This document shows positions 1 to 53,616 of a DNA stretch of 53,616 nt, in pieces (position 1 is the first letter of the stretch; each line of letters begins with the position of its first letter). Position numbers and translations under genes: made by a program. Origin of the DNA: Phycisphaerae bacterium (lineage in GTDB: Bacteria > Planctomycetota > Phycisphaerae > Sedimentisphaerales > Anaerohalosphaeraceae). Location of the stretch: positions 1 through 53,616 of the forward strand of contig JAOUFG010000004.1 of the NCBI GenBank assembly GCA_029858345.1, read 5' to 3'. Below the pieces are notes generated by a model that searched no databases, was not told the DNA's origin, and was given only the letters and a program-made list of their open reading frames with translations.

Positions 1-2
1 CG

Positions 3-134
3 GTGGAAAGAGGATGGCGCCAGTTGTGTTCTTGCATTGTGAACATTAAAGTTAACAACGGGCCGCTGGCAACAGTTCTGGAGTTATGTGATGAGGCACG
101 GATGCACACTATCTTAAGCGAACACCCCTTGTAA
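3..134 (+). CDS. C-terminal end of a STAS-like protein (5' end outside window)
   Basis: An open plus-strand frame runs in from the left edge and stops with TAA at 132-134. The 43 visible residues include GPLATVLELCDEARMHTIL, which resembles the last helix and strand of STAS domains (anti-sigma factor antagonists), where a VLE(L/V) helix is followed by a short (F/H)xI strand. The part that would carry the phosphorylatable serine lies outside the window, so function cannot be tested here. The next gene begins within about 30 nt, which suggests one transcript. The family call is inference from a short tail; the coding nature is more secure than the name. Confidence 0.4.
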   Translation: MERGWRQLCSCIVNIKVNNGPLATVLELCDEARMHTILSEHPL

Positions 135-160
135 TCTGGCTGGCATTAATCGTTTTCTTC

Positions 161-367
161 GTGATTATCCATTGTAAAATCTTTTCTAAGGCCGGTTATC
201 ATTGGGCGATGGGATTGTTGATGATGGTCCCGATTGCTAATCTGATCATGATGTGCATCCTTGCGTTCGGTCAATGGCCCATTCATCGCGAGTTGCAGGC
301 ACTGCGAAGGTCTCAAATGGCTCCGCCGCCGGAAGGCCAGCCGCACGAGAGCTTCAGAGATGTTTGA
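161..367 (+). CDS. Small membrane protein of unknown function
   Basis: Hydrophobic small protein of 68 residues if it starts at GTG161. Residues 17-38 form a clear membrane segment (around GLLMMVPIANLIMMCILAF), followed by a basic, proline-rich tail. The same frame is open back to position 95 and encodes a second strongly hydrophobic stretch directly before GTG161 (VIWLALIVFFVII). The real protein therefore probably has two membrane helices joined by a short polar KIFSKAGYH loop. No ATG, GTG or TTG lies in frame upstream of 161, so either a rare start (such as CTG140) is used or the 5' end is damaged. It sits between the STAS-like tail and the AAA+ gene, close to both. I do not recognise a named family. 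Confidence 0.45.
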   Translation: MIIHCKIFSKAGYHWAMGLLMMVPIANLIMMCILAFGQWPIHRELQALRRSQMAPPPEGQPHESFRDV

Positions 368-401
368 TCCCATCCAGTATTGACAAATCGGAAAATATCC
401 A

Positions 402-1889
402 ATGAACGATGTCACAGAATTCATCAAGCTCATCAAAGCCGGTTACTGTTGTATCTCGATCGTAACCCACGAGGAAACCGAAGCACTGGATGTGATTCGC
501 CGGGCCGCCAAGAATCTCGAGTATCACATGCAGATATGGTCCGCCGGGCGAGGAATCAGGGACGGACACTACCCGGTGTTTTCCATTGAAAGCACACATC
601 GCGACATCTGCGATGGCTTGCAGGAATTTGCCTCCGGTCCTACCAAGTCAATCTATGTTATGCTGGATACCGCCCGGCATCTGGATTCAGTTGTCAACCT
701 GAGAATGCTGCGGGATACAATTCATCGAATTGAACTGAACAAGAGTATTTTGGTACTGATCGACAGCGAGGAAAAACTTCCCGAGGTGGTGAAATCCTAT
801 TGCCGCCCCTTTGAGCTTTCACTGCCGTCGGATGCCGAACTGGACATGCTCATTCGAACCACACTGCGCGAAATCCATGACATGACGCCGCTGGAAATCG
901 GCATTACCAAAGGCGGCCTGAAGGCGATCATCCGCAATTTGCGGGGGTTGTCGCTGCGTCAGGCCCGGCAGCTTATTTGTGATGTTGTCTCCACGGACCA
1001 TCGTTTTGACGACGAGGACGTCAACCGCATCATCGCGGGCAAACGCCGGATGATTCGTTCGGACGGCCTGCTGGAATATGTCGAGGCGCCGCTGAAAATA
1101 GAAGAGATCGGCGGGATGGCAAATTTGAAGAAATGGCTGCAACTGCGTAAGAACGGATTTGCGGAAAAGGCCACTGAATTCGGCATTACGCCGCCGCGAG
1201 GGGTGTTGATTCTCGGGGTGCAGGGCGCGGGCAAAAGCTTATGCGCCAAGGCCATCGCCACCGCCTGGCAGCAGCCGTTGTACCGGCTGGATTGCGAAAC
1301 ACTGTACAACAGCTATATCGGCGAGTCGGAGCGGAATCTCCGCAAGGCATTGAAGCAGATTGAAGCGATGAGTCCGGCAATTCTGTGGATCGATGAAATC
1401 GAAAAGGCATTCGCTTCCGCGGCCAGCCAAAGTACCGATGGGGGTCTGAGCAAACGCATGTTCGCGACACTGCTGACCTGGATGCAGGAACATCAGGAGC
1501 CGGTTTTTTTGGTTGCGACCGCCAATGACATTCAGGCGCTGCCGCCGGAATTGCTGCGAAAGGGACGCTTTGATGAAATCTTTTTTGTGGGGCTGCCGGA
1601 CAAGGACGCCCGCAGAAGTATATTTTCCATTCACCTGAAAAAACGAAAACGCGACCCGAAAAAATTCAATCTTGAAAAACTGGCGAAAGCATCCGACGGT
1701 TACAGCGGATCCGAAATCGAACAGGCCGTACTGTCGGCACTGCATGAGGCATTCGCAAACGACAAAGAAATCGATGACGACCTGATCATTAAATGCATCA
1801 AGTCTTCGCCGCCGATTTCGGTGACCATGGCCGAGCATATTCAGCAGTTATACGACTGGGCACAGGAGCGCTGTGTTCCGGCCGATTAG
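402..1889 (+). CDS. Ycf46-like AAA+ ATPase
   Basis: A 495-residue AAA+ ATPase. The C-terminal half carries Walker A GVQGAGKS (272-279), Walker B ILWIDEIE (about 327-334), and a sensor/arginine-finger stretch with ATAND and ELLRKGRFDEIFF. The wording of these motifs matches the Ycf46 family best, known from plastids and cyanobacteria and also found in other bacteria. The N-terminal 230 residues form the family's degenerate leading domain (opening with ISIVTHEETEALDVIRRA). In cyanobacteria Ycf46 has been linked to inorganic carbon use, but the role here is unknown and a general protein-remodelling function is only inference. ATG402 has a weak ribosome binding site (CGGAAAAT). It is probably cotranscribed with the small membrane protein upstream and converges on the prolyl isomerase gene. 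Confidence 0.88.
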   Translation: MNDVTEFIKLIKAGYCCISIVTHEETEALDVIRRAAKNLEYHMQIWSAGRGIRDGHYPVFSIESTHRDICDGLQEFASGPTKSIYVMLDTARHLDSVVNLRMLRDTIHRIELNKSILVLIDSEEKLPEVVKSYCRPFELSLPSDAELDMLIRTTLREIHDMTPLEIGITKGGLKAIIRNLRGLSLRQARQLICDVVSTDHRFDDEDVNRIIAGKRRMIRSDGLLEYVEAPLKIEEIGGMANLKKWLQLRKNGFAEKATEFGITPPRGVLILGVQGAGKSLCAKAIATAWQQPLYRLDCETLYNSYIGESERNLRKALKQIEAMSPAILWIDEIEKAFASAASQSTDGGLSKRMFATLLTWMQEHQEPVFLVATANDIQALPPELLRKGRFDEIFFVGLPDKDARRSIFSIHLKKRKRDPKKFNLEKLAKASDGYSGSEIEQAVLSALHEAFANDKEIDDDLIIKCIKSSPPISVTMAEHIQQLYDWAQERCVPAD

Positions 1890-1895
1890 CGCACT

Positions 1896-1934
1896 AAAAA
1901 ACCACCGGGGCCAATCATTGACCTCCGGCGGTTT
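1896..1934 (-). terminator. Rho-independent terminator between convergent genes
   Basis: The stem arms are 1899-1908 and 1925-1934 (AAACCACCGG paired with CCGGCGGTTT, one mismatch). Read on the minus strand the hairpin runs straight into TTTTTTAG, so it best serves the prolyl isomerase gene. It may also slow plus-strand transcription coming from the AAA+ gene. Confidence 0.68.
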
Positions 1935-1955
1935 GGAAATCAACATTGAAAACGG

Positions 1956-3344
1956 CTATTCTTCGCCGTCAGCGGCTTTTGTTTCATCCGCTTGCTGGGC
2001 CTTTTCCCGCTGGGCAGCCATCCGCTGCTGCATCGCCGCTTGCTGAGCGGCCCGGGCTTTTTCGGCCTCGTCTCTTAATGCCTTCTCTTCGTCGAAATAG
2101 ACGATCTCGGACTTGTTACGAAAGGCCTTTTCAATCTCTTCCCATTTTTCCTTTTTCTGTGAATTTTCCAGATACTCGGTAATCTTCTCCTGCACTTCGG
2201 CAAACGGTGTTTTGCCCGCCGCTTTTTTATCCGTCACCTTGATGATGTGATAGCCAAAACTCGTCTTGACAATATCACTTGTTTGTCCGACTTCCAGTCC
2301 GAAGGCGGCCGTTTCAAATGCCGGGTCCATCCGGCCCCTGCCGAAAAAGCCCAGATCTCCGCTTTGGGCGCTGGACGGGCAGGTCGAAACATCTTTGGCC
2401 ACATCTTCAAACGCTTCACCGGCATCCAAGCGGGCCCTGGCGGCTTTGATCTTTTCCATTTCCGCGGGATATTCTTCCTCGGTGATGCCGCGCTTGCCGC
2501 AGAGGATGTGGCTGGCCTTGACCTGTTCTTTTTGTTCAAAGTGCCGGGGGTTGTCATCATAAAACTTTTTCGCATCGGCTTCTGTGACGGTCACCTCGGC
2601 TTTTGTATCCACGAGCTCTTTGACAAGCATCTGCGTGTGAATTTGTCCCTTGAGGTCTTCCATTGTCATGCCGTACTGCGTGGTGATCTCTTTTTCAACC
2701 TCTTCCATCGACTGGTTTTTCCGGGCGGCAATCTCTTTGATCTGATCTGTCACCTGCTCCTCAGAGACCTTTATGCCGGCCTCATCAGCCATTTGAGCAT
2801 ACAGCGCCTGGTCCACCAGTGAGTCCGTCAATCGCATATGTATCTGATTGACCTGCGCTTCCGGCATTTCCTGTCCGGCAGGCATCCGTTTTTTCATTAC
2901 TTCGATTCGTTTTGCCAATTCGTCCTGCACCTGACCAACAGTAATTTTTTGGCCGTTGACGGTTACCGCAGCCGCATCCGGATCGACTGCTTCGGCGGTT
3001 TCAGTAACCACTTTGGCGGGCTGTTCCGACTCCGTCGCGGGTTCAGGGGCAATCTCGGCAACGGTGGTTTTCGTCTCGGGCTCGGCAACAGCCGCTTTGG
3101 TTTCTTCAACGGCGACTTCAATTTCCATCTCAGGTTGACTCGTATCTTGAGCAGGGGCTTCTGCAACTGCTGTTTCGACTTCTTCGGCAGCAGCGGCCAC
3201 CGGTACATCCGCTTCTTCCGATGCCATGGCTTCGGTCTCCGGTGTCTCAGCAGATTGTTCGGCGATTACTTTCTTATCGCTTCCGCATCCATTAGCGAGA
3301 CATAACATCGCCAGCATAGCGGCTATGAGGACTAAATTCTTCAT
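1956..3344 (-). CDS. PpiC/SurA-type peptidyl-prolyl isomerase lipoprotein
   Basis: A 462-residue exported foldase. The N-terminus is a lipoprotein signal with lipobox LANGC (Cys20). Residues about 25-125 are a low-complexity Glu/Ala/Val linker, likely a flexible tether. A SurA/PrsA-like helical chaperone region follows (about 130-260), then a parvulin domain at about 274-369 (KASHILCG at its start, GDLGFFGRGRM in the middle, FGYHIIKV at its end). The C-terminus is charged and coiled-coil-like. It should help outer-membrane or secreted proteins fold in the periplasm, which would suit an organism exporting very large beta-helix proteins. The ribosome binding site AAAGGA precedes ATG3344. It is likely monocistronic, since terminators lie on both sides. 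Confidence 0.92.
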   Translation of the reverse strand: MKNLVLIAAMLAMLCLANGCGSDKKVIAEQSAETPETEAMASEEADVPVAAAAEEVETAVAEAPAQDTSQPEMEIEVAVEETKAAVAEPETKTTVAEIAPEPATESEQPAKVVTETAEAVDPDAAAVTVNGQKITVGQVQDELAKRIEVMKKRMPAGQEMPEAQVNQIHMRLTDSLVDQALYAQMADEAGIKVSEEQVTDQIKEIAARKNQSMEEVEKEITTQYGMTMEDLKGQIHTQMLVKELVDTKAEVTVTEADAKKFYDDNPRHFEQKEQVKASHILCGKRGITEEEYPAEMEKIKAARARLDAGEAFEDVAKDVSTCPSSAQSGDLGFFGRGRMDPAFETAAFGLEVGQTSDIVKTSFGYHIIKVTDKKAAGKTPFAEVQEKITEYLENSQKKEKWEEIEKAFRNKSEIVYFDEEKALRDEAEKARAAQQAAMQQRMAAQREKAQQADETKAADGEE

Positions 3345-3382
3345 TTGATTTCCTTTCTTTCTATATTTCTGATTTAAATTTA

Positions 3383-3412
3383 CAAAAACAAAACAAGGCC
3401 CGCTTGGGGGCC
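3383..3412 (-). terminator. Rho-independent terminator after the MscS gene
   Basis: GGCCC (3397-3401) and GGGGCC (3407-3412) form a short GC stem. On the minus strand it is followed by a T-rich tract (TTGTTTTGTTTTTG). It ends the mscS transcript just before the prolyl isomerase start. Confidence 0.58.
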
Positions 3413-3445
3413 GTTATTCAACATCGCCAAACGACAATAAACATT

Positions 3446-4399
3446 TTACCCTTTTTGGTCGGACCGGGTCAGGATATTCAACGACGGTGCACCGCCGTCT
3501 TTGTTCTGCCCGGCATACAGCGTGACATGCGGGAACGGGATCTCGATATCCAATTCGTCAAATTTTTTCTTGAGCCGACGATTGAATTCTCGCCCGACCG
3601 CCCACTGACGAATCGGCACGGTCTTGGTACGGGCCTTGATAATGATCGCTGAATCGGCAAACTGATCCAGACCCAGAATCTCAATGGGCTCGAGGATGTC
3701 GGTTTTGTATTCAGGGTCCTCTCGCAGTTCGGCATCCACCTGCTTGATGACCTTGATGACCTCGTCCACATCCTCACGATAGGCCACGCCGATATCAAAG
3801 ACGTACCGCGAGTATTCCTTGGTCATATTGGTCACTACGCTGATCTGACCGTTTCGGACAAAATGCACATTTCCGGCCAGATCTCTCAAGGTAATCATCC
3901 GCAAATTGACACTTTCAACGAGACCGCCTTTGTCAGCGATATTAACCACATCTCCGACGCGAATCTGGTCGTCCAGCAGGATAAAAAAGCCGTTGATGAT
4001 GTCTTTGACCAGTTCCTGGGCACCGAAACCGACGGCGATGCCCACAACGCCTGCGGCGGCCAGAATGGGGCCGATCTTGATACCCAGTGAATCGAGGATC
4101 ATCATGACCGCCACGACCACGATGGTAATGTTGATCAGATTTCGCGTTACGGATTTGAGCGTATCAGAACGTTTTTGAATCTCAATGTCATCCCGGTGAT
4201 TTCTGAACAGCCGATGGAACAGTTTGTCCATCAAAATCTGAACCATTTTGATCGCAACCAATGTCAGAATCAGAATCAGAAAAATCTTCAATCCGCTGGT
4301 GAGCAGCCACGCACCGGTACCCTGGACAATTTCCTGGACATTAAAAATACCAGTTTTTCCTGCCGCGTCGCTTACTGCTGCTGTGCTTGAATCAGCCAT
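3446..4399 (-). CDS. MscS-family small-conductance mechanosensitive channel
   Basis: A 317-residue channel of the usual MscS size. Three hydrophobic segments are visible at about 34-55, 88-104 and 109-138. The last is the pore helix, rich in Gly/Ala (GPILAAAGVVGIAVGFGAQ) and followed by the DIINGFFILLDDQIRVGD turn into the beta domain. The C-terminal alpha/beta domain (about 150-300) is complete. The predicted role is releasing solutes during hypo-osmotic shock at the inner membrane. It lies 12 nt downstream of asnS on the same strand and is probably cotranscribed with it. The N-terminus is cytosolic or periplasmic filler without a clear signal peptide. Confidence 0.93.
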   Translation of the reverse strand: MADSSTAAVSDAAGKTGIFNVQEIVQGTGAWLLTSGLKIFLILILTLVAIKMVQILMDKLFHRLFRNHRDDIEIQKRSDTLKSVTRNLINITIVVVAVMMILDSLGIKIGPILAAAGVVGIAVGFGAQELVKDIINGFFILLDDQIRVGDVVNIADKGGLVESVNLRMITLRDLAGNVHFVRNGQISVVTNMTKEYSRYVFDIGVAYREDVDEVIKVIKQVDAELREDPEYKTDILEPIEILGLDQFADSAIIIKARTKTVPIRQWAVGREFNRRLKKKFDELDIEIPFPHVTLYAGQNKDGGAPSLNILTRSDQKG

Positions 4400-4411
4400 T
4401 ATTCGGGTTTC

Positions 4412-5917
4412 CTACAAATAAACCTTATCCATCATTCGCGGATACGCAATACATTGGCGGATGTGTTTTTCGCCGGTAATCCATGCTACCGTCCGCTCGA
4501 CTCCAAGACCAAACCCCCCGTGCGGCACTGAGCCGTACTTACGCAAATCCAGATACCATTGATACGAATCGGGATTGTACCCCTCTTTGCGGATGCGAGC
4601 AAGTAAATGTTCATAATCGTCCTCGCGGACCGAGCCGCCGATGATCTCGCCGAAGCCGGCGGGAGCCAGAAGGTCGAAATTCTCCACAACGGTGTCGTTG
4701 GTCCTGTCCGATTTCATATAAAACGCCTTAGCCGCTTTGGGATAATGAGTTACGAATACCGGGCGGTCGTGCATCAGCGAAATAATCGTCTCATCGGAGC
4801 CGCCCAGGTCCTTGCCCCATTGGAAATCCGCCGCCAGTCGGGCATGCTTGGGATTATTTTCGATTTTGACCTCTAATTCGACCAGTTCCGAGCGGATTTC
4901 GAGCATTCGCCGGGCATTTTTCTCCTGTTTCCACTTTTTCAGCCCCCCTTTTGCCTCGGCAGCCTCGATTTCGGCCAATTCCGTTTCCAAGACCTGTTTT
5001 TCGGCCTGAAATTGGGCCAACTGTTCGGCCATGAAGGTTTTGGTGCGTTCGCTGGTCAGGATGTCGGCCACCTCGGTATAGGTCAGCCGGACGAAAGGTT
5101 TTTGGATTTGCTCCAGCGAGGCAATGTCGGCGCCCAGTGTTTCCAGTTCGCTACGGTTATCTTTGAGTACCCGCTGGACGATGCTGAAAACGAAATCTTC
5201 AGCCAGATTCAGAAGCCCGGGCAGGTCGATATAGGCCACTTCCGGCTCGACCATCCAGAACTCGGTCAGGTGGCGGCGGGTTTTGCTCTTTTCGGCACGG
5301 AAGGTCGGACCGAAGCAGTACACTTTGCCGAAGCTCATCGCCGCCGATTCGAGATAGAGTTGGCCGGTCTGGGCCAGGTGCAGCGGCTGGCCGAAATAGT
5401 CCACCTCGAACAGCGTCTGCTCGCCCTCTCCGGCGATGGTCGTGAAAATCGGCGTATCGACCAGCGTAAAACCGTTGTCGTTGAAAAACCGGCGGATTGC
5501 GTCGATGACCGTGTGACGAATACGTCCGATACACCAGGGTCGCAGTGACCTCAAATGCAGATGACGGTTCTTGAGCAGGAAATCGATACCGTGTTCTTTG
5601 GGCGTAATGGGGTAATCGGTCGCTTCGCAGTGGATATGGGCATCAGAGACGACCAGTTCCACGCCGCCGGGGCTGCGGGGTTCTTCCCGAACCAGTCCGG
5701 TGACCGACAGCGACGATTCCTGCCCCAGATGTTTGAGCTGTTCAAACAGCATGTCATCGACTTTTGTCTGTTCGATCACACATTGGCACAGGCCGCTGCC
5801 GTCACGCAGCATGAGAAACTGCACCTTGCCGCTGGGCCGATTGTTATACAACCAGCCATTGAGCGTAACTTCCTGCCCGATATTGCTCGCCAATTCCGTA
5901 ATGGGTTTTGTATTCAT
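4412..5917 (-). CDS. asnS: Asparaginyl-tRNA synthetase with coiled-coil insertion
   Basis: A class IIb aminoacyl-tRNA synthetase that charges tRNA-Asn. The N-terminal OB-fold anticodon-binding domain (1-110, GWLYNNRPSGKVQFLMLRDG) is followed by the catalytic core with motif 2 (FGPTFRAEKSKTRRHLTEFW) and motif 3 (GFGLGVERTVAWI). The asparagine-specific ending YPRMMDKVYL is present. At 501 residues it is longer than usual (430-470). The surplus is a charged Glu/Lys/Leu-rich segment at about 290-358 that looks like a helical hairpin inserted before the WGKDLGGSDE segment. All catalytic motifs are intact, so it should be active. The ribosome binding site is AAAAGGA before ATG5917. The mscS gene follows 12 nt downstream. 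Confidence 0.97.
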   Translation of the reverse strand: MNTKPITELASNIGQEVTLNGWLYNNRPSGKVQFLMLRDGSGLCQCVIEQTKVDDMLFEQLKHLGQESSLSVTGLVREEPRSPGGVELVVSDAHIHCEATDYPITPKEHGIDFLLKNRHLHLRSLRPWCIGRIRHTVIDAIRRFFNDNGFTLVDTPIFTTIAGEGEQTLFEVDYFGQPLHLAQTGQLYLESAAMSFGKVYCFGPTFRAEKSKTRRHLTEFWMVEPEVAYIDLPGLLNLAEDFVFSIVQRVLKDNRSELETLGADIASLEQIQKPFVRLTYTEVADILTSERTKTFMAEQLAQFQAEKQVLETELAEIEAAEAKGGLKKWKQEKNARRMLEIRSELVELEVKIENNPKHARLAADFQWGKDLGGSDETIISLMHDRPVFVTHYPKAAKAFYMKSDRTNDTVVENFDLLAPAGFGEIIGGSVREDDYEHLLARIRKEGYNPDSYQWYLDLRKYGSVPHGGFGLGVERTVAWITGEKHIRQCIAYPRMMDKVYL

Positions 5918-6179
5918 TGAAATATTCCTTTTCTCTCCATAGAAAACCCAGATATTTTATCCGAAAAGCCCGGCAACATCAAAAGGAATTTTGATAATGG
6001 GGATATTAAGGCCTCCCAGAGGCCAGAATGTTGGAAGCTACGGGTGGCACGAATAAAATTGTGAATAAATTTCTTGCCGCCGAATCCTGTTTGCAGGATA
6101 ATACATATTATATGAAGGAACAAGTATTACAATCAAATCAACTGGATAAACGCCCCCACTTTCTCAGGAGACCCTAAAC

Positions 6180-7856
6180 ATGAAAACACTTCAAACCCTG
6201 CTGATGATGACAGCCATTACACATCTTGCCTGTAATGCAGCTCAAACAAAACCGGTCCAGAGCAAGGCAAATCTACAGCAAGTGGCGCTGTTCAAAAACG
6301 GTCTTGGTTTTTTTGTCTCTGAGGTTAAGGTTCCGGATGATACCACTACGTTTCAGATGACTCCCTGCGCAGCCCCTTCGCATGGAACGTTCTGGGTGTC
6401 CTATCCGAAAGAGGTTCAACTTGAGCGTCTGGTCGCCAAAGAGTCACAGATTCAGGAGGAAGCCGAAGCCGTCAGTATTCCCGACCTTCTCAAAGCCAAC
6501 GTGGGAAAATATGTAAAGCTGTATTTCTCCGATCCAGACGAAGCAACGATTGAGGGAACAATTGTTCATGTGTCTCAGGACCGAAAAATTCCAAGGCCGC
6601 AACCTTATGCGCCCGGTGCGGTCGGCGCTGTAGTTGATAATCGCAGATACGGCTACGCTCAAGCAAACCTGATCATTATCGACACAACCAATGGACAGAT
6701 CGCGATTAATCCCAATATGGTCCGCCGGGTGGATTTCCTAGGTGAGGCACCGGGAAGAATGGTCCCTGAAAGCAAGGAATCAATGCAGCTTGATATCGAG
6801 TTAGCCGCTCCGGCCAACGGGCAGCGCTTACAGATCAGCTATCTCGGCAAAGGCGTCACTTGGGTACCCAGTTATATAGTGGATATTAGCGAAGAAGAAA
6901 ACGCACGCATTTCGGCCAAAGCGGTTGTAATCAACGAAGTTTGCGATTTCGACGATGTTACGCTGCAACTGGTGACGGGGTTTCCACACTTGCAGTTCGC
7001 TGATATCGTCAGTCCGCTGGCCATGAAAGAAAATCTCGCCCAGTTTCTGGACTCGCTGACCCGCGGCGAGAGTGAACGGGGAAGACGAACTTCGGTGACG
7101 TCCAATGTCATGGTACAGAGCCCCGTCTGGGGGATGGGCGAAGACCGAAGCCGCATCATGCCCGGTTACGGCGCCGCCGAAGGGGGCAAAGTGAGCGAAG
7201 ACCTGTTCTTTTATCCCATCAAAAACGTCCGGCTTGCCAAAGATCAGGTCGGCTACTTCCCGCTGTTTACCGAAAAAGTGCCCTATACACATATTTACCA
7301 GTGGAAAATCCCGGATTATGTCAATGTCGATGACCGCTATCGGTGGCAGCGGCCAAATCCGCAAGAGGCCGAGCCAGAAGAGGAAATCTGGCATAGCATA
7401 CGGCTGGAAAATGTCTCAAACGTCCCCTGGACCACTGCCCCCGCGCAGATTCTCAAAGACGGCCTGATTCTCGGACAGGATACGCTCAAGTACACACCGG
7501 TGAAAGGCGAAACTACCGTTCCGATTACCCGAGCGGTCAGCGTCAATGCCGAACAGATCGAATTCGAAACACAACGCCAACGGGACGCAATGCGAATGTA
7601 CGGCGACCAATTCGACTTGATTACCATTCAGGGTAAACTATCGGTGACCAATTTCTTGAACAAAGACATCACCTTGGAGATCACCAAGACCCTCTCCGGC
7701 GATGTTAAATCCACGGAACCCGAAGCAAAAGTCAAAAAACTGGCCCGTGGCCTGCTGCGCGTCAACGCCACCGCGGAACTGACCTGGACCATCGATCTCG
7801 AACCGAAACAAGACAAAGAACTCACCTATACCTACGACGTGTATGTAAGGCGATAA
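6180..7856 (+). CDS. Exported DUF4139-like protein
   Basis: A 558-residue protein with an N-terminal signal peptide (hydrophobic 5-20, cleavage after CNAAQ). The opening of the mature part, VALFKNGLGFFVSE (about 36-49), and the later YLGKGVTWVPSYIVDI (about 220-235) are typical of DUF4139/MuiA-like proteins. These are beta-rich extracytoplasmic proteins of unsettled function. The C-terminal 60 residues read as a beta-sandwich (LSVTNFLNKDITLEITKTL). AGGAG about 10 nt before ATG6180 fixes the start. The gene stands alone, diverging from asnS and converging on the nitroreductase region. No catalytic residues are recognisable. Confidence 0.8.
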   Translation: MKTLQTLLMMTAITHLACNAAQTKPVQSKANLQQVALFKNGLGFFVSEVKVPDDTTTFQMTPCAAPSHGTFWVSYPKEVQLERLVAKESQIQEEAEAVSIPDLLKANVGKYVKLYFSDPDEATIEGTIVHVSQDRKIPRPQPYAPGAVGAVVDNRRYGYAQANLIIIDTTNGQIAINPNMVRRVDFLGEAPGRMVPESKESMQLDIELAAPANGQRLQISYLGKGVTWVPSYIVDISEEENARISAKAVVINEVCDFDDVTLQLVTGFPHLQFADIVSPLAMKENLAQFLDSLTRGESERGRRTSVTSNVMVQSPVWGMGEDRSRIMPGYGAAEGGKVSEDLFFYPIKNVRLAKDQVGYFPLFTEKVPYTHIYQWKIPDYVNVDDRYRWQRPNPQEAEPEEEIWHSIRLENVSNVPWTTAPAQILKDGLILGQDTLKYTPVKGETTVPITRAVSVNAEQIEFETQRQRDAMRMYGDQFDLITIQGKLSVTNFLNKDITLEITKTLSGDVKSTEPEAKVKKLARGLLRVNATAELTWTIDLEPKQDKELTYTYDVYVRR

Positions 7857-7883
7857 AATGTCGGATTGTGTATCGATGCTGAC

Positions 7884-8046
7884 TTATGCGAACAATTTTG
7901 CGGCGGTTTTGTCGGAGCAGGTGATGATACTATTGGCTCCGGCGTGTTTGAAGCTCAGCAGGGTTTGGAGCATGGCCGAGGCGCAATCGAGCGAGCCGGC
8001 ATCGGCGGCGACTTTTATATCGAATACAGGGGTGGTTTTCAGGATT
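7884..8046 (-). pseudogene. Remnant resembling the C-terminus of HemB
   Basis: In the frame next to that of the nitroreductase, right behind its stop, the minus strand encodes about 50 residues ending with TAA at 7884-7886. The run FDIKVAADAGSLD, then AMLQTLLSFKHAGANSIIT and KTAAKLFA, matches the pattern of the end of delta-aminolevulinic acid dehydratase (HemB): K-x-A-A-x-x-G-x-(I/L)-D, an AGAD-like turn, then (I/L)ITY and a K-x-(A/V)-A helix. The usual ITY is ITC here. The rest of HemB, including its Schiff-base lysines, is absent. It has no start of its own and overlaps the nitroreductase end by a few bases, so it is most simply a relic left by a deletion that brought in or trimmed the nitroreductase gene. 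Confidence 0.52.
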
Positions 8047-8563
8047 CCCGGAAATCCCATGTTTCATGGCAGGCGATCCGGTCCAATGAAAGACGTTTCG
8101 GTGATTTGGGCCTGTCGGCGGGGTATCCGACCGTCATTAACTCGACAATCTCAATATGGGTTGGAATATTCAGGATGCTGCGGACGCTTTGCGGCTTGAA
8201 GGAGCCGATCCAGCAGGTCGCCAGCCCCAACGAGACGGCCGCAAGCGCGATATGCTCCAGTGCAATCGAGACATTGATGGATGCGTACGGCTGGCCGCAC
8301 AGGTTCATGTGTTTATTGGTACAACTGCATGCGACGATAACCACGGGGGCCTGCCCGACGAATTCCTGCCCCGCGGCGGCCTGCTGCAGGGACCGGCGTA
8401 TCTGTGGATCGGTCACAATGACAAAACGCCAGTCCTGGATGTTTCGCGCCGATGGGGCCAGCCGGGCCGCCTCCATAAGCGTGTTCAGCTTTTCCGGCTC
8501 GACGGGTTTGTTTTGATAGCTTCTGCATGAATACCGGGTTTTGATCGTTTCGAGTATGTCCAT
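8039..8563 (-). CDS. Nitroreductase family flavoprotein
   Basis: A 174-residue FMN-dependent nitroreductase-fold enzyme that should transfer electrons from NAD(P)H to quinone, nitro or similar acceptors. The N-terminal FMN-phosphate motif TRYSCRSY (Arg10, Arg14) is present, followed by LAPSARNIQDWRFVIV and the ALEHIALAAVSLGLATCWIG helix-strand typical of the family. The C-terminus (about 150-174) is short and ends DFRES. Two cysteines at positions 100 and 109 are not conserved family features that I know of. The substrate cannot be told from sequence. It precedes the tRNA-Val on the opposite strand. A HemB-like relic follows immediately in another frame, so the last residues may have been altered by a rearrangement. 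Confidence 0.9.
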   Translation of the reverse strand: MDILETIKTRYSCRSYQNKPVEPEKLNTLMEAARLAPSARNIQDWRFVIVTDPQIRRSLQQAAAGQEFVGQAPVVIVACSCTNKHMNLCGQPYASINVSIALEHIALAAVSLGLATCWIGSFKPQSVRSILNIPTHIEIVELMTVGYPADRPKSPKRLSLDRIACHETWDFRES

Positions 8564-8679
8564 CGGGCTGCTCCTGATTGGTATTTGGCTTTGATTCTGT
8601 GTAAACGCTATTTTAAGCCCTGAGAATACATCACGATTGCGAGTTTTTCAACGATTTGTAAGATTTCCGGTCAAAAAGA

Positions 8680-8708
8680 TTGACACACCGGCCGCAAATG
8701 CGTATAGT
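8680..8708 (+). promoter_or_regulatory. Sigma-70-type promoter of tRNA-Val
   Basis: TTGACA at 8680-8685 and TATAGT at 8703-8708 are separated by exactly 17 nt, and the mature tRNA begins 11 nt after the -10 box. Confidence 0.75.
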
Positions 8709-8719
8709 GCCTCACTTCC

Positions 8720-8793
8720 GGGCGCTTAGCTCAGTTGGCTAGAGCACCTGCCTTACAAGCAGGGGGTCACAGGTTCAAGTCCTGTAGCGCCCA
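8720..8793 (+). tRNA. tRNA-Val (anticodon UAC)
   Basis: A complete cloverleaf of 74 nt. The acceptor stem pairs GGGCGCT (8720-8726) with AGCGCCC (8786-8792) and the discriminator is A8793. The D arm is GCTC/GAGC, the anticodon stem CCTGC/GCAGG closes loop CTTACAA with anticodon TAC, and the T arm ACAGG/CCTGT closes TTCAAGT. The CCA end is not encoded. The 3' end faces a tyrosine recombinase gene, so this tRNA is the likely attachment site of the accessory island. Confidence 0.96.
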
Positions 8794-8800
8794 TTGAATT

Positions 8801-8836
8801 GCCCCAATGACAAACAGTGTCAAAAGGGCTTTTTTT
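8801..8836 (+). terminator. Terminator after tRNA-Val
   Basis: A two-part stem: GCCC (8801-8804) pairs with GGGC (8826-8829) around an inner perfect stem TGACA/TGTCA, followed by seven T residues. It ends the tRNA transcript before the minus-strand recombinase gene. Confidence 0.65.
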
Positions 8837-8970
8837 ATGCCAAAAACAAGATTTTTCGGTGTGATAAGTCATCTTGTAAAAAGTATTCCAGACTCTGATA
8901 GCGCAGAACAAAGACAAATAAAACCAATCGTTTCCAAAAAAGTGTACATATAGGCGTACATGTAAAAGAC

Positions 8971-10353
8971 TTATCCAGTCCGTTTCTTTCTGGTTTTATA
9001 TTGCTTGGGTTCTGGTCTGTATAATCGGTCAATCGCCTGAACATCATCCCCATGCAGGACATGGGTGTAATAACTCATTGTCGTTTGTATATCGCTGTGT
9101 CTTGCCAGTTTTTTCAGGATATGGGGGTAAACTCCCTGACTTGCCAAAAGAGAGCAGAAAGAATGCCTGAGACTGTGGAGGTGTACTACCCTGTCGAGTT
9201 CGTCCTTCTTATCGATTCCGGCAAAGTCTAAATCTCGATTGAATGCTTTCAGGAAAGAGGAATTTGAGGCAGGGACATTTACTACCCTGTCTTTGGCTTT
9301 TGCATCCGGTTGGTTTTCTTTCCACGCCTCCAGCAGTTCTTGAATGTACTCATGCATCGGCAAGGTACAGGGCTTGGCGTTCTTTGTTGTGGTCGATCTG
9401 ACCTTGATATATCGTTTATTAAGATTTATGTCATTCCAGACAAGCTGCCGGACTTCATTTACCCTGAGTCCTGTATAGAGCATGAGCGCATAGGCAAGTC
9501 GTCTTTCCTCTCCATTTAGCTGATATTTGCGTATCGTTGCCGGACGGATATTTTTGTATTTACCCTGTCGCTTTTCCAAGGGTCGTCTATATGCCCCATC
9601 CAGCAGTTTTTCCACTTCATCCGGCATTAAGCTTCGCGCCTCTCTGACACGGTTCGTCTTTTCGTCCAGACGGGTAAAGTCCACAAATGGATTTTGACTT
9701 AGTAAGCGGTTCTGATAAGCCCAATTACAGAAATACCGGAGTCTGTCAACATAGACATTTACCGTTCTGTCCGAAAGCCCTTTGTCTTTCATTTTATTGA
9801 TAAACTCTTTTACCGGAGGTTGGCATATATCTTTGAGATATTGAAAGCCACAATCAGAGACTATCGCTTTCAGGCAACGCTTCACTTCTTTTCGGTGTTC
9901 CTCCGTTGTGCCGGAGGCCTGTAAATCTTCACTATATAAGTCAAAGAGTTGTTTCAGTGGCTTTCGGCTTAATTGGTCGCCTTGTGTTTCCTGACCGCTG
10001 GCAATCAAGGCCTCCTGTACCTTGTCCCGTATCATGGGGCTGATTTCATTCAGCGGCGGTATGGCCCGATGCGCGCGGAGCAGTTGGATATACTTTACCA
10101 GTTCATTCAGAGCCGCTTGACTGGCCTCTTTTTCCTGACAAAGTGTGATTGTCCGGCGTTTGCCGTGATAATCGTTGTACCGTCCTGCATAGTTTCGTTG
10201 TGGCTTGAGGTAGCTTTTGCCATCCTTGGTTAAAAATGCCTTAACCGTCCTGCTGTTGTGATCTTTGATGTTGATATAACAGCGTCCCCTGCTCTTGTGA
10301 ATCGTTGCATCCTCCGGCAATTCTGTTGCATAGGTGGGTTTAAAAACTGACAT
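8971..10353 (-). CDS. Tyrosine recombinase (integrase) of the tRNA-Val side
   Basis: A 460-residue phage-type integrase. The N-terminal 110 residues carry an arm-binding-like region with aromatic KSYLKPQRNYAGRYNDYHGKR. A SAM-like core-binding domain follows (about 120-235), then the catalytic domain. The catalytic set is visible: Arg in LYTGLRVNEV, HSLRH, ARHS in place of the more common LGHS, and the nucleophilic Tyr in TTMSYYTHV. I start it at ATG10353 because GAGAGGA lies 7 nt upstream; the open frame continues further but overlaps the regulator gene. That gene ends only 2 nt before this start, so the two form an operon. It should integrate the element at the adjacent tRNA-Val. Confidence 0.92.
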   Translation of the reverse strand: MSVFKPTYATELPEDATIHKSRGRCYINIKDHNSRTVKAFLTKDGKSYLKPQRNYAGRYNDYHGKRRTITLCQEKEASQAALNELVKYIQLLRAHRAIPPLNEISPMIRDKVQEALIASGQETQGDQLSRKPLKQLFDLYSEDLQASGTTEEHRKEVKRCLKAIVSDCGFQYLKDICQPPVKEFINKMKDKGLSDRTVNVYVDRLRYFCNWAYQNRLLSQNPFVDFTRLDEKTNRVREARSLMPDEVEKLLDGAYRRPLEKRQGKYKNIRPATIRKYQLNGEERRLAYALMLYTGLRVNEVRQLVWNDINLNKRYIKVRSTTTKNAKPCTLPMHEYIQELLEAWKENQPDAKAKDRVVNVPASNSSFLKAFNRDLDFAGIDKKDELDRVVHLHSLRHSFCSLLASQGVYPHILKKLARHSDIQTTMSYYTHVLHGDDVQAIDRLYRPEPKQYKTRKKRTG

Positions 10354-10355
10354 AG

Positions 10356-10571
10356 TTATCCTCTCTTTCTGCCTGTTGGCTTTAATTCGAGATTCAATAC
10401 TTTTGCAATCTTGGAAGCGGATTTTAGAGTGAGACTCCGCTTGCCATTCATAAACAGGGATAGCTGCGCCTCGGATACCCCGGCGGCCTTGCTGATCTGA
10501 TAACAACTCATGCCGGAGCGTCTTATCGCCTCCCTCATTTGCTGTTCAAGATGGTACTGTTCTTTTGCCAT
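10356..10571 (-). CDS. Cro/CI-type helix-turn-helix regulator
   Basis: A 71-residue DNA-binding protein, all one HTH_XRE domain: MREAIRRSGMSCYQISKAAG forms helices 1-2, VSEAQLSLFMNGKRSLTLKS the recognition region, and a basic tail (KPTGRKRG) follows. The start ATG10571 fits the family. A TTG at 10631 would add 20 residues but gives a poor N-terminus. It ends 2 nt before the integrase start and probably controls integrase expression, as such small regulators do in integrative elements. No clear ribosome binding site is seen. Confidence 0.8.
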   Translation of the reverse strand: MAKEQYHLEQQMREAIRRSGMSCYQISKAAGVSEAQLSLFMNGKRSLTLKSASKIAKVLNLELKPTGRKRG

Positions 10572-10627
10572 ATCGTTCAATATACACTTTTCATCGGTGC
10601 TTTGCAATAGTAAAGTAAAGATTTTTT

Positions 10628-10885
10628 TCAATTAGCAATATATTTATATTTTGATGCTCTGGATTCTTTCGGATTTGACCGGTTGTAATATCCTTTTTGG
10701 AGCAGCTTCAAAACCCCAAGATTGCAGAGTAATCGTAAATAGGTACTGGCGGTGCTAAAGCTAATATCGATGATCTTCCCTGCTTTTCGGCAATCCAGCT
10801 TAAAGCCCTTGCCTTCTGTGGCATCGTCTATTGCAAGAAGATCAATGGCAAGACGTACTACTTTGGATCGGATAAGCAGGAAGCA
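10628..10885 (-). pseudogene. Winged-helix protein remnant
   Basis: The minus strand is open from a TAG (10886-10888) to TGA (10628-10630), 85 codons with no ATG, GTG or TTG early on. The middle reads as a helix-turn-helix (FKLDCRKAGKIIDISFSTAS, then TYLRLLCNLGVLKLL) and ends basic and aromatic (KYKYIAN). This is what the tail of a winged-helix regulator looks like. It overlaps the 5' extension of the degraded recombinase on the other strand, so part of one of the two must be chance. I read it as a truncated relic of an older insertion; confidence is low. Confidence 0.35.
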
Positions 10886-10915
10886 CTACAACGATATATC
10901 GAGCAGGCGGCGTAT

Positions 10916-11854
10916 TTGCATGGAAGCAATCATAATTCTCAAAAACCAGTTAACGACTCAATGACACTGAAGCAACTGTGTGACATGTTCTTGAAATACC
11001 AATTGACCAAAGTGAAAGCCAGTGCAATCACAGCCCAGCATTATAACGATCAGATCAGCAGTCTGAATATGCTTATGTCTTTCCTGGGACAAAGACGGAG
11101 AATCAAAGATATATCAACGCTTGATTTACAAAATTATAAACGAAAACTTCAGAAGCAATATACAAAATCGGCACATCGTATGAATTTACACATCAGCAAC
11201 TTAAAGACGCTGTTTCACTGGGCAAAGAAAAATGATGTTCTGAAACAGATTCCTAACATCGATGCTATAAGCAGGAGCAAGCTCACCAACAGGCAACGCA
11301 GGATTTTCACCCACGAGGAAATCAATAAGTTGCTTGCAGTTGCTGATATTCAAATGAAGGCTATGATCTGGCTGGGACTAAATTGCGGTTTTGGTTGTAC
11401 TGATTGTTCAGACCTTCAATGGAAGAACCTTGATTTTGAAAATGCCCGGGTAGAATTCCCCAGAGGAAAAACTGGAGTCCAAAGAGACTTACCTTTATGG
11501 TCTGAAACAATTGATGCGTTAAAAGCTGTTCCAAAGAAAGGAAAGTTGGTGTTCTATACTGCCAGAGGGAATCCGTTCGTTCGCAATGTTTTGAAGACTG
11601 GTGCTAATGGCCAAGAAAAATATTGCGTGTTGAATACGATTTCTACAAAGTTCGCAAGGCTACTAAAAAAGTCAGGATTGAATGTTCCTAAGGGAACCGG
11701 CTTTTATAGCTTACGAAGAACCGCGGCGACCTTAGCAGCCCGTTCAGGTGATCCATTTGCTGTCCAGCGTCTCTTGGGGCATGCAAACTTGCTCATGGCT
11801 ATCCGACAGGAACTATTATTGAAAGTAAGTATGTCCGCACCAGTCCAAGTATGA
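10916..11854 (+). CDS. Degraded tyrosine recombinase (planctomycete type)
   Basis: A recombinase of the planctomycete-specific integrase family. The core-binding domain runs over residues 15-110 and the catalytic domain over 125-300 (LGLNCGFGCTDCSDLQW, FYSLRRTAATLAA, RLLGHANL). Damage shows at both ends. Upstream, the same frame stays open to 10739 and encodes the family's N-terminal CKKINGKTYYFGSDKQEALQ motif, but no start codon is available there; TTG10916 and ATG10961 are the first candidates. At the C-terminus, the expected Tyr about 10 residues after GHANL is missing. Tyrosines appear only in the other frames (TYR-containing ESKYVRTSPS in frame with the next gene). A small insertion or frameshift has probably removed the nucleophile, so the enzyme should be inactive. 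Confidence 0.68.
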   Translation: MHGSNHNSQKPVNDSMTLKQLCDMFLKYQLTKVKASAITAQHYNDQISSLNMLMSFLGQRRRIKDISTLDLQNYKRKLQKQYTKSAHRMNLHISNLKTLFHWAKKNDVLKQIPNIDAISRSKLTNRQRRIFTHEEINKLLAVADIQMKAMIWLGLNCGFGCTDCSDLQWKNLDFENARVEFPRGKTGVQRDLPLWSETIDALKAVPKKGKLVFYTARGNPFVRNVLKTGANGQEKYCVLNTISTKFARLLKKSGLNVPKGTGFYSLRRTAATLAARSGDPFAVQRLLGHANLLMAIRQELLLKVSMSAPVQV

Positions 11855-12294
11855 GTTCCCCAAGTGATAATACCGGTGATATATCCCCAACAGAAAAAAT
11901 TTATGTACTTGATGAACGAGATGAATGGATACGATTTCGGGTTACTCCACAAGATCAGGGATGGTCTGCATGGATGCCGAAGAAATTTACAATATCTCAA
12001 AAACAAATCAATGCTCAAATCGAGGCCAAATTCGGTAAACGTCCAGAGCAAAGTAGTTGGGATGGTTCTGTACGCATTGTGAAAGACTATATTCGTAGTG
12101 TCGCTAAAGACCCCGACAGTCTTCAATTCGATAAATGGTCAGATGTTTATTACAACGAAAATGACGGCTATATTGTCTATTGCGTCTATCGTGGAAAAAA
12201 CTCTTTTGGCGGTTATACAGTTTCAGCCAATTGGTTTGTAATTCAATACAGTCAAGTCGTGGTCATAAAAGAATCAGATGCTTACGAGCTTTAA
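11851..12294 (+). CDS. Hypothetical protein, cargo of the island
   Basis: A 147-residue soluble protein overlapping the end of the degraded recombinase by 4 nt. The first 70 residues are charged and probably poorly ordered. From about residue 75 comes a compact domain (VKDYIRSVAKDPDSLQFDKW, then YIVYCVYRGKNSFGGYTVSA), a pattern that recurs in small phage- and island-encoded proteins of unknown role. No signal peptide, membrane helix or catalytic motif is seen. The ATG has no ribosome binding site, and its frame reads back into the recombinase's lost C-terminus, so the true start may lie further in or translation may be coupled. Function unknown. Confidence 0.55.
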   Translation: MSSPSDNTGDISPTEKIYVLDERDEWIRFRVTPQDQGWSAWMPKKFTISQKQINAQIEAKFGKRPEQSSWDGSVRIVKDYIRSVAKDPDSLQFDKWSDVYYNENDGYIVYCVYRGKNSFGGYTVSANWFVIQYSQVVVIKESDAYEL

Positions 12295-12325
12295 AAATTA
12301 AAATTCTAATACAGGAGGCGAAACG

Positions 12326-13399
12326 ATGAAAATTCAAACAACTCAATTAATGGTTATTGTATTTATCCTTTGTATTCCGATTTTACGTGCTGAGATACTT
12401 TATGACATTATCGACTTGGGAACTTTGGGCGGCAGTCATAGTGAGGCCTATTCAATTAATAATCAAAGACAAGTTGTAGGCTGGTCATACACAATTGCAG
12501 GGCTTTCACACGCCACTTTATTTGACTCTTCTGGTCAGCAGCAAAACAATATTGATTTAGGAACATACGGAGTTACTGAAAGCAAGGCATACTCTATTAA
12601 CGATTTAGGGAATATCGTTGGTTCTGGAAGTCGAGCAATCCTATTTGATTCAACTGGAGCCGGAAATAATATCAGCTTAGGAGTTTCGGTTGGTACACAA
12701 AGTTATGCACTCTCGATTAACAATCATAATCGAATTGTGGGTTGGTCGGGTTATAAAGCTACAGAGTTTGATTTTTCTGGGACAGGAAATAATATAAACC
12801 TTGGAACAACTGACTCTACGGTTAGTTATTCATATTCTATGAATGATAACGGGCAAATTGTTGGTCAGAGAACAGGGTATGCAGCAATATTTGATTATGA
12901 CAATGGGAGTATAATCAGTTTAGGCGACCTTGGAGGCGGGCAAAGTTGCGCATATTCAAATAATAATAACAATCAGGTCGCAGGTTATGCTTGGACAGCT
13001 ACCGGAAAAACTCATGCTACTCTGTTTGACATGACAGGAGGCAACAATAATATCGACTTAGGAACTGTTGGCACTTCTGCTAATGACAATGAAAGTATGG
13101 CATTTTCAATTAACAATATGGGGCAAATAGTAGGAAGATCAGGTGTTTATGGTTTCAGACGTGCTGCTTTATTTGACGCATCTGGAAATGGAAATAATAT
13201 TGATCTTAATACCCTTATCGACAATTCGTTAGGTTGGAATTTGATTGAAGCACGAGATATTAATGATAATGGCTGGATTGTTGGTTATGGCATAAATCCC
13301 AATGGTGAACATCATGCTTATCTCTTAACACCCATACCAGAACCAACAACTTTTTCCTTGCTAACTGTTGGGGTATTATTACTAAGAAGAAAAAAATAA
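12326..13399 (+). CDS. HAF-repeat PEP-CTERM secreted protein
   Basis: A 357-residue exported protein. The signal peptide covers residues 1-23. The body consists of repeated units of about 45 residues with the form DLGT...SxAYSINNxxQVVGxS...ATLFD, matching the HAF repeat of extracellular proteins. The C-terminus is a canonical PEP-CTERM tail: PEPTTFSLL, a short hydrophobic helix and RRKK. In organisms with an exosortase this tail directs sorting to the cell envelope or exopolysaccharide. The ribosome binding site ACAGGAGG lies 8 nt before ATG12326. Lower GC and many AAT codons compared with the flanking core genes support transfer with the island. A weak hairpin (13384-13414) lies between this gene and the convergent small gene. 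Confidence 0.85.
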   Translation: MKIQTTQLMVIVFILCIPILRAEILYDIIDLGTLGGSHSEAYSINNQRQVVGWSYTIAGLSHATLFDSSGQQQNNIDLGTYGVTESKAYSINDLGNIVGSGSRAILFDSTGAGNNISLGVSVGTQSYALSINNHNRIVGWSGYKATEFDFSGTGNNINLGTTDSTVSYSYSMNDNGQIVGQRTGYAAIFDYDNGSIISLGDLGGGQSCAYSNNNNNQVAGYAWTATGKTHATLFDMTGGNNNIDLGTVGTSANDNESMAFSINNMGQIVGRSGVYGFRRAALFDASGNGNNIDLNTLIDNSLGWNLIEARDINDNGWIVGYGINPNGEHHAYLLTPIPEPTTFSLLTVGVLLLRRKK

Positions 13400-13403
13400 T
13401 CTG

Positions 13404-13547
13404 TCAATCTTCTTCCGGTCGAGTTAATACGAATAATGGGCAAAAATCATAATTGCCATCAGAGGGATTTTTTATGCCCATAAATTCTAATACTTTTTGC
13501 TGTGTTTCTTCACATAAATCGTCGAAATAGATATTTAATTCGTCCAT
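13404..13547 (-). CDS. 47-residue acidic protein
   Basis: A short protein (MDELNIYFDDLCEETQQKVL at its start, then a GNYDFCPLFVL motif) with a strongly acidic, amphipathic character. Small proteins with an NIYFDDL...Q..VL core accompany integrative elements and phages in several phyla, but their role is not known to me. ATG13547 is chosen because AAAGGG lies about 10 nt upstream; the open frame extends further but would overlap the recombinase. It starts 17 nt after the recombinase stop and is likely cotranscribed with it. Confidence 0.6.
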   Translation of the reverse strand: MDELNIYFDDLCEETQQKVLEFMGIKNPSDGNYDFCPLFVLTRPEED

Positions 13548-13564
13548 AGTTTGAATCCCTTTCA

Positions 13565-14668
13565 TTAATCTAATTGGTTTATTGCTGATCGATTGACACC
13601 CGGCTGACAATGACCGTAAAGATCAACCGTCATAGTAATAGAACTATGACCCAATTGCTCTTTGACATAATGAATTGGTGCACCAATTTGAAGTAGCAAC
13701 GACGCATAAGTATGTCGAATATCATGGACGCGGATTTTGGGCAGCTTCGCTTTGGTCAATGATTTATAGAATACACCTCGCCTGAAAATATTGGCATTGA
13801 TCGGTTCACCTTCACGGTCTGGAAATACAAGGCATATCTTCTTTTTCTTATGTGATTGACAGTGCAAATCCTTATTTCTGGCTTTATGTCGGGCTTTCAA
13901 TGCTTTATATAATCCATCCGTCATATCAATATATCGAACCTTATGCGATTTGGGTGTGTCCCAATGGTCATGGCTATAGCTTCGTTGGACAATAATCTGC
14001 TTAGTATCAAAGTTCACACTGTCCCAAGCCAATCCCACTAATTCACCAAGCCGCATACCAGTACGGAAGGCCGTAAGCACTAAGTCATAATAATCGGGTT
14101 CGTCCTTTTGAATGACGTCCAACAGTCCCGTTACTTGCTCCTTAGTTAGAAATTGGGTTTTCTTCTGCGGTTTCGACTTCTTGAAAAATCGGCCTAAATT
14201 ATGAGCCGGATTCACAAGTACAATTTCCCGTTCTACTGCCTCGGCAAACACCGCACTAATGCAAATTCTGATATTCTGTACGCATAACCCATTGCCTTGT
14301 TTATCCAATAGAAGCCGCTTGACCTCTTGCCGATTGATGCTCTTTAATTTCTTATTTTTCCATTCTGGCAGCAAGTACAATTCGGCAATCCGTTGATATG
14401 AGTACCATGAGTTACGTTTTAATCTGTGCTTTGCAACCTTGTTAATGTACTCCTTGAAGAACCCCCCGAATGTGACATTATCCTTGTCCAGCCCTCGTCC
14501 ATTGGTAAAATCGACCTGACCTAATGCCAATTGCTCCCGAAATTTTCGTGCTGCCTTTATTGCTGTTCCTTTTTCAGGTCCAATTTTCCGTGATGTCCGT
14601 TGGCCCTTGTGATTAATCCACACATACCAATCCCCGCTTGTTTTTTGCTGATAAAGCCTAACACCCAT
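13565..14668 (-). CDS. Tyrosine recombinase (integrase) of the tRNA-Ser side
   Basis: A 367-residue integrase of the lambda/XerD superfamily. The N-terminal arm-binding domain (1-60, WYVWINHKGQRTSRKIG) is of the AP2-like type, the SAM-like domain spans 65-165, and the catalytic domain follows. The catalytic set is complete: Arg in TGMRLGELVGL, Lys in PKSHKVR, HDIRH, LGHSS and Tyr in TVDLYGH. AAAGGGG precedes ATG14668. The gene lies next to the 3' end of tRNA-Ser, the usual target geometry, with clustered inverted repeats between. It probably drives a second integration event, independent of the tRNA-Val recombinase, which is only distantly similar. Confidence 0.93.
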   Translation of the reverse strand: MGVRLYQQKTSGDWYVWINHKGQRTSRKIGPEKGTAIKAARKFREQLALGQVDFTNGRGLDKDNVTFGGFFKEYINKVAKHRLKRNSWYSYQRIAELYLLPEWKNKKLKSINRQEVKRLLLDKQGNGLCVQNIRICISAVFAEAVEREIVLVNPAHNLGRFFKKSKPQKKTQFLTKEQVTGLLDVIQKDEPDYYDLVLTAFRTGMRLGELVGLAWDSVNFDTKQIIVQRSYSHDHWDTPKSHKVRYIDMTDGLYKALKARHKARNKDLHCQSHKKKKICLVFPDREGEPINANIFRRGVFYKSLTKAKLPKIRVHDIRHTYASLLLQIGAPIHYVKEQLGHSSITMTVDLYGHCQPGVNRSAINQLD

Positions 14669-14703
14669 AATTTACCCCTTTCCAAAAATGTCCTATTTCC
14701 TTG

Positions 14704-14786
14704 TTTTACACAATGTACAAGAGGCCTTTATCTTTAATTCTTATCTATGTCGTACTTTGTGTAAAATAGCGCATCTATATAGGTGC
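14704..14786. repeat. Inverted repeats upstream of the tRNA-Ser-side integrase
   Basis: The arms TTTTACACAATGTAC (14704-14718) and GTACTTTGTGTAAAA (14752-14766) are inverted copies matching at 14 of 15 positions with a 33-nt spacer. Just beyond lies a near-palindrome GCATCTATATAGGTGC (14771-14786). They occupy the roughly 300-nt gene-free stretch between the integrase start and tRNA-Ser. Likely roles are arm-type recombinase sites or a regulator's operator. No other gene is visible between 14669 and 14967. Confidence 0.55.
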
Positions 14787-14967
14787 ATTGTGGCGTGTTT
14801 TCTGGACCTCGAACACCCGGAAAATGGATAGAATTGGACTTTTTTAGTTGCACATAGAATGCGCTTTTTCGTTATGAATAACCGAATGAGAGAAAATGGA
14901 GATTGGGGGGATGGTAGAACGACTCGGGTTGTAATTACTGTGCAGACAAGCAATTAGTTATATTTAA

Positions 14968-15057
<90 letters not shown>

Positions 15058-15172
15058 ATGGTCCTATTCAAAAATGCAAATAGCTGCTTATGAAAAGCCA
15101 AAACTGCGTCTTTTCCGCAAATTACGCCAGCACCAATCTAAGCCCGGCATGTTGCGAACAACTCGATGCATA

Positions 15173-15201
15173 CTTATAACATTTAGGAATTCGTTTGTCA
15201 A
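15173..15201 (-). promoter_or_regulatory. Sigma-70-type promoter of tRNA-Ser
   Basis: On the minus strand TTGACA (15201-15196) and TATAAG (15178-15173) are spaced by 17 nt. The tRNA 5' end lies about 115 nt downstream, implying a long 5' leader that must be processed. Confidence 0.7.
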
Positions 15202-15207
15202 CTAACC

Positions 15208-15233
15208 AAGAGACCAAAATAAGAGACCAAAAT
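15208..15233. repeat. Tandem 13-bp direct repeat
   Basis: AAGAGACCAAAAT occurs twice head to tail, ending a few bases upstream of the tRNA-Ser -35 box. It could be a regulator site or simple slippage. Confidence 0.5.
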
Positions 15234-15383
15234 TATTTCATCATATTGATGCAAAATATCAACACAAAAAGAATCATCGGACCCAAGACAGCCAGGACTT
15301 GTAAAGATGACTCGAATCCGATAGAATGGCTCAAATAAAATGGTTATTTTCAGTCTTAATTAAATGGTGCAATAGGAGTTTTC

Positions 15384-17408
15384 ATGAAGATTTCTTTGGA
15401 TTGGCTGCGGGATTATGTGGATATCGACCTTTCGGCGGATGAAATCGGCGAGATTCTCAGCAATCGGGGCTTTCCCATCGAGAGCATTGAGCCGGTCGGC
15501 GACGACACCCTGCTGGATGTGGAGATCACCAGTAATCGCGGCGACTGCCTGGGACACATCGGGATCGCGCGGGAACTGGCCGGAGCCACGGGAAAACCGC
15601 TCACCCTGCCCGATATCACGCTGGATGAATCGGACCACGACGCAGCCGCCATGGTACAGGTCAAGATCCACGAACCGGCCCTGTGCAACCGCTACACCGC
15701 CCGCGTCATCGAGGGCGTCAAAATCGGCCCCTCGCCTGAATGGATGCAAAAGCGGTTGGAGACCATCGGCGTCCGCAGCATTAACAATATTGTCGATGTA
15801 ACCAACTATGTGATGATGGAAACCGGCCAACCCTCGCACGCATTCGACTATGCGAAGATCGGCGGCCAGACGATCATCGTCCGCAAAGCCGTCAATGGCG
15901 AACGATTGGTCAGCATTGATGAAACCAAGTGCGACCTGAACGAGTCCATGCTGGTCATCGCGGACGAAAAAATCCCCGTCGCCATGGCCGGTGTCATGGG
16001 CGGACTGGATACGGAGGTCTCCGAAGCAACAAACGATGTGCTTTTGGAAATGGCACATTTTGAGCCGGTCACCATCCGCAGCACGGCCCGCAAGCTGGCC
16101 CTGCCATCCGAGGCGTCCTTCCGCTTCGAGCGCCATGTGAACACCGAAAACATCGAGTGGGTTTCAGCCCGATGCGCTCAATTGATGACCCAAACCGCCA
16201 GCGGCAAAATCGCGAAAGGCATGGTTGACGCTTGGCCGGAAAAACGGCAGCGGGACACCATCGGGATGCGGCCGTCACGCATGAACGCCCTGCTCGGCAT
16301 CGATATCCCGCAGGACAAAGTAATGTCGATCTTTGAATCGCTGGGCTTTGCACCGACAATCCAAAGCGATGATCTGATCGCCTGCACATCTCCAAGCTGG
16401 CGGCACGATCTGCACCGTGAAGCCGACCTGATCGAAGAGGTCGCCCGCTGTTATGGTTACGATAAGATTCCCGTCGAGCCGAAGATTCACATTGAGGTGG
16501 CCCCGCCGAACCCGCGGGAAAAAATCGCCGGCAGAATACGGACCTTTCTGAACGGTGCGGGCTTTTACGAAAGCATCAATGTCAGCTTTATCGACGCAAA
16601 AACCGCCGAGCCGTTCTCCGAGCTGACGGCCGAACAGCACTTGTCGGTTTCGGATGTGTCGCAGAAGAACCTGAACCTGCTGCGGCAGAACCTGATCGGC
16701 TCGTTAATCTCGGTCATGCAGTCGAATTACAACGCCGGCAATCGGCCGTGCCGCCTGTTTGAACTGGCCAACACGTTCATCCCCGGCGCCAGCCACAAAC
16801 CGGGCGAACTGCCCAATGAGCATACCCGCCTCGGACTGGCAATAGACGATGATTTTCGTGTCATGCGCGGCGTGATTGAAGGCATCATCACGGGTCTTTG
16901 CCTTAACAGCACGTTGGAATTCAAGCCCTGCTCGTACAAATGGGCACAGGCAGGCGCTCAGATTTTCCTCGACGGCGAGGCGCTGGGGATGGCCGGACTG
17001 CTAACGCCCGACACCGCGGCTCAATTCGACCTGGACAAGCAGGTCGTGACCGCGGCAGAACTGGATTTTGACCTGCTGCTGGCCAACGCCGGCGGCATCC
17101 CAACGGCGAAACCCATCCCGCGATTTCCGGCGATTGTCCGCGACCTGTCCCTGATCGTGAACGAACCGATCCAGTGGTCGCAGATCACCTCCGTGGTGCA
17201 GAGTAAGGCCCCTGCCGAGTTGGAACAAATCGACTTTACCGGTCTGTATCGCGGCAAGCCCATCCAGAACGGCAAGAAGAGTATTACCGTCTCGCTGCGG
17301 TTTCGTGACGACCAAGGCACGCTGCGGCACGAAACGGTGGACGGCTATCAGGAAGCAATTCTGGCCGGCCTGACTGAGTCATTAGGGGCAGAACTACGAA
17401 CAGCGTAA
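15384..17408 (+). CDS. pheT: Phenylalanyl-tRNA synthetase beta subunit, short form
   Basis: The beta chain of the (alpha-beta)2 synthetase that charges tRNA-Phe. It has 674 residues, against about 790-800 in most bacteria. The opening MKISLDWLRDYVDIDLSADE runs within 50 residues into the B3/B4 region (LDVEITSNRGDCLGHIGIAR). The EMAP/tRNA-binding OB domain normally inserted at about 40-150 is therefore missing, as in the short PheT forms of some phyla. The B5 domain (about 270-400, WRHDLHREADLIEEVARCYG) and the C-terminal anticodon-binding FDX-ACB domain (about 580-674, PAIVRDLSLIV) are present. AGGAG 7 nt before ATG15384 fixes the start. No pheS is adjacent, so the alpha subunit must be encoded elsewhere. 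Confidence 0.96.
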   Translation: MKISLDWLRDYVDIDLSADEIGEILSNRGFPIESIEPVGDDTLLDVEITSNRGDCLGHIGIARELAGATGKPLTLPDITLDESDHDAAAMVQVKIHEPALCNRYTARVIEGVKIGPSPEWMQKRLETIGVRSINNIVDVTNYVMMETGQPSHAFDYAKIGGQTIIVRKAVNGERLVSIDETKCDLNESMLVIADEKIPVAMAGVMGGLDTEVSEATNDVLLEMAHFEPVTIRSTARKLALPSEASFRFERHVNTENIEWVSARCAQLMTQTASGKIAKGMVDAWPEKRQRDTIGMRPSRMNALLGIDIPQDKVMSIFESLGFAPTIQSDDLIACTSPSWRHDLHREADLIEEVARCYGYDKIPVEPKIHIEVAPPNPREKIAGRIRTFLNGAGFYESINVSFIDAKTAEPFSELTAEQHLSVSDVSQKNLNLLRQNLIGSLISVMQSNYNAGNRPCRLFELANTFIPGASHKPGELPNEHTRLGLAIDDDFRVMRGVIEGIITGLCLNSTLEFKPCSYKWAQAGAQIFLDGEALGMAGLLTPDTAAQFDLDKQVVTAAELDFDLLLANAGGIPTAKPIPRFPAIVRDLSLIVNEPIQWSQITSVVQSKAPAELEQIDFTGLYRGKPIQNGKKSITVSLRFRDDQGTLRHETVDGYQEAILAGLTESLGAELRTA

Positions 17409-17419
17409 ACAACAGCGGA

Positions 17420-17485
17420 GCGGCGCAAGCCGCCCGATTACGTTTCTTGGAATATCAGCGTTTGAATCGGAGGGCTTACGCCCTC
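17420..17485 (+). terminator. Paired hairpins after pheT
   Basis: Two perfect stems lie 36 nt apart: GCGGC-GCAA-GCCGC (17420-17433) and GAGGGC-TTAC-GCCCTC (17470-17485). The second is followed by TCGCTTTTGC. They may terminate pheT or form a structured, repeat-like element; the weak T tract makes termination uncertain. Confidence 0.42.
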
Positions 17486-17517
17486 TCGCTTTTGCTAAAA
17501 CATGAAAGGACACTGTG

Positions 17518-17712
17518 ATGGAATGTAAAAAAGACAAAAACATGGATTTCTGTAATTGCAGCTATCCCGGCTGCAGCCGCAAAGGCGTTTGCTGCGACTG
17601 CCTGCAGTACCACCTCAGGAGCAAGCAACTGCCCGGCTGCTGTTTTCCGGATGATGTGGAAAAGACCTATGACCGCAGCTTTGCCGCCTTCGCCAAGGCG
17701 TGGAATGTGTAA
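17518..17712 (+). CDS. DUF6485 family cysteine-rich protein
   Basis: A 64-residue protein with eight cysteines, arranged as CNCSYPGCSRKGVCCDCLQY in the middle plus one near each end. The layout suggests a zinc-binding or other metal-binding fold. The ending KTYDRSFAAFAKAW also matches DUF6485, a family of short proteins common in anaerobes with no established function. ATG17518 is preferred over the GTG just before it because AAAGGA lies 8 nt upstream. It follows the paired hairpins after pheT and ends before a bidirectional terminator. Confidence 0.85.
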   Translation: MECKKDKNMDFCNCSYPGCSRKGVCCDCLQYHLRSKQLPGCCFPDDVEKTYDRSFAAFAKAWNV

Positions 17713-17748
17713 AGCCAAGAGAATCCTGACGCATACAACACAAAAGAA

Positions 17749-17775
17749 AAGAGCCCGACACATTTCCGGGCTCTT
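17749..17775. terminator. Bidirectional terminator
   Basis: A perfect 9-bp stem AAGAGCCCG (17749-17757) with CGGGCTCTT (17767-17775), with T-rich sequence following on both strands. It serves the DUF6485 gene and the convergent PEP-CTERM gene. Confidence 0.78.
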
Positions 17776-17813
17776 CCTTTATTTGCAAATTTTGAAAGGG
17801 TATTTTTAGGGTT

Positions 17814-18599
17814 TTATTTTTTTCTGCGGAGCAGTGCCAGACCGCCAAGCCCAAATAACAGCATCGTGGCCGGCTCGGGAATGTTTGCGGTATGCTTGTA
17901 GCTGTAATTATGGCCGCCGATGAACTTTGTTACCAGGTTGCCGTTTTGAGCCCAGAAGTCAAAGTTGTCCGCAACTGTTGCAGCAGAGTCTGTAAATACA
18001 AAGTGGAATAACGCCTGATCGAATACAGTTCCCTTGTCACCGTCATCAGGATTCAGGAAACCCGCGGCCCATCCCTCCCTTGGAACATTGGAGCCATCCA
18101 GCATAGCCATACTTCCGATCGTATTATCATTCTTTTCATTGTTTACGTCCAGCGACATGATACAACGGTCCATTCCGGGGGTATCCCAGTCGACGAAACC
18201 ATAGTTAAGATTTTGTTCACCAAGAGCGGTTGCCGCAACCCCCTTACCATTTGAAAAGAGCGTGTCCGCATAGCTCCTAACATAACTGTTGGTTTCATCG
18301 AGAGTCAGGCCGGGAATATATTTAAATTCAAGTTCTGTGATCAGTGGATTAGCATATCCCGCATCACCGCCTCCTCGATCCACCCAAGGTCCTAAAGTAG
18401 ATGTGTTCTGCAGGACGATGTCGATATATCCTTTGCCTGTTGTCGAATCAGTACCGGTTGTTAAAGTCGCTGTCGCAGATGCGTAGATACCTGTGCCGTT
18501 ATTAGCGATATCGGTTGCTTCAAAGTAGGTAACAACCGAGGCATACAGGGGGGATGTTACGAGACACGTCATTATTGCTACATAGAATAACTTTTTCAT
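17814..18599 (-). CDS. PEP-CTERM secreted protein
   Basis: A 261-residue exported protein. The signal peptide (MKKLFYVAIMTCLVTSPLYA) is followed by a beta-rich body without recognisable catalytic residues. The C-terminus is a canonical PEP-CTERM tail: PEPATMLLFGLGGLALLRRKK ends the protein. The body resembles the generic planctomycete and proteobacterial PEP-CTERM beta-sandwich proteins. The start at ATG18599 is chosen because GAGAGG lies 8 nt upstream; a further in-frame ATG adds only six residues and lacks a site. A consensus promoter lies about 110 nt upstream. The gene stands alone between terminator and promoter. Envelope or matrix localisation through exosortase is inferred from the tail. 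Confidence 0.85.
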   Translation of the reverse strand: MKKLFYVAIMTCLVTSPLYASVVTYFEATDIANNGTGIYASATATLTTGTDSTTGKGYIDIVLQNTSTLGPWVDRGGGDAGYANPLITELEFKYIPGLTLDETNSYVRSYADTLFSNGKGVAATALGEQNLNYGFVDWDTPGMDRCIMSLDVNNEKNDNTIGSMAMLDGSNVPREGWAAGFLNPDDGDKGTVFDQALFHFVFTDSAATVADNFDFWAQNGNLVTKFIGGHNYSYKHTANIPEPATMLLFGLGGLALLRRKK

Positions 18600-18992
18600 C
18601 TTTACAACCTCTCCCATATCTTATGGGCACTGCACATCATTGACTTTTCCGTGAGAGGATTAAGCAAAATGCCTACCTCTCCTCCAAGAATCCATTTATG
18701 TTGCTAATAATAGCAATTTTAGGGCGGCTTGTCAAGGGAAAACTTGTGGGTCCAATATGTCTTTTTTGCAAGCGATTACAAAACCAGTACTTATGTGCTA
18801 AAAAAAATAAATTCCCATAAAAATATCACTTTGACCGCCTCAGCTATCTTTTTTGAATTTTTGTTTCCAAAAAACAACATAATAATATTAAATAGTCCTG
18901 TCTTGCGATAGCCTGAGGTATCAATATACTGAATAATGTATACTCAACGTTATTAAGCTGAGATTTGACTATTTATTTGGAGAATATGTAAA
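18600..18992. other. Divergent intergenic region, PEP-CTERM gene / fhs
   Basis: About 390 nt, AT-rich, between divergently transcribed genes. It contains the strong minus-strand promoter annotated separately. Toward fhs, a possible plus-strand promoter is TTGCGA followed after 16 nt by TATACT (near 18907-18935), which I consider weak. No small gene, RNA gene or riboswitch is evident. Confidence 0.5.
18707..18735 (-). promoter_or_regulatory. Sigma-70-type promoter of the PEP-CTERM gene
   Basis: On the minus strand TTGACA (18735-18730) and TATTAT (18712-18707) are spaced by 17 nt, which is close to consensus. Confidence 0.72.
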
Positions 18993-20759
18993 ATGGCAAA
19001 ACTGGACCCGACCACAATGAAGGACTGGCAAATCGCTAAAGCGGCCGAAGAAAATATGAAGCCCCTCTATCAGCTTGCCCGCGATCTGGGGCTGGCTTAT
19101 GGAGAACTGCTGCCGGTGGGCGAAAAGCTGGCTAAGCTGGATTACGCGAAAATCCTCGAACGGCTGCGCTACGCCCCGACGGGCCGCTATATCGACGTCA
19201 CAGCAATCACCCCGACGCCGCTCGGTGAAGGGAAAACGACCACAACCATCGGCTTGGTGCAGGGGCTGGGCAAACTCGGCAAACGGGTCTGCGGCTGTAT
19301 CCGCCAGCCCAGCAGCGGCCCGACCTTCAACATCAAGGGTTCCGCTGCCGGGGGCGGTCTGTCCCAGTGTATTCCGATGGTCCCGTTTTCGATCCGCCTG
19401 ACCGGCGACGTCGAATGTGTCACGAACGCGCACAATCTGGCTATGGTCGCTCTGACGGCCCGCATGCAGCATGAGCACAACTATGACGACCAGCGGCTGT
19501 CAAAGATCGGGCTTAAACGTCTCAATATCGACCCCGATAATGTTCAGATTAAATGGGCGATTGATTATTGTGCTCAGTCGCTGCGAAATATCACCATCGG
19601 AAAAGGTGGAAAAATGGACGGCCTGGAGATGGAGTCGGGAGCACAGATTTCCGTTTCCAGTGAAGTGATGGCCATATTGGCCGTAGCAAAAAATCTGCGG
19701 GACATGCGTGAACGAATGTCCAAAATCGTGGTCGCTTATGATAAAGCCGGAAATGAAGTGACCACCGCTGACCTGGAAGTTGATGGTGCCATGACCGCGT
19801 GGATGGTGGATGCCTTGAATCCAAACCTTGTGCAGACCATCGAGGGTCAGCCGATTCTGGTACACGCCGGACCGTTTGCCAACATCGCCATCGGTCAAAG
19901 CAGCATTATCGCCGATCTGGTAGCGACCAAGCTCAGTGATTTTGTCGTAACTGAAAGCGGGTTCGGCGCCGATATCGGATTCGAAAAATTCTGGAACTTG
20001 AAATGCCGCATGTCCGGCCTGAAACCTCACGCCGTCGTTATCGTCGCAACCGTCCGGGCCCTGAAAATGCACGGCGGCGGCCCTGAAGTCAAACCGGGTA
20101 AGCGGCTCGCGCCGGAGTATTCACAGGAAAATCCGGAACTGCTCGAAAAGGGATGTGAAAACCTGATCGCGCACATCGATATTGTCCGCAAATCCGGTAT
20201 TCGCCCCATCGTCTGTATCAACAAATTCTATACCGACACGGACGCGGAAGTGGCACTTGTCCGCCGTATCGCTGAAGAATATGGGGCTGAAGCCGCTGTT
20301 TCCGAACACTGGCTCAAAGGCGGTGAAGGCGCCGTCGAACTGGCCGAAAAAGTGGCTTCCATTGCCCAGGAAGAAAAGGACTTCAAATACCTGTACGATC
20401 TGGAAATGCCGCTGAAAGAGCGCATCGAAAAGATCGCCACAGAGATTTATGGCGCAAAAGGCGTCACCTATTCTGAAAAAGCATTGGAGAAAATCAAAAA
20501 GATCGACGGCACACCCGAAATGCGAAAACTCGGCACCTGCATGGTCAAAACGCATCTGAGTTTGTCCCATGATCCCGATCTGAAGGGGCGTCCCACGGGT
20601 TGGGAACTGCCTATCCGGGATATTATGGTCTATGAAGGGGCCGGATATGTCGTCCCCATCGCCGGAGACATCAAACTGATGCCCGGCACCGGTTCTGACC
20701 CGGCCTATCGGCGTATTGATGTGGATATCAAAACCGGTAAAGTAACAGGGATGTTCTAA
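18993..20759 (+). CDS. fhs: Formate--tetrahydrofolate ligase
   Basis: A 588-residue enzyme making 10-formyl-tetrahydrofolate from formate, ATP and THF. The P-loop-like [14 protein letters not shown] lies at about 72-85, the FTHFS signature [10 protein letters not shown] at about 117-126, and the potassium/folate-site region [13 protein letters not shown] in the middle. The length is slightly above the usual 555-560 residues. The gene is followed 91 nt later by folD in the same direction, giving formate to 5,10-methylene-THF in two gene products. In anaerobes this is the methyl branch of the acetyl-CoA pathway or a purine/serine supply route; the window shows no other acetyl-CoA pathway genes. 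The ribosome binding site TTGGAG lies just upstream. Confidence 0.97.
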
Positions 20760-20850
20760 TCACCCTTGCCAAATCGACTCAAATCCTTACAATGACACCT
20801 TGATTCTATTGTCGTTATCGTTCGTTTGAATACAGAGTTTTGGAGAAAAA

Positions 20851-21735
20851 ATGACCGCGAAAATTATCGATGGTAAACAAGTGGCCGCGGATATGCGGGC
20901 CGAATTGAAAGAAAAAGTCGCAGAGTTGAAAGCGAAAGGCGTTACGCCGGGGTTGGCAGTTGTTTTGGTTGGTGAGGATCCGGCGTCAAAATCCTATGTC
21001 ACCGCGAAAGAACGGGCCTGCGAAGAAATCGGCATTTACAGTGACGACAATCGCCTGTCCGCGAAAACAAGCGAAGATGAGCTTCTGGCCTTAGTTGAAA
21101 AACTCAATAAGGACCCAAAAATCAATGGGATCCTGGTCCAATTGCCGCTGCCTAAGCATATCGATGAGGATAAAGTCCTGCTGGCGATCGATCCGGCCAA
21201 GGACGTCGATGGTTTCCACCCGGTCAATGTCGGCAAAATGGTCGTCGGCCAGGATGCCTATCTGCCCTGTACACCGCACGGCATTATCCAATTACTCGTC
21301 CGCAGCAAGGTACAGCTCGAAGGCGCCGAAGTCGTCGTTGTCGGCCGCAGTAATATCGTCGGTAAACCCATAGCGAACATGCTGATCCAGAAGGCCCACA
21401 CCGGTAACGCGACTGTAACGGTTTGTCATACGCGAACAAAGAATATCGCCGAGCACGTTAAACGAGCGGACATTATCATCGCCGCAGCGGGCCGGCCCAA
21501 TACCGTAACCGCTGATATGGTGAAAGACGGAGCCGTCATCATTGACGTAGGCGTCAATCGCGTCGAAGATGCTACAAAGAAACGCGGTTACCGGCTGGTC
21601 GGTGATGTGGATTTTGAAGCGGTTAAGGAAAAAGCAAGTTTAATCACCCCCGTCCCCGGCGGCGTCGGCCCGATGACCATCACCATGCTGCTGTACAACA
21701 CGGTTCAGTCAGCGGAAAAAACACTGAAAGCATAA
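20851..21735 (+). CDS. folD: Bifunctional methylene-THF dehydrogenase / cyclohydrolase
   Basis: A 294-residue FolD with normal family length. The catalytic KSYVTAK (Tyr49, Lys53), the mid-protein [10 protein letters not shown], the NADP-binding [17 protein letters not shown] and the C-terminal signature [15 protein letters not shown] are all intact. It interconverts 10-formyl-THF and 5,10-methylene-THF and so directly uses the product of the upstream fhs gene. TGGAG precedes ATG20851. A clear terminator follows, which makes fhs-folD a self-contained unit. Confidence 0.97.
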
Positions 21736-21758
21736 ACTCGCAGATATCACATAAAATT

Positions 21759-21793
21759 AAAGCCCGGTTTGTAAAGATGCAAATCGGGCTTTT
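21759..21793. terminator. Bidirectional terminator after folD
   Basis: AAAGCCCG (21759-21766) pairs with CGGGCTTT (from 21785), followed by T residues. It serves folD and the convergent GAF-like gene. Confidence 0.76.
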
Positions 21794-21800
21794 ATCGGCA

Positions 21801-22436
21801 CTATCGCGATTGCAAGGAATTGGCTGGCGACTGTTGAAAACTCCCGATCGCTTTTCGCAGGCCAACGCTGATCGCGGCCAGACGAGACAGTTCTTCGGCT
21901 TGCAGCGGCAGATGCGCGGGACGATAGACCAGAACAAAGCCAACCCCCCGACCGAAGCGTCCCAGCGGAATCGCGACAATCGAGATGGTTTTCAGAATTC
22001 CCGGCGGACCCTGCAGACCCATCCTCAGCAACTGATCCAATGAACAGATGCGATTCATTTGACTGACACTGTTGACCAGTTCCCGCGTAAACCAGTGCTG
22101 AAATTCTCTCTTTTCGACAGGATCTGAAACGCCGATGTCGGCCATGTGAACATCAAAACTGTTTTCGGAGAGAAGGAAAACAGCGGCATCCGCCTCCTCA
22201 ATGGCCTCACGAATCCCCCCGACCGCGGCATCCAGCAAATCTTCCAGGCCGGTGCTTTGGAGTAATGATTCATAAAACGAAGTAACAAATGTCAGATTGG
22301 CCAGTTTGGTCGCAAATTCACGGTGAGCCGCAACCATATCGCGACACATAATATCTATCTTGTCCGCTTGCTTTTGCTGGCGGGTATGAAGCTTGCGAAT
22401 TACTTTCAACGCTCGTTTATTGTCTCTTGCCGCCAA
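21801..22436 (-). CDS. GAF-like domain protein
   Basis: A 211-residue cytoplasmic protein. Residues 1-45 are a charged amphipathic helix, likely a coiled coil for dimerisation (QQKQADKIDIMCRDM). From about 48 to 200 the pattern FYESLLQSTGLEDLLDAAVG, then ADAAVFLLS and ISIVAIPLGRFGRGVGFVLV, follows the helix-strand order of a GAF sensor domain. No output domain is attached, so it would act through a partner. The gene stands alone between two terminators and no partner is visible nearby. Ligand unknown. Confidence 0.65.
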   Translation of the reverse strand: MAARDNKRALKVIRKLHTRQQKQADKIDIMCRDMVAAHREFATKLANLTFVTSFYESLLQSTGLEDLLDAAVGGIREAIEEADAAVFLLSENSFDVHMADIGVSDPVEKREFQHWFTRELVNSVSQMNRICSLDQLLRMGLQGPPGILKTISIVAIPLGRFGRGVGFVLVYRPAHLPLQAEELSRLAAISVGLRKAIGSFQQSPANSLQSR

Positions 22437-22739
22437 TGCCTACTCCTATGTCTGATTTTTTTATCTGCGCTCTTTCCTCTGAGATATGGTTCTCTTCGGC
22501 ATTTCAGGAATGGGGCTTAATCGTGAATTTAAGGAATTAAACTCGAAAAACAATTGATTTATCGGACATTCCCTGCGGTTCAACCCCCGATAAAAATGGC
22601 TCAATCTTCATTGATAATGAAAGCGAATGTTGGTTTTTGGTGACCCCTCTTCAGGAACAGGTGGAAAACATGGAATCGATTTATCAGGGAACACCCGGCC
22701 AGGCAAATGCCCTATGATTATTTTGTTCATAAGGGAAAG
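22437..22739. other. Intergenic region upstream of the GAF-like gene
   Basis: About 300 nt between the GAF-like gene (reading left) and the end of the nifS operon. It should contain the promoter of the GAF-like gene, but I could not pick one with confidence. A short plus-strand frame from about 22593 is interrupted by a TGA and looks like chance. Nothing else is recognised. Confidence 0.45.
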
Positions 22740-22773
22740 TTGTAAAAACCGGTTCATGGACTGGTTTTTACAA
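22740..22773 (-). terminator. Terminator overlapping the nifS stop codon
   Basis: TTGTAAAAACCGG (22740-22752) and CTGGTTTTTACAA (22761-22773) form a 13-bp stem with one mismatch pair. The nifS stop (22754-22756) lies in the loop, and the descending arm supplies the T run. It ends the seven-gene operon. Confidence 0.66.
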
Positions 22774-23920
22774 ACGGGCTTAACTCGCGCAGGCGATTGA
22801 CAATCGGGACCATTTTCTCGACAACGACGTCGATCTCCTGGTCGGTATTATAGCGGCTTAAGCTGTATCGAATCGAACCGTGCGCCGCGGTAAACGGTAC
22901 CCCCATCGCCCGAAGCACATGCGACGGCTCCAGCGAGCCGGACGTGCAGGCCGAGCCGGAACTGGCACAGATACCAAACTGATCCAGCAGCATTAAAATA
23001 GATTCACCTTCGATGTACTCAAAACTGATATTGGACGTATTCGGCAGGCGGTTATGGGTATCACCGTTGACAAAACAATCCGGGCAGGATGCCAGAATGC
23101 CTTTTTCGAGCTTATCCCGCAACGCCTTGACACGGCTGTTTTCCTCGGTCATATTTTGCAGCGCACGCTCACAGGCCTTGCCCATCGCAATAATACCCGG
23201 CACATTTTCCGTTCCGCCGCGGCGGCCGGATTCCTGGTGCCCGCCGTGCATAAACGTCCCCAAGCGTGTCCCCCGGCGGACATACAAGACCCCCACGCCC
23301 TTGGGAGCATGGAGCTTATGGCCCGAAAGACTCAGCAGATCAATGGAGCTTTCTTTCAGATTGATCGGGATTTTGCCAACCGCCTGTACGGCATCCGTAT
23401 GAAAAACGATTCCCCGCGCCTTCACCAAATCGGCAATCTCTTCGACCGGAAAAATCGTTCCTGTTTCATTATTAGCCCACATCACCGATACAATCGCCGT
23501 ATTATCATCCAGCCGAAAACCCAACTCGTCCAGATCGAGCTTGCCCTGCCGGTCTACACTGACTTCACTGATGCTGTAGCCGTGCCGCTCCAGATCACGG
23601 CAGGTCGTCAGCACCGCCGGATGCTCCACACGGGTCGTAACGATTTTTCGCCGATTGGGGTACATCGCCAGCGTACCTTTAATCGCGGTATTGTCGCTCT
23701 CGGTGCCGCAACTGGTAAAAAGAATTTCGTCCGGCTCACACCCCAGCAAGGCAGCCACCCGCTCACGCGCCTGGGCGAGCTTTTTGCCCACTTGGCCGCC
23801 GAACGTATGCATGCTCGACGGATTGCCGTATTTTTCACTCAGATACGGCATCATCTCTTCGATCACTTCTTCGGCCACACATGTCGTGGCGTTGTTGTCC
23901 ATATAAATTATATTCTGCAT
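22754..23920 (-). CDS. nifS: Cysteine desulfurase, NifS type
   Basis: A 388-residue PLP enzyme that removes sulfur from cysteine as a persulfide for Fe-S assembly. The start NIIYMDNNATT, the PLP lysine in SGHKLHAPKG (Lys202) and the persulfide cysteine in SSGSACTSGS (Cys325) are in place. The short active-site loop places it in class I (NifS/IscS). It is the last gene of the operon, 20 nt after nifU, whose product is its scaffold partner. No nitrogenase genes lie in the window, so a general Fe-S role is more likely than a nitrogen-fixation one. Terminator arms overlap the stop codon. Confidence 0.95.
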   Translation of the reverse strand: MQNIIYMDNNATTCVAEEVIEEMMPYLSEKYGNPSSMHTFGGQVGKKLAQARERVAALLGCEPDEILFTSCGTESDNTAIKGTLAMYPNRRKIVTTRVEHPAVLTTCRDLERHGYSISEVSVDRQGKLDLDELGFRLDDNTAIVSVMWANNETGTIFPVEEIADLVKARGIVFHTDAVQAVGKIPINLKESSIDLLSLSGHKLHAPKGVGVLYVRRGTRLGTFMHGGHQESGRRGGTENVPGIIAMGKACERALQNMTEENSRVKALRDKLEKGILASCPDCFVNGDTHNRLPNTSNISFEYIEGESILMLLDQFGICASSGSACTSGSLEPSHVLRAMGVPFTAAHGSIRYSLSRYNTDQEIDVVVEKMVPIVNRLRELSPFVKTSP

Positions 23921-23940
23921 CGGAATCGTTCCCGCTGAAA

Positions 23941-24798
23941 TCAGTCTTTTACTTCTTCGACGTACAGATCATCACTGACAAATTCTTTGAGCCGTGCCTC
24001 GACCACATCTTTCATGGTAAATTCTGCCATCTTACACTGAGCGCACATCCCGCGAAAAGCAACTAAAACCTTGTTGCCCTCAATATCAACAAGATCAATA
24101 TCGCCGCCGTCGACTCTCAGTGCCGGACGTATCTGCTCGTTAATCGTTTCCTGAATCAACTGGATTTTCTGGATATTGGTCATTTTGGTCGGCTTGGCTG
24201 GTTTCGGTTTATGCTCGACCTTGGCTTTTTGCCCCTGTACTTCTTCGACCAGCTCGCCAATCCGTCCCTTACAGCCGCCGCAGCCGCCGCCGGCCTTGCA
24301 GAAATTGGTCACTTCTTCAACCGTCGTCAGGTCATTTTCATGGACGACTTTGCGGATTTCTTCATCCGTCACACCAAAACAGGTACAAACGATATTGCCC
24401 TTTTGCGTCTGCGGGGCCTGTCCGCCCTTGCGGCGATAATAATCAGCAATCGCCGCTTCAAGCGCTTCCTGGCCCATCACCGAACAATGCATCTTCTGGT
24501 CGGGAAGGCCGCCGAGCTGCTCGACGATGTCCTTATTGGACACCTTGGCCGCTTCCTCAAGCGTCATCCCCTTAATCATCTCGGTCAGAACCGATGAGGA
24601 TGCAATTGCGCTGGCGCAGCCGAACGTCTGAAACTTCACATCTTTAATCCGACCGTCGCCATCCAATTTGAACATCAGCGTCAGCGCATCTCCGCACGCC
24701 AGCGAACCGACTTCGCCCACACCATCCGGGTCATCCAGTTTGCCGACGTTCTTCGGGTGATGAAACGTATCCAGTACTTTGTCCGTATAATCCCACAT
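23941..24798 (-). CDS. nifU: Fe-S scaffold protein, full-length NifU
   Basis: A 285-residue, three-domain scaffold. The N-terminal IscU-like domain carries Cys35, Cys61 and Cys105 for transient cluster assembly (ACGD, FGCAS, MHCS). The central BFD-like domain has CTC (138, 140) and CGGC (173, 176), ligands of a permanent [2Fe-2S] cluster. A Pro/Lys linker leads to the C-terminal Nfu domain with the MCAQC motif. This is the layout of NIF-type NifU, also found in anaerobes without nitrogenase. It works with NifS, which follows 20 nt downstream, and it lies 20 nt after metY. Clusters made here could serve NadA and perhaps the operon's own Rrf2 regulator. Confidence 0.96.
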   Translation of the reverse strand: MWDYTDKVLDTFHHPKNVGKLDDPDGVGEVGSLACGDALTLMFKLDGDGRIKDVKFQTFGCASAIASSSVLTEMIKGMTLEEAAKVSNKDIVEQLGGLPDQKMHCSVMGQEALEAAIADYYRRKGGQAPQTQKGNIVCTCFGVTDEEIRKVVHENDLTTVEEVTNFCKAGGGCGGCKGRIGELVEEVQGQKAKVEHKPKPAKPTKMTNIQKIQLIQETINEQIRPALRVDGGDIDLVDIEGNKVLVAFRGMCAQCKMAEFTMKDVVEARLKEFVSDDLYVEEVKD

Positions 24799-24818
24799 AA
24801 TATTTCTCTCAGGATAAT

Positions 24819-26105
24819 CTACGCCTGACTGGCTTTCAGTGCCTGATCAAAATCCTCAATAATATCATCAATATGTTCTGTGCCCACAGAAACACGAACG
24901 TAATCCGGTGTCACTCCCGCGTCAAGCTGTTCTTCATCGGTCAACTGCTGATGCGTCGTGCTGGACGGGTGGATAACCAGTGTTTTGCTGTCCAGAACAT
25001 TGGCCAGGTGGCTGGCAAGATTAACAGCATCAATAAACTTGACGCCGGCCTCTTTGCCGCCCTTAATTCCAAAGCCCAAAATCGCTCCCTGCCCGTCCGG
25101 CAGATATTTCTTTGCCAATGTATAATCCGGATGCGATGCAAGACCCGGATAATTGACCCATGAAACCGCCGGATGCTTTTCAAGGTGCTTCGCCAGTGCC
25201 AACGCGTTCTCGCAGTGACGCGGGGCACGCAGGTGCAGCGTCTCAACTCCCTGCAGCAGCAGAAAGGCATTGAACGGTGACAAGCAACCTCCCGTATCCC
25301 GCAGGATATTGGTACGAATCTTAATAATATACGCCAATTCACCCAAGGCCTCGTAATACTTCAAGCCATGATAACTCGGATCCGGTTCGGTCAGTTCCGG
25401 AAACTTATCATTATCCCATTTAAACCTGCCGGAATCAACCACAATACCGCCAACACTGGTGCCGTGGCCGCCAATGATTTTGGTGCAGGAATGCACGACA
25501 ATATCAATACCATGCTCAAACGGCCGGAATAAGTAAGGAGATGTCACCGTGTTGTCGCAAATCACCGGCAGGCCGTTATCATGGGCAACTTTCGCGATGG
25601 CCTCATAATCCAACACGTCATTCTTGGGATTGCCGATGGATTCAATGTAAACCAGCCGTGTATTGTCCTGAATCGCTTTCGCGAAATTCTTGGGATCCTT
25701 GGGGTCAACAAATGTAACATCAATCCCCATTTTCGGAAATGTATGCGAAAATAACGTACAGGTACCACCATACAATGAGTTTGCTGAAACAACATGAGAC
25801 CCCGCCGGCACGATATTCTGAATCGAAGCGGTAATCGCCGCCATCCCGGAACTGAACGCACAGGCCCCGACGCCCCCTTCCATCGCCGCAATGCGTTTTT
25901 CCAGAACATCGGTCGTCGGATTCATCAGCCGTGTATAGATATTGCCAAACTCTTTGAGGGCGAAGAGATTCGCCGCGTGCTCGGCATCATTAAAAACATA
26001 ACTGGTTGTTTGATAAATCGGCACCGCACGGCTCAAGGTTGTGCTGTCAACTTCCTGGCCGGCGTGCAACGCAAGTGTCTCTAATTTATACTTTTTCTCT
26101 TCCAT
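24819..26105 (-). CDS. O-acetylhomoserine sulfhydrylase (MetY type)
   Basis: A 428-residue PLP enzyme of the Cys/Met metabolism family. The PLP lysine is Lys209 in [11 protein letters not shown]. The N-terminal [15 protein letters not shown], the [15 protein letters not shown] motif and the insertion [14 protein letters not shown] favour the O-acetylhomoserine branch over cystathionine gamma-synthase or beta-lyase. It would make homocysteine directly from O-acetylhomoserine and sulfide. Placement between nadA and nifU in a cysteine/Fe-S operon fits joint control of sulfide use. Methionine gamma-lyase activity cannot be excluded on sequence alone. Spacing is 33 nt from nadA and 20 nt to nifU. 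Confidence 0.9.
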
Positions 26106-26138
26106 TTTTGATTCCTTATCTACCTTTAAATATTCTGT

Positions 26139-27053
26139 TTATTTTGGCAAAACCTGCAACATGCGATCCAGGGACCTTCTTGCTTTGGAGCATATCGGTT
26201 CCGGAACTGTGATTTTGTACTGCATATCTTCCAACGCCCAGACCACCTTTTCGAGCGATATTTTTTTCATGTTCGGGCAAACAGCTTTTTCCGTAACCGG
26301 GTGAAACTGCTTCTCCGGATTTTGTTTTTTTAACGAATGGATAATTCCCTTTTCTGTCGCAATAATGAATTCGTCGGCGCTGCTTGTTCTCGCAAATTTC
26401 AGCATCCCGCCGGTACTGAGCAGTTCGTCTGAAATAGCCCGAACATCCGGATTGCATTCCGGATGTGCCAAAACAACGGCATTCGGGTGCGCTTGCCTGG
26501 CAGACTCTACATCCGCCGGCAAAATCCGCACATGGGTTGAGCAATACCCCGGCCAGAGAATCATCTGGCGCCCTGTGCGCTCAACAATAAATCCGCCCAG
26601 ATTCTTATCCGGCACAAAAATAATCTCCCGCTCGCGCGGCAGCGTTTGAACCAGTTCAAGGGCGTTGCCGCTGGTACAGCAATAATCGCTTAACGCTTTT
26701 ACCTCCGCCGTCGAATTCACATAACAGACAACCAACGCTTCCGAATGCTGATCTTTCAGTTCCCGAAGCTGGGCGGCATTAATCATATCCGCCATCGGAC
26801 AACCGGCGTCTTTATCCGGCAACAATACGGTTTTGTCCGGGGACAAAATCGCCGCGGTCTCGGCCATAAACAGCACCCCGCAAAAAACGATGACGTCTGC
26901 GTCAGTTTCTGAGGCCTGTGCGCTCAAGCCCAGCGAATCGCCGGTAAAATCCGCAATGTCCTGAATCTCTTCGGGCTGATAGTTATGAGCCAGAATTACG
27001 GCGTTCCGCTGCTTTTTTAAGGTCTGGATTTTCTCAGTGATGTTCACACTCAT
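26139..27053 (-). CDS. nadA: Quinolinate synthase A
   Basis: A 304-residue [4Fe-4S] enzyme that condenses iminoaspartate with dihydroxyacetone phosphate to quinolinate, the first ring of NAD. The three cluster ligands are Cys85 (DAGCPMAD), Cys171 (GYCSTH) and Cys259 (VCPNMK). Further family motifs are AHNYQ near the start and HPEC at 197-200. The length matches the short NadA type. Its start overlaps the cysE stop by 4 nt, so translation is coupled. No nadB or nadC is present in the window. The likely logic is that NadA depends on the Fe-S machinery in the same operon. Confidence 0.95.
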   Translation of the reverse strand: MSVNITEKIQTLKKQRNAVILAHNYQPEEIQDIADFTGDSLGLSAQASETDADVIVFCGVLFMAETAAILSPDKTVLLPDKDAGCPMADMINAAQLRELKDQHSEALVVCYVNSTAEVKALSDYCCTSGNALELVQTLPREREIIFVPDKNLGGFIVERTGRQMILWPGYCSTHVRILPADVESARQAHPNAVVLAHPECNPDVRAISDELLSTGGMLKFARTSSADEFIIATEKGIIHSLKKQNPEKQFHPVTEKAVCPNMKKISLEKVVWALEDMQYKITVPEPICSKARRSLDRMLQVLPK

Positions 27054-27997
27054 ATATAGTACTCCAGCCGATCACCGAGGCCCGGCCCTTTTTTCTTGTA
27101 AAGCGTATCCGGCCGCGAGATGACAACCGCCGTCTGGGGCGGCACGGATTCCCGAATCCAGACATTTCCCCCGATGATCGCGCCTTTGCCGATGGTAATA
27201 TCTCCCAGAATCGTGGCCTCAGCATAAACCGTTACTTCGTCTTCCAGCGTTGGATGCCGTTTTTGATCACGAATAATCTGACCCCGTTCGTCTTTCGGGA
27301 AGCTCAATGCCCCCAGCGTGACGCCCTGATAAATCTTGACACGAGAGCCGATCACGGCCGTTTCACCAATCACAACACCGGTTCCGTGATCGATAAAGAA
27401 ATAATTTCCAATCCTTGCCCCGGGATGAATGTCAATGCCCGTCTGCGAATGCGCGTACTCGGACATAATCCGCGGTATCAAGGGTATTTCCATGCGGTAC
27501 ATCTCATGCGCAAGCCGATGGATGGCAATCGCGGATATGCAGGGATAACTGATCACGATCTCTTCAAATGACTTCGCCGCCGGGTCTCCGTCGTAAGCCG
27601 CAACGACATCGGTTCTCAGGACCTGCCGGATGGACGGAATACGTTTGAGCAGTTCATTCGCATGAAAACCGGCCATGAGCGAGCAATCGGACGTGGGACA
27701 CTCTTTCAGTTTGCATTCATGACGCAGGGCCAATTCGATTTGCTCTTTCAACTCCCGGCTGAGAATCACCAGCAGCTCATGAACCACCGAACGCACATTT
27801 TCCTGTGTCACTTTATGCAGTCCCCTGAATCCGGGAAACAGGACTTCCAGCAGCAGTTCCAGAATATGGATAATCTTTTCCCGTGCCGGAAGATTTCGGA
27901 CATCAATAAAGTTGGTGCCGGAATCATTCTGATATGTCGATACAATTTGATCTGCAAGCGACTCAATATCCAGGTGCTTTAAAGATCTTCCATTCAT
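27050..27997 (-). CDS. cysE: Serine O-acetyltransferase
   Basis: A 315-residue acetyltransferase making O-acetylserine for cysteine synthesis. The N-terminal 170 residues are helical (with the SYPCISAIAIHRLAHEMY region), then a left-handed beta-helix of hexapeptide repeats follows: HPGARIGNYFFIDHGTGVVI, GETAVIGSRVKIYQGVTLGA, and ILGDITIGKGAIIGGN. The catalytic His/Asp pair is in FIDHGTG. This longer form with an extended N-terminus resembles the EpsC/SATase type of many anaerobes. Its product is consumed by CysK, encoded just upstream in the operon. The end overlaps nadA by 4 nt. The internal cysteine-rich stretch KECPTSDCS is unusual for the family core. Confidence 0.93.
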   Translation of the reverse strand: MNGRSLKHLDIESLADQIVSTYQNDSGTNFIDVRNLPAREKIIHILELLLEVLFPGFRGLHKVTQENVRSVVHELLVILSRELKEQIELALRHECKLKECPTSDCSLMAGFHANELLKRIPSIRQVLRTDVVAAYDGDPAAKSFEEIVISYPCISAIAIHRLAHEMYRMEIPLIPRIMSEYAHSQTGIDIHPGARIGNYFFIDHGTGVVIGETAVIGSRVKIYQGVTLGALSFPKDERGQIIRDQKRHPTLEDEVTVYAEATILGDITIGKGAIIGGNVWIRESVPPQTAVVISRPDTLYKKKGPGLGDRLEYYI

Positions 27998-28095
27998 TGC
28001 TTTTATCTCAATTAAATTATTACATCGGCCGGTATTTTAAGACTCATAACAAGCACAAAATCGCCTTCAAAAAAGGGTTTCAAAGCATGGAGAAC

Positions 28096-29028
28096 CTATG
28101 CGTCAAGATGCGCATATAATTCCGTTGAAAGATACCGTTCCCCGGTATCGCACATAATAAAAACGATCGTTTTGCCGGCATTTTCGGGCAGCTTTGACAA
28201 TTCCACCGCAACATAACAGGCCGCCCCGGCACTGATCCCGCCCAATATGCCCTCCAATCTCGCCAGGTTACGCGCCGCTTCGATCGCCTGCTCATTGGAA
28301 ACGGTAATAACGCGATCATAAATCTTGGTATTCAGAACACACGGTACAAAACCGGCGCCAATCCCCTGGATTTTATGCGGCCCCGGGTTTCCTCCGGACA
28401 AAACGGGTGAGTCCGAAGGTTCGACCCCGATGATTTCAACATTCGGGTTCTTCTCTTTTAAAAATTCACCACAGCCGGTAATCGTGCCGCCCGTGCCGAT
28501 ACCGGATACCAGAAGATCGATCTTGCCGTCGGTGTCGTCCCATAATTCCACTGCCGTTGTCCTTCGGTGTACATCCGGATTCGCGGGGTTCTGAAACTGC
28601 TGAGGAACAAATGAATTCGGGGTTTCCTTGTGCAGTTTCTCCGCTTCTTCAACCGCGCCTTTCATCCCTTTCGCCGCGGGAGTCAGTACGATTTCAGCGC
28701 CCAGCATTTTCAACAGCTTTCGCCGTTCCAGACTCATCGACTCAGGCATGGTTAATATCAGACGATACCCGCGGGCTGCACAGACAAACGCCAAACCAAT
28801 TCCTGTATTGCCGCTGGTCGGCTCTATCAAAATGGTTTCTTTGTTAATCCGGCCCTGCTCTTCGCCGGCGGAAATCATTGAGACCGCAATCCGGTCCTTG
28901 ACAGAACCGCACGGATTGAATGATTCCATCTTTGCCAGTACACTGACACCGGGACCGACCATGCGTTGTAGCTTAACCAGAGGCGTATGCCCTATGGTCG
29001 CGGTAATATCTTCATAAATCCTGCCCAT
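28096..29028 (-). CDS. cysK: Cysteine synthase A
   Basis: A 310-residue PLP enzyme, O-acetylserine sulfhydrylase. The PLP lysine is Lys44 in [11 protein letters not shown], the substrate loop [10 protein letters not shown] and the phosphate-binding [12 protein letters not shown] are intact. It ends [12 protein letters not shown], a typical CysK ending. It uses sulfide and the O-acetylserine from CysE. It lies 24 nt after the rrf2 gene and 98 nt before cysE, the longest gap in the operon, which may hold a secondary signal although none is obvious. Confidence 0.96.
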
Positions 29029-29052
29029 TTTTCTTCTCTTTCAAATGAGATT

Positions 29053-29490
29053 TTATATGTGATAGATCGTTGTTTTCTTAGAACGAAGCGAGCGTTCCAC
29101 TAAATCCGCCAGTGTCACGGATTCAAGAACCCCGAAGATGGCATCCTGAAGTTCTTGCCAGATTTCGCGGGTCGCACAGTCCGTACACCGAGGACAATAT
29201 TCCGGGTGCTCCAGGCATTCGGCTGGCGCCATCGGCCCTTCAAGGGTCAAAAAAACCTCTTTGAGCTGAATTTCCGCCGGCGGCTTTGCCAGGATATACC
29301 CTCCACGAGGCCCACGTATGCTGCGGACAAGACCGGCGGCCTTCAGCATTGCGATTAACTGCTCAAGGTACTTATTGGAAATATCCTCGCGTTCAGAAAT
29401 AGTCTTAATTTGCAAGGGGGCTTTACCATACTCAAGAGCCAACTCCAGGATGGCCCTCATGCCATATCTTGTTCTTGACGATAACTTCAT
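29053..29490 (-). CDS. Rrf2 family transcriptional regulator
   Basis: A 145-residue winged-helix regulator (MKLSSRTRYGMRAILELA start, recognition helix in ISNKYLEQLIAMLKAAG, wing SIRGPRGGYILA). The C-terminal third carries Cys92, Cys99, Cys102 and Cys105. IscR uses three cysteines in this region to bind an Fe-S cluster, so this protein is likely to sense Fe-S or redox status. CymR-type Rrf2 proteins instead sense cysteine supply together with CysK; both readings fit because cysK is next. It heads the cysK-cysE-nadA-metY-nifU-nifS operon and probably represses it and itself. AGGAG precedes ATG29490. Confidence 0.93.
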   Translation of the reverse strand: MKLSSRTRYGMRAILELALEYGKAPLQIKTISEREDISNKYLEQLIAMLKAAGLVRSIRGPRGGYILAKPPAEIQLKEVFLTLEGPMAPAECLEHPEYCPRCTDCATREIWQELQDAIFGVLESVTLADLVERSLRSKKTTIYHI

Positions 29491-29517
29491 CCGAATACTC
29501 CTGATATCCTATTGTTT

Positions 29518-29540
29518 TAGTAGATTATTATATACTACTA
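29518..29540. promoter_or_regulatory. Candidate Rrf2 operator in the sulfur operon promoter
   Basis: TAGTAG (29518-29523) and CTACTA (29535-29540) are a perfect 6-bp inverted repeat with an 11-nt AT-rich centre. It lies 28-50 nt upstream of the regulator's start codon and covers minus-strand TATAAT- and TAGTAT-like -10 boxes; a TTGCAC -35-like box lies upstream. The size and position suit autoregulation by the Rrf2 protein. Binding is inferred. Confidence 0.52.
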
Positions 29541-29667
29541 TATTCCTACGGAAGTGTGCAAGAAAAAACTCGATTTTCGCCAGATCTGTCACGAAAAACC
29601 CTATCTTACTTGAAAAAAATGACTTATGCTAAAAATAAACACCTCGAACAATAGCTTTTATTTTTAG

Positions 29668-29695
29668 TTGACAGCGTTTTTTTTGATTCTATAAT
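29668..29695 (+). promoter_or_regulatory. Sigma-70-type promoter of the glycosyltransferase gene
   Basis: TTGACA (29668-29673) and TATAAT (29690-29695), both consensus, are spaced by 16 nt. The downstream gene starts about 50 nt later. Confidence 0.75.
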
Positions 29696-29746
29696 AGAAT
29701 TATCTTCTTTTCAAATTCATCGTGTGGATACTCGGAGGCATGGATA

Positions 29747-32071
29747 ATGGCCAATGAAACCTCGAAAAAAGTGGCGTTTGTGTCCTCGTATCTTCCAAGG
29801 AGATGCGGGATTGCAACATTCTGTAACGATCTGACAAGAAAAATTTCCGCTTGCGCAGGCAATAAATTTGAACCGCTTGTCGTCGCTATGGTTTCCTCCC
29901 ATGAACACCAGTACAGCAGTCCTGTGAAATTCGAGGTCCGTAAAAATGTCAAAAACGACTATGTCTGTGCCGCGGATTATTTGAATTTCAGTCATGTTGA
30001 TTTAGTGTCCGTTCAGCATGAATTCGGGCTTTTCGGCGGCAGCGCCGGTGCCTATCTGAACCTGTTGCTAAAGCGGATTGACGCACCGGTCATTACCACG
30101 CTTCACACAATATTGAATGAACCCGCTCCGGAGTATCGACAATCCATGATTGACGTTTGTGATCTCTCTGAAAAAATTATCGTCATGAATGTCCGCGGTG
30201 TTTCCATGCTTCGTGATATTTACGGGGTCGATTCTAAAAAAATTCAGTTAATCCCTCACGGTATTCCGGATCTGCCCTTCGTAGACAGCAGCTATTATAA
30301 GCATAAGTTCGGCATTGAAGGCCGCAAGACAATTTTAACATTTGGCCTGCTCAGCCGCAACAAAGGCATCGAACACATGCTTAAAACGCTGCCGGCCGTG
30401 GTAGAAGCAGAACCTGATGTACTTTATATCATCCTTGGCGCCACCCATCCGGATGTACTTCGCCACGATGGTGAGGAATACCGATTTGAATTACAGCGAA
30501 TTGTTGAGGAACTTGGTCTTCTGGACAATGTCATGTTTTATAATCAATTCGTCAGTGACGAGCGGCTGCATAACTTCCTATGTGCCACGGACATCTACGT
30601 CACCCCCTATCAGAACAGAGAACAGTTAACCAGCGGCACACTCGCATTTGCAGTCGGATCCGGAAAAGCGGTCGTTTCAACCCCCTACTGGGCAGCCGAG
30701 GAACTTCTGGATGAAGGACGCGGCAAAATTGTTGCCTTTAATGACCACAAGGGCCTGTCAGATGCGATCATTGGCCTGCTTAAAGATGAAGCTGTTTTCA
30801 ATGAGTGCCGGCGCCGTGCCTATGATTACGGCCGGACGAGAACGTGGTCCAAAATAGGTCGGCAATATTGGGATCTGTTCTCCAAAGCCCGGTTCCCTGC
30901 AAAATCCATAACAAAAACATTTGCGAATAAAAAGGAGAGCATTTCACTGTTTGAACTTCCGGAACCGTCTCTGGATCATCTACGCAACATAACAGATGAC
31001 ACCGGTTTGATTCAGCACGCTAAATTCATGCTGCCGGATCGAGAGCACGGCTATTGTACGGATGACAACACCAGGGCCGTGGTCGCAATGGTCAAATATC
31101 ACACGCAGTACGCCGACCCGGAAGCCCTGAGATTGTTTAACATTTATCTCTCATTTATCCTCCATGCCCAGCGCAAAGACGGAACTTTTCATAATTTTAT
31201 GGATTATAACCGCCAGTGGGTCGAACCGGAACCGGCCCATGACAGCCTCGGCAGGTCGCTTTGGGCATTTGGTTCGGTTATCGAACATCCCCCACTGCCG
31301 GAGTTGGTCCCCATTCTCAAAGACCTTTTCGATAAATCTTCGCCGCACATCCCGCAACTGCCCCCCCGCGGCAAGGCATACGCGACATTTGGGATGCGAA
31401 GCTACCTGAGCCAGTTTCCCGGAGCCAGCGATATCAAACGGTATTTACACGCCGCCGCCGAGCATTTGGTGCATTTGTTTGAGAAATATTCCGAACCGGG
31501 ATGGGATTGGTTTGAGAATATCCTCACCTACGATAATGCTGTCCTGCCTCATGCATTATTTGACGCCTATATCACCACAGGTAAAGAGATCTACCTGGAA
31601 ATCGCAACCAAATCCTGTGAGTTCCTCCTGGAAACGACGTTTACCGGTGAACACTTCAGCTTTGTCGGCTGTACCGGCTGGTATCCCAAAGGCGGCCAAA
31701 AAGCACAATTTGACCAGCAGGCCCTTGAAGCGGTGAGTACAGCGATGATGCTTCGCGGAGCATACGAAGCCACGGACAACCCGAATTATCTTAAAATGCA
31801 GAAAAAGGCCTTTGGGTGGTTCCTCGGAGACAATGATCTTTCCGTCCCCATCTATGATTTTCGCACAAAAGGATGCGGCGACGGCTTGGGAACAAACGGC
31901 GCCAACTTAAACCAGGGAGCTGAAAGTATGATCAGTTTTCTCCTGGCCCTCCTGAGCGTCATCGAAAGCTACGGCCCGCAGCGTCATAATGGGTCCGACC
32001 CAAAACAGAATACATTATCTGTGTCTGAACCAGACAAAACACCCCCCAATAACGACTCCGTATTGCCATGA
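29747..32071 (+). CDS. GT4 glycosyltransferase fused to an alpha/alpha-toroid-like domain
   Basis: A 774-residue cytoplasmic protein with two parts. Residues 1 to about 390 are a GT-B glycosyltransferase of family 4: N-terminal VAFVSSYLPRRCGIATFCND, the linker IQLIPHGIPD, and the nucleotide-sugar half with LTFGLLSRNKGIEHMLKTLP and GSGKAVVSTPYWAAEEL. Residues about 410-750 are helical with recurrent aromatic/Asp motifs (REHGYCTDDNTRAVVAMV, WDWFENILTYDNAVLPHALF, CTGWYPKGG), resembling the (alpha/alpha)6 toroid of sugar-active enzymes. Such fusions have been linked to mannoside or storage-glycan metabolism, but the product here is not determinable. The ribosome binding site is ATACTCGGAGG, and the gene overlaps xth by 4 nt. 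Confidence 0.85.
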   Translation: MANETSKKVAFVSSYLPRRCGIATFCNDLTRKISACAGNKFEPLVVAMVSSHEHQYSSPVKFEVRKNVKNDYVCAADYLNFSHVDLVSVQHEFGLFGGSAGAYLNLLLKRIDAPVITTLHTILNEPAPEYRQSMIDVCDLSEKIIVMNVRGVSMLRDIYGVDSKKIQLIPHGIPDLPFVDSSYYKHKFGIEGRKTILTFGLLSRNKGIEHMLKTLPAVVEAEPDVLYIILGATHPDVLRHDGEEYRFELQRIVEELGLLDNVMFYNQFVSDERLHNFLCATDIYVTPYQNREQLTSGTLAFAVGSGKAVVSTPYWAAEELLDEGRGKIVAFNDHKGLSDAIIGLLKDEAVFNECRRRAYDYGRTRTWSKIGRQYWDLFSKARFPAKSITKTFANKKESISLFELPEPSLDHLRNITDDTGLIQHAKFMLPDREHGYCTDDNTRAVVAMVKYHTQYADPEALRLFNIYLSFILHAQRKDGTFHNFMDYNRQWVEPEPAHDSLGRSLWAFGSVIEHPPLPELVPILKDLFDKSSPHIPQLPPRGKAYATFGMRSYLSQFPGASDIKRYLHAAAEHLVHLFEKYSEPGWDWFENILTYDNAVLPHALFDAYITTGKEIYLEIATKSCEFLLETTFTGEHFSFVGCTGWYPKGGQKAQFDQQALEAVSTAMMLRGAYEATDNPNYLKMQKKAFGWFLGDNDLSVPIYDFRTKGCGDGLGTNGANLNQGAESMISFLLALLSVIESYGPQRHNGSDPKQNTLSVSEPDKTPPNNDSVLP

Positions 32072-32838
32072 AAATCGCAACCTTCAATGCCAATTCGATC
32101 CGAAGCCGAATGGGTGTGCTTACCAAGTGGCTGGGGCTTCACCAACCGGACATTCTGTCCATCCAGGAAACAAAGGTTCAGGATCCTGATTTCCCCATAT
32201 CCGATCTCGCCGCAACCGGCTATGAGATGGTATTCCGGGGGCAAAAAAAATATAACGGTGTGGCGATTTTAAGTAAGGAAAAGCCCAAAGAAGTTGTTAC
32301 CACCCTGCCGCAGGATACGCTGGATCAGGCCCGCTTTATCAAGGCCACATTTGGTGATATCGTGGTCATCAATACCTATGTTCCTCAGGGCACCGCTGTG
32401 GATTCGGAAAACTTCCAATACAAATTAAACTGGTTCCGCTGGCTTCGAGAGTATCTGCAGCAGCACCACAATCCCGCCGACCCCATCGTTTGGGTCGGCG
32501 ATTTGAACGTTGCCCGCGAAGATATCGACGTACACGATCCGGAGAAACTATGGGGGCATGTCTGTTTTTGTGAGCCGGTCCAAAAAGCCCTTTCAGATGT
32601 CATGGAGTGGGGATTCATTGATGTCTTTAGACAACGGCATCCGGAACCGGGGCGCTACACATTCTGGGATTATCGAGTCCCGAATGGACTTAAAAGAAAT
32701 ATCGGCTGGCGCCTGGACTACATTATGATGACCCCAAAATTGGCCGATAAATGTACGGAGTGCTGGATTGATCGGGAACCAAGGGGATGGGAAAACCCCA
32801 GTGACCATACATTTTTGGTCGCGGAACTTAACATCTGA
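32068..32838 (+). CDS. xth: Exodeoxyribonuclease III
   Basis: A 256-residue AP endonuclease/3' exonuclease of the ExoIII type, which cuts at abasic sites in base excision repair. Metal and catalytic residues are visible: Asn8 in FNANSIRSR, Glu34 in SIQETKVQD, GDLNVARED, and the terminal SDHTFLV. The RLDYIM motif is present. The length is normal. Its ATG overlaps the stop of the glycosyltransferase gene (ATGA), so translation is probably coupled, although the two functions have no evident link. Confidence 0.94.
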   Translation: MKIATFNANSIRSRMGVLTKWLGLHQPDILSIQETKVQDPDFPISDLAATGYEMVFRGQKKYNGVAILSKEKPKEVVTTLPQDTLDQARFIKATFGDIVVINTYVPQGTAVDSENFQYKLNWFRWLREYLQQHHNPADPIVWVGDLNVAREDIDVHDPEKLWGHVCFCEPVQKALSDVMEWGFIDVFRQRHPEPGRYTFWDYRVPNGLKRNIGWRLDYIMMTPKLADKCTECWIDREPRGWENPSDHTFLVAELNI

Positions 32839-32933
32839 ATAATCTTCAATGTGCAGGCTTGCATTTTTCATCAAATTACTTATGTTCTATGGTTTCGTAA
32901 AATAATATCGATATTTAAAAAAGACTGGGAGTT

Positions 32934-34475
32934 ATGGGCCCTATTACCATATCTTATGAGGATTTTAATGATCTGATTGCCGGCAGAACAGACCGGTATT
33001 TCAGGGCAGTCGGCTATCTGGCAATCCATTTCGATGAAAAAGGGGGGTTGACACGCCCGCTTCTCGGCGAACTGCTTTCGCAGGCAACACAGATCGAGGA
33101 ACTGTTAGATTCCTACGGCGCACGAAATAACTGCCGATGGGCTCGTTTTCGATCCCTGACTGCGGCGATTAAACTGTTTTCTAATGTCAGCTACGAACTA
33201 TTACATATTCACCATTCCATTCCGGCCTATCGTCTTCTGGAAGTGAATCAGGAATTTTCGAAAAGCACCGAGCAGGCGCTGAGTTTCACCCAAGCCACCC
33301 TTCTCAAGGCCGCCCAACAGCTTATTGCAGAAGCCGAAAAACTGAAGCTGTCCATCCCGGAAGTATCCGAAAAGGATGCCTTCTTCGGTGAGAAGCTTCC
33401 AATCGGGCGGCTCCCGCATGATCTGGCCAGACGCAAAATTGAAGCCGTATCAAAAACGGTTTCGTTGCTGGCGACCGCTTTTTTGAATCTGGCCGCCGAA
33501 AGCAGAAAAGTGCTGCCCCGTAGAAAGCCAAAGTCGCAAACCGCTTTGTATGAATTAATCAATCTGATCAGCGAAGAAAAGGTGCGTTCTCTGGAACTTC
33601 GATTCCATAACCTTCAGTCACTCTATGATACCTTTGTCTCGACGACCGAAACGGAGGTCTTTGACAATGATCTTCCGGTCCTTCGCGGCCATATCAGTGT
33701 CGTGCTGCACCTGCTTCGCACCGCTCGTGATTTCGCTCACTACTTCGAACGGCATGTCGGCCCGACAACGCAGCAGGTGCCGCAAACACCCAAGCAACTG
33801 GTAGAACCGGAGGCACTGGTAGAAACATTAATTGATTACTCCATCCGGTATGTTTCACAATTTCTTGAATGCGCCGAGAAGCTTTGCCAGGAAATGCTCA
33901 GGCGTTATACCGAAATCGGAACCATCGAAGTCCTCGTCCCCCAGTACCGTGGCTTTCATGTCCGCCCGTCCACTCTCATCTCCAAGCTTGTGCTGCATTA
34001 CGGCAGCGAAGTGAAAATGAAACTGGGTGAGGACACATACGATGCCAGCTCTCCCCTTGAACTGTTCAGGGCCAATGAAAAGATCAATGCCCATAAGCGC
34101 CGCTCACTCGCCCAGGAAATCATTTGCCTGGATTTGCTTTCTTCCCGGTCCGAGTCGAAGAACCTTCAGATGGTCATACACAATGTCATCGCCACACTGG
34201 CGGAATCCGGAAAAGTCATCATTTACGAGCAGCCGCTTAAAATCGAAAAGAAAGAGTTTCGCCCCGATATCAACCCCATGGAACAAGTCGCTGATGAAAT
34301 CGCGAAGTTGCTGGTTACCGGAAAAATTGACATCGCAACGGATATTCGGGCTGTTTTCACCGGCGACAGGCGTGTTCTGGAAGACATTAAACTGCTTGCA
34401 GAAAACGGATACGGAGAGGACAACCACGGGGATAATATTCCGCTCCCCGAACAATTATCATATCTTAGACAGTAA
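32934..34475 (+). CDS. Large protein with an internal HPr-like domain
   Basis: A 513-residue cytoplasmic protein. Residues 1 to about 325 are mostly helical, with no motif I recognise. Residues about 330-420 form an HPr-like domain: RGFHVRPSTLISKLVLHYGS carries the phosphorylatable His342 in the HxRP signature, and the later DASSPLELF aligns with the region of the regulatory serine of HPr. The last 90 residues are charged. Classic HPr is 85-90 residues, so here the module is embedded in a much larger protein, probably a regulator or sensor tied to a phosphotransferase relay. No EI or EIIA gene is nearby. The short spacer after xth (95 nt) suggests the same transcript. The start has a moderate GGGAG site. 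Confidence 0.72.
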   Translation: MGPITISYEDFNDLIAGRTDRYFRAVGYLAIHFDEKGGLTRPLLGELLSQATQIEELLDSYGARNNCRWARFRSLTAAIKLFSNVSYELLHIHHSIPAYRLLEVNQEFSKSTEQALSFTQATLLKAAQQLIAEAEKLKLSIPEVSEKDAFFGEKLPIGRLPHDLARRKIEAVSKTVSLLATAFLNLAAESRKVLPRRKPKSQTALYELINLISEEKVRSLELRFHNLQSLYDTFVSTTETEVFDNDLPVLRGHISVVLHLLRTARDFAHYFERHVGPTTQQVPQTPKQLVEPEALVETLIDYSIRYVSQFLECAEKLCQEMLRRYTEIGTIEVLVPQYRGFHVRPSTLISKLVLHYGSEVKMKLGEDTYDASSPLELFRANEKINAHKRRSLAQEIICLDLLSSRSESKNLQMVIHNVIATLAESGKVIIYEQPLKIEKKEFRPDINPMEQVADEIAKLLVTGKIDIATDIRAVFTGDRRVLEDIKLLAENGYGEDNHGDNIPLPEQLSYLRQ

Positions 34476-34615
34476 ACGAAAATTCTGGTAAAGCATGAAC
34501 ACATCATCGCCGCCGCACAATGTTCTTTTGTCGTTTTCTCAGAATGATCAAACTATCCGTGAAACAGCCCCCACAAAGGAGAGATCAAAAGATCGAATTC
34601 CAATATCGCCTAAAT

Positions 34616-35704
34616 CTAATCCGGCGCTTCAGCCGGTTCGACTGCTTCCGGCTCCGGCACATCTTCCAGCAATTCAGCTAACGGTTTGGTCATGTTGTTG
34701 GCGATATAAGAGGGTATCTGGTAGACCCAATTCTGGTGTTTTTGGGTAAAGGCCTTGGCGGCGTCCATCGCCAGCAACTTCGCCTCTTTCTCTTTTAACT
34801 GCTCTTCGGAGTCATCCTTGCCAACCTTGACCTGAGACTTATCCAGGTAGTCCGCTGATATTTTGGCGTATGTCTTTTCGTCCTTTTGGGCCAGCGTTAG
34901 CTTATAGACAGTTTGGTCGTCCAGTTTGCAGGTGTAGGTGTTATCAAATTCCAGTGATGCCGGGGAATTGGCCACACTGGTCACATCCTCAAACCGAAGC
35001 GAATTTATCGCCCCGAAAACAGATTTATAGTCGATTCCCTTAACCTGTTTGCCTTCGGGCATGTCCTGCAGTTCGACAGTCGTTTTATCCTCGGACGCTT
35101 TCAGGACGTAGCTGTCAGCGCCGGTGCGGACGGCCACACTGGCTATCTGCTTCTGTTCGATCTGAAGCAATTGAGCATCCACATAGTCCATCGGACGGGC
35201 AGAAATGTATGGGGGTTGTTGAATAGAATAGACATCATTTGCAGTGCCCAATCTCGCAAATGCTCCACCCTCACCATCGCTTTCTGAGACGAAAAAGCGC
35301 ACAATTTCCTTCCCGTCTTTATCCATAAAAGCAACCTGATAACGAGCTGTTTCGTCTGTTACTTTCAGGTCGACGTGATTATCCGGATTATCTGTTACTT
35401 TCTCATGCGTGCGAATATCCAGGCAATTATTGATGAGACGGTTGATCCTGGCAATATCTGCCGGGTAGTTATCTTTATCCGCAACGACAAAACCCTTTCC
35501 GGAGCGGTTCAGTGTTGTCGTTTTGGCGCCCTTATCACTGGTAATCGTGATGGCCGAAATGGCCTCAACCTGAAGTCCTTCGATCAACAGTGAACTGCTG
35601 AAATCGGCAACATTCACATTTTGACTGATACGGTTCTGCAGAACCGCCCACCCAGCCATGAGAACGGCAATCATCCCTAAAACTGAAAGTTTTTTGTTAC
35701 TCAT
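34616..35704 (-). CDS. DUF4340 protein of a Gld-type ABC system
   Basis: A 362-residue, membrane-anchored extracytoplasmic protein. One N-terminal membrane segment (about 5-22, VLGMIAVLMAGWAVLQN) is followed by DUF4340-like beta-rich repeats. The residues SAITITSDKGAKTTTLNRSG and AFARLGTANDVYSI are typical. The C-terminus is acidic (EPEAVEPAEAPD). The start is set at ATG35704, with AGGAGAG upstream. DUF4340 proteins regularly follow GldF/GldG-type genes, as here, and are thought to be an extracytoplasmic part of that transporter. It is the last gene of the operon. The substrate is unknown. Confidence 0.82.
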   Translation of the reverse strand: MSNKKLSVLGMIAVLMAGWAVLQNRISQNVNVADFSSSLLIEGLQVEAISAITITSDKGAKTTTLNRSGKGFVVADKDNYPADIARINRLINNCLDIRTHEKVTDNPDNHVDLKVTDETARYQVAFMDKDGKEIVRFFVSESDGEGGAFARLGTANDVYSIQQPPYISARPMDYVDAQLLQIEQKQIASVAVRTGADSYVLKASEDKTTVELQDMPEGKQVKGIDYKSVFGAINSLRFEDVTSVANSPASLEFDNTYTCKLDDQTVYKLTLAQKDEKTYAKISADYLDKSQVKVGKDDSEEQLKEKEAKLLAMDAAKAFTQKHQNWVYQIPSYIANNMTKPLAELLEDVPEPEAVEPAEAPD

Positions 35705-35737
35705 TGATTCTCTCCTGTATAATTTCAGTCTTTCCAA

Positions 35738-38422
35738 TCAGGAATCACTGGCATGACTGATATAACGTCTTCGTTTGATACTTCGATAGATTCCAAGCCC
35801 AATCGCAATGATCAATGTCAAAATGGGCCCCGGGACCGTGCAATAGAAAAGCATCCGCTCTTTGAGCACTTCGACACTTTTACGTTCCTGCATCTTGATA
35901 TCCCGCATTTCTTTTTCCAAGTCACGCAGTTTTAATTCAATCTCTTTCTTTTCTTCAAGAATCGTCTGATTGATCAGCGCCCCTTTGCCCTCGCCCTGAA
36001 GTGACCGAAGTTTCTCATTTAACTGCTGTTCAAATTCTTTGATTCTCGCCTCAATTCGCCGTGTTTCCTCAATCGTTTTCTCCTCAGCGACAGCTTCAAT
36101 GTCTTTGACCACTGTAAACGGCCGCTCATAGTTACCACGGGATCGGATCGAGATCAACCGCTCGGAACCGGACAGGGTCTCCAAGGCATTCAGCAGCAGC
36201 GTACTGTTGTCGCCGACAGGTACCATCCCAAAGATGCTCCGCCGATAGGCCACCATGTCCCCGAGAAAATCAACATCCGACAGTACGACCACCGCACCGG
36301 ATTCAGTCGCTTCGGTCAGCCCCGTAACTGTCTTGGTCCTGGGTTCATCGCTTTCATCAGATTCTTCGGCTTCGTCCGCAGTCTCATCGGGCATCTCAAT
36401 CCCATCCGGAAAGGCGCTTTTGAAGTTGCCGGTGACCATGTATCCCATCACAACCGGTTTGGTCCCGTCGCGAAACCGCCGCATAAAGAGACCGTAATCA
36501 GGATTCATCAGTTCATAAGGATTCTCGATCTTCCATGTATTACCTGCATCTGTCGTCATCAAAAGCGGCGTATGTTTTAGCTCGGGTGAATTTTCATCCG
36601 TTTCCAGTTTTTTCAGCACCCCCGAAAATGCGGTGCTCACTTCACCCAGCTGGGCAACGATGGGATTTTCTTTGTTGAAACAATTGTTTGCAGCATTTAA
36701 TTTCAGAATACTCAATATCTTTTCCGGCCGCCGATTGGGATTAGGAGCACCCACGACTGCCAGAGAGCGGTCTCCGGCAAACGTCATCGCCGGCATCTCC
36801 AGCCCCCATGCCTTTAATAATTGTGGAATGTCCGAGGAGGCATTGTGCTGGCCGCCCCTCATCATCTGCTGCTGATCCGGCGGATCGGCAATGCAATAGG
36901 GATCCACGCAAACAATCGCCCGGCCGCCTTTCAGGACGAACTGATCAATCGCAAAGAGCGTTTTTTCCGGAAGATCCTTCGGATGAATCACCAGCAGCAG
37001 ATCGACGTCAGCAATCGTGTCCGTATCTGCCGGAATGGAAGAAACATCAAACTGTTGTTCCAGATGAGCAATAATACCCCATTTAGGGTTGCCCTGCTGG
37101 CCCTGCATTCGCATCATCTGCAGCATATAGTCCGAATCGCCCATCACCGGCAGCGAACTCAACACGCCCACCCGTGTTTTCTGCCGGGTCACCGCGGTAT
37201 CGATCAGGTAACTGATATCATACTCGACAAACTGCTGCCGGTCCGGTGCAAAAAAATCAATCGTCTTGGTCACACCAAACTGCGTCTGAACCACCAAGCC
37301 GAAGAAAAAACTCTCATCTTCGGTAATATTGAATCGGCGCAGGCCGTAACGGATGGCGGCCAGCTCCTCTTCGCTGTACGGCCGCGGATCCACAATTTCC
37401 AGGATCACATTGCCCTTGGCCTGGGTTTCATACTCTTCCAGCAGTGCTTTGACGTAAGTGTAGTAATTGTTGTAATAGCGAATCTGATCGGGCCCCTTCA
37501 TCGCGGCAGTCTTGGCATAGAAAAGCTTCAGCGTAATCGGCTGCTTGAGATCGGCAAGAATCTCCTTGGTCCCGTTGTCCAGCGTATAGAGTTTTCTCTC
37601 TGTGATATCCAACCGGGCCTGTTTGAACAGGTTCTGTGTGACCGAAACGGCTGACACCGCAATCACCAAAACAAAAAAGATTCCTAATACGGCTCGCATC
37701 GTCCGGCCACCCAGAATCAGCGCGGCGGCACACACCCACGCCGCGATCAGAACACCAAAGTACGCGATATCCTTAAACTCCACCACACCCCGCATAATGG
37801 ATTCGAAGTGTGCCTGAAAGCTCAAACTCTCCACTACTGATGCAACGGCCGGTGAGGCCGTCGAAGAAACATAGTCCAGTGTCGTCGGGTTGTCCGCAAA
37901 CACCAGTATCGCACAGGCAACCACCGACAAAATAAAGCTGATGACCTGATTTTTGGTCAGCGCCGAGAAAAACGAGCCGATCGCCAAAAAGCCCCCTGCC
38001 ATCAGAAACGCCCCGATATACCCGGTCACGATCTGCCCCATATCCGGTTCACCGAGATAATTAACCACCCACGGCAGCGGGAACGTCAGCAGCAGTGCAA
38101 TACCCAAAAAGGCCCACGCCGCGAAAAACTTGCCCAGAACCGCCTGCGGTACGGTAATCGGCAATGTCAGCAGCAGTTCAATCGAACCGCTTTTGCGTTC
38201 TTCGGCCCATAGCCGCATTGCCACCGCCGGCACAAACACCATAAACAGCACCGGCAGGTTGGAAAAGAACAGGCGTAAATCCGCCTGCTGAATCTCAAAA
38301 AACTTCTGGATAAACGGCCACAGTCCGGCGGCAAACAAAAATATCACCAAAAAGACGTATGCCACCGGCGTCGCGAAATATCCCTTTAATTCTCGTTTTA
38401 ATACTGCTAAAAAGCCATGCAT
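35738..38422 (-). CDS. Fused GldF-GldG: ABC-2 permease plus auxiliary domain
   Basis: An 894-residue membrane protein combining two proteins that are separate in Bacteroidetes. Residues 1 to about 255 are an ABC-2 permease with six hydrophobic segments (start FLAVLKRELKGYFATPVAYV). A further membrane segment leads into a large extracytoplasmic GldG-like domain (about 280-830, DITERKLYTLDNGTKEIL at its start, DLLLVIHPKDLP in the middle). A coiled coil (EEKKEIELKLRDLEKEMRDI) precedes the last membrane helix and a basic tail. I prefer the second of two close ATGs because GGAG lies 8 nt before it. In gliding bacteria GldAFG is needed for motility; elsewhere the system is a transporter of unknown cargo. 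Confidence 0.86.
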   Translation of the reverse strand: MHGFLAVLKRELKGYFATPVAYVFLVIFLFAAGLWPFIQKFFEIQQADLRLFFSNLPVLFMVFVPAVAMRLWAEERKSGSIELLLTLPITVPQAVLGKFFAAWAFLGIALLLTFPLPWVVNYLGEPDMGQIVTGYIGAFLMAGGFLAIGSFFSALTKNQVISFILSVVACAILVFADNPTTLDYVSSTASPAVASVVESLSFQAHFESIMRGVVEFKDIAYFGVLIAAWVCAAALILGGRTMRAVLGIFFVLVIAVSAVSVTQNLFKQARLDITERKLYTLDNGTKEILADLKQPITLKLFYAKTAAMKGPDQIRYYNNYYTYVKALLEEYETQAKGNVILEIVDPRPYSEEELAAIRYGLRRFNITEDESFFFGLVVQTQFGVTKTIDFFAPDRQQFVEYDISYLIDTAVTRQKTRVGVLSSLPVMGDSDYMLQMMRMQGQQGNPKWGIIAHLEQQFDVSSIPADTDTIADVDLLLVIHPKDLPEKTLFAIDQFVLKGGRAIVCVDPYCIADPPDQQQMMRGGQHNASSDIPQLLKAWGLEMPAMTFAGDRSLAVVGAPNPNRRPEKILSILKLNAANNCFNKENPIVAQLGEVSTAFSGVLKKLETDENSPELKHTPLLMTTDAGNTWKIENPYELMNPDYGLFMRRFRDGTKPVVMGYMVTGNFKSAFPDGIEMPDETADEAEESDESDEPRTKTVTGLTEATESGAVVVLSDVDFLGDMVAYRRSIFGMVPVGDNSTLLLNALETLSGSERLISIRSRGNYERPFTVVKDIEAVAEEKTIEETRRIEARIKEFEQQLNEKLRSLQGEGKGALINQTILEEKKEIELKLRDLEKEMRDIKMQERKSVEVLKERMLFYCTVPGPILTLIIAIGLGIYRSIKRRRYISHASDS

Positions 38423-38443
38423 TGTCATTACTCCGTCATTGAA

Positions 38444-39166
38444 TTATGCCGATTTTTTAGTCGTCGTGATTTTGCGAAAGACCTCATTCAGACTGCACCC
38501 GTGCTCTTCGGTCAGCTTGGAAGGCGTCGAATCGGTCAGGATTTGTCCCCGTGCGATGATGATCGTGCGGTTGCAGACCTGCTCAACCTCCTCAAGAATA
38601 TGCGTCGAGATAATGATGCATTTTTCCTGGGCCATCCGGTTGATCAGTTGCCGCACCTCGTGCTTTTGGTTCGGATCCAGCCCGTCGGTCGGTTCGTCCA
38701 GGATCAGCACCTGCGGATCGTGAATCAGGGCCTGTGCCAGACCCACACGCCGTCGATACCCCTTTGACAGCGTTTCAATTGTCTGATGATACACAGACTC
38801 AATGGAACACATCGATAAGATCCGCTCGATGGCCTGTTTACGGACAGAACCCTTCATCTGTCGGGCATCGCAGACAAAATCCAGAAACCCCGCCACGGTC
38901 ATCTCATTGTAGGCCGGTGCGTTTTCCGCCAGGTACCCCAGACAGCGGCGAACGCCAACCGGATCCGTAATAATATCATGACCGCAAACAGAGGCCGTCC
39001 CGCCGTCGGGCGCTAAAAAGCAGGCCAGCATTTTCATCGCTGTGCTTTTGCCCGCACCATTCGGGCCGAGAAAGCCAAGTACATCCCCCTTTTGAGCCGT
39101 AAATGAAATGTCATCGACTGCCACAACAGGCCCGAAACATCGCCGCAAATGCTGCACTTCAATCAT
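38444..39166 (-). CDS. ABC transporter ATPase, GldA-like
   Basis: A 240-residue ATP-binding subunit. Walker A is GPNGAGKST (34-42), the signature is LSKGYRRRVGLAQAL (a LSKG variant common in ABC-2 exporters), and Walker B is VLILDEPTDGLDP. The switch histidine lies in IISTHILEEV. It powers the fused permease encoded 22 nt downstream, forming with it and the DUF4340 gene a three-gene operon. There is no distinct promoter that I can assign in the 240 nt upstream, which are largely AT-rich. Confidence 0.93.
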   Translation of the reverse strand: MIEVQHLRRCFGPVVAVDDISFTAQKGDVLGFLGPNGAGKSTAMKMLACFLAPDGGTASVCGHDIITDPVGVRRCLGYLAENAPAYNEMTVAGFLDFVCDARQMKGSVRKQAIERILSMCSIESVYHQTIETLSKGYRRRVGLAQALIHDPQVLILDEPTDGLDPNQKHEVRQLINRMAQEKCIIISTHILEEVEQVCNRTIIIARGQILTDSTPSKLTEEHGCSLNEVFRKITTTKKSA

Positions 39167-39341
39167 TTTACGCTCCTGTAAAACAGGTTAATCACTCGTT
39201 TTCCGTTGTATGGAAATGAAAGCTCTAAATACGTTGAAAATTACAGTCCCGCTTTTTTAAATAGTTTTTTTCGGCTTGTCAAGCCCTTTTTTGCTATTTC
39301 ATTTTGCTATTTCAGGACACCTCGTAACCAAAAATAGTTAC

Positions 39342-39381
39342 AAAAAAACGAGCCGCACATCTGAAAATGCGCAGCTCGTTG
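39342..39381 (-). terminator. Terminator of the giant gene
   Basis: On the minus strand AACGAGCTGCGCA pairs with TGTGCGGCTCGTT around a short loop (arms about 39346-39359 and 39368-39380), followed by seven T residues. It lies 28 nt after the stop codon. Confidence 0.78.
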
Positions 39382-39408
39382 AAAAACGAAGTTACGGATT
39401 TATCTAAC

Positions 39409-42400
39409 CTATGGCGCCGGCGTAAAAATCGTCCGGGTTTGAGACTTAACCGTCGTATTCTGATTCGGCGATTGGTCGCGAACAAGGATATACCATCCAT
39501 CACTGGCGTTTATAATCCCGCGAGGCGCCCAGTACTGTTCCGGCACCTGAGGATCTCCGTTCGGATAGGTCAAACCCACCACGTTGACGGCATTCCGCCA
39601 TGCCAGACCATCGGGGTCAGAACTGCCACCGCTGCTGTAAGACGAATTCGTCGCGTTGACAAACCTGTATTCGACATCGCTGACATCCGTCGCCGCCACG
39701 GCGGTGACAACGTGGTAGTAGATACCTTTCGAAGCCACAAAGACCTGGAACGGCGAGCCGCTGGCATGCTGTGCCGGATCCGGGTCCGGCGGTGTCAGGT
39801 CGGGACCAGACGCCACAACCGAGGCCTCTTCGGACCAGTCACCGTCCTTAATCTTAACGGAAGTACCGTCACCCGGCTCATAGAACAGGCCCATACGGAC
39901 TCGATAAGAATAGGTCTGCCCTTCGACCATACCGCTGTCGACATAAACCGGGTCAAAATCATAGAAACGGCCATCACCGCCGGATGCCGTACCGGTATAA
40001 TCAAACTGGTATTTGATCACATACCCCGCCGGAAGCGTTGGAACGGTAATTCCAAGCGTATCGAAGAAATCCTCATAAGCAAGCGCTTCCATCTGGATGG
40101 CAAACTCAGCAGTCTTTACAAATGGCGGTTCCAGCCATTGTGCCGCCGGCAGTTCGGTACCTTCACCCGGCGTAACAGGATCTACCGAGTTGCTCAACGC
40201 GGTCGAATTACCCTTTCCATCGACGGCTTGAACATATAAACTGTAGCTGCTTGGAGCAAGGCCCGATTTGGACGCATAAACCCGCACAACATTTCCATCT
40301 TCGTCCTTGGATTCCGGAACCTGCATGATTTCGGCATAAGTCAACCATCCATCTTGATTTACATCCTGATCAATATAAAAGATGTCCGGGTTATCTCTTA
40401 AGCCGGAATAGAACCGATAGCTGATATACTCATCCGGGAACCACAGATCGTGATGCAGCTTCGCTGTCATTTGGATCTTGTCAAATGTTTCCGCGGTTGC
40501 GAATGGCTCGACTTCCCATTCCGCCGGATCGGGGAACGGAGGTTCGGTGTCTGTCTCCTGCCAGCAGGCTGCGATATTAACGTAGTCCTGGAAGTCCACT
40601 TCAGTATCGAAGTTTTGATCGGCACCCTGACACCACAGGTTGCTTCCGGCACATGATCCCAGCCACCACGAAGCAAATGCCGCCAAATCGTCAAGCTCAA
40701 TGATACCATCGAGAATCAGATCTGCCCGGCGGCAGGATGTTACGGCCGCTTTTTGATAATGGTAGCCGACATCCACTTTGCCCTTGTCAATAGCGCCGAA
40801 AATACTCGTTGTGTAATTCGACAGACCAACCGACGAAGCAAAATCACTGCCTTTATCAATACAGGGGCTGCCCTGCTGGTCCAGATAGAATCTCAAGGTC
40901 ACATCGTCAGCAGGGGCAGGGGTATCCGATGGGGCCACGAAGTCCGGATCCTGGCTGAAAATCCCCGCTCCTGGATTGAAGGTACAACCATCTTCAACAT
41001 AAATCGCGTTGGCACTGGGATAATTTGCCACATCCGAATAAGAAATGGTCAGTTCCGATGGGCGTTCATAGGTAGGTCCGGTGCCAAGATAAACACTTTC
41101 ACCCCGATCGGCCAGGTTGTACCAGAAAATACTGTCAATAACCTCAGCGATACTGTCAAAGGAGACATTCAGGCCGCCACCCTTGCCCGGAGACAGTTGG
41201 ACCGATGTCGTTATCGGAATCAAAACGGGATTGTTGTCGTCATCGAGCACCGGTTCACCCGTTTCGGGATCCAGCACAACTTCGAATTCTCCGGTCTCAA
41301 CATCATCATAAATACCGACCGCAACGTTGTCGGCAAATGTACAATTGCCAAACCGCGCCCGGCTCATCCAGTTCACCGAAGCCCCTGCACCGTCAAGTTT
41401 TGCCGTGTTTTCCACGAACAGGCAGTTAAAGATATCCGCCGTTTCGGCAACCGTGCCGCTCAGCAGCAATCCGCCGCCGGACAGTTGGGATCGGTTCTTA
41501 AGAAAGATACTATCGCGAATCTGCAAATCCTGAACATGAGCAAAAATACCTGCGCCTTCACCGGTCAGATCCAGTGTCGCCGCTGGTTCAACCGGTTCAT
41601 CCGGATCCGGCTCCGGTGCATCCGGATCGGGCGGCACAACCACCACCTCCGGAACCTTCGCCTGGTTTGCCTCGAACCGCGACCCGGAAATAACAGCCGC
41701 CTCATCGTCCAGGAAAACGCCCGCACCGATATAGGCCTCGTTGCCAAAAACATTACAATCTGCGATCGTTGTAGGAGAATCAAATCCATAGACTTCGATT
41801 TCTGTAGGAGACTCGTATCCATAGATAGCCCCGCCGACCGTTGCATCATTCTCAGCAATGTCACAATCAGTAAACGTAGCGCGGCAGTTAAATTCATACG
41901 CAACCGCACCGCCAAAGCTGACCTGGAAGGTATGCGGCAGATCCACTGTGGTCTTGTCCGCAGTGTTGTTGTGGAACGTACAGTTGTCAAATGTCAAGTC
42001 GCTGTCAAACATTGCAAACACCGCACCTCCGGCCGTCGGCATATTCAACTGTCGATCCGGCCACGGGGTCTCAAGAAAGAACGGGGGATGTTGCCCACCG
42101 ATACCGGTAAGGCCACCATGGGACTGATTGTTCTCAAAAGTGCAGTCAACAAAATTCGCATTACTGTCAAAGGCACAATAAACCGCACCACCGTAACCAC
42201 TGTGGCGCCAGGATTCAAAGAGGGTATCGTATGGTTTCGGAACAAAATTGACAAAGTCGTCCCAATCTGTCAACTCATCGGCCCATCTAAACCACCTTTT
42301 CCATGTATCAAAGTCGTATTCCCCGAATCTTGCTGCATCGAGAGAATACTTTTCTGTATTGCTATTATAGGACCATCCATCCCAACCTACGTAATCAATA

Positions 42401-45400
42401 AAGGTCTGTTGCTCAACAACGTCATCATAAGTCCAGCCACCGCCGCGACCGCCCCAATAATCGACATTTTCAATTGTCACGAAATCAGCTCCGTTGCCGC
42501 CGTTGCCGCCAAAAACTTCATTTCCGCTAAAAGTGCATCCGATGAAGGTTGGATTACTACTGAAACCACAATAGACCGCACCACCATAAGCGGCACCCGG
42601 CCAACCGCCGTCACCGCCATTCGGATGGTTATCACCTCCCTCGAATCCATCTTCAGCATTGCCGCCGTATAACGCGTTGTCTTCAAAAATGCAGTTGATA
42701 ATTTGGGGCGAACTGTTTCGCATTTCCATCGCGCCGCCGACTATCGGACTCGGATGGTATCCATCGGTCCCATCAGGAATATCTCCAATATGAACCGGTG
42801 TCGCACGAGTAAAACGGCATTCCCGGAAGACGCAATTTCGAATGGTGAGATCAGCGTTTTGCAAGGTCGTTCCACCCTGTTCAATCGTAATACCTTCAAC
42901 AATGGTATGTTCATCCAGATTGCTAAGGATAAAATTAAGATCCCTGAAAACGGTTGCCCGCACAACCGATTCATCGTCCGGATTGGAACCTGAAATCGTC
43001 ACTTGCTTGCCGTCAAGTTCGTAATATCCGGTTAACGAAGGATATTGACTCGCAGCCGTATATTCACCGGGAGCGATGAAGATCACATCGCCGTCCTGGA
43101 CATCGTCGAGGGCATCTCCCAGTGTGTCGTACTCTGCAGAAGTGCCGACATTCAGCGTTCTCCGCAGACGCACCAGAACCAGGATATCCCTGTCCCGCGT
43201 CATCAGAACAACATTTTTAGGGTCTTTGGAGTTGTCATTACCCGTTCCGCCGCTCCAGCCGGTCAGGAAGTATTCGTCATTGACATTCGCAAGCAATGGA
43301 ACCACCGCCCCTCGGATATAGCTTCCGGATGCCGGAGTGACCGTTCCGCCGCCGTTCTGAATTTGAGCCGTCAAATTATAGTACGGGATACCCGAAGGAT
43401 CATCATAATGGTATCCCAGATCCAAACGGCCCTGATCGAGCATTCCGGCAGGATCAGTCGTATAGGGATATGGATCACCCAGCATCGCCACCGCCGCACT
43501 CATGCTTCCGGCATCTACAGCCGGGCTGGTCTGCGTCAGATAATAGCCGTCCAGCGGGCCGTCCGCAAAGAGGGGATCGCCCACCAGGACATTCGTGTAT
43601 CCCGGTTGCGGCATCGTCTCCAAAGCGCTCTTGCCGGTGCGTGCCTGGTTCGTCTGAGCGTCAAACAGATCGCCCACACTATTGTTGTAAAACAGTGTAT
43701 AAGCCGCATCGGAATCGCCGCCGGGGGTGGTACTGCCGCCGGCCGGCAACTCATAAATACCATAACCTGCATTACCGCTGACAATCGAGTTGGCCAGTGA
43801 GACGGTGGACGAATTGTCCACAAAAATTCCGCCGCCCAGTTGATTGTTGCTGGTGTTACCCGCAACGGTACAGTTATCCATTTCAACGTTAACATTCTGC
43901 CGACAGCTAAGACCGCCGCCGCCGTTATCGGACGTATTGCCTGCAACCAGACAGTTCAGCAGATTCAGTTCCTTATACGTTTGGCCGCCGGCAATGCACA
44001 GGCCGCCGCCGCAGGAATTGAGGCCGTGAGCTTGGTTATTCAATATCCGGCTGTCAGCTATCGCGACCTTGCAGTCCACGGCAATTACGCCGCCGCCTAA
44101 ACCTTCTTCAACAATCGGCCGGTATTCGCCTTCGATCAGACCTGTCGCCTCATTGCCGTACACCAGCGCCCCCTGCATCTCGAAATCGGAGTTGACAGTG
44201 TAAACGGCACCGCCGCTCTGACCGCTATTCTGAACGAAGAAGCAATCTGTCAGATTCAGAATCGACGTCTTTGTATACCCGGCGCCACCGAGCCCTTGCG
44301 CTTTATTCTCACTGAACTCACAGTTCGTAAAGTCCAGCTTCAGCGTATACGTATCCGGGGACGGAAGCGGATAATAGGAGTAGAAAGCGCCGCCGTTACC
44401 TATCGCCGAATTTGCGTTGAATACACTGTCAGTAACCTCGATGTCACTGTCGGTCCGAATGGCGCCGCCGGAACCATCGGTCATATTGCCGGTAAAATCG
44501 CAACCCGAAATCTGAGATGGGACTTTGGAGTCCACTTCGACAGTGATCCCGCCCGCGTTATCCCAGGTGGCCGTGGGTTCAGGAGGGAAGAATAAAAACG
44601 TACTATCAGCGTCTGCGTCCGGATCGTAGGTCTTGTTATTGGTGAAGTCGCAATCATCAACCGTCAGGGTCGCACCCGTACTGCAGTACAGGGCACCGGC
44701 AAGATTCTCAGTAAAATCACAGCCATGAATTTTGACGATGGCATTCGGATCGATATGGACCGCTCCGCCGCGAGTATAGACGGGCGGATCATTATACGTA
44801 AAGACATCATACGCGGAACTGTTACTAAATTCACAGTCGATTAACGCACCGTCGGTTTCTTCTGCAAAGAAGACAGCACCGCCGGCGATGGTTCCGTAAT
44901 CGGTCAAAATACCGTCACGGCCCTCACGCGCACCCTGCTGCCCCCATGCAACAGGCGGAGCTGCAGCATCAAACGGTTCCGGATAGGCAGCACCGCCAGG
45001 CGATTCCGCACCGCCGGCACTGACATAACCGGGACGGGCATAATTGCCCTCGAAAATACAATCTGCAATGGTCGGTTTACATCCGGCGTCCACAAAAATC
45101 GCACCGCCGCGGCCATCGCCTTCGCCGTCTCCCGCTTCAGGATTGATGCCATAGAAAATAGACGCCCAGGCAACACCCGCCCAGTCATTTCCGCCCCAGC
45201 CGTAACGGCCGTTGCCGTAAGCGCCTCCGGCATCGCCGGGGATACCGCCCCAGCCACCGGTTGCACGGTTTCCGGTAAATTTACACTGTGAAATAATCGG
45301 GCTGCTTCCGTCAATCACTGCGATCGCGCCGCCATACCCATCACCAGTTCCCTTGCCGGAGTGACCGCCGGATTGGCTGTCAACATTCCCACTGATGCCC

Positions 45401-48400
45401 GACAGACCCGGAGGCGGAGAACCGTCTGCACCATCGCCGCCGATACCGCCCGAAACCGTACAGTTTTCAAACACACACTTACGAATCGTCGGCGAGCTGC
45501 CGTTTTCACACAGAACAGCGCCGCCGTAACTGTCACCCGTTGCGTCCATACCGGATAAAGCGCGGAATGGCGGCGATGGCTTCGGATTGTCAGCTGTCCA
45601 TGGTTCGGGAGGTATGCCAAAAATGGTGCCATCATGCCACGGCCACAGGCCTGTATCAAGCGCATAGCTGGGACCGATCACCGCGGTAAACGCGTTGCGG
45701 ATCGTAACACCTTCAATAATTGTATTCGGATCGGCACCATTATTGAAAAGGAATGCGCGCTTGGACACATACCGGCTCCCCTGTGCATTAATAATCGTCT
45801 GTGCAACAACATCGGGATTATCCGGATCCGTTGACCTCAGATGAACCTGCTTCGCCGTACCGTCCGAATTCAGCCCGAAATTGATACCTTCAGGATCCGC
45901 AATCAAATACGGCTGTGCGGGCCGCGGCGCCAGAATAATCGTATCCCCGTCGCGAGACGCCATTACGGCATCTTCAATCGTATCATAACTTTCCGGCACA
46001 TACAGATTCTTCGGAACCGCCAGCTCAAACTCAACCTGAACCGTCTCATAACCGGTCATGGTAACGGTATCGGTTTGCCCATAATAGAACGGGGCACTGT
46101 CGGTACCGATCCAGCGTTTGACGCGGTAGTTTTCATCCGGGATCGCTCTCAACTCGACGACCGTACCCTGCTTGAATGTATACACATAGGTTGCCGTATT
46201 GGGATCATCCTTTTTCTGAACAGGATCTGTCAGCGAGGGGGTCAGGACTTCCAATTCACCATGTCGGAATCGATCCGCAACATAAACGCCGGCTTGCAGC
46301 GTATATTCCGCCACGGGCCCGGCCGCGTCATAATGATACCCCATATTCACAGGATCCGTTTCGGCTTCATGGTCGGTACGCGTTGTCGGGTCAAACTCTA
46401 ATAATGCTGCCAGATCCGCAACCGTTCCCGTACCGGAATTCACACACGGGCTGTCCGCTAATTGACCTGCGGCAACCTGAGACAGATAGAATGTCCGTTC
46501 GGTAACGTCATTCGGGTCGGAAATCGCAACAAACAGCGGATCGGCCTCATCGACCTCTGTAGCAGGATCATCTTCGATGTTGTTCGAACTGTACCAAAGC
46601 CACGGACCATCTCCATCACCGACAAAGACATCGTCTTCGCCGCCCTGAATATCACTGTAGTCGACAAAAACCGTCGAGTAAGGAATATAATCCGGATCAT
46701 AATCCTGTACCAGTTCCAACGGATCGCCCACAGCGATCTGCGAACCGAACATCGCCCCCGGATAGAAGTCTTCTGAGCTCCAGAAAATGCTGTTGACGAC
46801 TTCGACAAAGGCATCATGCGCCAACATCGCACCGCCAACCCCATACTGATCCAACACGACGTTATCGACAAAATCACAGTTCTGCACATAGACATCGCTG
46901 GCCCCGCTGGCCACCATCGCACCGCCCTGAAGACCGGCCGAATTTTCAACAAACAGGTTGTTGATCAGGTTCTGCGGGTACCAGTCCAGCGAAGGACCAT
47001 TCACAAAAACCGCACCGGCAAAACCGTCAACGGTATTGCTGGCAAAGCGGTTATTAATCATATCCAGATTGGAGTCGGAAACATACAGGCCGCCGCCGCT
47101 GCAAAGCGTCTCAACCGTACTGGCGTCCGCCTCGCTTTGGTTGCCCAAAGACGGAATATCCGTTCCGATATTCCCATCGAATGCAGTGTCTTTAACGAAT
47201 AAGTCACTTGCGAACACAAAACCGCCGACACCCACTTCACCGGTATTCAGGGTAAACTGCGAATCCGTAATATCCACAAACGAAGCATCCAGGCACAACC
47301 CGGCACCGTACGGGGACAGGTTTTCTTCAAAAGTACAACCTGCGACCGAAACAGAATAGACCGGATCCTTGTCTCCCCATAAAATGGAATCTGCCTCCTG
47401 GACATCATCCCAGAGCTGGGTCGTTATCGGATTCGCAAAAAAGACAAATCCATGATAATGATCATACACCGAGACAATAAAACTTATGAAATCATTAAAG
47501 GCAACCGGGTCAAAAAGGAAATAATTCTCATAATCATCATAATTTGTATATCTGTCATCTTTCAGATAGTTAAAATAAAATTCTTCATAGGGATCCAGGG
47601 TGTTACCCGCGTAAACAGCCCCGCCGTAAGAATACATAAAGTGAGAGTTCGCCTGATTTCCCGTAAAGGTACACGCGGTGAGGTCAAGATTCCGCGGCGT
47701 AACATAATTCGGATCTACCGGATCAAGCTGACTGTTCGGGTCTGACGGTGCGAAATCGCAGTAAATCGCAGCACCGCTGTAAGCATTATTTTCGACAAAT
47801 TCGCATCCACTAAAGGACAATCGAATGGGCTGATCGGCAAAGATGGCACCCCCCATACCCTCAAACTGATAATCACGCAGTTCGACGATGCTTTGTCCAT
47901 ACTGCGTTTGGTTATTTTCAAAGGTACAATTTTCAAACTGGGCATCACACCCCTTGTCGTACAGTTCACCGCCGCCATGGTTGGCAAAACTGTTATTGCC
48001 CGATACCCTTGTATCTCTCATCACAATAACACATTTTTCGCCGTAGAAATTAGCTCCGGCACAGGCGCCCGTGCTGCGCTGTTCGGGATTTGTTGGGGTC
48101 AGGGATTCGACTTCTGCTGTCGTACTCAACAACGTTGCGTTTTCATAATCATAGGTATAAAGAGTCGGATCGCCGGGGAAATTGGGGTCCTCATACACGG
48201 GAACATCCCATTTCTCAATGGTGGTTAAAAAGCCGAAATAGGGAGAAAATGGACTGTCAAATATATCCGTATATCCTAATTCAACTATCACCTCGCCCGG
48301 CAAAGGATCTGCTGGCGGGGTAATGACCTCTTCGTTAATAATCTCCGATTCCCATTCCCAAGTATATGCAAAATTTAAATGATCGTTTGGATCATCCGGG

Positions 48401-51400
48401 GGATTGTCGATATTCATGGTATCTTCCCAGTAGTACGCCATATAATAGACATTCGAGGGGAAAATACCTGTATGACGATTACTACCCGTAAACGTGAGTC
48501 CGCCGGGGTTGCCGCCCTGACCTAAACGGAAACCGCCGTTACCGCCGGCAGCACCATTACCGCCGCCATTACCGCCGGTACCGCCGGTTGCATCGACACC
48601 CCCTATCTCCGTCATCTTGGGTGGAATAAAATAGGCCGGGCCGCCATGACCACCGTTACCACCGGGAAAACCACCATTGCCGCCGCCGCCGTTACCGCCG
48701 TCACCACCGGAATAATCCCCGGACAACAACGCAACGACACGGCAATTCTCAAACGCACAGCCGTCAATCGTCACTTTCGTATTATCACCGAAGTAAACAG
48801 CCCCACCCGACGAATCCGGAGCGCGTAAATCACCGCCGATACCCCCATTACCGCCGTGACCACCTCTGGCGTCGCCTTTGGCATCGCTGCCATCGCCACC
48901 GTCACCGCCGCTGCCCGCTTCACCCACTTGGACAAAACAATCGCTTATCGTTACATCGTATAACTCCGGCAGGCAGTTGGATTCAAAATAGATCGCACCG
49001 CCCCACGCGCAGCCGCCCTTACCGGCGTTGCCGCCGTCACCGCCGCGCCAACCGGGTGTACCATCTGGAGCGCCTTGAGAGTGTCCACCGCCATTACTGC
49101 CGTTTCCGCCGTTACCGGCATTACCGCCAATGGCCTGACAATTGGTAAATTCGCACTCTTTAATGAGGGGAGATGAACCTGCGTAAGCATAAATCGCACC
49201 ACCGTAGGCGTTGCCGCCATCGACGCCGGGAGAACCGGGGTTACCGTCACTGTCATTGCCAGGGTTCGGCCCGTTACCCCCATTGCTGCCATACCCCCCA
49301 TGAGCAAAACAGTCCACAAAAACACAATTGCGAATCGTGGGACTGGCAGGATTCGTTTGGGTACCCATTAAAATGGCCCCTCCCAAGGCATCTACAGTGG
49401 CAGTCAGCGCAATTTCGGCTTCGTCAAAAGCAGTCGCGTTTTTAATCGTAATACCCGCCAGCACCGTATCGCGTCCTTCACCGTTTTGTATCAGAAACGC
49501 ACGACGGGGCTCATGTATCCAAATCTGTTCCGGCTCGGCACAATCGATCACAGTGGCCGCAACAACGGTCGAATCTTCCGGATTTTCACTGCGAACCGTA
49601 ATCGCCTTGCCCTTAAAATCGATATTGATCTCACGGTAAACGCCCGGGTGAACCAGAACCGTATCGCCATGATTCGATGCGTTAATCGCTTTTTGAATCG
49701 TCGGATAGGTTGCCGTCGGCACTTCACGCACAATGGACGGTGGGGCCAAGATCACTTTGCCTTCGCTCGACCACCCCGTCATGTTTTGACTCGCGTCACG
49801 AATACGAACCCGGAATATATAGGTATTACCCGGGGTTCCAATAGAAACCCCTGAGACAGTATACAACGCATTGGTCTGCCAATTACTGCTCATCGCATTC
49901 GGATCCGGATACGCCGGGTCCGTCGTTGAAACACACTCAAAAAAGTATTCCACCTGCGTGCCAAACTCATCATATCCATGCGCCGCTTCCATTGAGATAC
50001 GACTGTTCGAAATCTTTCGCGGCGTTCCTTTCCACGCTGCCGGATTCGGATACGGCGGCAAATCATCGGTGCCCAAAGCGGCCGTGGTCATCGCCACATC
50101 GGACCATTCAGTTTCCAGGGCCTCTTCATCCGGTTCAGTCACAACATTGCGGGCTTTGACTCGGAAATAATAATCTGTCCCCTCGGCATAACCACCCCGA
50201 TAGAATACCCGTTCACTGACCCAACCGCTATCAAATGATGTATCCCCATAAGTTTCATCGTTAAAATTAGCCGGGTCTGTCTCGACATCAATGTAATATT
50301 CAACGCCTGAGGAATGCTGTGCCTCTACTGCTTCGGTATAAATTGTTTCGAGACCAACGGCCACCGGTTCAACGTCCCACTCCATCGGATTCGGAACGAT
50401 TCCCCGGATAAGATCAGCCGGGTCAAAACACTTGGACAACTCGGTCACCAGGCAGGCCTTTTCAAGATTCCATTGCTCATCTTCGGTCCATCTCAAATTG
50501 ATCGCTGCTTGGGTCAGTGCGACATGGAAGTCCGCATAATCTGAAGACTCGGTCAAAAGATTGGTTTGACATTCATACATCAAATCGGCAACAGCAGAAA
50601 TGCCCATGCCCGTGATTTCAACATCCTTAAATGTATCCCCATCGGTCAACAGGTAGCAAAGTTTATTGCCGACACCGCTGTTCCAGTGAACCCCGCCGTT
50701 ATCAAAGGGCCCATCATACCATAAAGGACTGCATTTACTGTCCGGATCGCCGAAAGCAGGTGGATTCGACATATCGCGAATGGCTCCCATTCCCGGAACA
50801 TCTTCACCCATTAACCAACGCACTGAAGGATCATCATTGCCACCTGTATTGGTCAAATCAACCCATTCACCCCACATATCCGAAAATGATTCGTTGATCG
50901 CCCCGGATTCATTCATGTAGATCAGGTTGGACTCATACTGGGTCACACCGTGCGTCAGTTCGTGGGACGTGACATCGTCGACGGCAAAGCCCAAACCAAA
51001 CAGCATTTCGCTGCCGGTCCAAAAGGCATTGGCAAATGTAAAACGCACCGTTGCTTTCATGAGCATCCCGGCATCGTCAATGCTGTCACGCCCATGTTCA
51101 TTCAAATAGAAGTCATAAGTATCTCCCAGAAAATCATAAGCATCGTCAACGTCCACAATATCCGTCGGCTGATCGCCCTCGGCACGTGCCAGGACCGGAT
51201 CGGCCTCATCGTCACCGTCCACATCCCAAATTTCCCGGTTCCTGGCATTAATGATCTGGCTATAACGCAACGCGGTTTCACCGGTGTGTGCGTCAATAAG
51301 AACCACTTCATTGACAACGTAAGCCGGAACGCTTGTAACCACAGTATGCCAAACCAAACGGGTCGATCCCGAATTGCCAATAACCTCCGGCTGATAGATC

Positions 51401-52050
51401 ATGAGTTGTGGATCGCTGTTTTCAAGCTCAACATTCGGATGCTCGGCCTGCATCAAATCAACTGCCAAAAACGCTGCCTCCTCGGCAGTGATGCTCGGAG
51501 CCACAGAAACTTTTCCGCCATCAAGAGCGTCAGTATCGGTCATAATGTCACTGAGAACAAATTGAACTCCGCCCGCATCGTCTAACTGGACGATCATCTC
51601 ACCGCCAAAAACCGGAATATTCGAATAAGTCTGAATGAAACGTTCGTAGTTGCGGCCGTTCTTCTTTTTTGATTTTTTGTGAGCAAAATCTATTGATTTG
51701 CTAATAACCCCAAACGCCTTGCCGTGTTCACCGATAAAGTTCTTCGCCGTAGCACGGGGATTGCCCTTAACAACCTTAGTCACCGGAAACACGTGGTCTG
51801 CCGGTGCCCCTAACGAACGGAGATATCCATTCTTATAGCCCGTCCGAGCGGATTTCCCGTTTTCCTGACCAGCAGCAACACCCTGCGGAGCGCGCATAGT
51901 GCCCACCAGTTGTTCAATTGCCTGAGACGCGGCTTTGTTGGATTTTCCGGAACTCCCGTTAGCCTGACCGGGCGCTGCCTGTAGAATCCCGGAAAAGGCA
52001 ACTATTGATAAAAAAATGATTGCAATAATAGCAGTTCTGCGACTTCTCAT
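39409..52050 (-). CDS. Giant secreted M4 metalloprotease / triple beta-helix / dockerin-like protein
   Basis: About 4,213 residues. The start ATG52050 has GGAGG 6 nt upstream and begins a clean signal peptide (to about 25, SGILQA). An FTP propeptide precedes a thermolysin-like M4 domain with zinc ligands His363, His367 (HELTH) and Glu387 (GAINESFSD), catalytic Glu364 and the GGVHWNSG histidine at 455. Three right-handed beta-helix modules follow, starting near 777, 2019 and 2971 (openings TIQKAIN, TIEDAVM and TLGDALD) and each closing with GYHYD or GYHYQ (about 1903, 2877, 3758). Glycine-rich loops interrupt module 1 in particular. InlB-B-repeat-like segments (about 1914-2010, 2891-2960) join the modules. 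A dockerin-like segment lies at about 3772-3832 (ADLILDGIIELDDLAAFASW, then ADQNFDTEVDFQDYVNIAACW), followed by fibronectin-like domains. No PEP-CTERM tail is present. A surface-attached or secreted adhesin/protease is likely; the target is unknown. Confidence 0.9.
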   Translation of the reverse strand: MRSRRTAIIAIIFLSIVAFSGILQAAPGQANGSSGKSNKAASQAIEQLVGTMRAPQGVAAGQENGKSARTGYKNGYLRSLGAPADHVFPVTKVVKGNPRATAKNFIGEHGKAFGVISKSIDFAHKKSKKKNGRNYERFIQTYSNIPVFGGEMIVQLDDAGGVQFVLSDIMTDTDALDGGKVSVAPSITAEEAAFLAVDLMQAEHPNVELENSDPQLMIYQPEVIGNSGSTRLVWHTVVTSVPAYVVNEVVLIDAHTGETALRYSQIINARNREIWDVDGDDEADPVLARAEGDQPTDIVDVDDAYDFLGDTYDFYLNEHGRDSIDDAGMLMKATVRFTFANAFWTGSEMLFGLGFAVDDVTSHELTHGVTQYESNLIYMNESGAINESFSDMWGEWVDLTNTGGNDDPSVRWLMGEDVPGMGAIRDMSNPPAFGDPDSKCSPLWYDGPFDNGGVHWNSGVGNKLCYLLTDGDTFKDVEITGMGISAVADLMYECQTNLLTESSDYADFHVALTQAAINLRWTEDEQWNLEKACLVTELSKCFDPADLIRGIVPNPMEWDVEPVAVGLETIYTEAVEAQHSSGVEYYIDVETDPANFNDETYGDTSFDSGWVSERVFYRGGYAEGTDYYFRVKARNVVTEPDEEALETEWSDVAMTTAALGTDDLPPYPNPAAWKGTPRKISNSRISMEAAHGYDEFGTQVEYFFECVSTTDPAYPDPNAMSSNWQTNALYTVSGVSIGTPGNTYIFRVRIRDASQNMTGWSSEGKVILAPPSIVREVPTATYPTIQKAINASNHGDTVLVHPGVYREINIDFKGKAITVRSENPEDSTVVAATVIDCAEPEQIWIHEPRRAFLIQNGEGRDTVLAGITIKNATAFDEAEIALTATVDALGGAILMGTQTNPASPTIRNCVFVDCFAHGGYGSNGGNGPNPGNDSDGNPGSPGVDGGNAYGGAIYAYAGSSPLIKECEFTNCQAIGGNAGNGGNGSNGGGHSQGAPDGTPGWRGGDGGNAGKGGCAWGGAIYFESNCLPELYDVTISDCFVQVGEAGSGGDGGDGSDAKGDARGGHGGNGGIGGDLRAPDSSGGAVYFGDNTKVTIDGCAFENCRVVALLSGDYSGGDGGNGGGGNGGFPGGNGGHGGPAYFIPPKMTEIGGVDATGGTGGNGGGNGAAGGNGGFRLGQGGNPGGLTFTGSNRHTGIFPSNVYYMAYYWEDTMNIDNPPDDPNDHLNFAYTWEWESEIINEEVITPPADPLPGEVIVELGYTDIFDSPFSPYFGFLTTIEKWDVPVYEDPNFPGDPTLYTYDYENATLLSTTAEVESLTPTNPEQRSTGACAGANFYGEKCVIVMRDTRVSGNNSFANHGGGELYDKGCDAQFENCTFENNQTQYGQSIVELRDYQFEGMGGAIFADQPIRLSFSGCEFVENNAYSGAAIYCDFAPSDPNSQLDPVDPNYVTPRNLDLTACTFTGNQANSHFMYSYGGAVYAGNTLDPYEEFYFNYLKDDRYTNYDDYENYFLFDPVAFNDFISFIVSVYDHYHGFVFFANPITTQLWDDVQEADSILWGDKDPVYSVSVAGCTFEENLSPYGAGLCLDASFVDITDSQFTLNTGEVGVGGFVFASDLFVKDTAFDGNIGTDIPSLGNQSEADASTVETLCSGGGLYVSDSNLDMINNRFASNTVDGFAGAVFVNGPSLDWYPQNLINNLFVENSAGLQGGAMVASGASDVYVQNCDFVDNVVLDQYGVGGAMLAHDAFVEVVNSIFWSSEDFYPGAMFGSQIAVGDPLELVQDYDPDYIPYSTVFVDYSDIQGGEDDVFVGDGDGPWLWYSSNNIEDDPATEVDEADPLFVAISDPNDVTERTFYLSQVAAGQLADSPCVNSGTGTVADLAALLEFDPTTRTDHEAETDPVNMGYHYDAAGPVAEYTLQAGVYVADRFRHGELEVLTPSLTDPVQKKDDPNTATYVYTFKQGTVVELRAIPDENYRVKRWIGTDSAPFYYGQTDTVTMTGYETVQVEFELAVPKNLYVPESYDTIEDAVMASRDGDTIILAPRPAQPYLIADPEGINFGLNSDGTAKQVHLRSTDPDNPDVVAQTIINAQGSRYVSKRAFLFNNGADPNTIIEGVTIRNAFTAVIGPSYALDTGLWPWHDGTIFGIPPEPWTADNPKPSPPFRALSGMDATGDSYGGAVLCENGSSPTIRKCVFENCTVSGGIGGDGADGSPPPGLSGISGNVDSQSGGHSGKGTGDGYGGAIAVIDGSSPIISQCKFTGNRATGGWGGIPGDAGGAYGNGRYGWGGNDWAGVAWASIFYGINPEAGDGEGDGRGGAIFVDAGCKPTIADCIFEGNYARPGYVSAGGAESPGGAAYPEPFDAAAPPVAWGQQGAREGRDGILTDYGTIAGGAVFFAEETDGALIDCEFSNSSAYDVFTYNDPPVYTRGGAVHIDPNAIVKIHGCDFTENLAGALYCSTGATLTVDDCDFTNNKTYDPDADADSTFLFFPPEPTATWDNAGGITVEVDSKVPSQISGCDFTGNMTDGSGGAIRTDSDIEVTDSVFNANSAIGNGGAFYSYYPLPSPDTYTLKLDFTNCEFSENKAQGLGGAGYTKTSILNLTDCFFVQNSGQSGGAVYTVNSDFEMQGALVYGNEATGLIEGEYRPIVEEGLGGGVIAVDCKVAIADSRILNNQAHGLNSCGGGLCIAGGQTYKELNLLNCLVAGNTSDNGGGGLSCRQNVNVEMDNCTVAGNTSNNQLGGGIFVDNSSTVSLANSIVSGNAGYGIYELPAGGSTTPGGDSDAAYTLFYNNSVGDLFDAQTNQARTGKSALETMPQPGYTNVLVGDPLFADGPLDGYYLTQTSPAVDAGSMSAAVAMLGDPYPYTTDPAGMLDQGRLDLGYHYDDPSGIPYYNLTAQIQNGGGTVTPASGSYIRGAVVPLLANVNDEYFLTGWSGGTGNDNSKDPKNVVLMTRDRDILVLVRLRRTLNVGTSAEYDTLGDALDDVQDGDVIFIAPGEYTAASQYPSLTGYYELDGKQVTISGSNPDDESVVRATVFRDLNFILSNLDEHTIVEGITIEQGGTTLQNADLTIRNCVFRECRFTRATPVHIGDIPDGTDGYHPSPIVGGAMEMRNSSPQIINCIFEDNALYGGNAEDGFEGGDNHPNGGDGGWPGAAYGGAVYCGFSSNPTFIGCTFSGNEVFGGNGGNGADFVTIENVDYWGGRGGGWTYDDVVEQQTFIDYVGWDGWSYNSNTEKYSLDAARFGEYDFDTWKRWFRWADELTDWDDFVNFVPKPYDTLFESWRHSGYGGAVYCAFDSNANFVDCTFENNQSHGGLTGIGGQHPPFFLETPWPDRQLNMPTAGGAVFAMFDSDLTFDNCTFHNNTADKTTVDLPHTFQVSFGGAVAYEFNCRATFTDCDIAENDATVGGAIYGYESPTEIEVYGFDSPTTIADCNVFGNEAYIGAGVFLDDEAAVISGSRFEANQAKVPEVVVVPPDPDAPEPDPDEPVEPAATLDLTGEGAGIFAHVQDLQIRDSIFLKNRSQLSGGGLLLSGTVAETADIFNCLFVENTAKLDGAGASVNWMSRARFGNCTFADNVAVGIYDDVETGEFEVVLDPETGEPVLDDDNNPVLIPITTSVQLSPGKGGGLNVSFDSIAEVIDSIFWYNLADRGESVYLGTGPTYERPSELTISYSDVANYPSANAIYVEDGCTFNPGAGIFSQDPDFVAPSDTPAPADDVTLRFYLDQQGSPCIDKGSDFASSVGLSNYTTSIFGAIDKGKVDVGYHYQKAAVTSCRRADLILDGIIELDDLAAFASWWLGSCAGSNLWCQGADQNFDTEVDFQDYVNIAACWQETDTEPPFPDPAEWEVEPFATAETFDKIQMTAKLHHDLWFPDEYISYRFYSGLRDNPDIFYIDQDVNQDGWLTYAEIMQVPESKDEDGNVVRVYASKSGLAPSSYSLYVQAVDGKGNSTALSNSVDPVTPGEGTELPAAQWLEPPFVKTAEFAIQMEALAYEDFFDTLGITVPTLPAGYVIKYQFDYTGTASGGDGRFYDFDPVYVDSGMVEGQTYSYRVRMGLFYEPGDGTSVKIKDGDWSEEASVVASGPDLTPPDPDPAQHASGSPFQVFVASKGIYYHVVTAVAATDVSDVEYRFVNATNSSYSSGGSSDPDGLAWRNAVNVVGLTYPNGDPQVPEQYWAPRGIINASDGWYILVRDQSPNQNTTVKSQTRTIFTPAP
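48490..49320. repeat. Glycine-codon repeats inside the giant gene
   Basis: Dense clusters of ACCGCC/GCCGCC-type triplets on the plus strand (GGN GGN on the coding strand) encode loops such as GGNGGNGSNGGG. The triplet runs are imperfect and lie in frame, so they look like expandable coding repeats. Smaller clusters recur in module 2 near 44.9-45.5 kb. Confidence 0.6.
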
Positions 52051-52199
52051 AACACCCTCCGCAAAGGTTTTAATAGATTTCATCTCTCATATCCCAATAA
52101 GTATTAGACCATTTAGGCGCAAACAGACCGCGCACCAAAATCAATAAACCGATTTCAATCCGTTATCTTATCGGAAAATGTAATAGGCAAGTTTATCTC

Positions 52200-52228
52200 T
52201 GTATAGCACAATAAATGCCCAAAGTCAA
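52200..52228 (-). promoter_or_regulatory. Sigma-70-type promoter of the giant gene
   Basis: On the minus strand TTGACT (52228-52223) and TATACA (52205-52200) are spaced by 17 nt. The leader would be about 140-150 nt before ATG52050. Confidence 0.66.
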
Positions 52229-52321
52229 GGCCAAACAAAGTTTGCGCCTCTTCCCCAGACCCCCAATATTGAATATTATAAGACCAAAAAAAATATAATA
52301 GAGACCCAACTATTACGTCCG

Positions 52322-52339
52322 ATATAATCCGTATTATAT
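52322..52339. promoter_or_regulatory. AT-rich palindrome between giant gene and aroA
   Basis: ATATAAT (52322-52328) and ATTATAT (52333-52339) are perfect inverted copies around a 4-nt centre. It lies about 95 nt upstream of the giant gene's promoter and may be a regulator site or an AT-rich coincidence. Confidence 0.45.
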
Positions 52340-52477
52340 GAAACAGACCGCTGTTTTCGTAACGAAAAATCGAAAATCTCCAGAAATTATTAAAAAAATC
52401 TATATAATCCAGGTAATTTATCTTGTCGTATTTGCCCACAATCAATATAACCAATCTGTTATATGTAGTTTAATCAA

Positions 52478-53616
52478 ATGATCTTAGCTGTGAAGACATC
52501 CTGTTTATCGGGCGTAGTGCAAATCCCCGGCTCAAAATCGCACACGATTCGTGCCGTAGCAATCGCCTCGCTCGCAAATGGAGCCAGCCGCATCCGCAAA
52601 CCGCTCATTTCCAGCGATGCCCTCAGTGCGGTCAATTGTTACCGCGCCCTCGGGGCTGAAATTGACACGGAAAATGATGATTTATGGGCCATAAACGGCA
52701 TAAATGGCCAAATTAAGCCCATCCAGGACAAGATTGATGTTGGCAATTCGGGCACTACGATGAACCTGGCCATCGGATCATGTGCCCTCATCAGCCCCAA
52801 AAAAGAGGTTTTGCTGACCGGTGACCACCAGATCCAAAAACGACCTGTCGGCCCTATCTTTAATGCAATAAATGACTTAGGCGCAAAGGGCCGCATCCAC
52901 AAAAACAACGGCTGTCCCCCGCTGACTGTCTCCGGAAAGCTTCGCGGCGGAAAAACGACCCTTGAATGCAAATCAAGCCAGTACCTGTCCAGCTTGCTCC
53001 TGGCCTGCCCGCTGGCCGAAGGCGACACCGAAATCACCGTCCCCCTGCTCTACGAGCCGGACTACGCCAGAATCACACTGGATTGGCTCGACAAACAGAA
53101 GATCCAATATGAAATGAAAGATGACCTAAGCTGGTTCCGCATTCCCGGCGGCCAGAAATACACCGCCTTCGATTTGCCCATCCCCGCCGATTTCTCCAGC
53201 GCGACGTTTTTTCTCTGTGCCGGCGCTCTGATAGGAGAGGAAATCCTCATTCAGGGACTGGATTTCGAGGATTCCCAACCCGACAAGGCCGTCGCCGAAT
53301 ACCTCATCGCGATGGGAGCGGACCTGTCATGTCACAAAGAGGGCATTCGCGTGGGCCGCTCCGAGTTGGTCGGTTGCGAGATCGACATGAACCGCACCCC
53401 GGACGCCCTGCCCGCAATGGCCGTCACCGCGTGCTTTGCCGAAGGTACCACGCGGCTGGTCAATGTCCCGCAGGCCCGCGAGAAAGAGACCGACCGTATC
53501 GCCTGTATGGCAAAAGAGTTAGCGAAAATCGGCGCCGATGTCGAAGAACTCCCGGACGGCCTCGTCATCCGCGGCCATAAAGACGGTGCAAACCTGACCG
53601 CCGCACCCGTCAGCGG
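52478..53616 (+). CDS. aroA: 3-phosphoshikimate 1-carboxyvinyltransferase (EPSP synthase), 3' end outside window
   Basis: The frame is open from ATG52478 to the window end (379 codons). The protein matches EPSP synthase, which joins PEP to shikimate-3-phosphate in aromatic amino-acid synthesis. Visible motifs are VQIPGSKSHTIRAVAIASLA at residues 14-33, the loop GNSGTTMNLA, LTGDHQIQKRP, the SSQYLSSLLLACPLAEGD helix, EPDYARITLDWL, and the late REKETDRIACMAKEL, a family signature with the catalytic Glu region. The GNSGTT loop has MN where most enzymes have (L/M)R, an unusual change near the PEP site. The ribosome binding site is weak. About 50 residues are missing on the right. Confidence 0.95.
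   Translation, partial: MILAVKTSCLSGVVQIPGSKSHTIRAVAIASLANGASRIRKPLISSDALSAVNCYRALGAEIDTENDDLWAINGINGQIKPIQDKIDVGNSGTTMNLAIGSCALISPKKEVLLTGDHQIQKRPVGPIFNAINDLGAKGRIHKNNGCPPLTVSGKLRGGKTTLECKSSQYLSSLLLACPLAEGDTEITVPLLYEPDYARITLDWLDKQKIQYEMKDDLSWFRIPGGQKYTAFDLPIPADFSSATFFLCAGALIGEEILIQGLDFEDSQPDKAVAEYLIAMGADLSCHKEGIRVGRSELVGCEIDMNRTPDALPAMAVTACFAEGTTRLVNVPQAREKETDRIACMAKELAKIGADVEELPDGLVIRGHKDGANLTAAPVS

Follow-up and report, generated by a model that had tools for sequence, protein, structure and literature searches.

The window, that is, the whole stretch of DNA that was analyzed, is an entire contig (C30) with a length of 53.6 kb. The draft genome to which it belongs spans 3.0 Mb in 198 contigs, is 99% complete, and comes from a planctomycete bacterium; the named genomes nearest to it are Planctomycetota/Sedimentisphaerales MAGs. 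The contig encodes a 4,224-residue member of peptidase family M4 in which the predicted catalytic domain is followed by three beta-helix modules. On balance, we favor the view that this is a secreted, zymogen-type zinc endopeptidase, whose beta-helix modules would hold the predicted enzyme on a polysaccharide-rich or particulate substrate through a putative ligand there. Its two closest relatives are L007, from a congener, and L008, a 2,645-aa protein from an independent MAG (Sedimentisphaerales bacterium PL23b_bin.92, JANQHJ010000100). The gene consists of the following parts.

39409..52083, minus strand: complete ORF of 4,224 aa plus stop, with a mature part of ~447 kDa and a pI of ~4.1
51976..52083, minus strand: Sec-type signal peptide, residues 1-36, with a hydrophobic core and LQA-AP (from the sequence)
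51241..51975, minus strand: propeptide, residues 37-281, with the FTP motif at 135-176 (Pfam)
50449..51240, minus strand: M4 catalytic domain, residues 282-545 (Pfam, PDB sequence search, structure alignment)
50890..50964, minus strand: zinc site, HELTH (374-378) to Glu398 (alignment to thermolysin)
49729..50406, minus strand: pair of FN3-like domains, residues 560-785 (the homologue L008 has an fn3 match, and the AF2 model has structure matches)
46309..49728, minus strand: beta-helix module 1, residues 786-1925 (Pfam), with Gly-rich and long inserted stretches
46015..46308, minus strand: InlB-type repeat region 1, residues 1926-2023 (Pfam Flg_new_2; position inferred from spacing and L008 homology)
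43384..46014, minus strand: beta-helix module 2, residues 2024-2900 (Pfam), an extra module missing from L008
43159..43383, minus strand: InlB-type repeat 2, residues 2901-2975 (Pfam)
40738..43158, minus strand: beta-helix module 3, residues 2976-3782 (Pfam), with confident rungs in the AF2 model
40549..40737, minus strand: degenerate dockerin-like pair, residues 3783-3845 (DLILDGIIELDD ... DQNFDTEVDFQD; sequence, same-genome match G000:C144)
39412..40548, minus strand: FN3-like C-terminal region, residues 3846-4224 (BLASTP similarity to FN3-like regions of L007 and L008)
39347..39380, minus strand: intrinsic terminator directly past the stop codon, with a 15-pair stem plus a T run

The uninterrupted 12.6-kb frame claimed in the original prediction, which gave no strand, is real and lies on the minus strand. 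The open reading frame check found no internal stop; at this composition, so long an open run would arise by chance with a probability of ~10^-87, and the remaining five frames carry 45 to 326 stops each. The end at 52050 proposed earlier is the second Met (residue 12), and the first Met is at 52083; the latter start is favored because the residues ahead of Met12 resemble those in L007 (IKTFAEGV/IKTFTEDV).

The end of the protease gene is 243 bp away from an ABC transporter operon, and the gene is divergent from aroA; given this layout, it is probably transcribed alone. The downstream operon (34616-39166) encodes an ATPase, a membrane protein with ABC_transp_aux/DUF7088, and DUF4340, and presumably resembles the gliding-type GldA/GldG transporters. 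The case for conserved synteny is unconvincing: aroA adjoins the gene in the window and is two genes off in L008, on the opposite side. Elsewhere in the window, a phage-type integrase gene (13565-14668) is found ~300 bp from a tRNA-Ser gene (14967-15058), and the stretch 12001-14000 beside it has a lower G+C content (38%); this region is a possible integrated element.

In the N-terminal part of the protein, Pfam searches matched FTP (residues 135-176, E value of 9e-7), Peptidase_M4 (314-382, 2e-17), and Peptidase_M4_C (385-531, 4e-31), and a sequence search of the PDB retrieved thermolysin (3e-45) and bacillolysin (1e-44). All 10 of the zinc and catalytic residues checked are kept. The zinc ligands and the catalytic Glu are represented by H374, E375, H378, and E398, the last of these located 20 residues past the second His, and N352, Y389, D402, R436, D461, and H466 correspond to thermolysin N112, Y157, D170, R203, D226, and H231. 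The HExxH motif plus Glu is conserved in 23 of the 24 relatives aligned. The exception, the M4 homologue L055 (4481-8806), shows a Gly (G395) in the alignment column of the HExxH catalytic Glu and is possibly an inactive M4 protein, or else an alignment slip. Modeled with AF2, residues 38-830 (mean pLDDT of 65, with low confidence in the M4 N-lobe) aligned to thermolysin with a VIA-align Z of ~22 and an rmsd of 3.7-5.3 over 205-227 residues, and the Foldseek matches of the model include the propeptide chain of vibriolysin MCP-02. The N-terminal lobe is ~50 residues shorter than that of thermolysin and likewise short in the relatives; the Pfam M4 N-terminal profile aligned only from position 67 of 145. 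With its zinc ligands, its homology in the catalytic and C-terminal parts, and its FTP propeptide, the protein is a member of family M4, and its activity is predicted.

The first FN3-like pair in the AF2 model aligned to known FN3 pairs with a Z of ~11. Past this pair, Pfam detected Beta_helix (PF13229) in 4 stretches (1.3e-40) and Flg_new_2/InlB-like repeats in 2 stretches (6e-12). In BLASTP, the three beta-helix modules are mutually similar, with 25-29% identity over 400-530 columns. The AF2 model of module 3 plus the C-terminus has a mean pLDDT of 39, with triplet strands at a pLDDT of 70-93 in parts of module 3; it had no PDB match under an E value of 0.001, and its best weak structure matches were to beta-helix enzymes and the P22 tailspike. 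The model thus did not confirm the predicted dockerin-like and C-terminal FN3-like folds; the last 379 residues are assigned as FN3-like by sequence (BLASTP). Most of the architecture foreseen in the original prediction was thus recovered: the signal peptide (residues 1-36) and FTP propeptide (37-281) ahead of the protease, the intact zinc site (HELTH with a Glu 20 residues later), whose ligands held in the alignment to thermolysin, the three long beta-helix modules (786-1925, 2024-2900, and 2976-3782), and the fibronectin-like domains, which stand on structure for the first pair and on similarity to L007 and L008 for the C-terminal region. Among the Pfam families named there as a check, FTP, Peptidase_M4, Peptidase_M4_C, and Beta_helix gave matches. 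The dockerin-like calcium motif survived in part. Two 12-residue loops are seen by eye, and the second one (DQNFDTEVDFQD) has the complete set of D, N, D, D/N, and D calcium ligands; however, the first one (DLILDGIIELDD) is degenerate, with I or L at position 3 in place of the Asn3 ligand, a loss shared with L008, and the pair did not match Pfam Dockerin_1 (PF00404) even at an E value of 10. A weak link to PF00404 goes through the same-genome protein G000:C144, which of all proteins in the genome matches this profile best and has a segment similar to the pair (E value of 0.005).

The same domain order, which the original prediction had proposed to look for in homologues, is found in L008, where M4, FN3, beta-helix, InlB, beta-helix, dockerin, and FN3 follow each other in a single frame, with two beta-helix modules, not three. 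Since these two pair best with modules 1 and 3 of the window protein, module 2 is the extra one. In L007, which belongs to the same genus, one frame encodes M4, and a second frame that overlaps it encodes FN3 plus beta-helix and remains open over 1,054 aa, up to where the contig ends. The frame break (L007:1675-1747) falls exactly between the M4 and FN3/beta-helix parts, with both sides open, and this one-base break in a metagenome assembly may be either a sequencing error or a real split. A programmed frameshift was considered and set aside, as the break lacks a proper slippery heptamer and is seen in one genome only.

M4 is the best conserved part of the protein, with 73-78% identity to L007 and L008 (73% to L008); the corresponding values are 42-49% in the first FN3 pair and 32-44% in the beta-helix modules. 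A constrained enzyme carried on fast-changing binding or stalk parts therefore fits best. The M4 domains of the three proteins form one clade (100/98 support). L044, L045, and L048, from other Phycisphaerae families, combine M4 with Ig and beta-helix domains and fall in a separate M4 clade (99/100 support), which suggests that the fusion of M4 with beta-helix has more than one origin. Elsewhere in the group, M4 domains are joined to a variety of modules, including TIG plus dockerin, C25, TSP3, Ig, FG-GAP, and InlB, and a related M4 protein of Hydrogenedentota, L014, has a true Dockerin_1 at its end. There are also double proteases (L043:2144-7783, in genome G014, and L012:3711-8219) with a C25 propeptide, FTP, M4, and gingipain-type C25 in one protein; L043 has a beta-helix tail as well. 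In the genome under study, L059:4449-12884 (G000:C19) encodes a protein of 2,812 aa that combines an N-terminal membrane segment, an S8 subtilase, several beta-helix modules, and BACON domains; it is a second, unrelated protease joined to beta-helix. Close homologues of the M4 protein are patchy, with matches in 4 of 59 near relatives, and none at an E value of 1e-60 in other genomes of a 392-genome phylum sample.

The favored scheme for this putative substrate-holding peptidase is as follows. Sec would carry the protease out of the cytoplasm, and the outer membrane would be crossed, probably, by a secretin-based type II system. We infer this route from the signal peptide, the seven secretin matches in the genome, and a secretin gene (L008:6769-9738) located directly ahead of the L008 gene on the same strand. 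By analogy with family M4, the catalytic domain would be folded by the propeptide, which the enzyme itself would then cleave off. The FN3-like spacers would set the protease at the N-terminal end of the beta-helix modules, and these may bind polysaccharide or matrix, keeping the enzyme on a particulate or cell-wall-associated substrate, where it would cut protein, putatively for peptide nutrition. This scheme is consistent with the intact M4 domain with its propeptide and signal, the domain order shared with L008, and the varied extracellular modules fused to M4 domains across the group. There are precedents for the binding step: CBM-54 of ChiW is a right-handed beta-helix on an exoenzyme that binds insoluble wall polysaccharides (PMC5132251), and in the M4 protease E495, the PPC domains at the C-terminus bind the protein substrate and raise efficiency (PMC3327674). 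However, a beta-helix can also serve simply as a stalk or an adhesin, the N-lobe is short and modeled at low confidence, and close homologues are rare.

The original prediction had envisaged a protease at the tip of a very long fibre, as a surface effector. A surface-anchored fibre with a protease tip acting on neighboring cells, prey, or matrix is, in our view, unlikely. An N-terminal protease followed by beta-helix is the layout of protease autotransporters (PMC6555100), and the subtilase of the same genome is also joined to several beta-helix modules. However, searches of the protein and its segments produced no Pfam match to an autotransporter barrel, SLH, a T9SS tail, PEP-CTERM, or another sorting domain, that is, to any anchor or translocator, and a profile search of the genome found no cohesin for the dockerin-like part. 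Among the neighbors tested in the window, no effector or secretion genes were found. The "very long" fibre also proves overstated. The beta-helix rises by 0.48 nm per rung, so the ~15-18 predicted rungs counted on the AF2 model of module 3 give an estimated ~8-10 nm per module; by extrapolation, the whole extended molecule, with its FN3-like domains and head, would measure some 45-60 nm, i.e., just tens of nanometers.

It is also improbable that the M4 head is a processing or shedding enzyme that cleaves the modules attached to it, or other giant surface proteins, freeing the adhesive part. Mature E495 does exist in several forms, with different C-terminal domains retained (PMC3327674), and the L007 break separates just these parts; however, that break is the single base noted above as a possible sequencing error, and cleavage sites are invisible in a sequence. 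A third reading follows the "planctosome" model of dockerin-mounted peptidases in a cohesin-dockerin complex (PMC6461901). In its favor, the dockerin-like pair is kept in L008, at 52% identity, and the related L014 ends in Dockerin_1. However, the pair has the defects described above, and the profile search found no cohesin (PF00963) in the 99% complete genome, so the model is unsupported here and very unlikely to apply. A catalytically dead adhesin that retains the M4 fold would agree with the short, poorly modeled N-lobe, but the full set of checked residues and the conservation of M4 make it highly improbable. Finally, although this genome is a draft and the relatives come from metagenome assemblies, an assembly error joining separate genes is rejected as practically out of the question, as the independent L008 has the same order in one frame and the domains all have a similar third-position GC.

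With this protein, the M4 exoproteases gain a very large member, and planctomycetes are seen to join different peptidases to long beta-helix modules. These bacteria are known mainly as polysaccharide degraders; if the modules are carbohydrate or matrix binders, they would offer a dedicated way of mining protein from polysaccharide matrices. More tentatively, planctomycetes may have repeatedly built giant protease and beta-helix exoproteins from unrelated peptidases (M4 here, the subtilase in the same genome, and the M4-C25 double proteases in a same-family genome), as a barrel-less, unnamed counterpart of the protease autotransporters.

The "new kind" of effector suggested earlier is not borne out: autotransporters with protease passengers are known, the passengers usually forming a beta-helix (PMC6555100), the M4 enzyme E495 has C-terminal domains that bind its substrate (PMC3327674), and M4 plus beta-helix is found in other Phycisphaerae. 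In the open-licence literature, no published description of M4 with beta-helix was found. What is unusual about the protein is that its protease is a metalloprotease, that three beta-helix modules stand in tandem, that it is so large, and that it lacks a barrel. The protein has in common with E495 (with PPC) and vibriolysin MCP-02 the signal, FTP propeptide, M4 residues, and accessory C-terminal domains, but its N-lobe is shorter, and where they have one or two small domains it carries a tail of ~3,650 residues made up of FN3-like, beta-helix, InlB-type, and dockerin-like modules. An N-terminal protease on a right-handed beta-helix is also the design of the serine-protease autotransporters (SPATEs, IgA1 protease), whereas here it is an M4 metalloprotease with several such modules and no match to an outer-membrane barrel. 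Surface enzymes of the ChiW type, with their CBM-54, share the exoenzyme, the right-handed beta-helix, and Ig-fold spacers; however, ChiW is a chitinase, no SLH anchoring was found here, and the beta-helix is compared by fold, not by CBM-54 homology. L044, L045, and L048 differ in their M4 clade, Ig domains, size (1.8-2.0 kaa), and shorter beta-helix, whereas L008 has the same order from the signal to the C-terminal FN3-like region, with two modules instead of three. The protein is thus an unusually large form of a known modular exoprotease type, not a new kind of machine.
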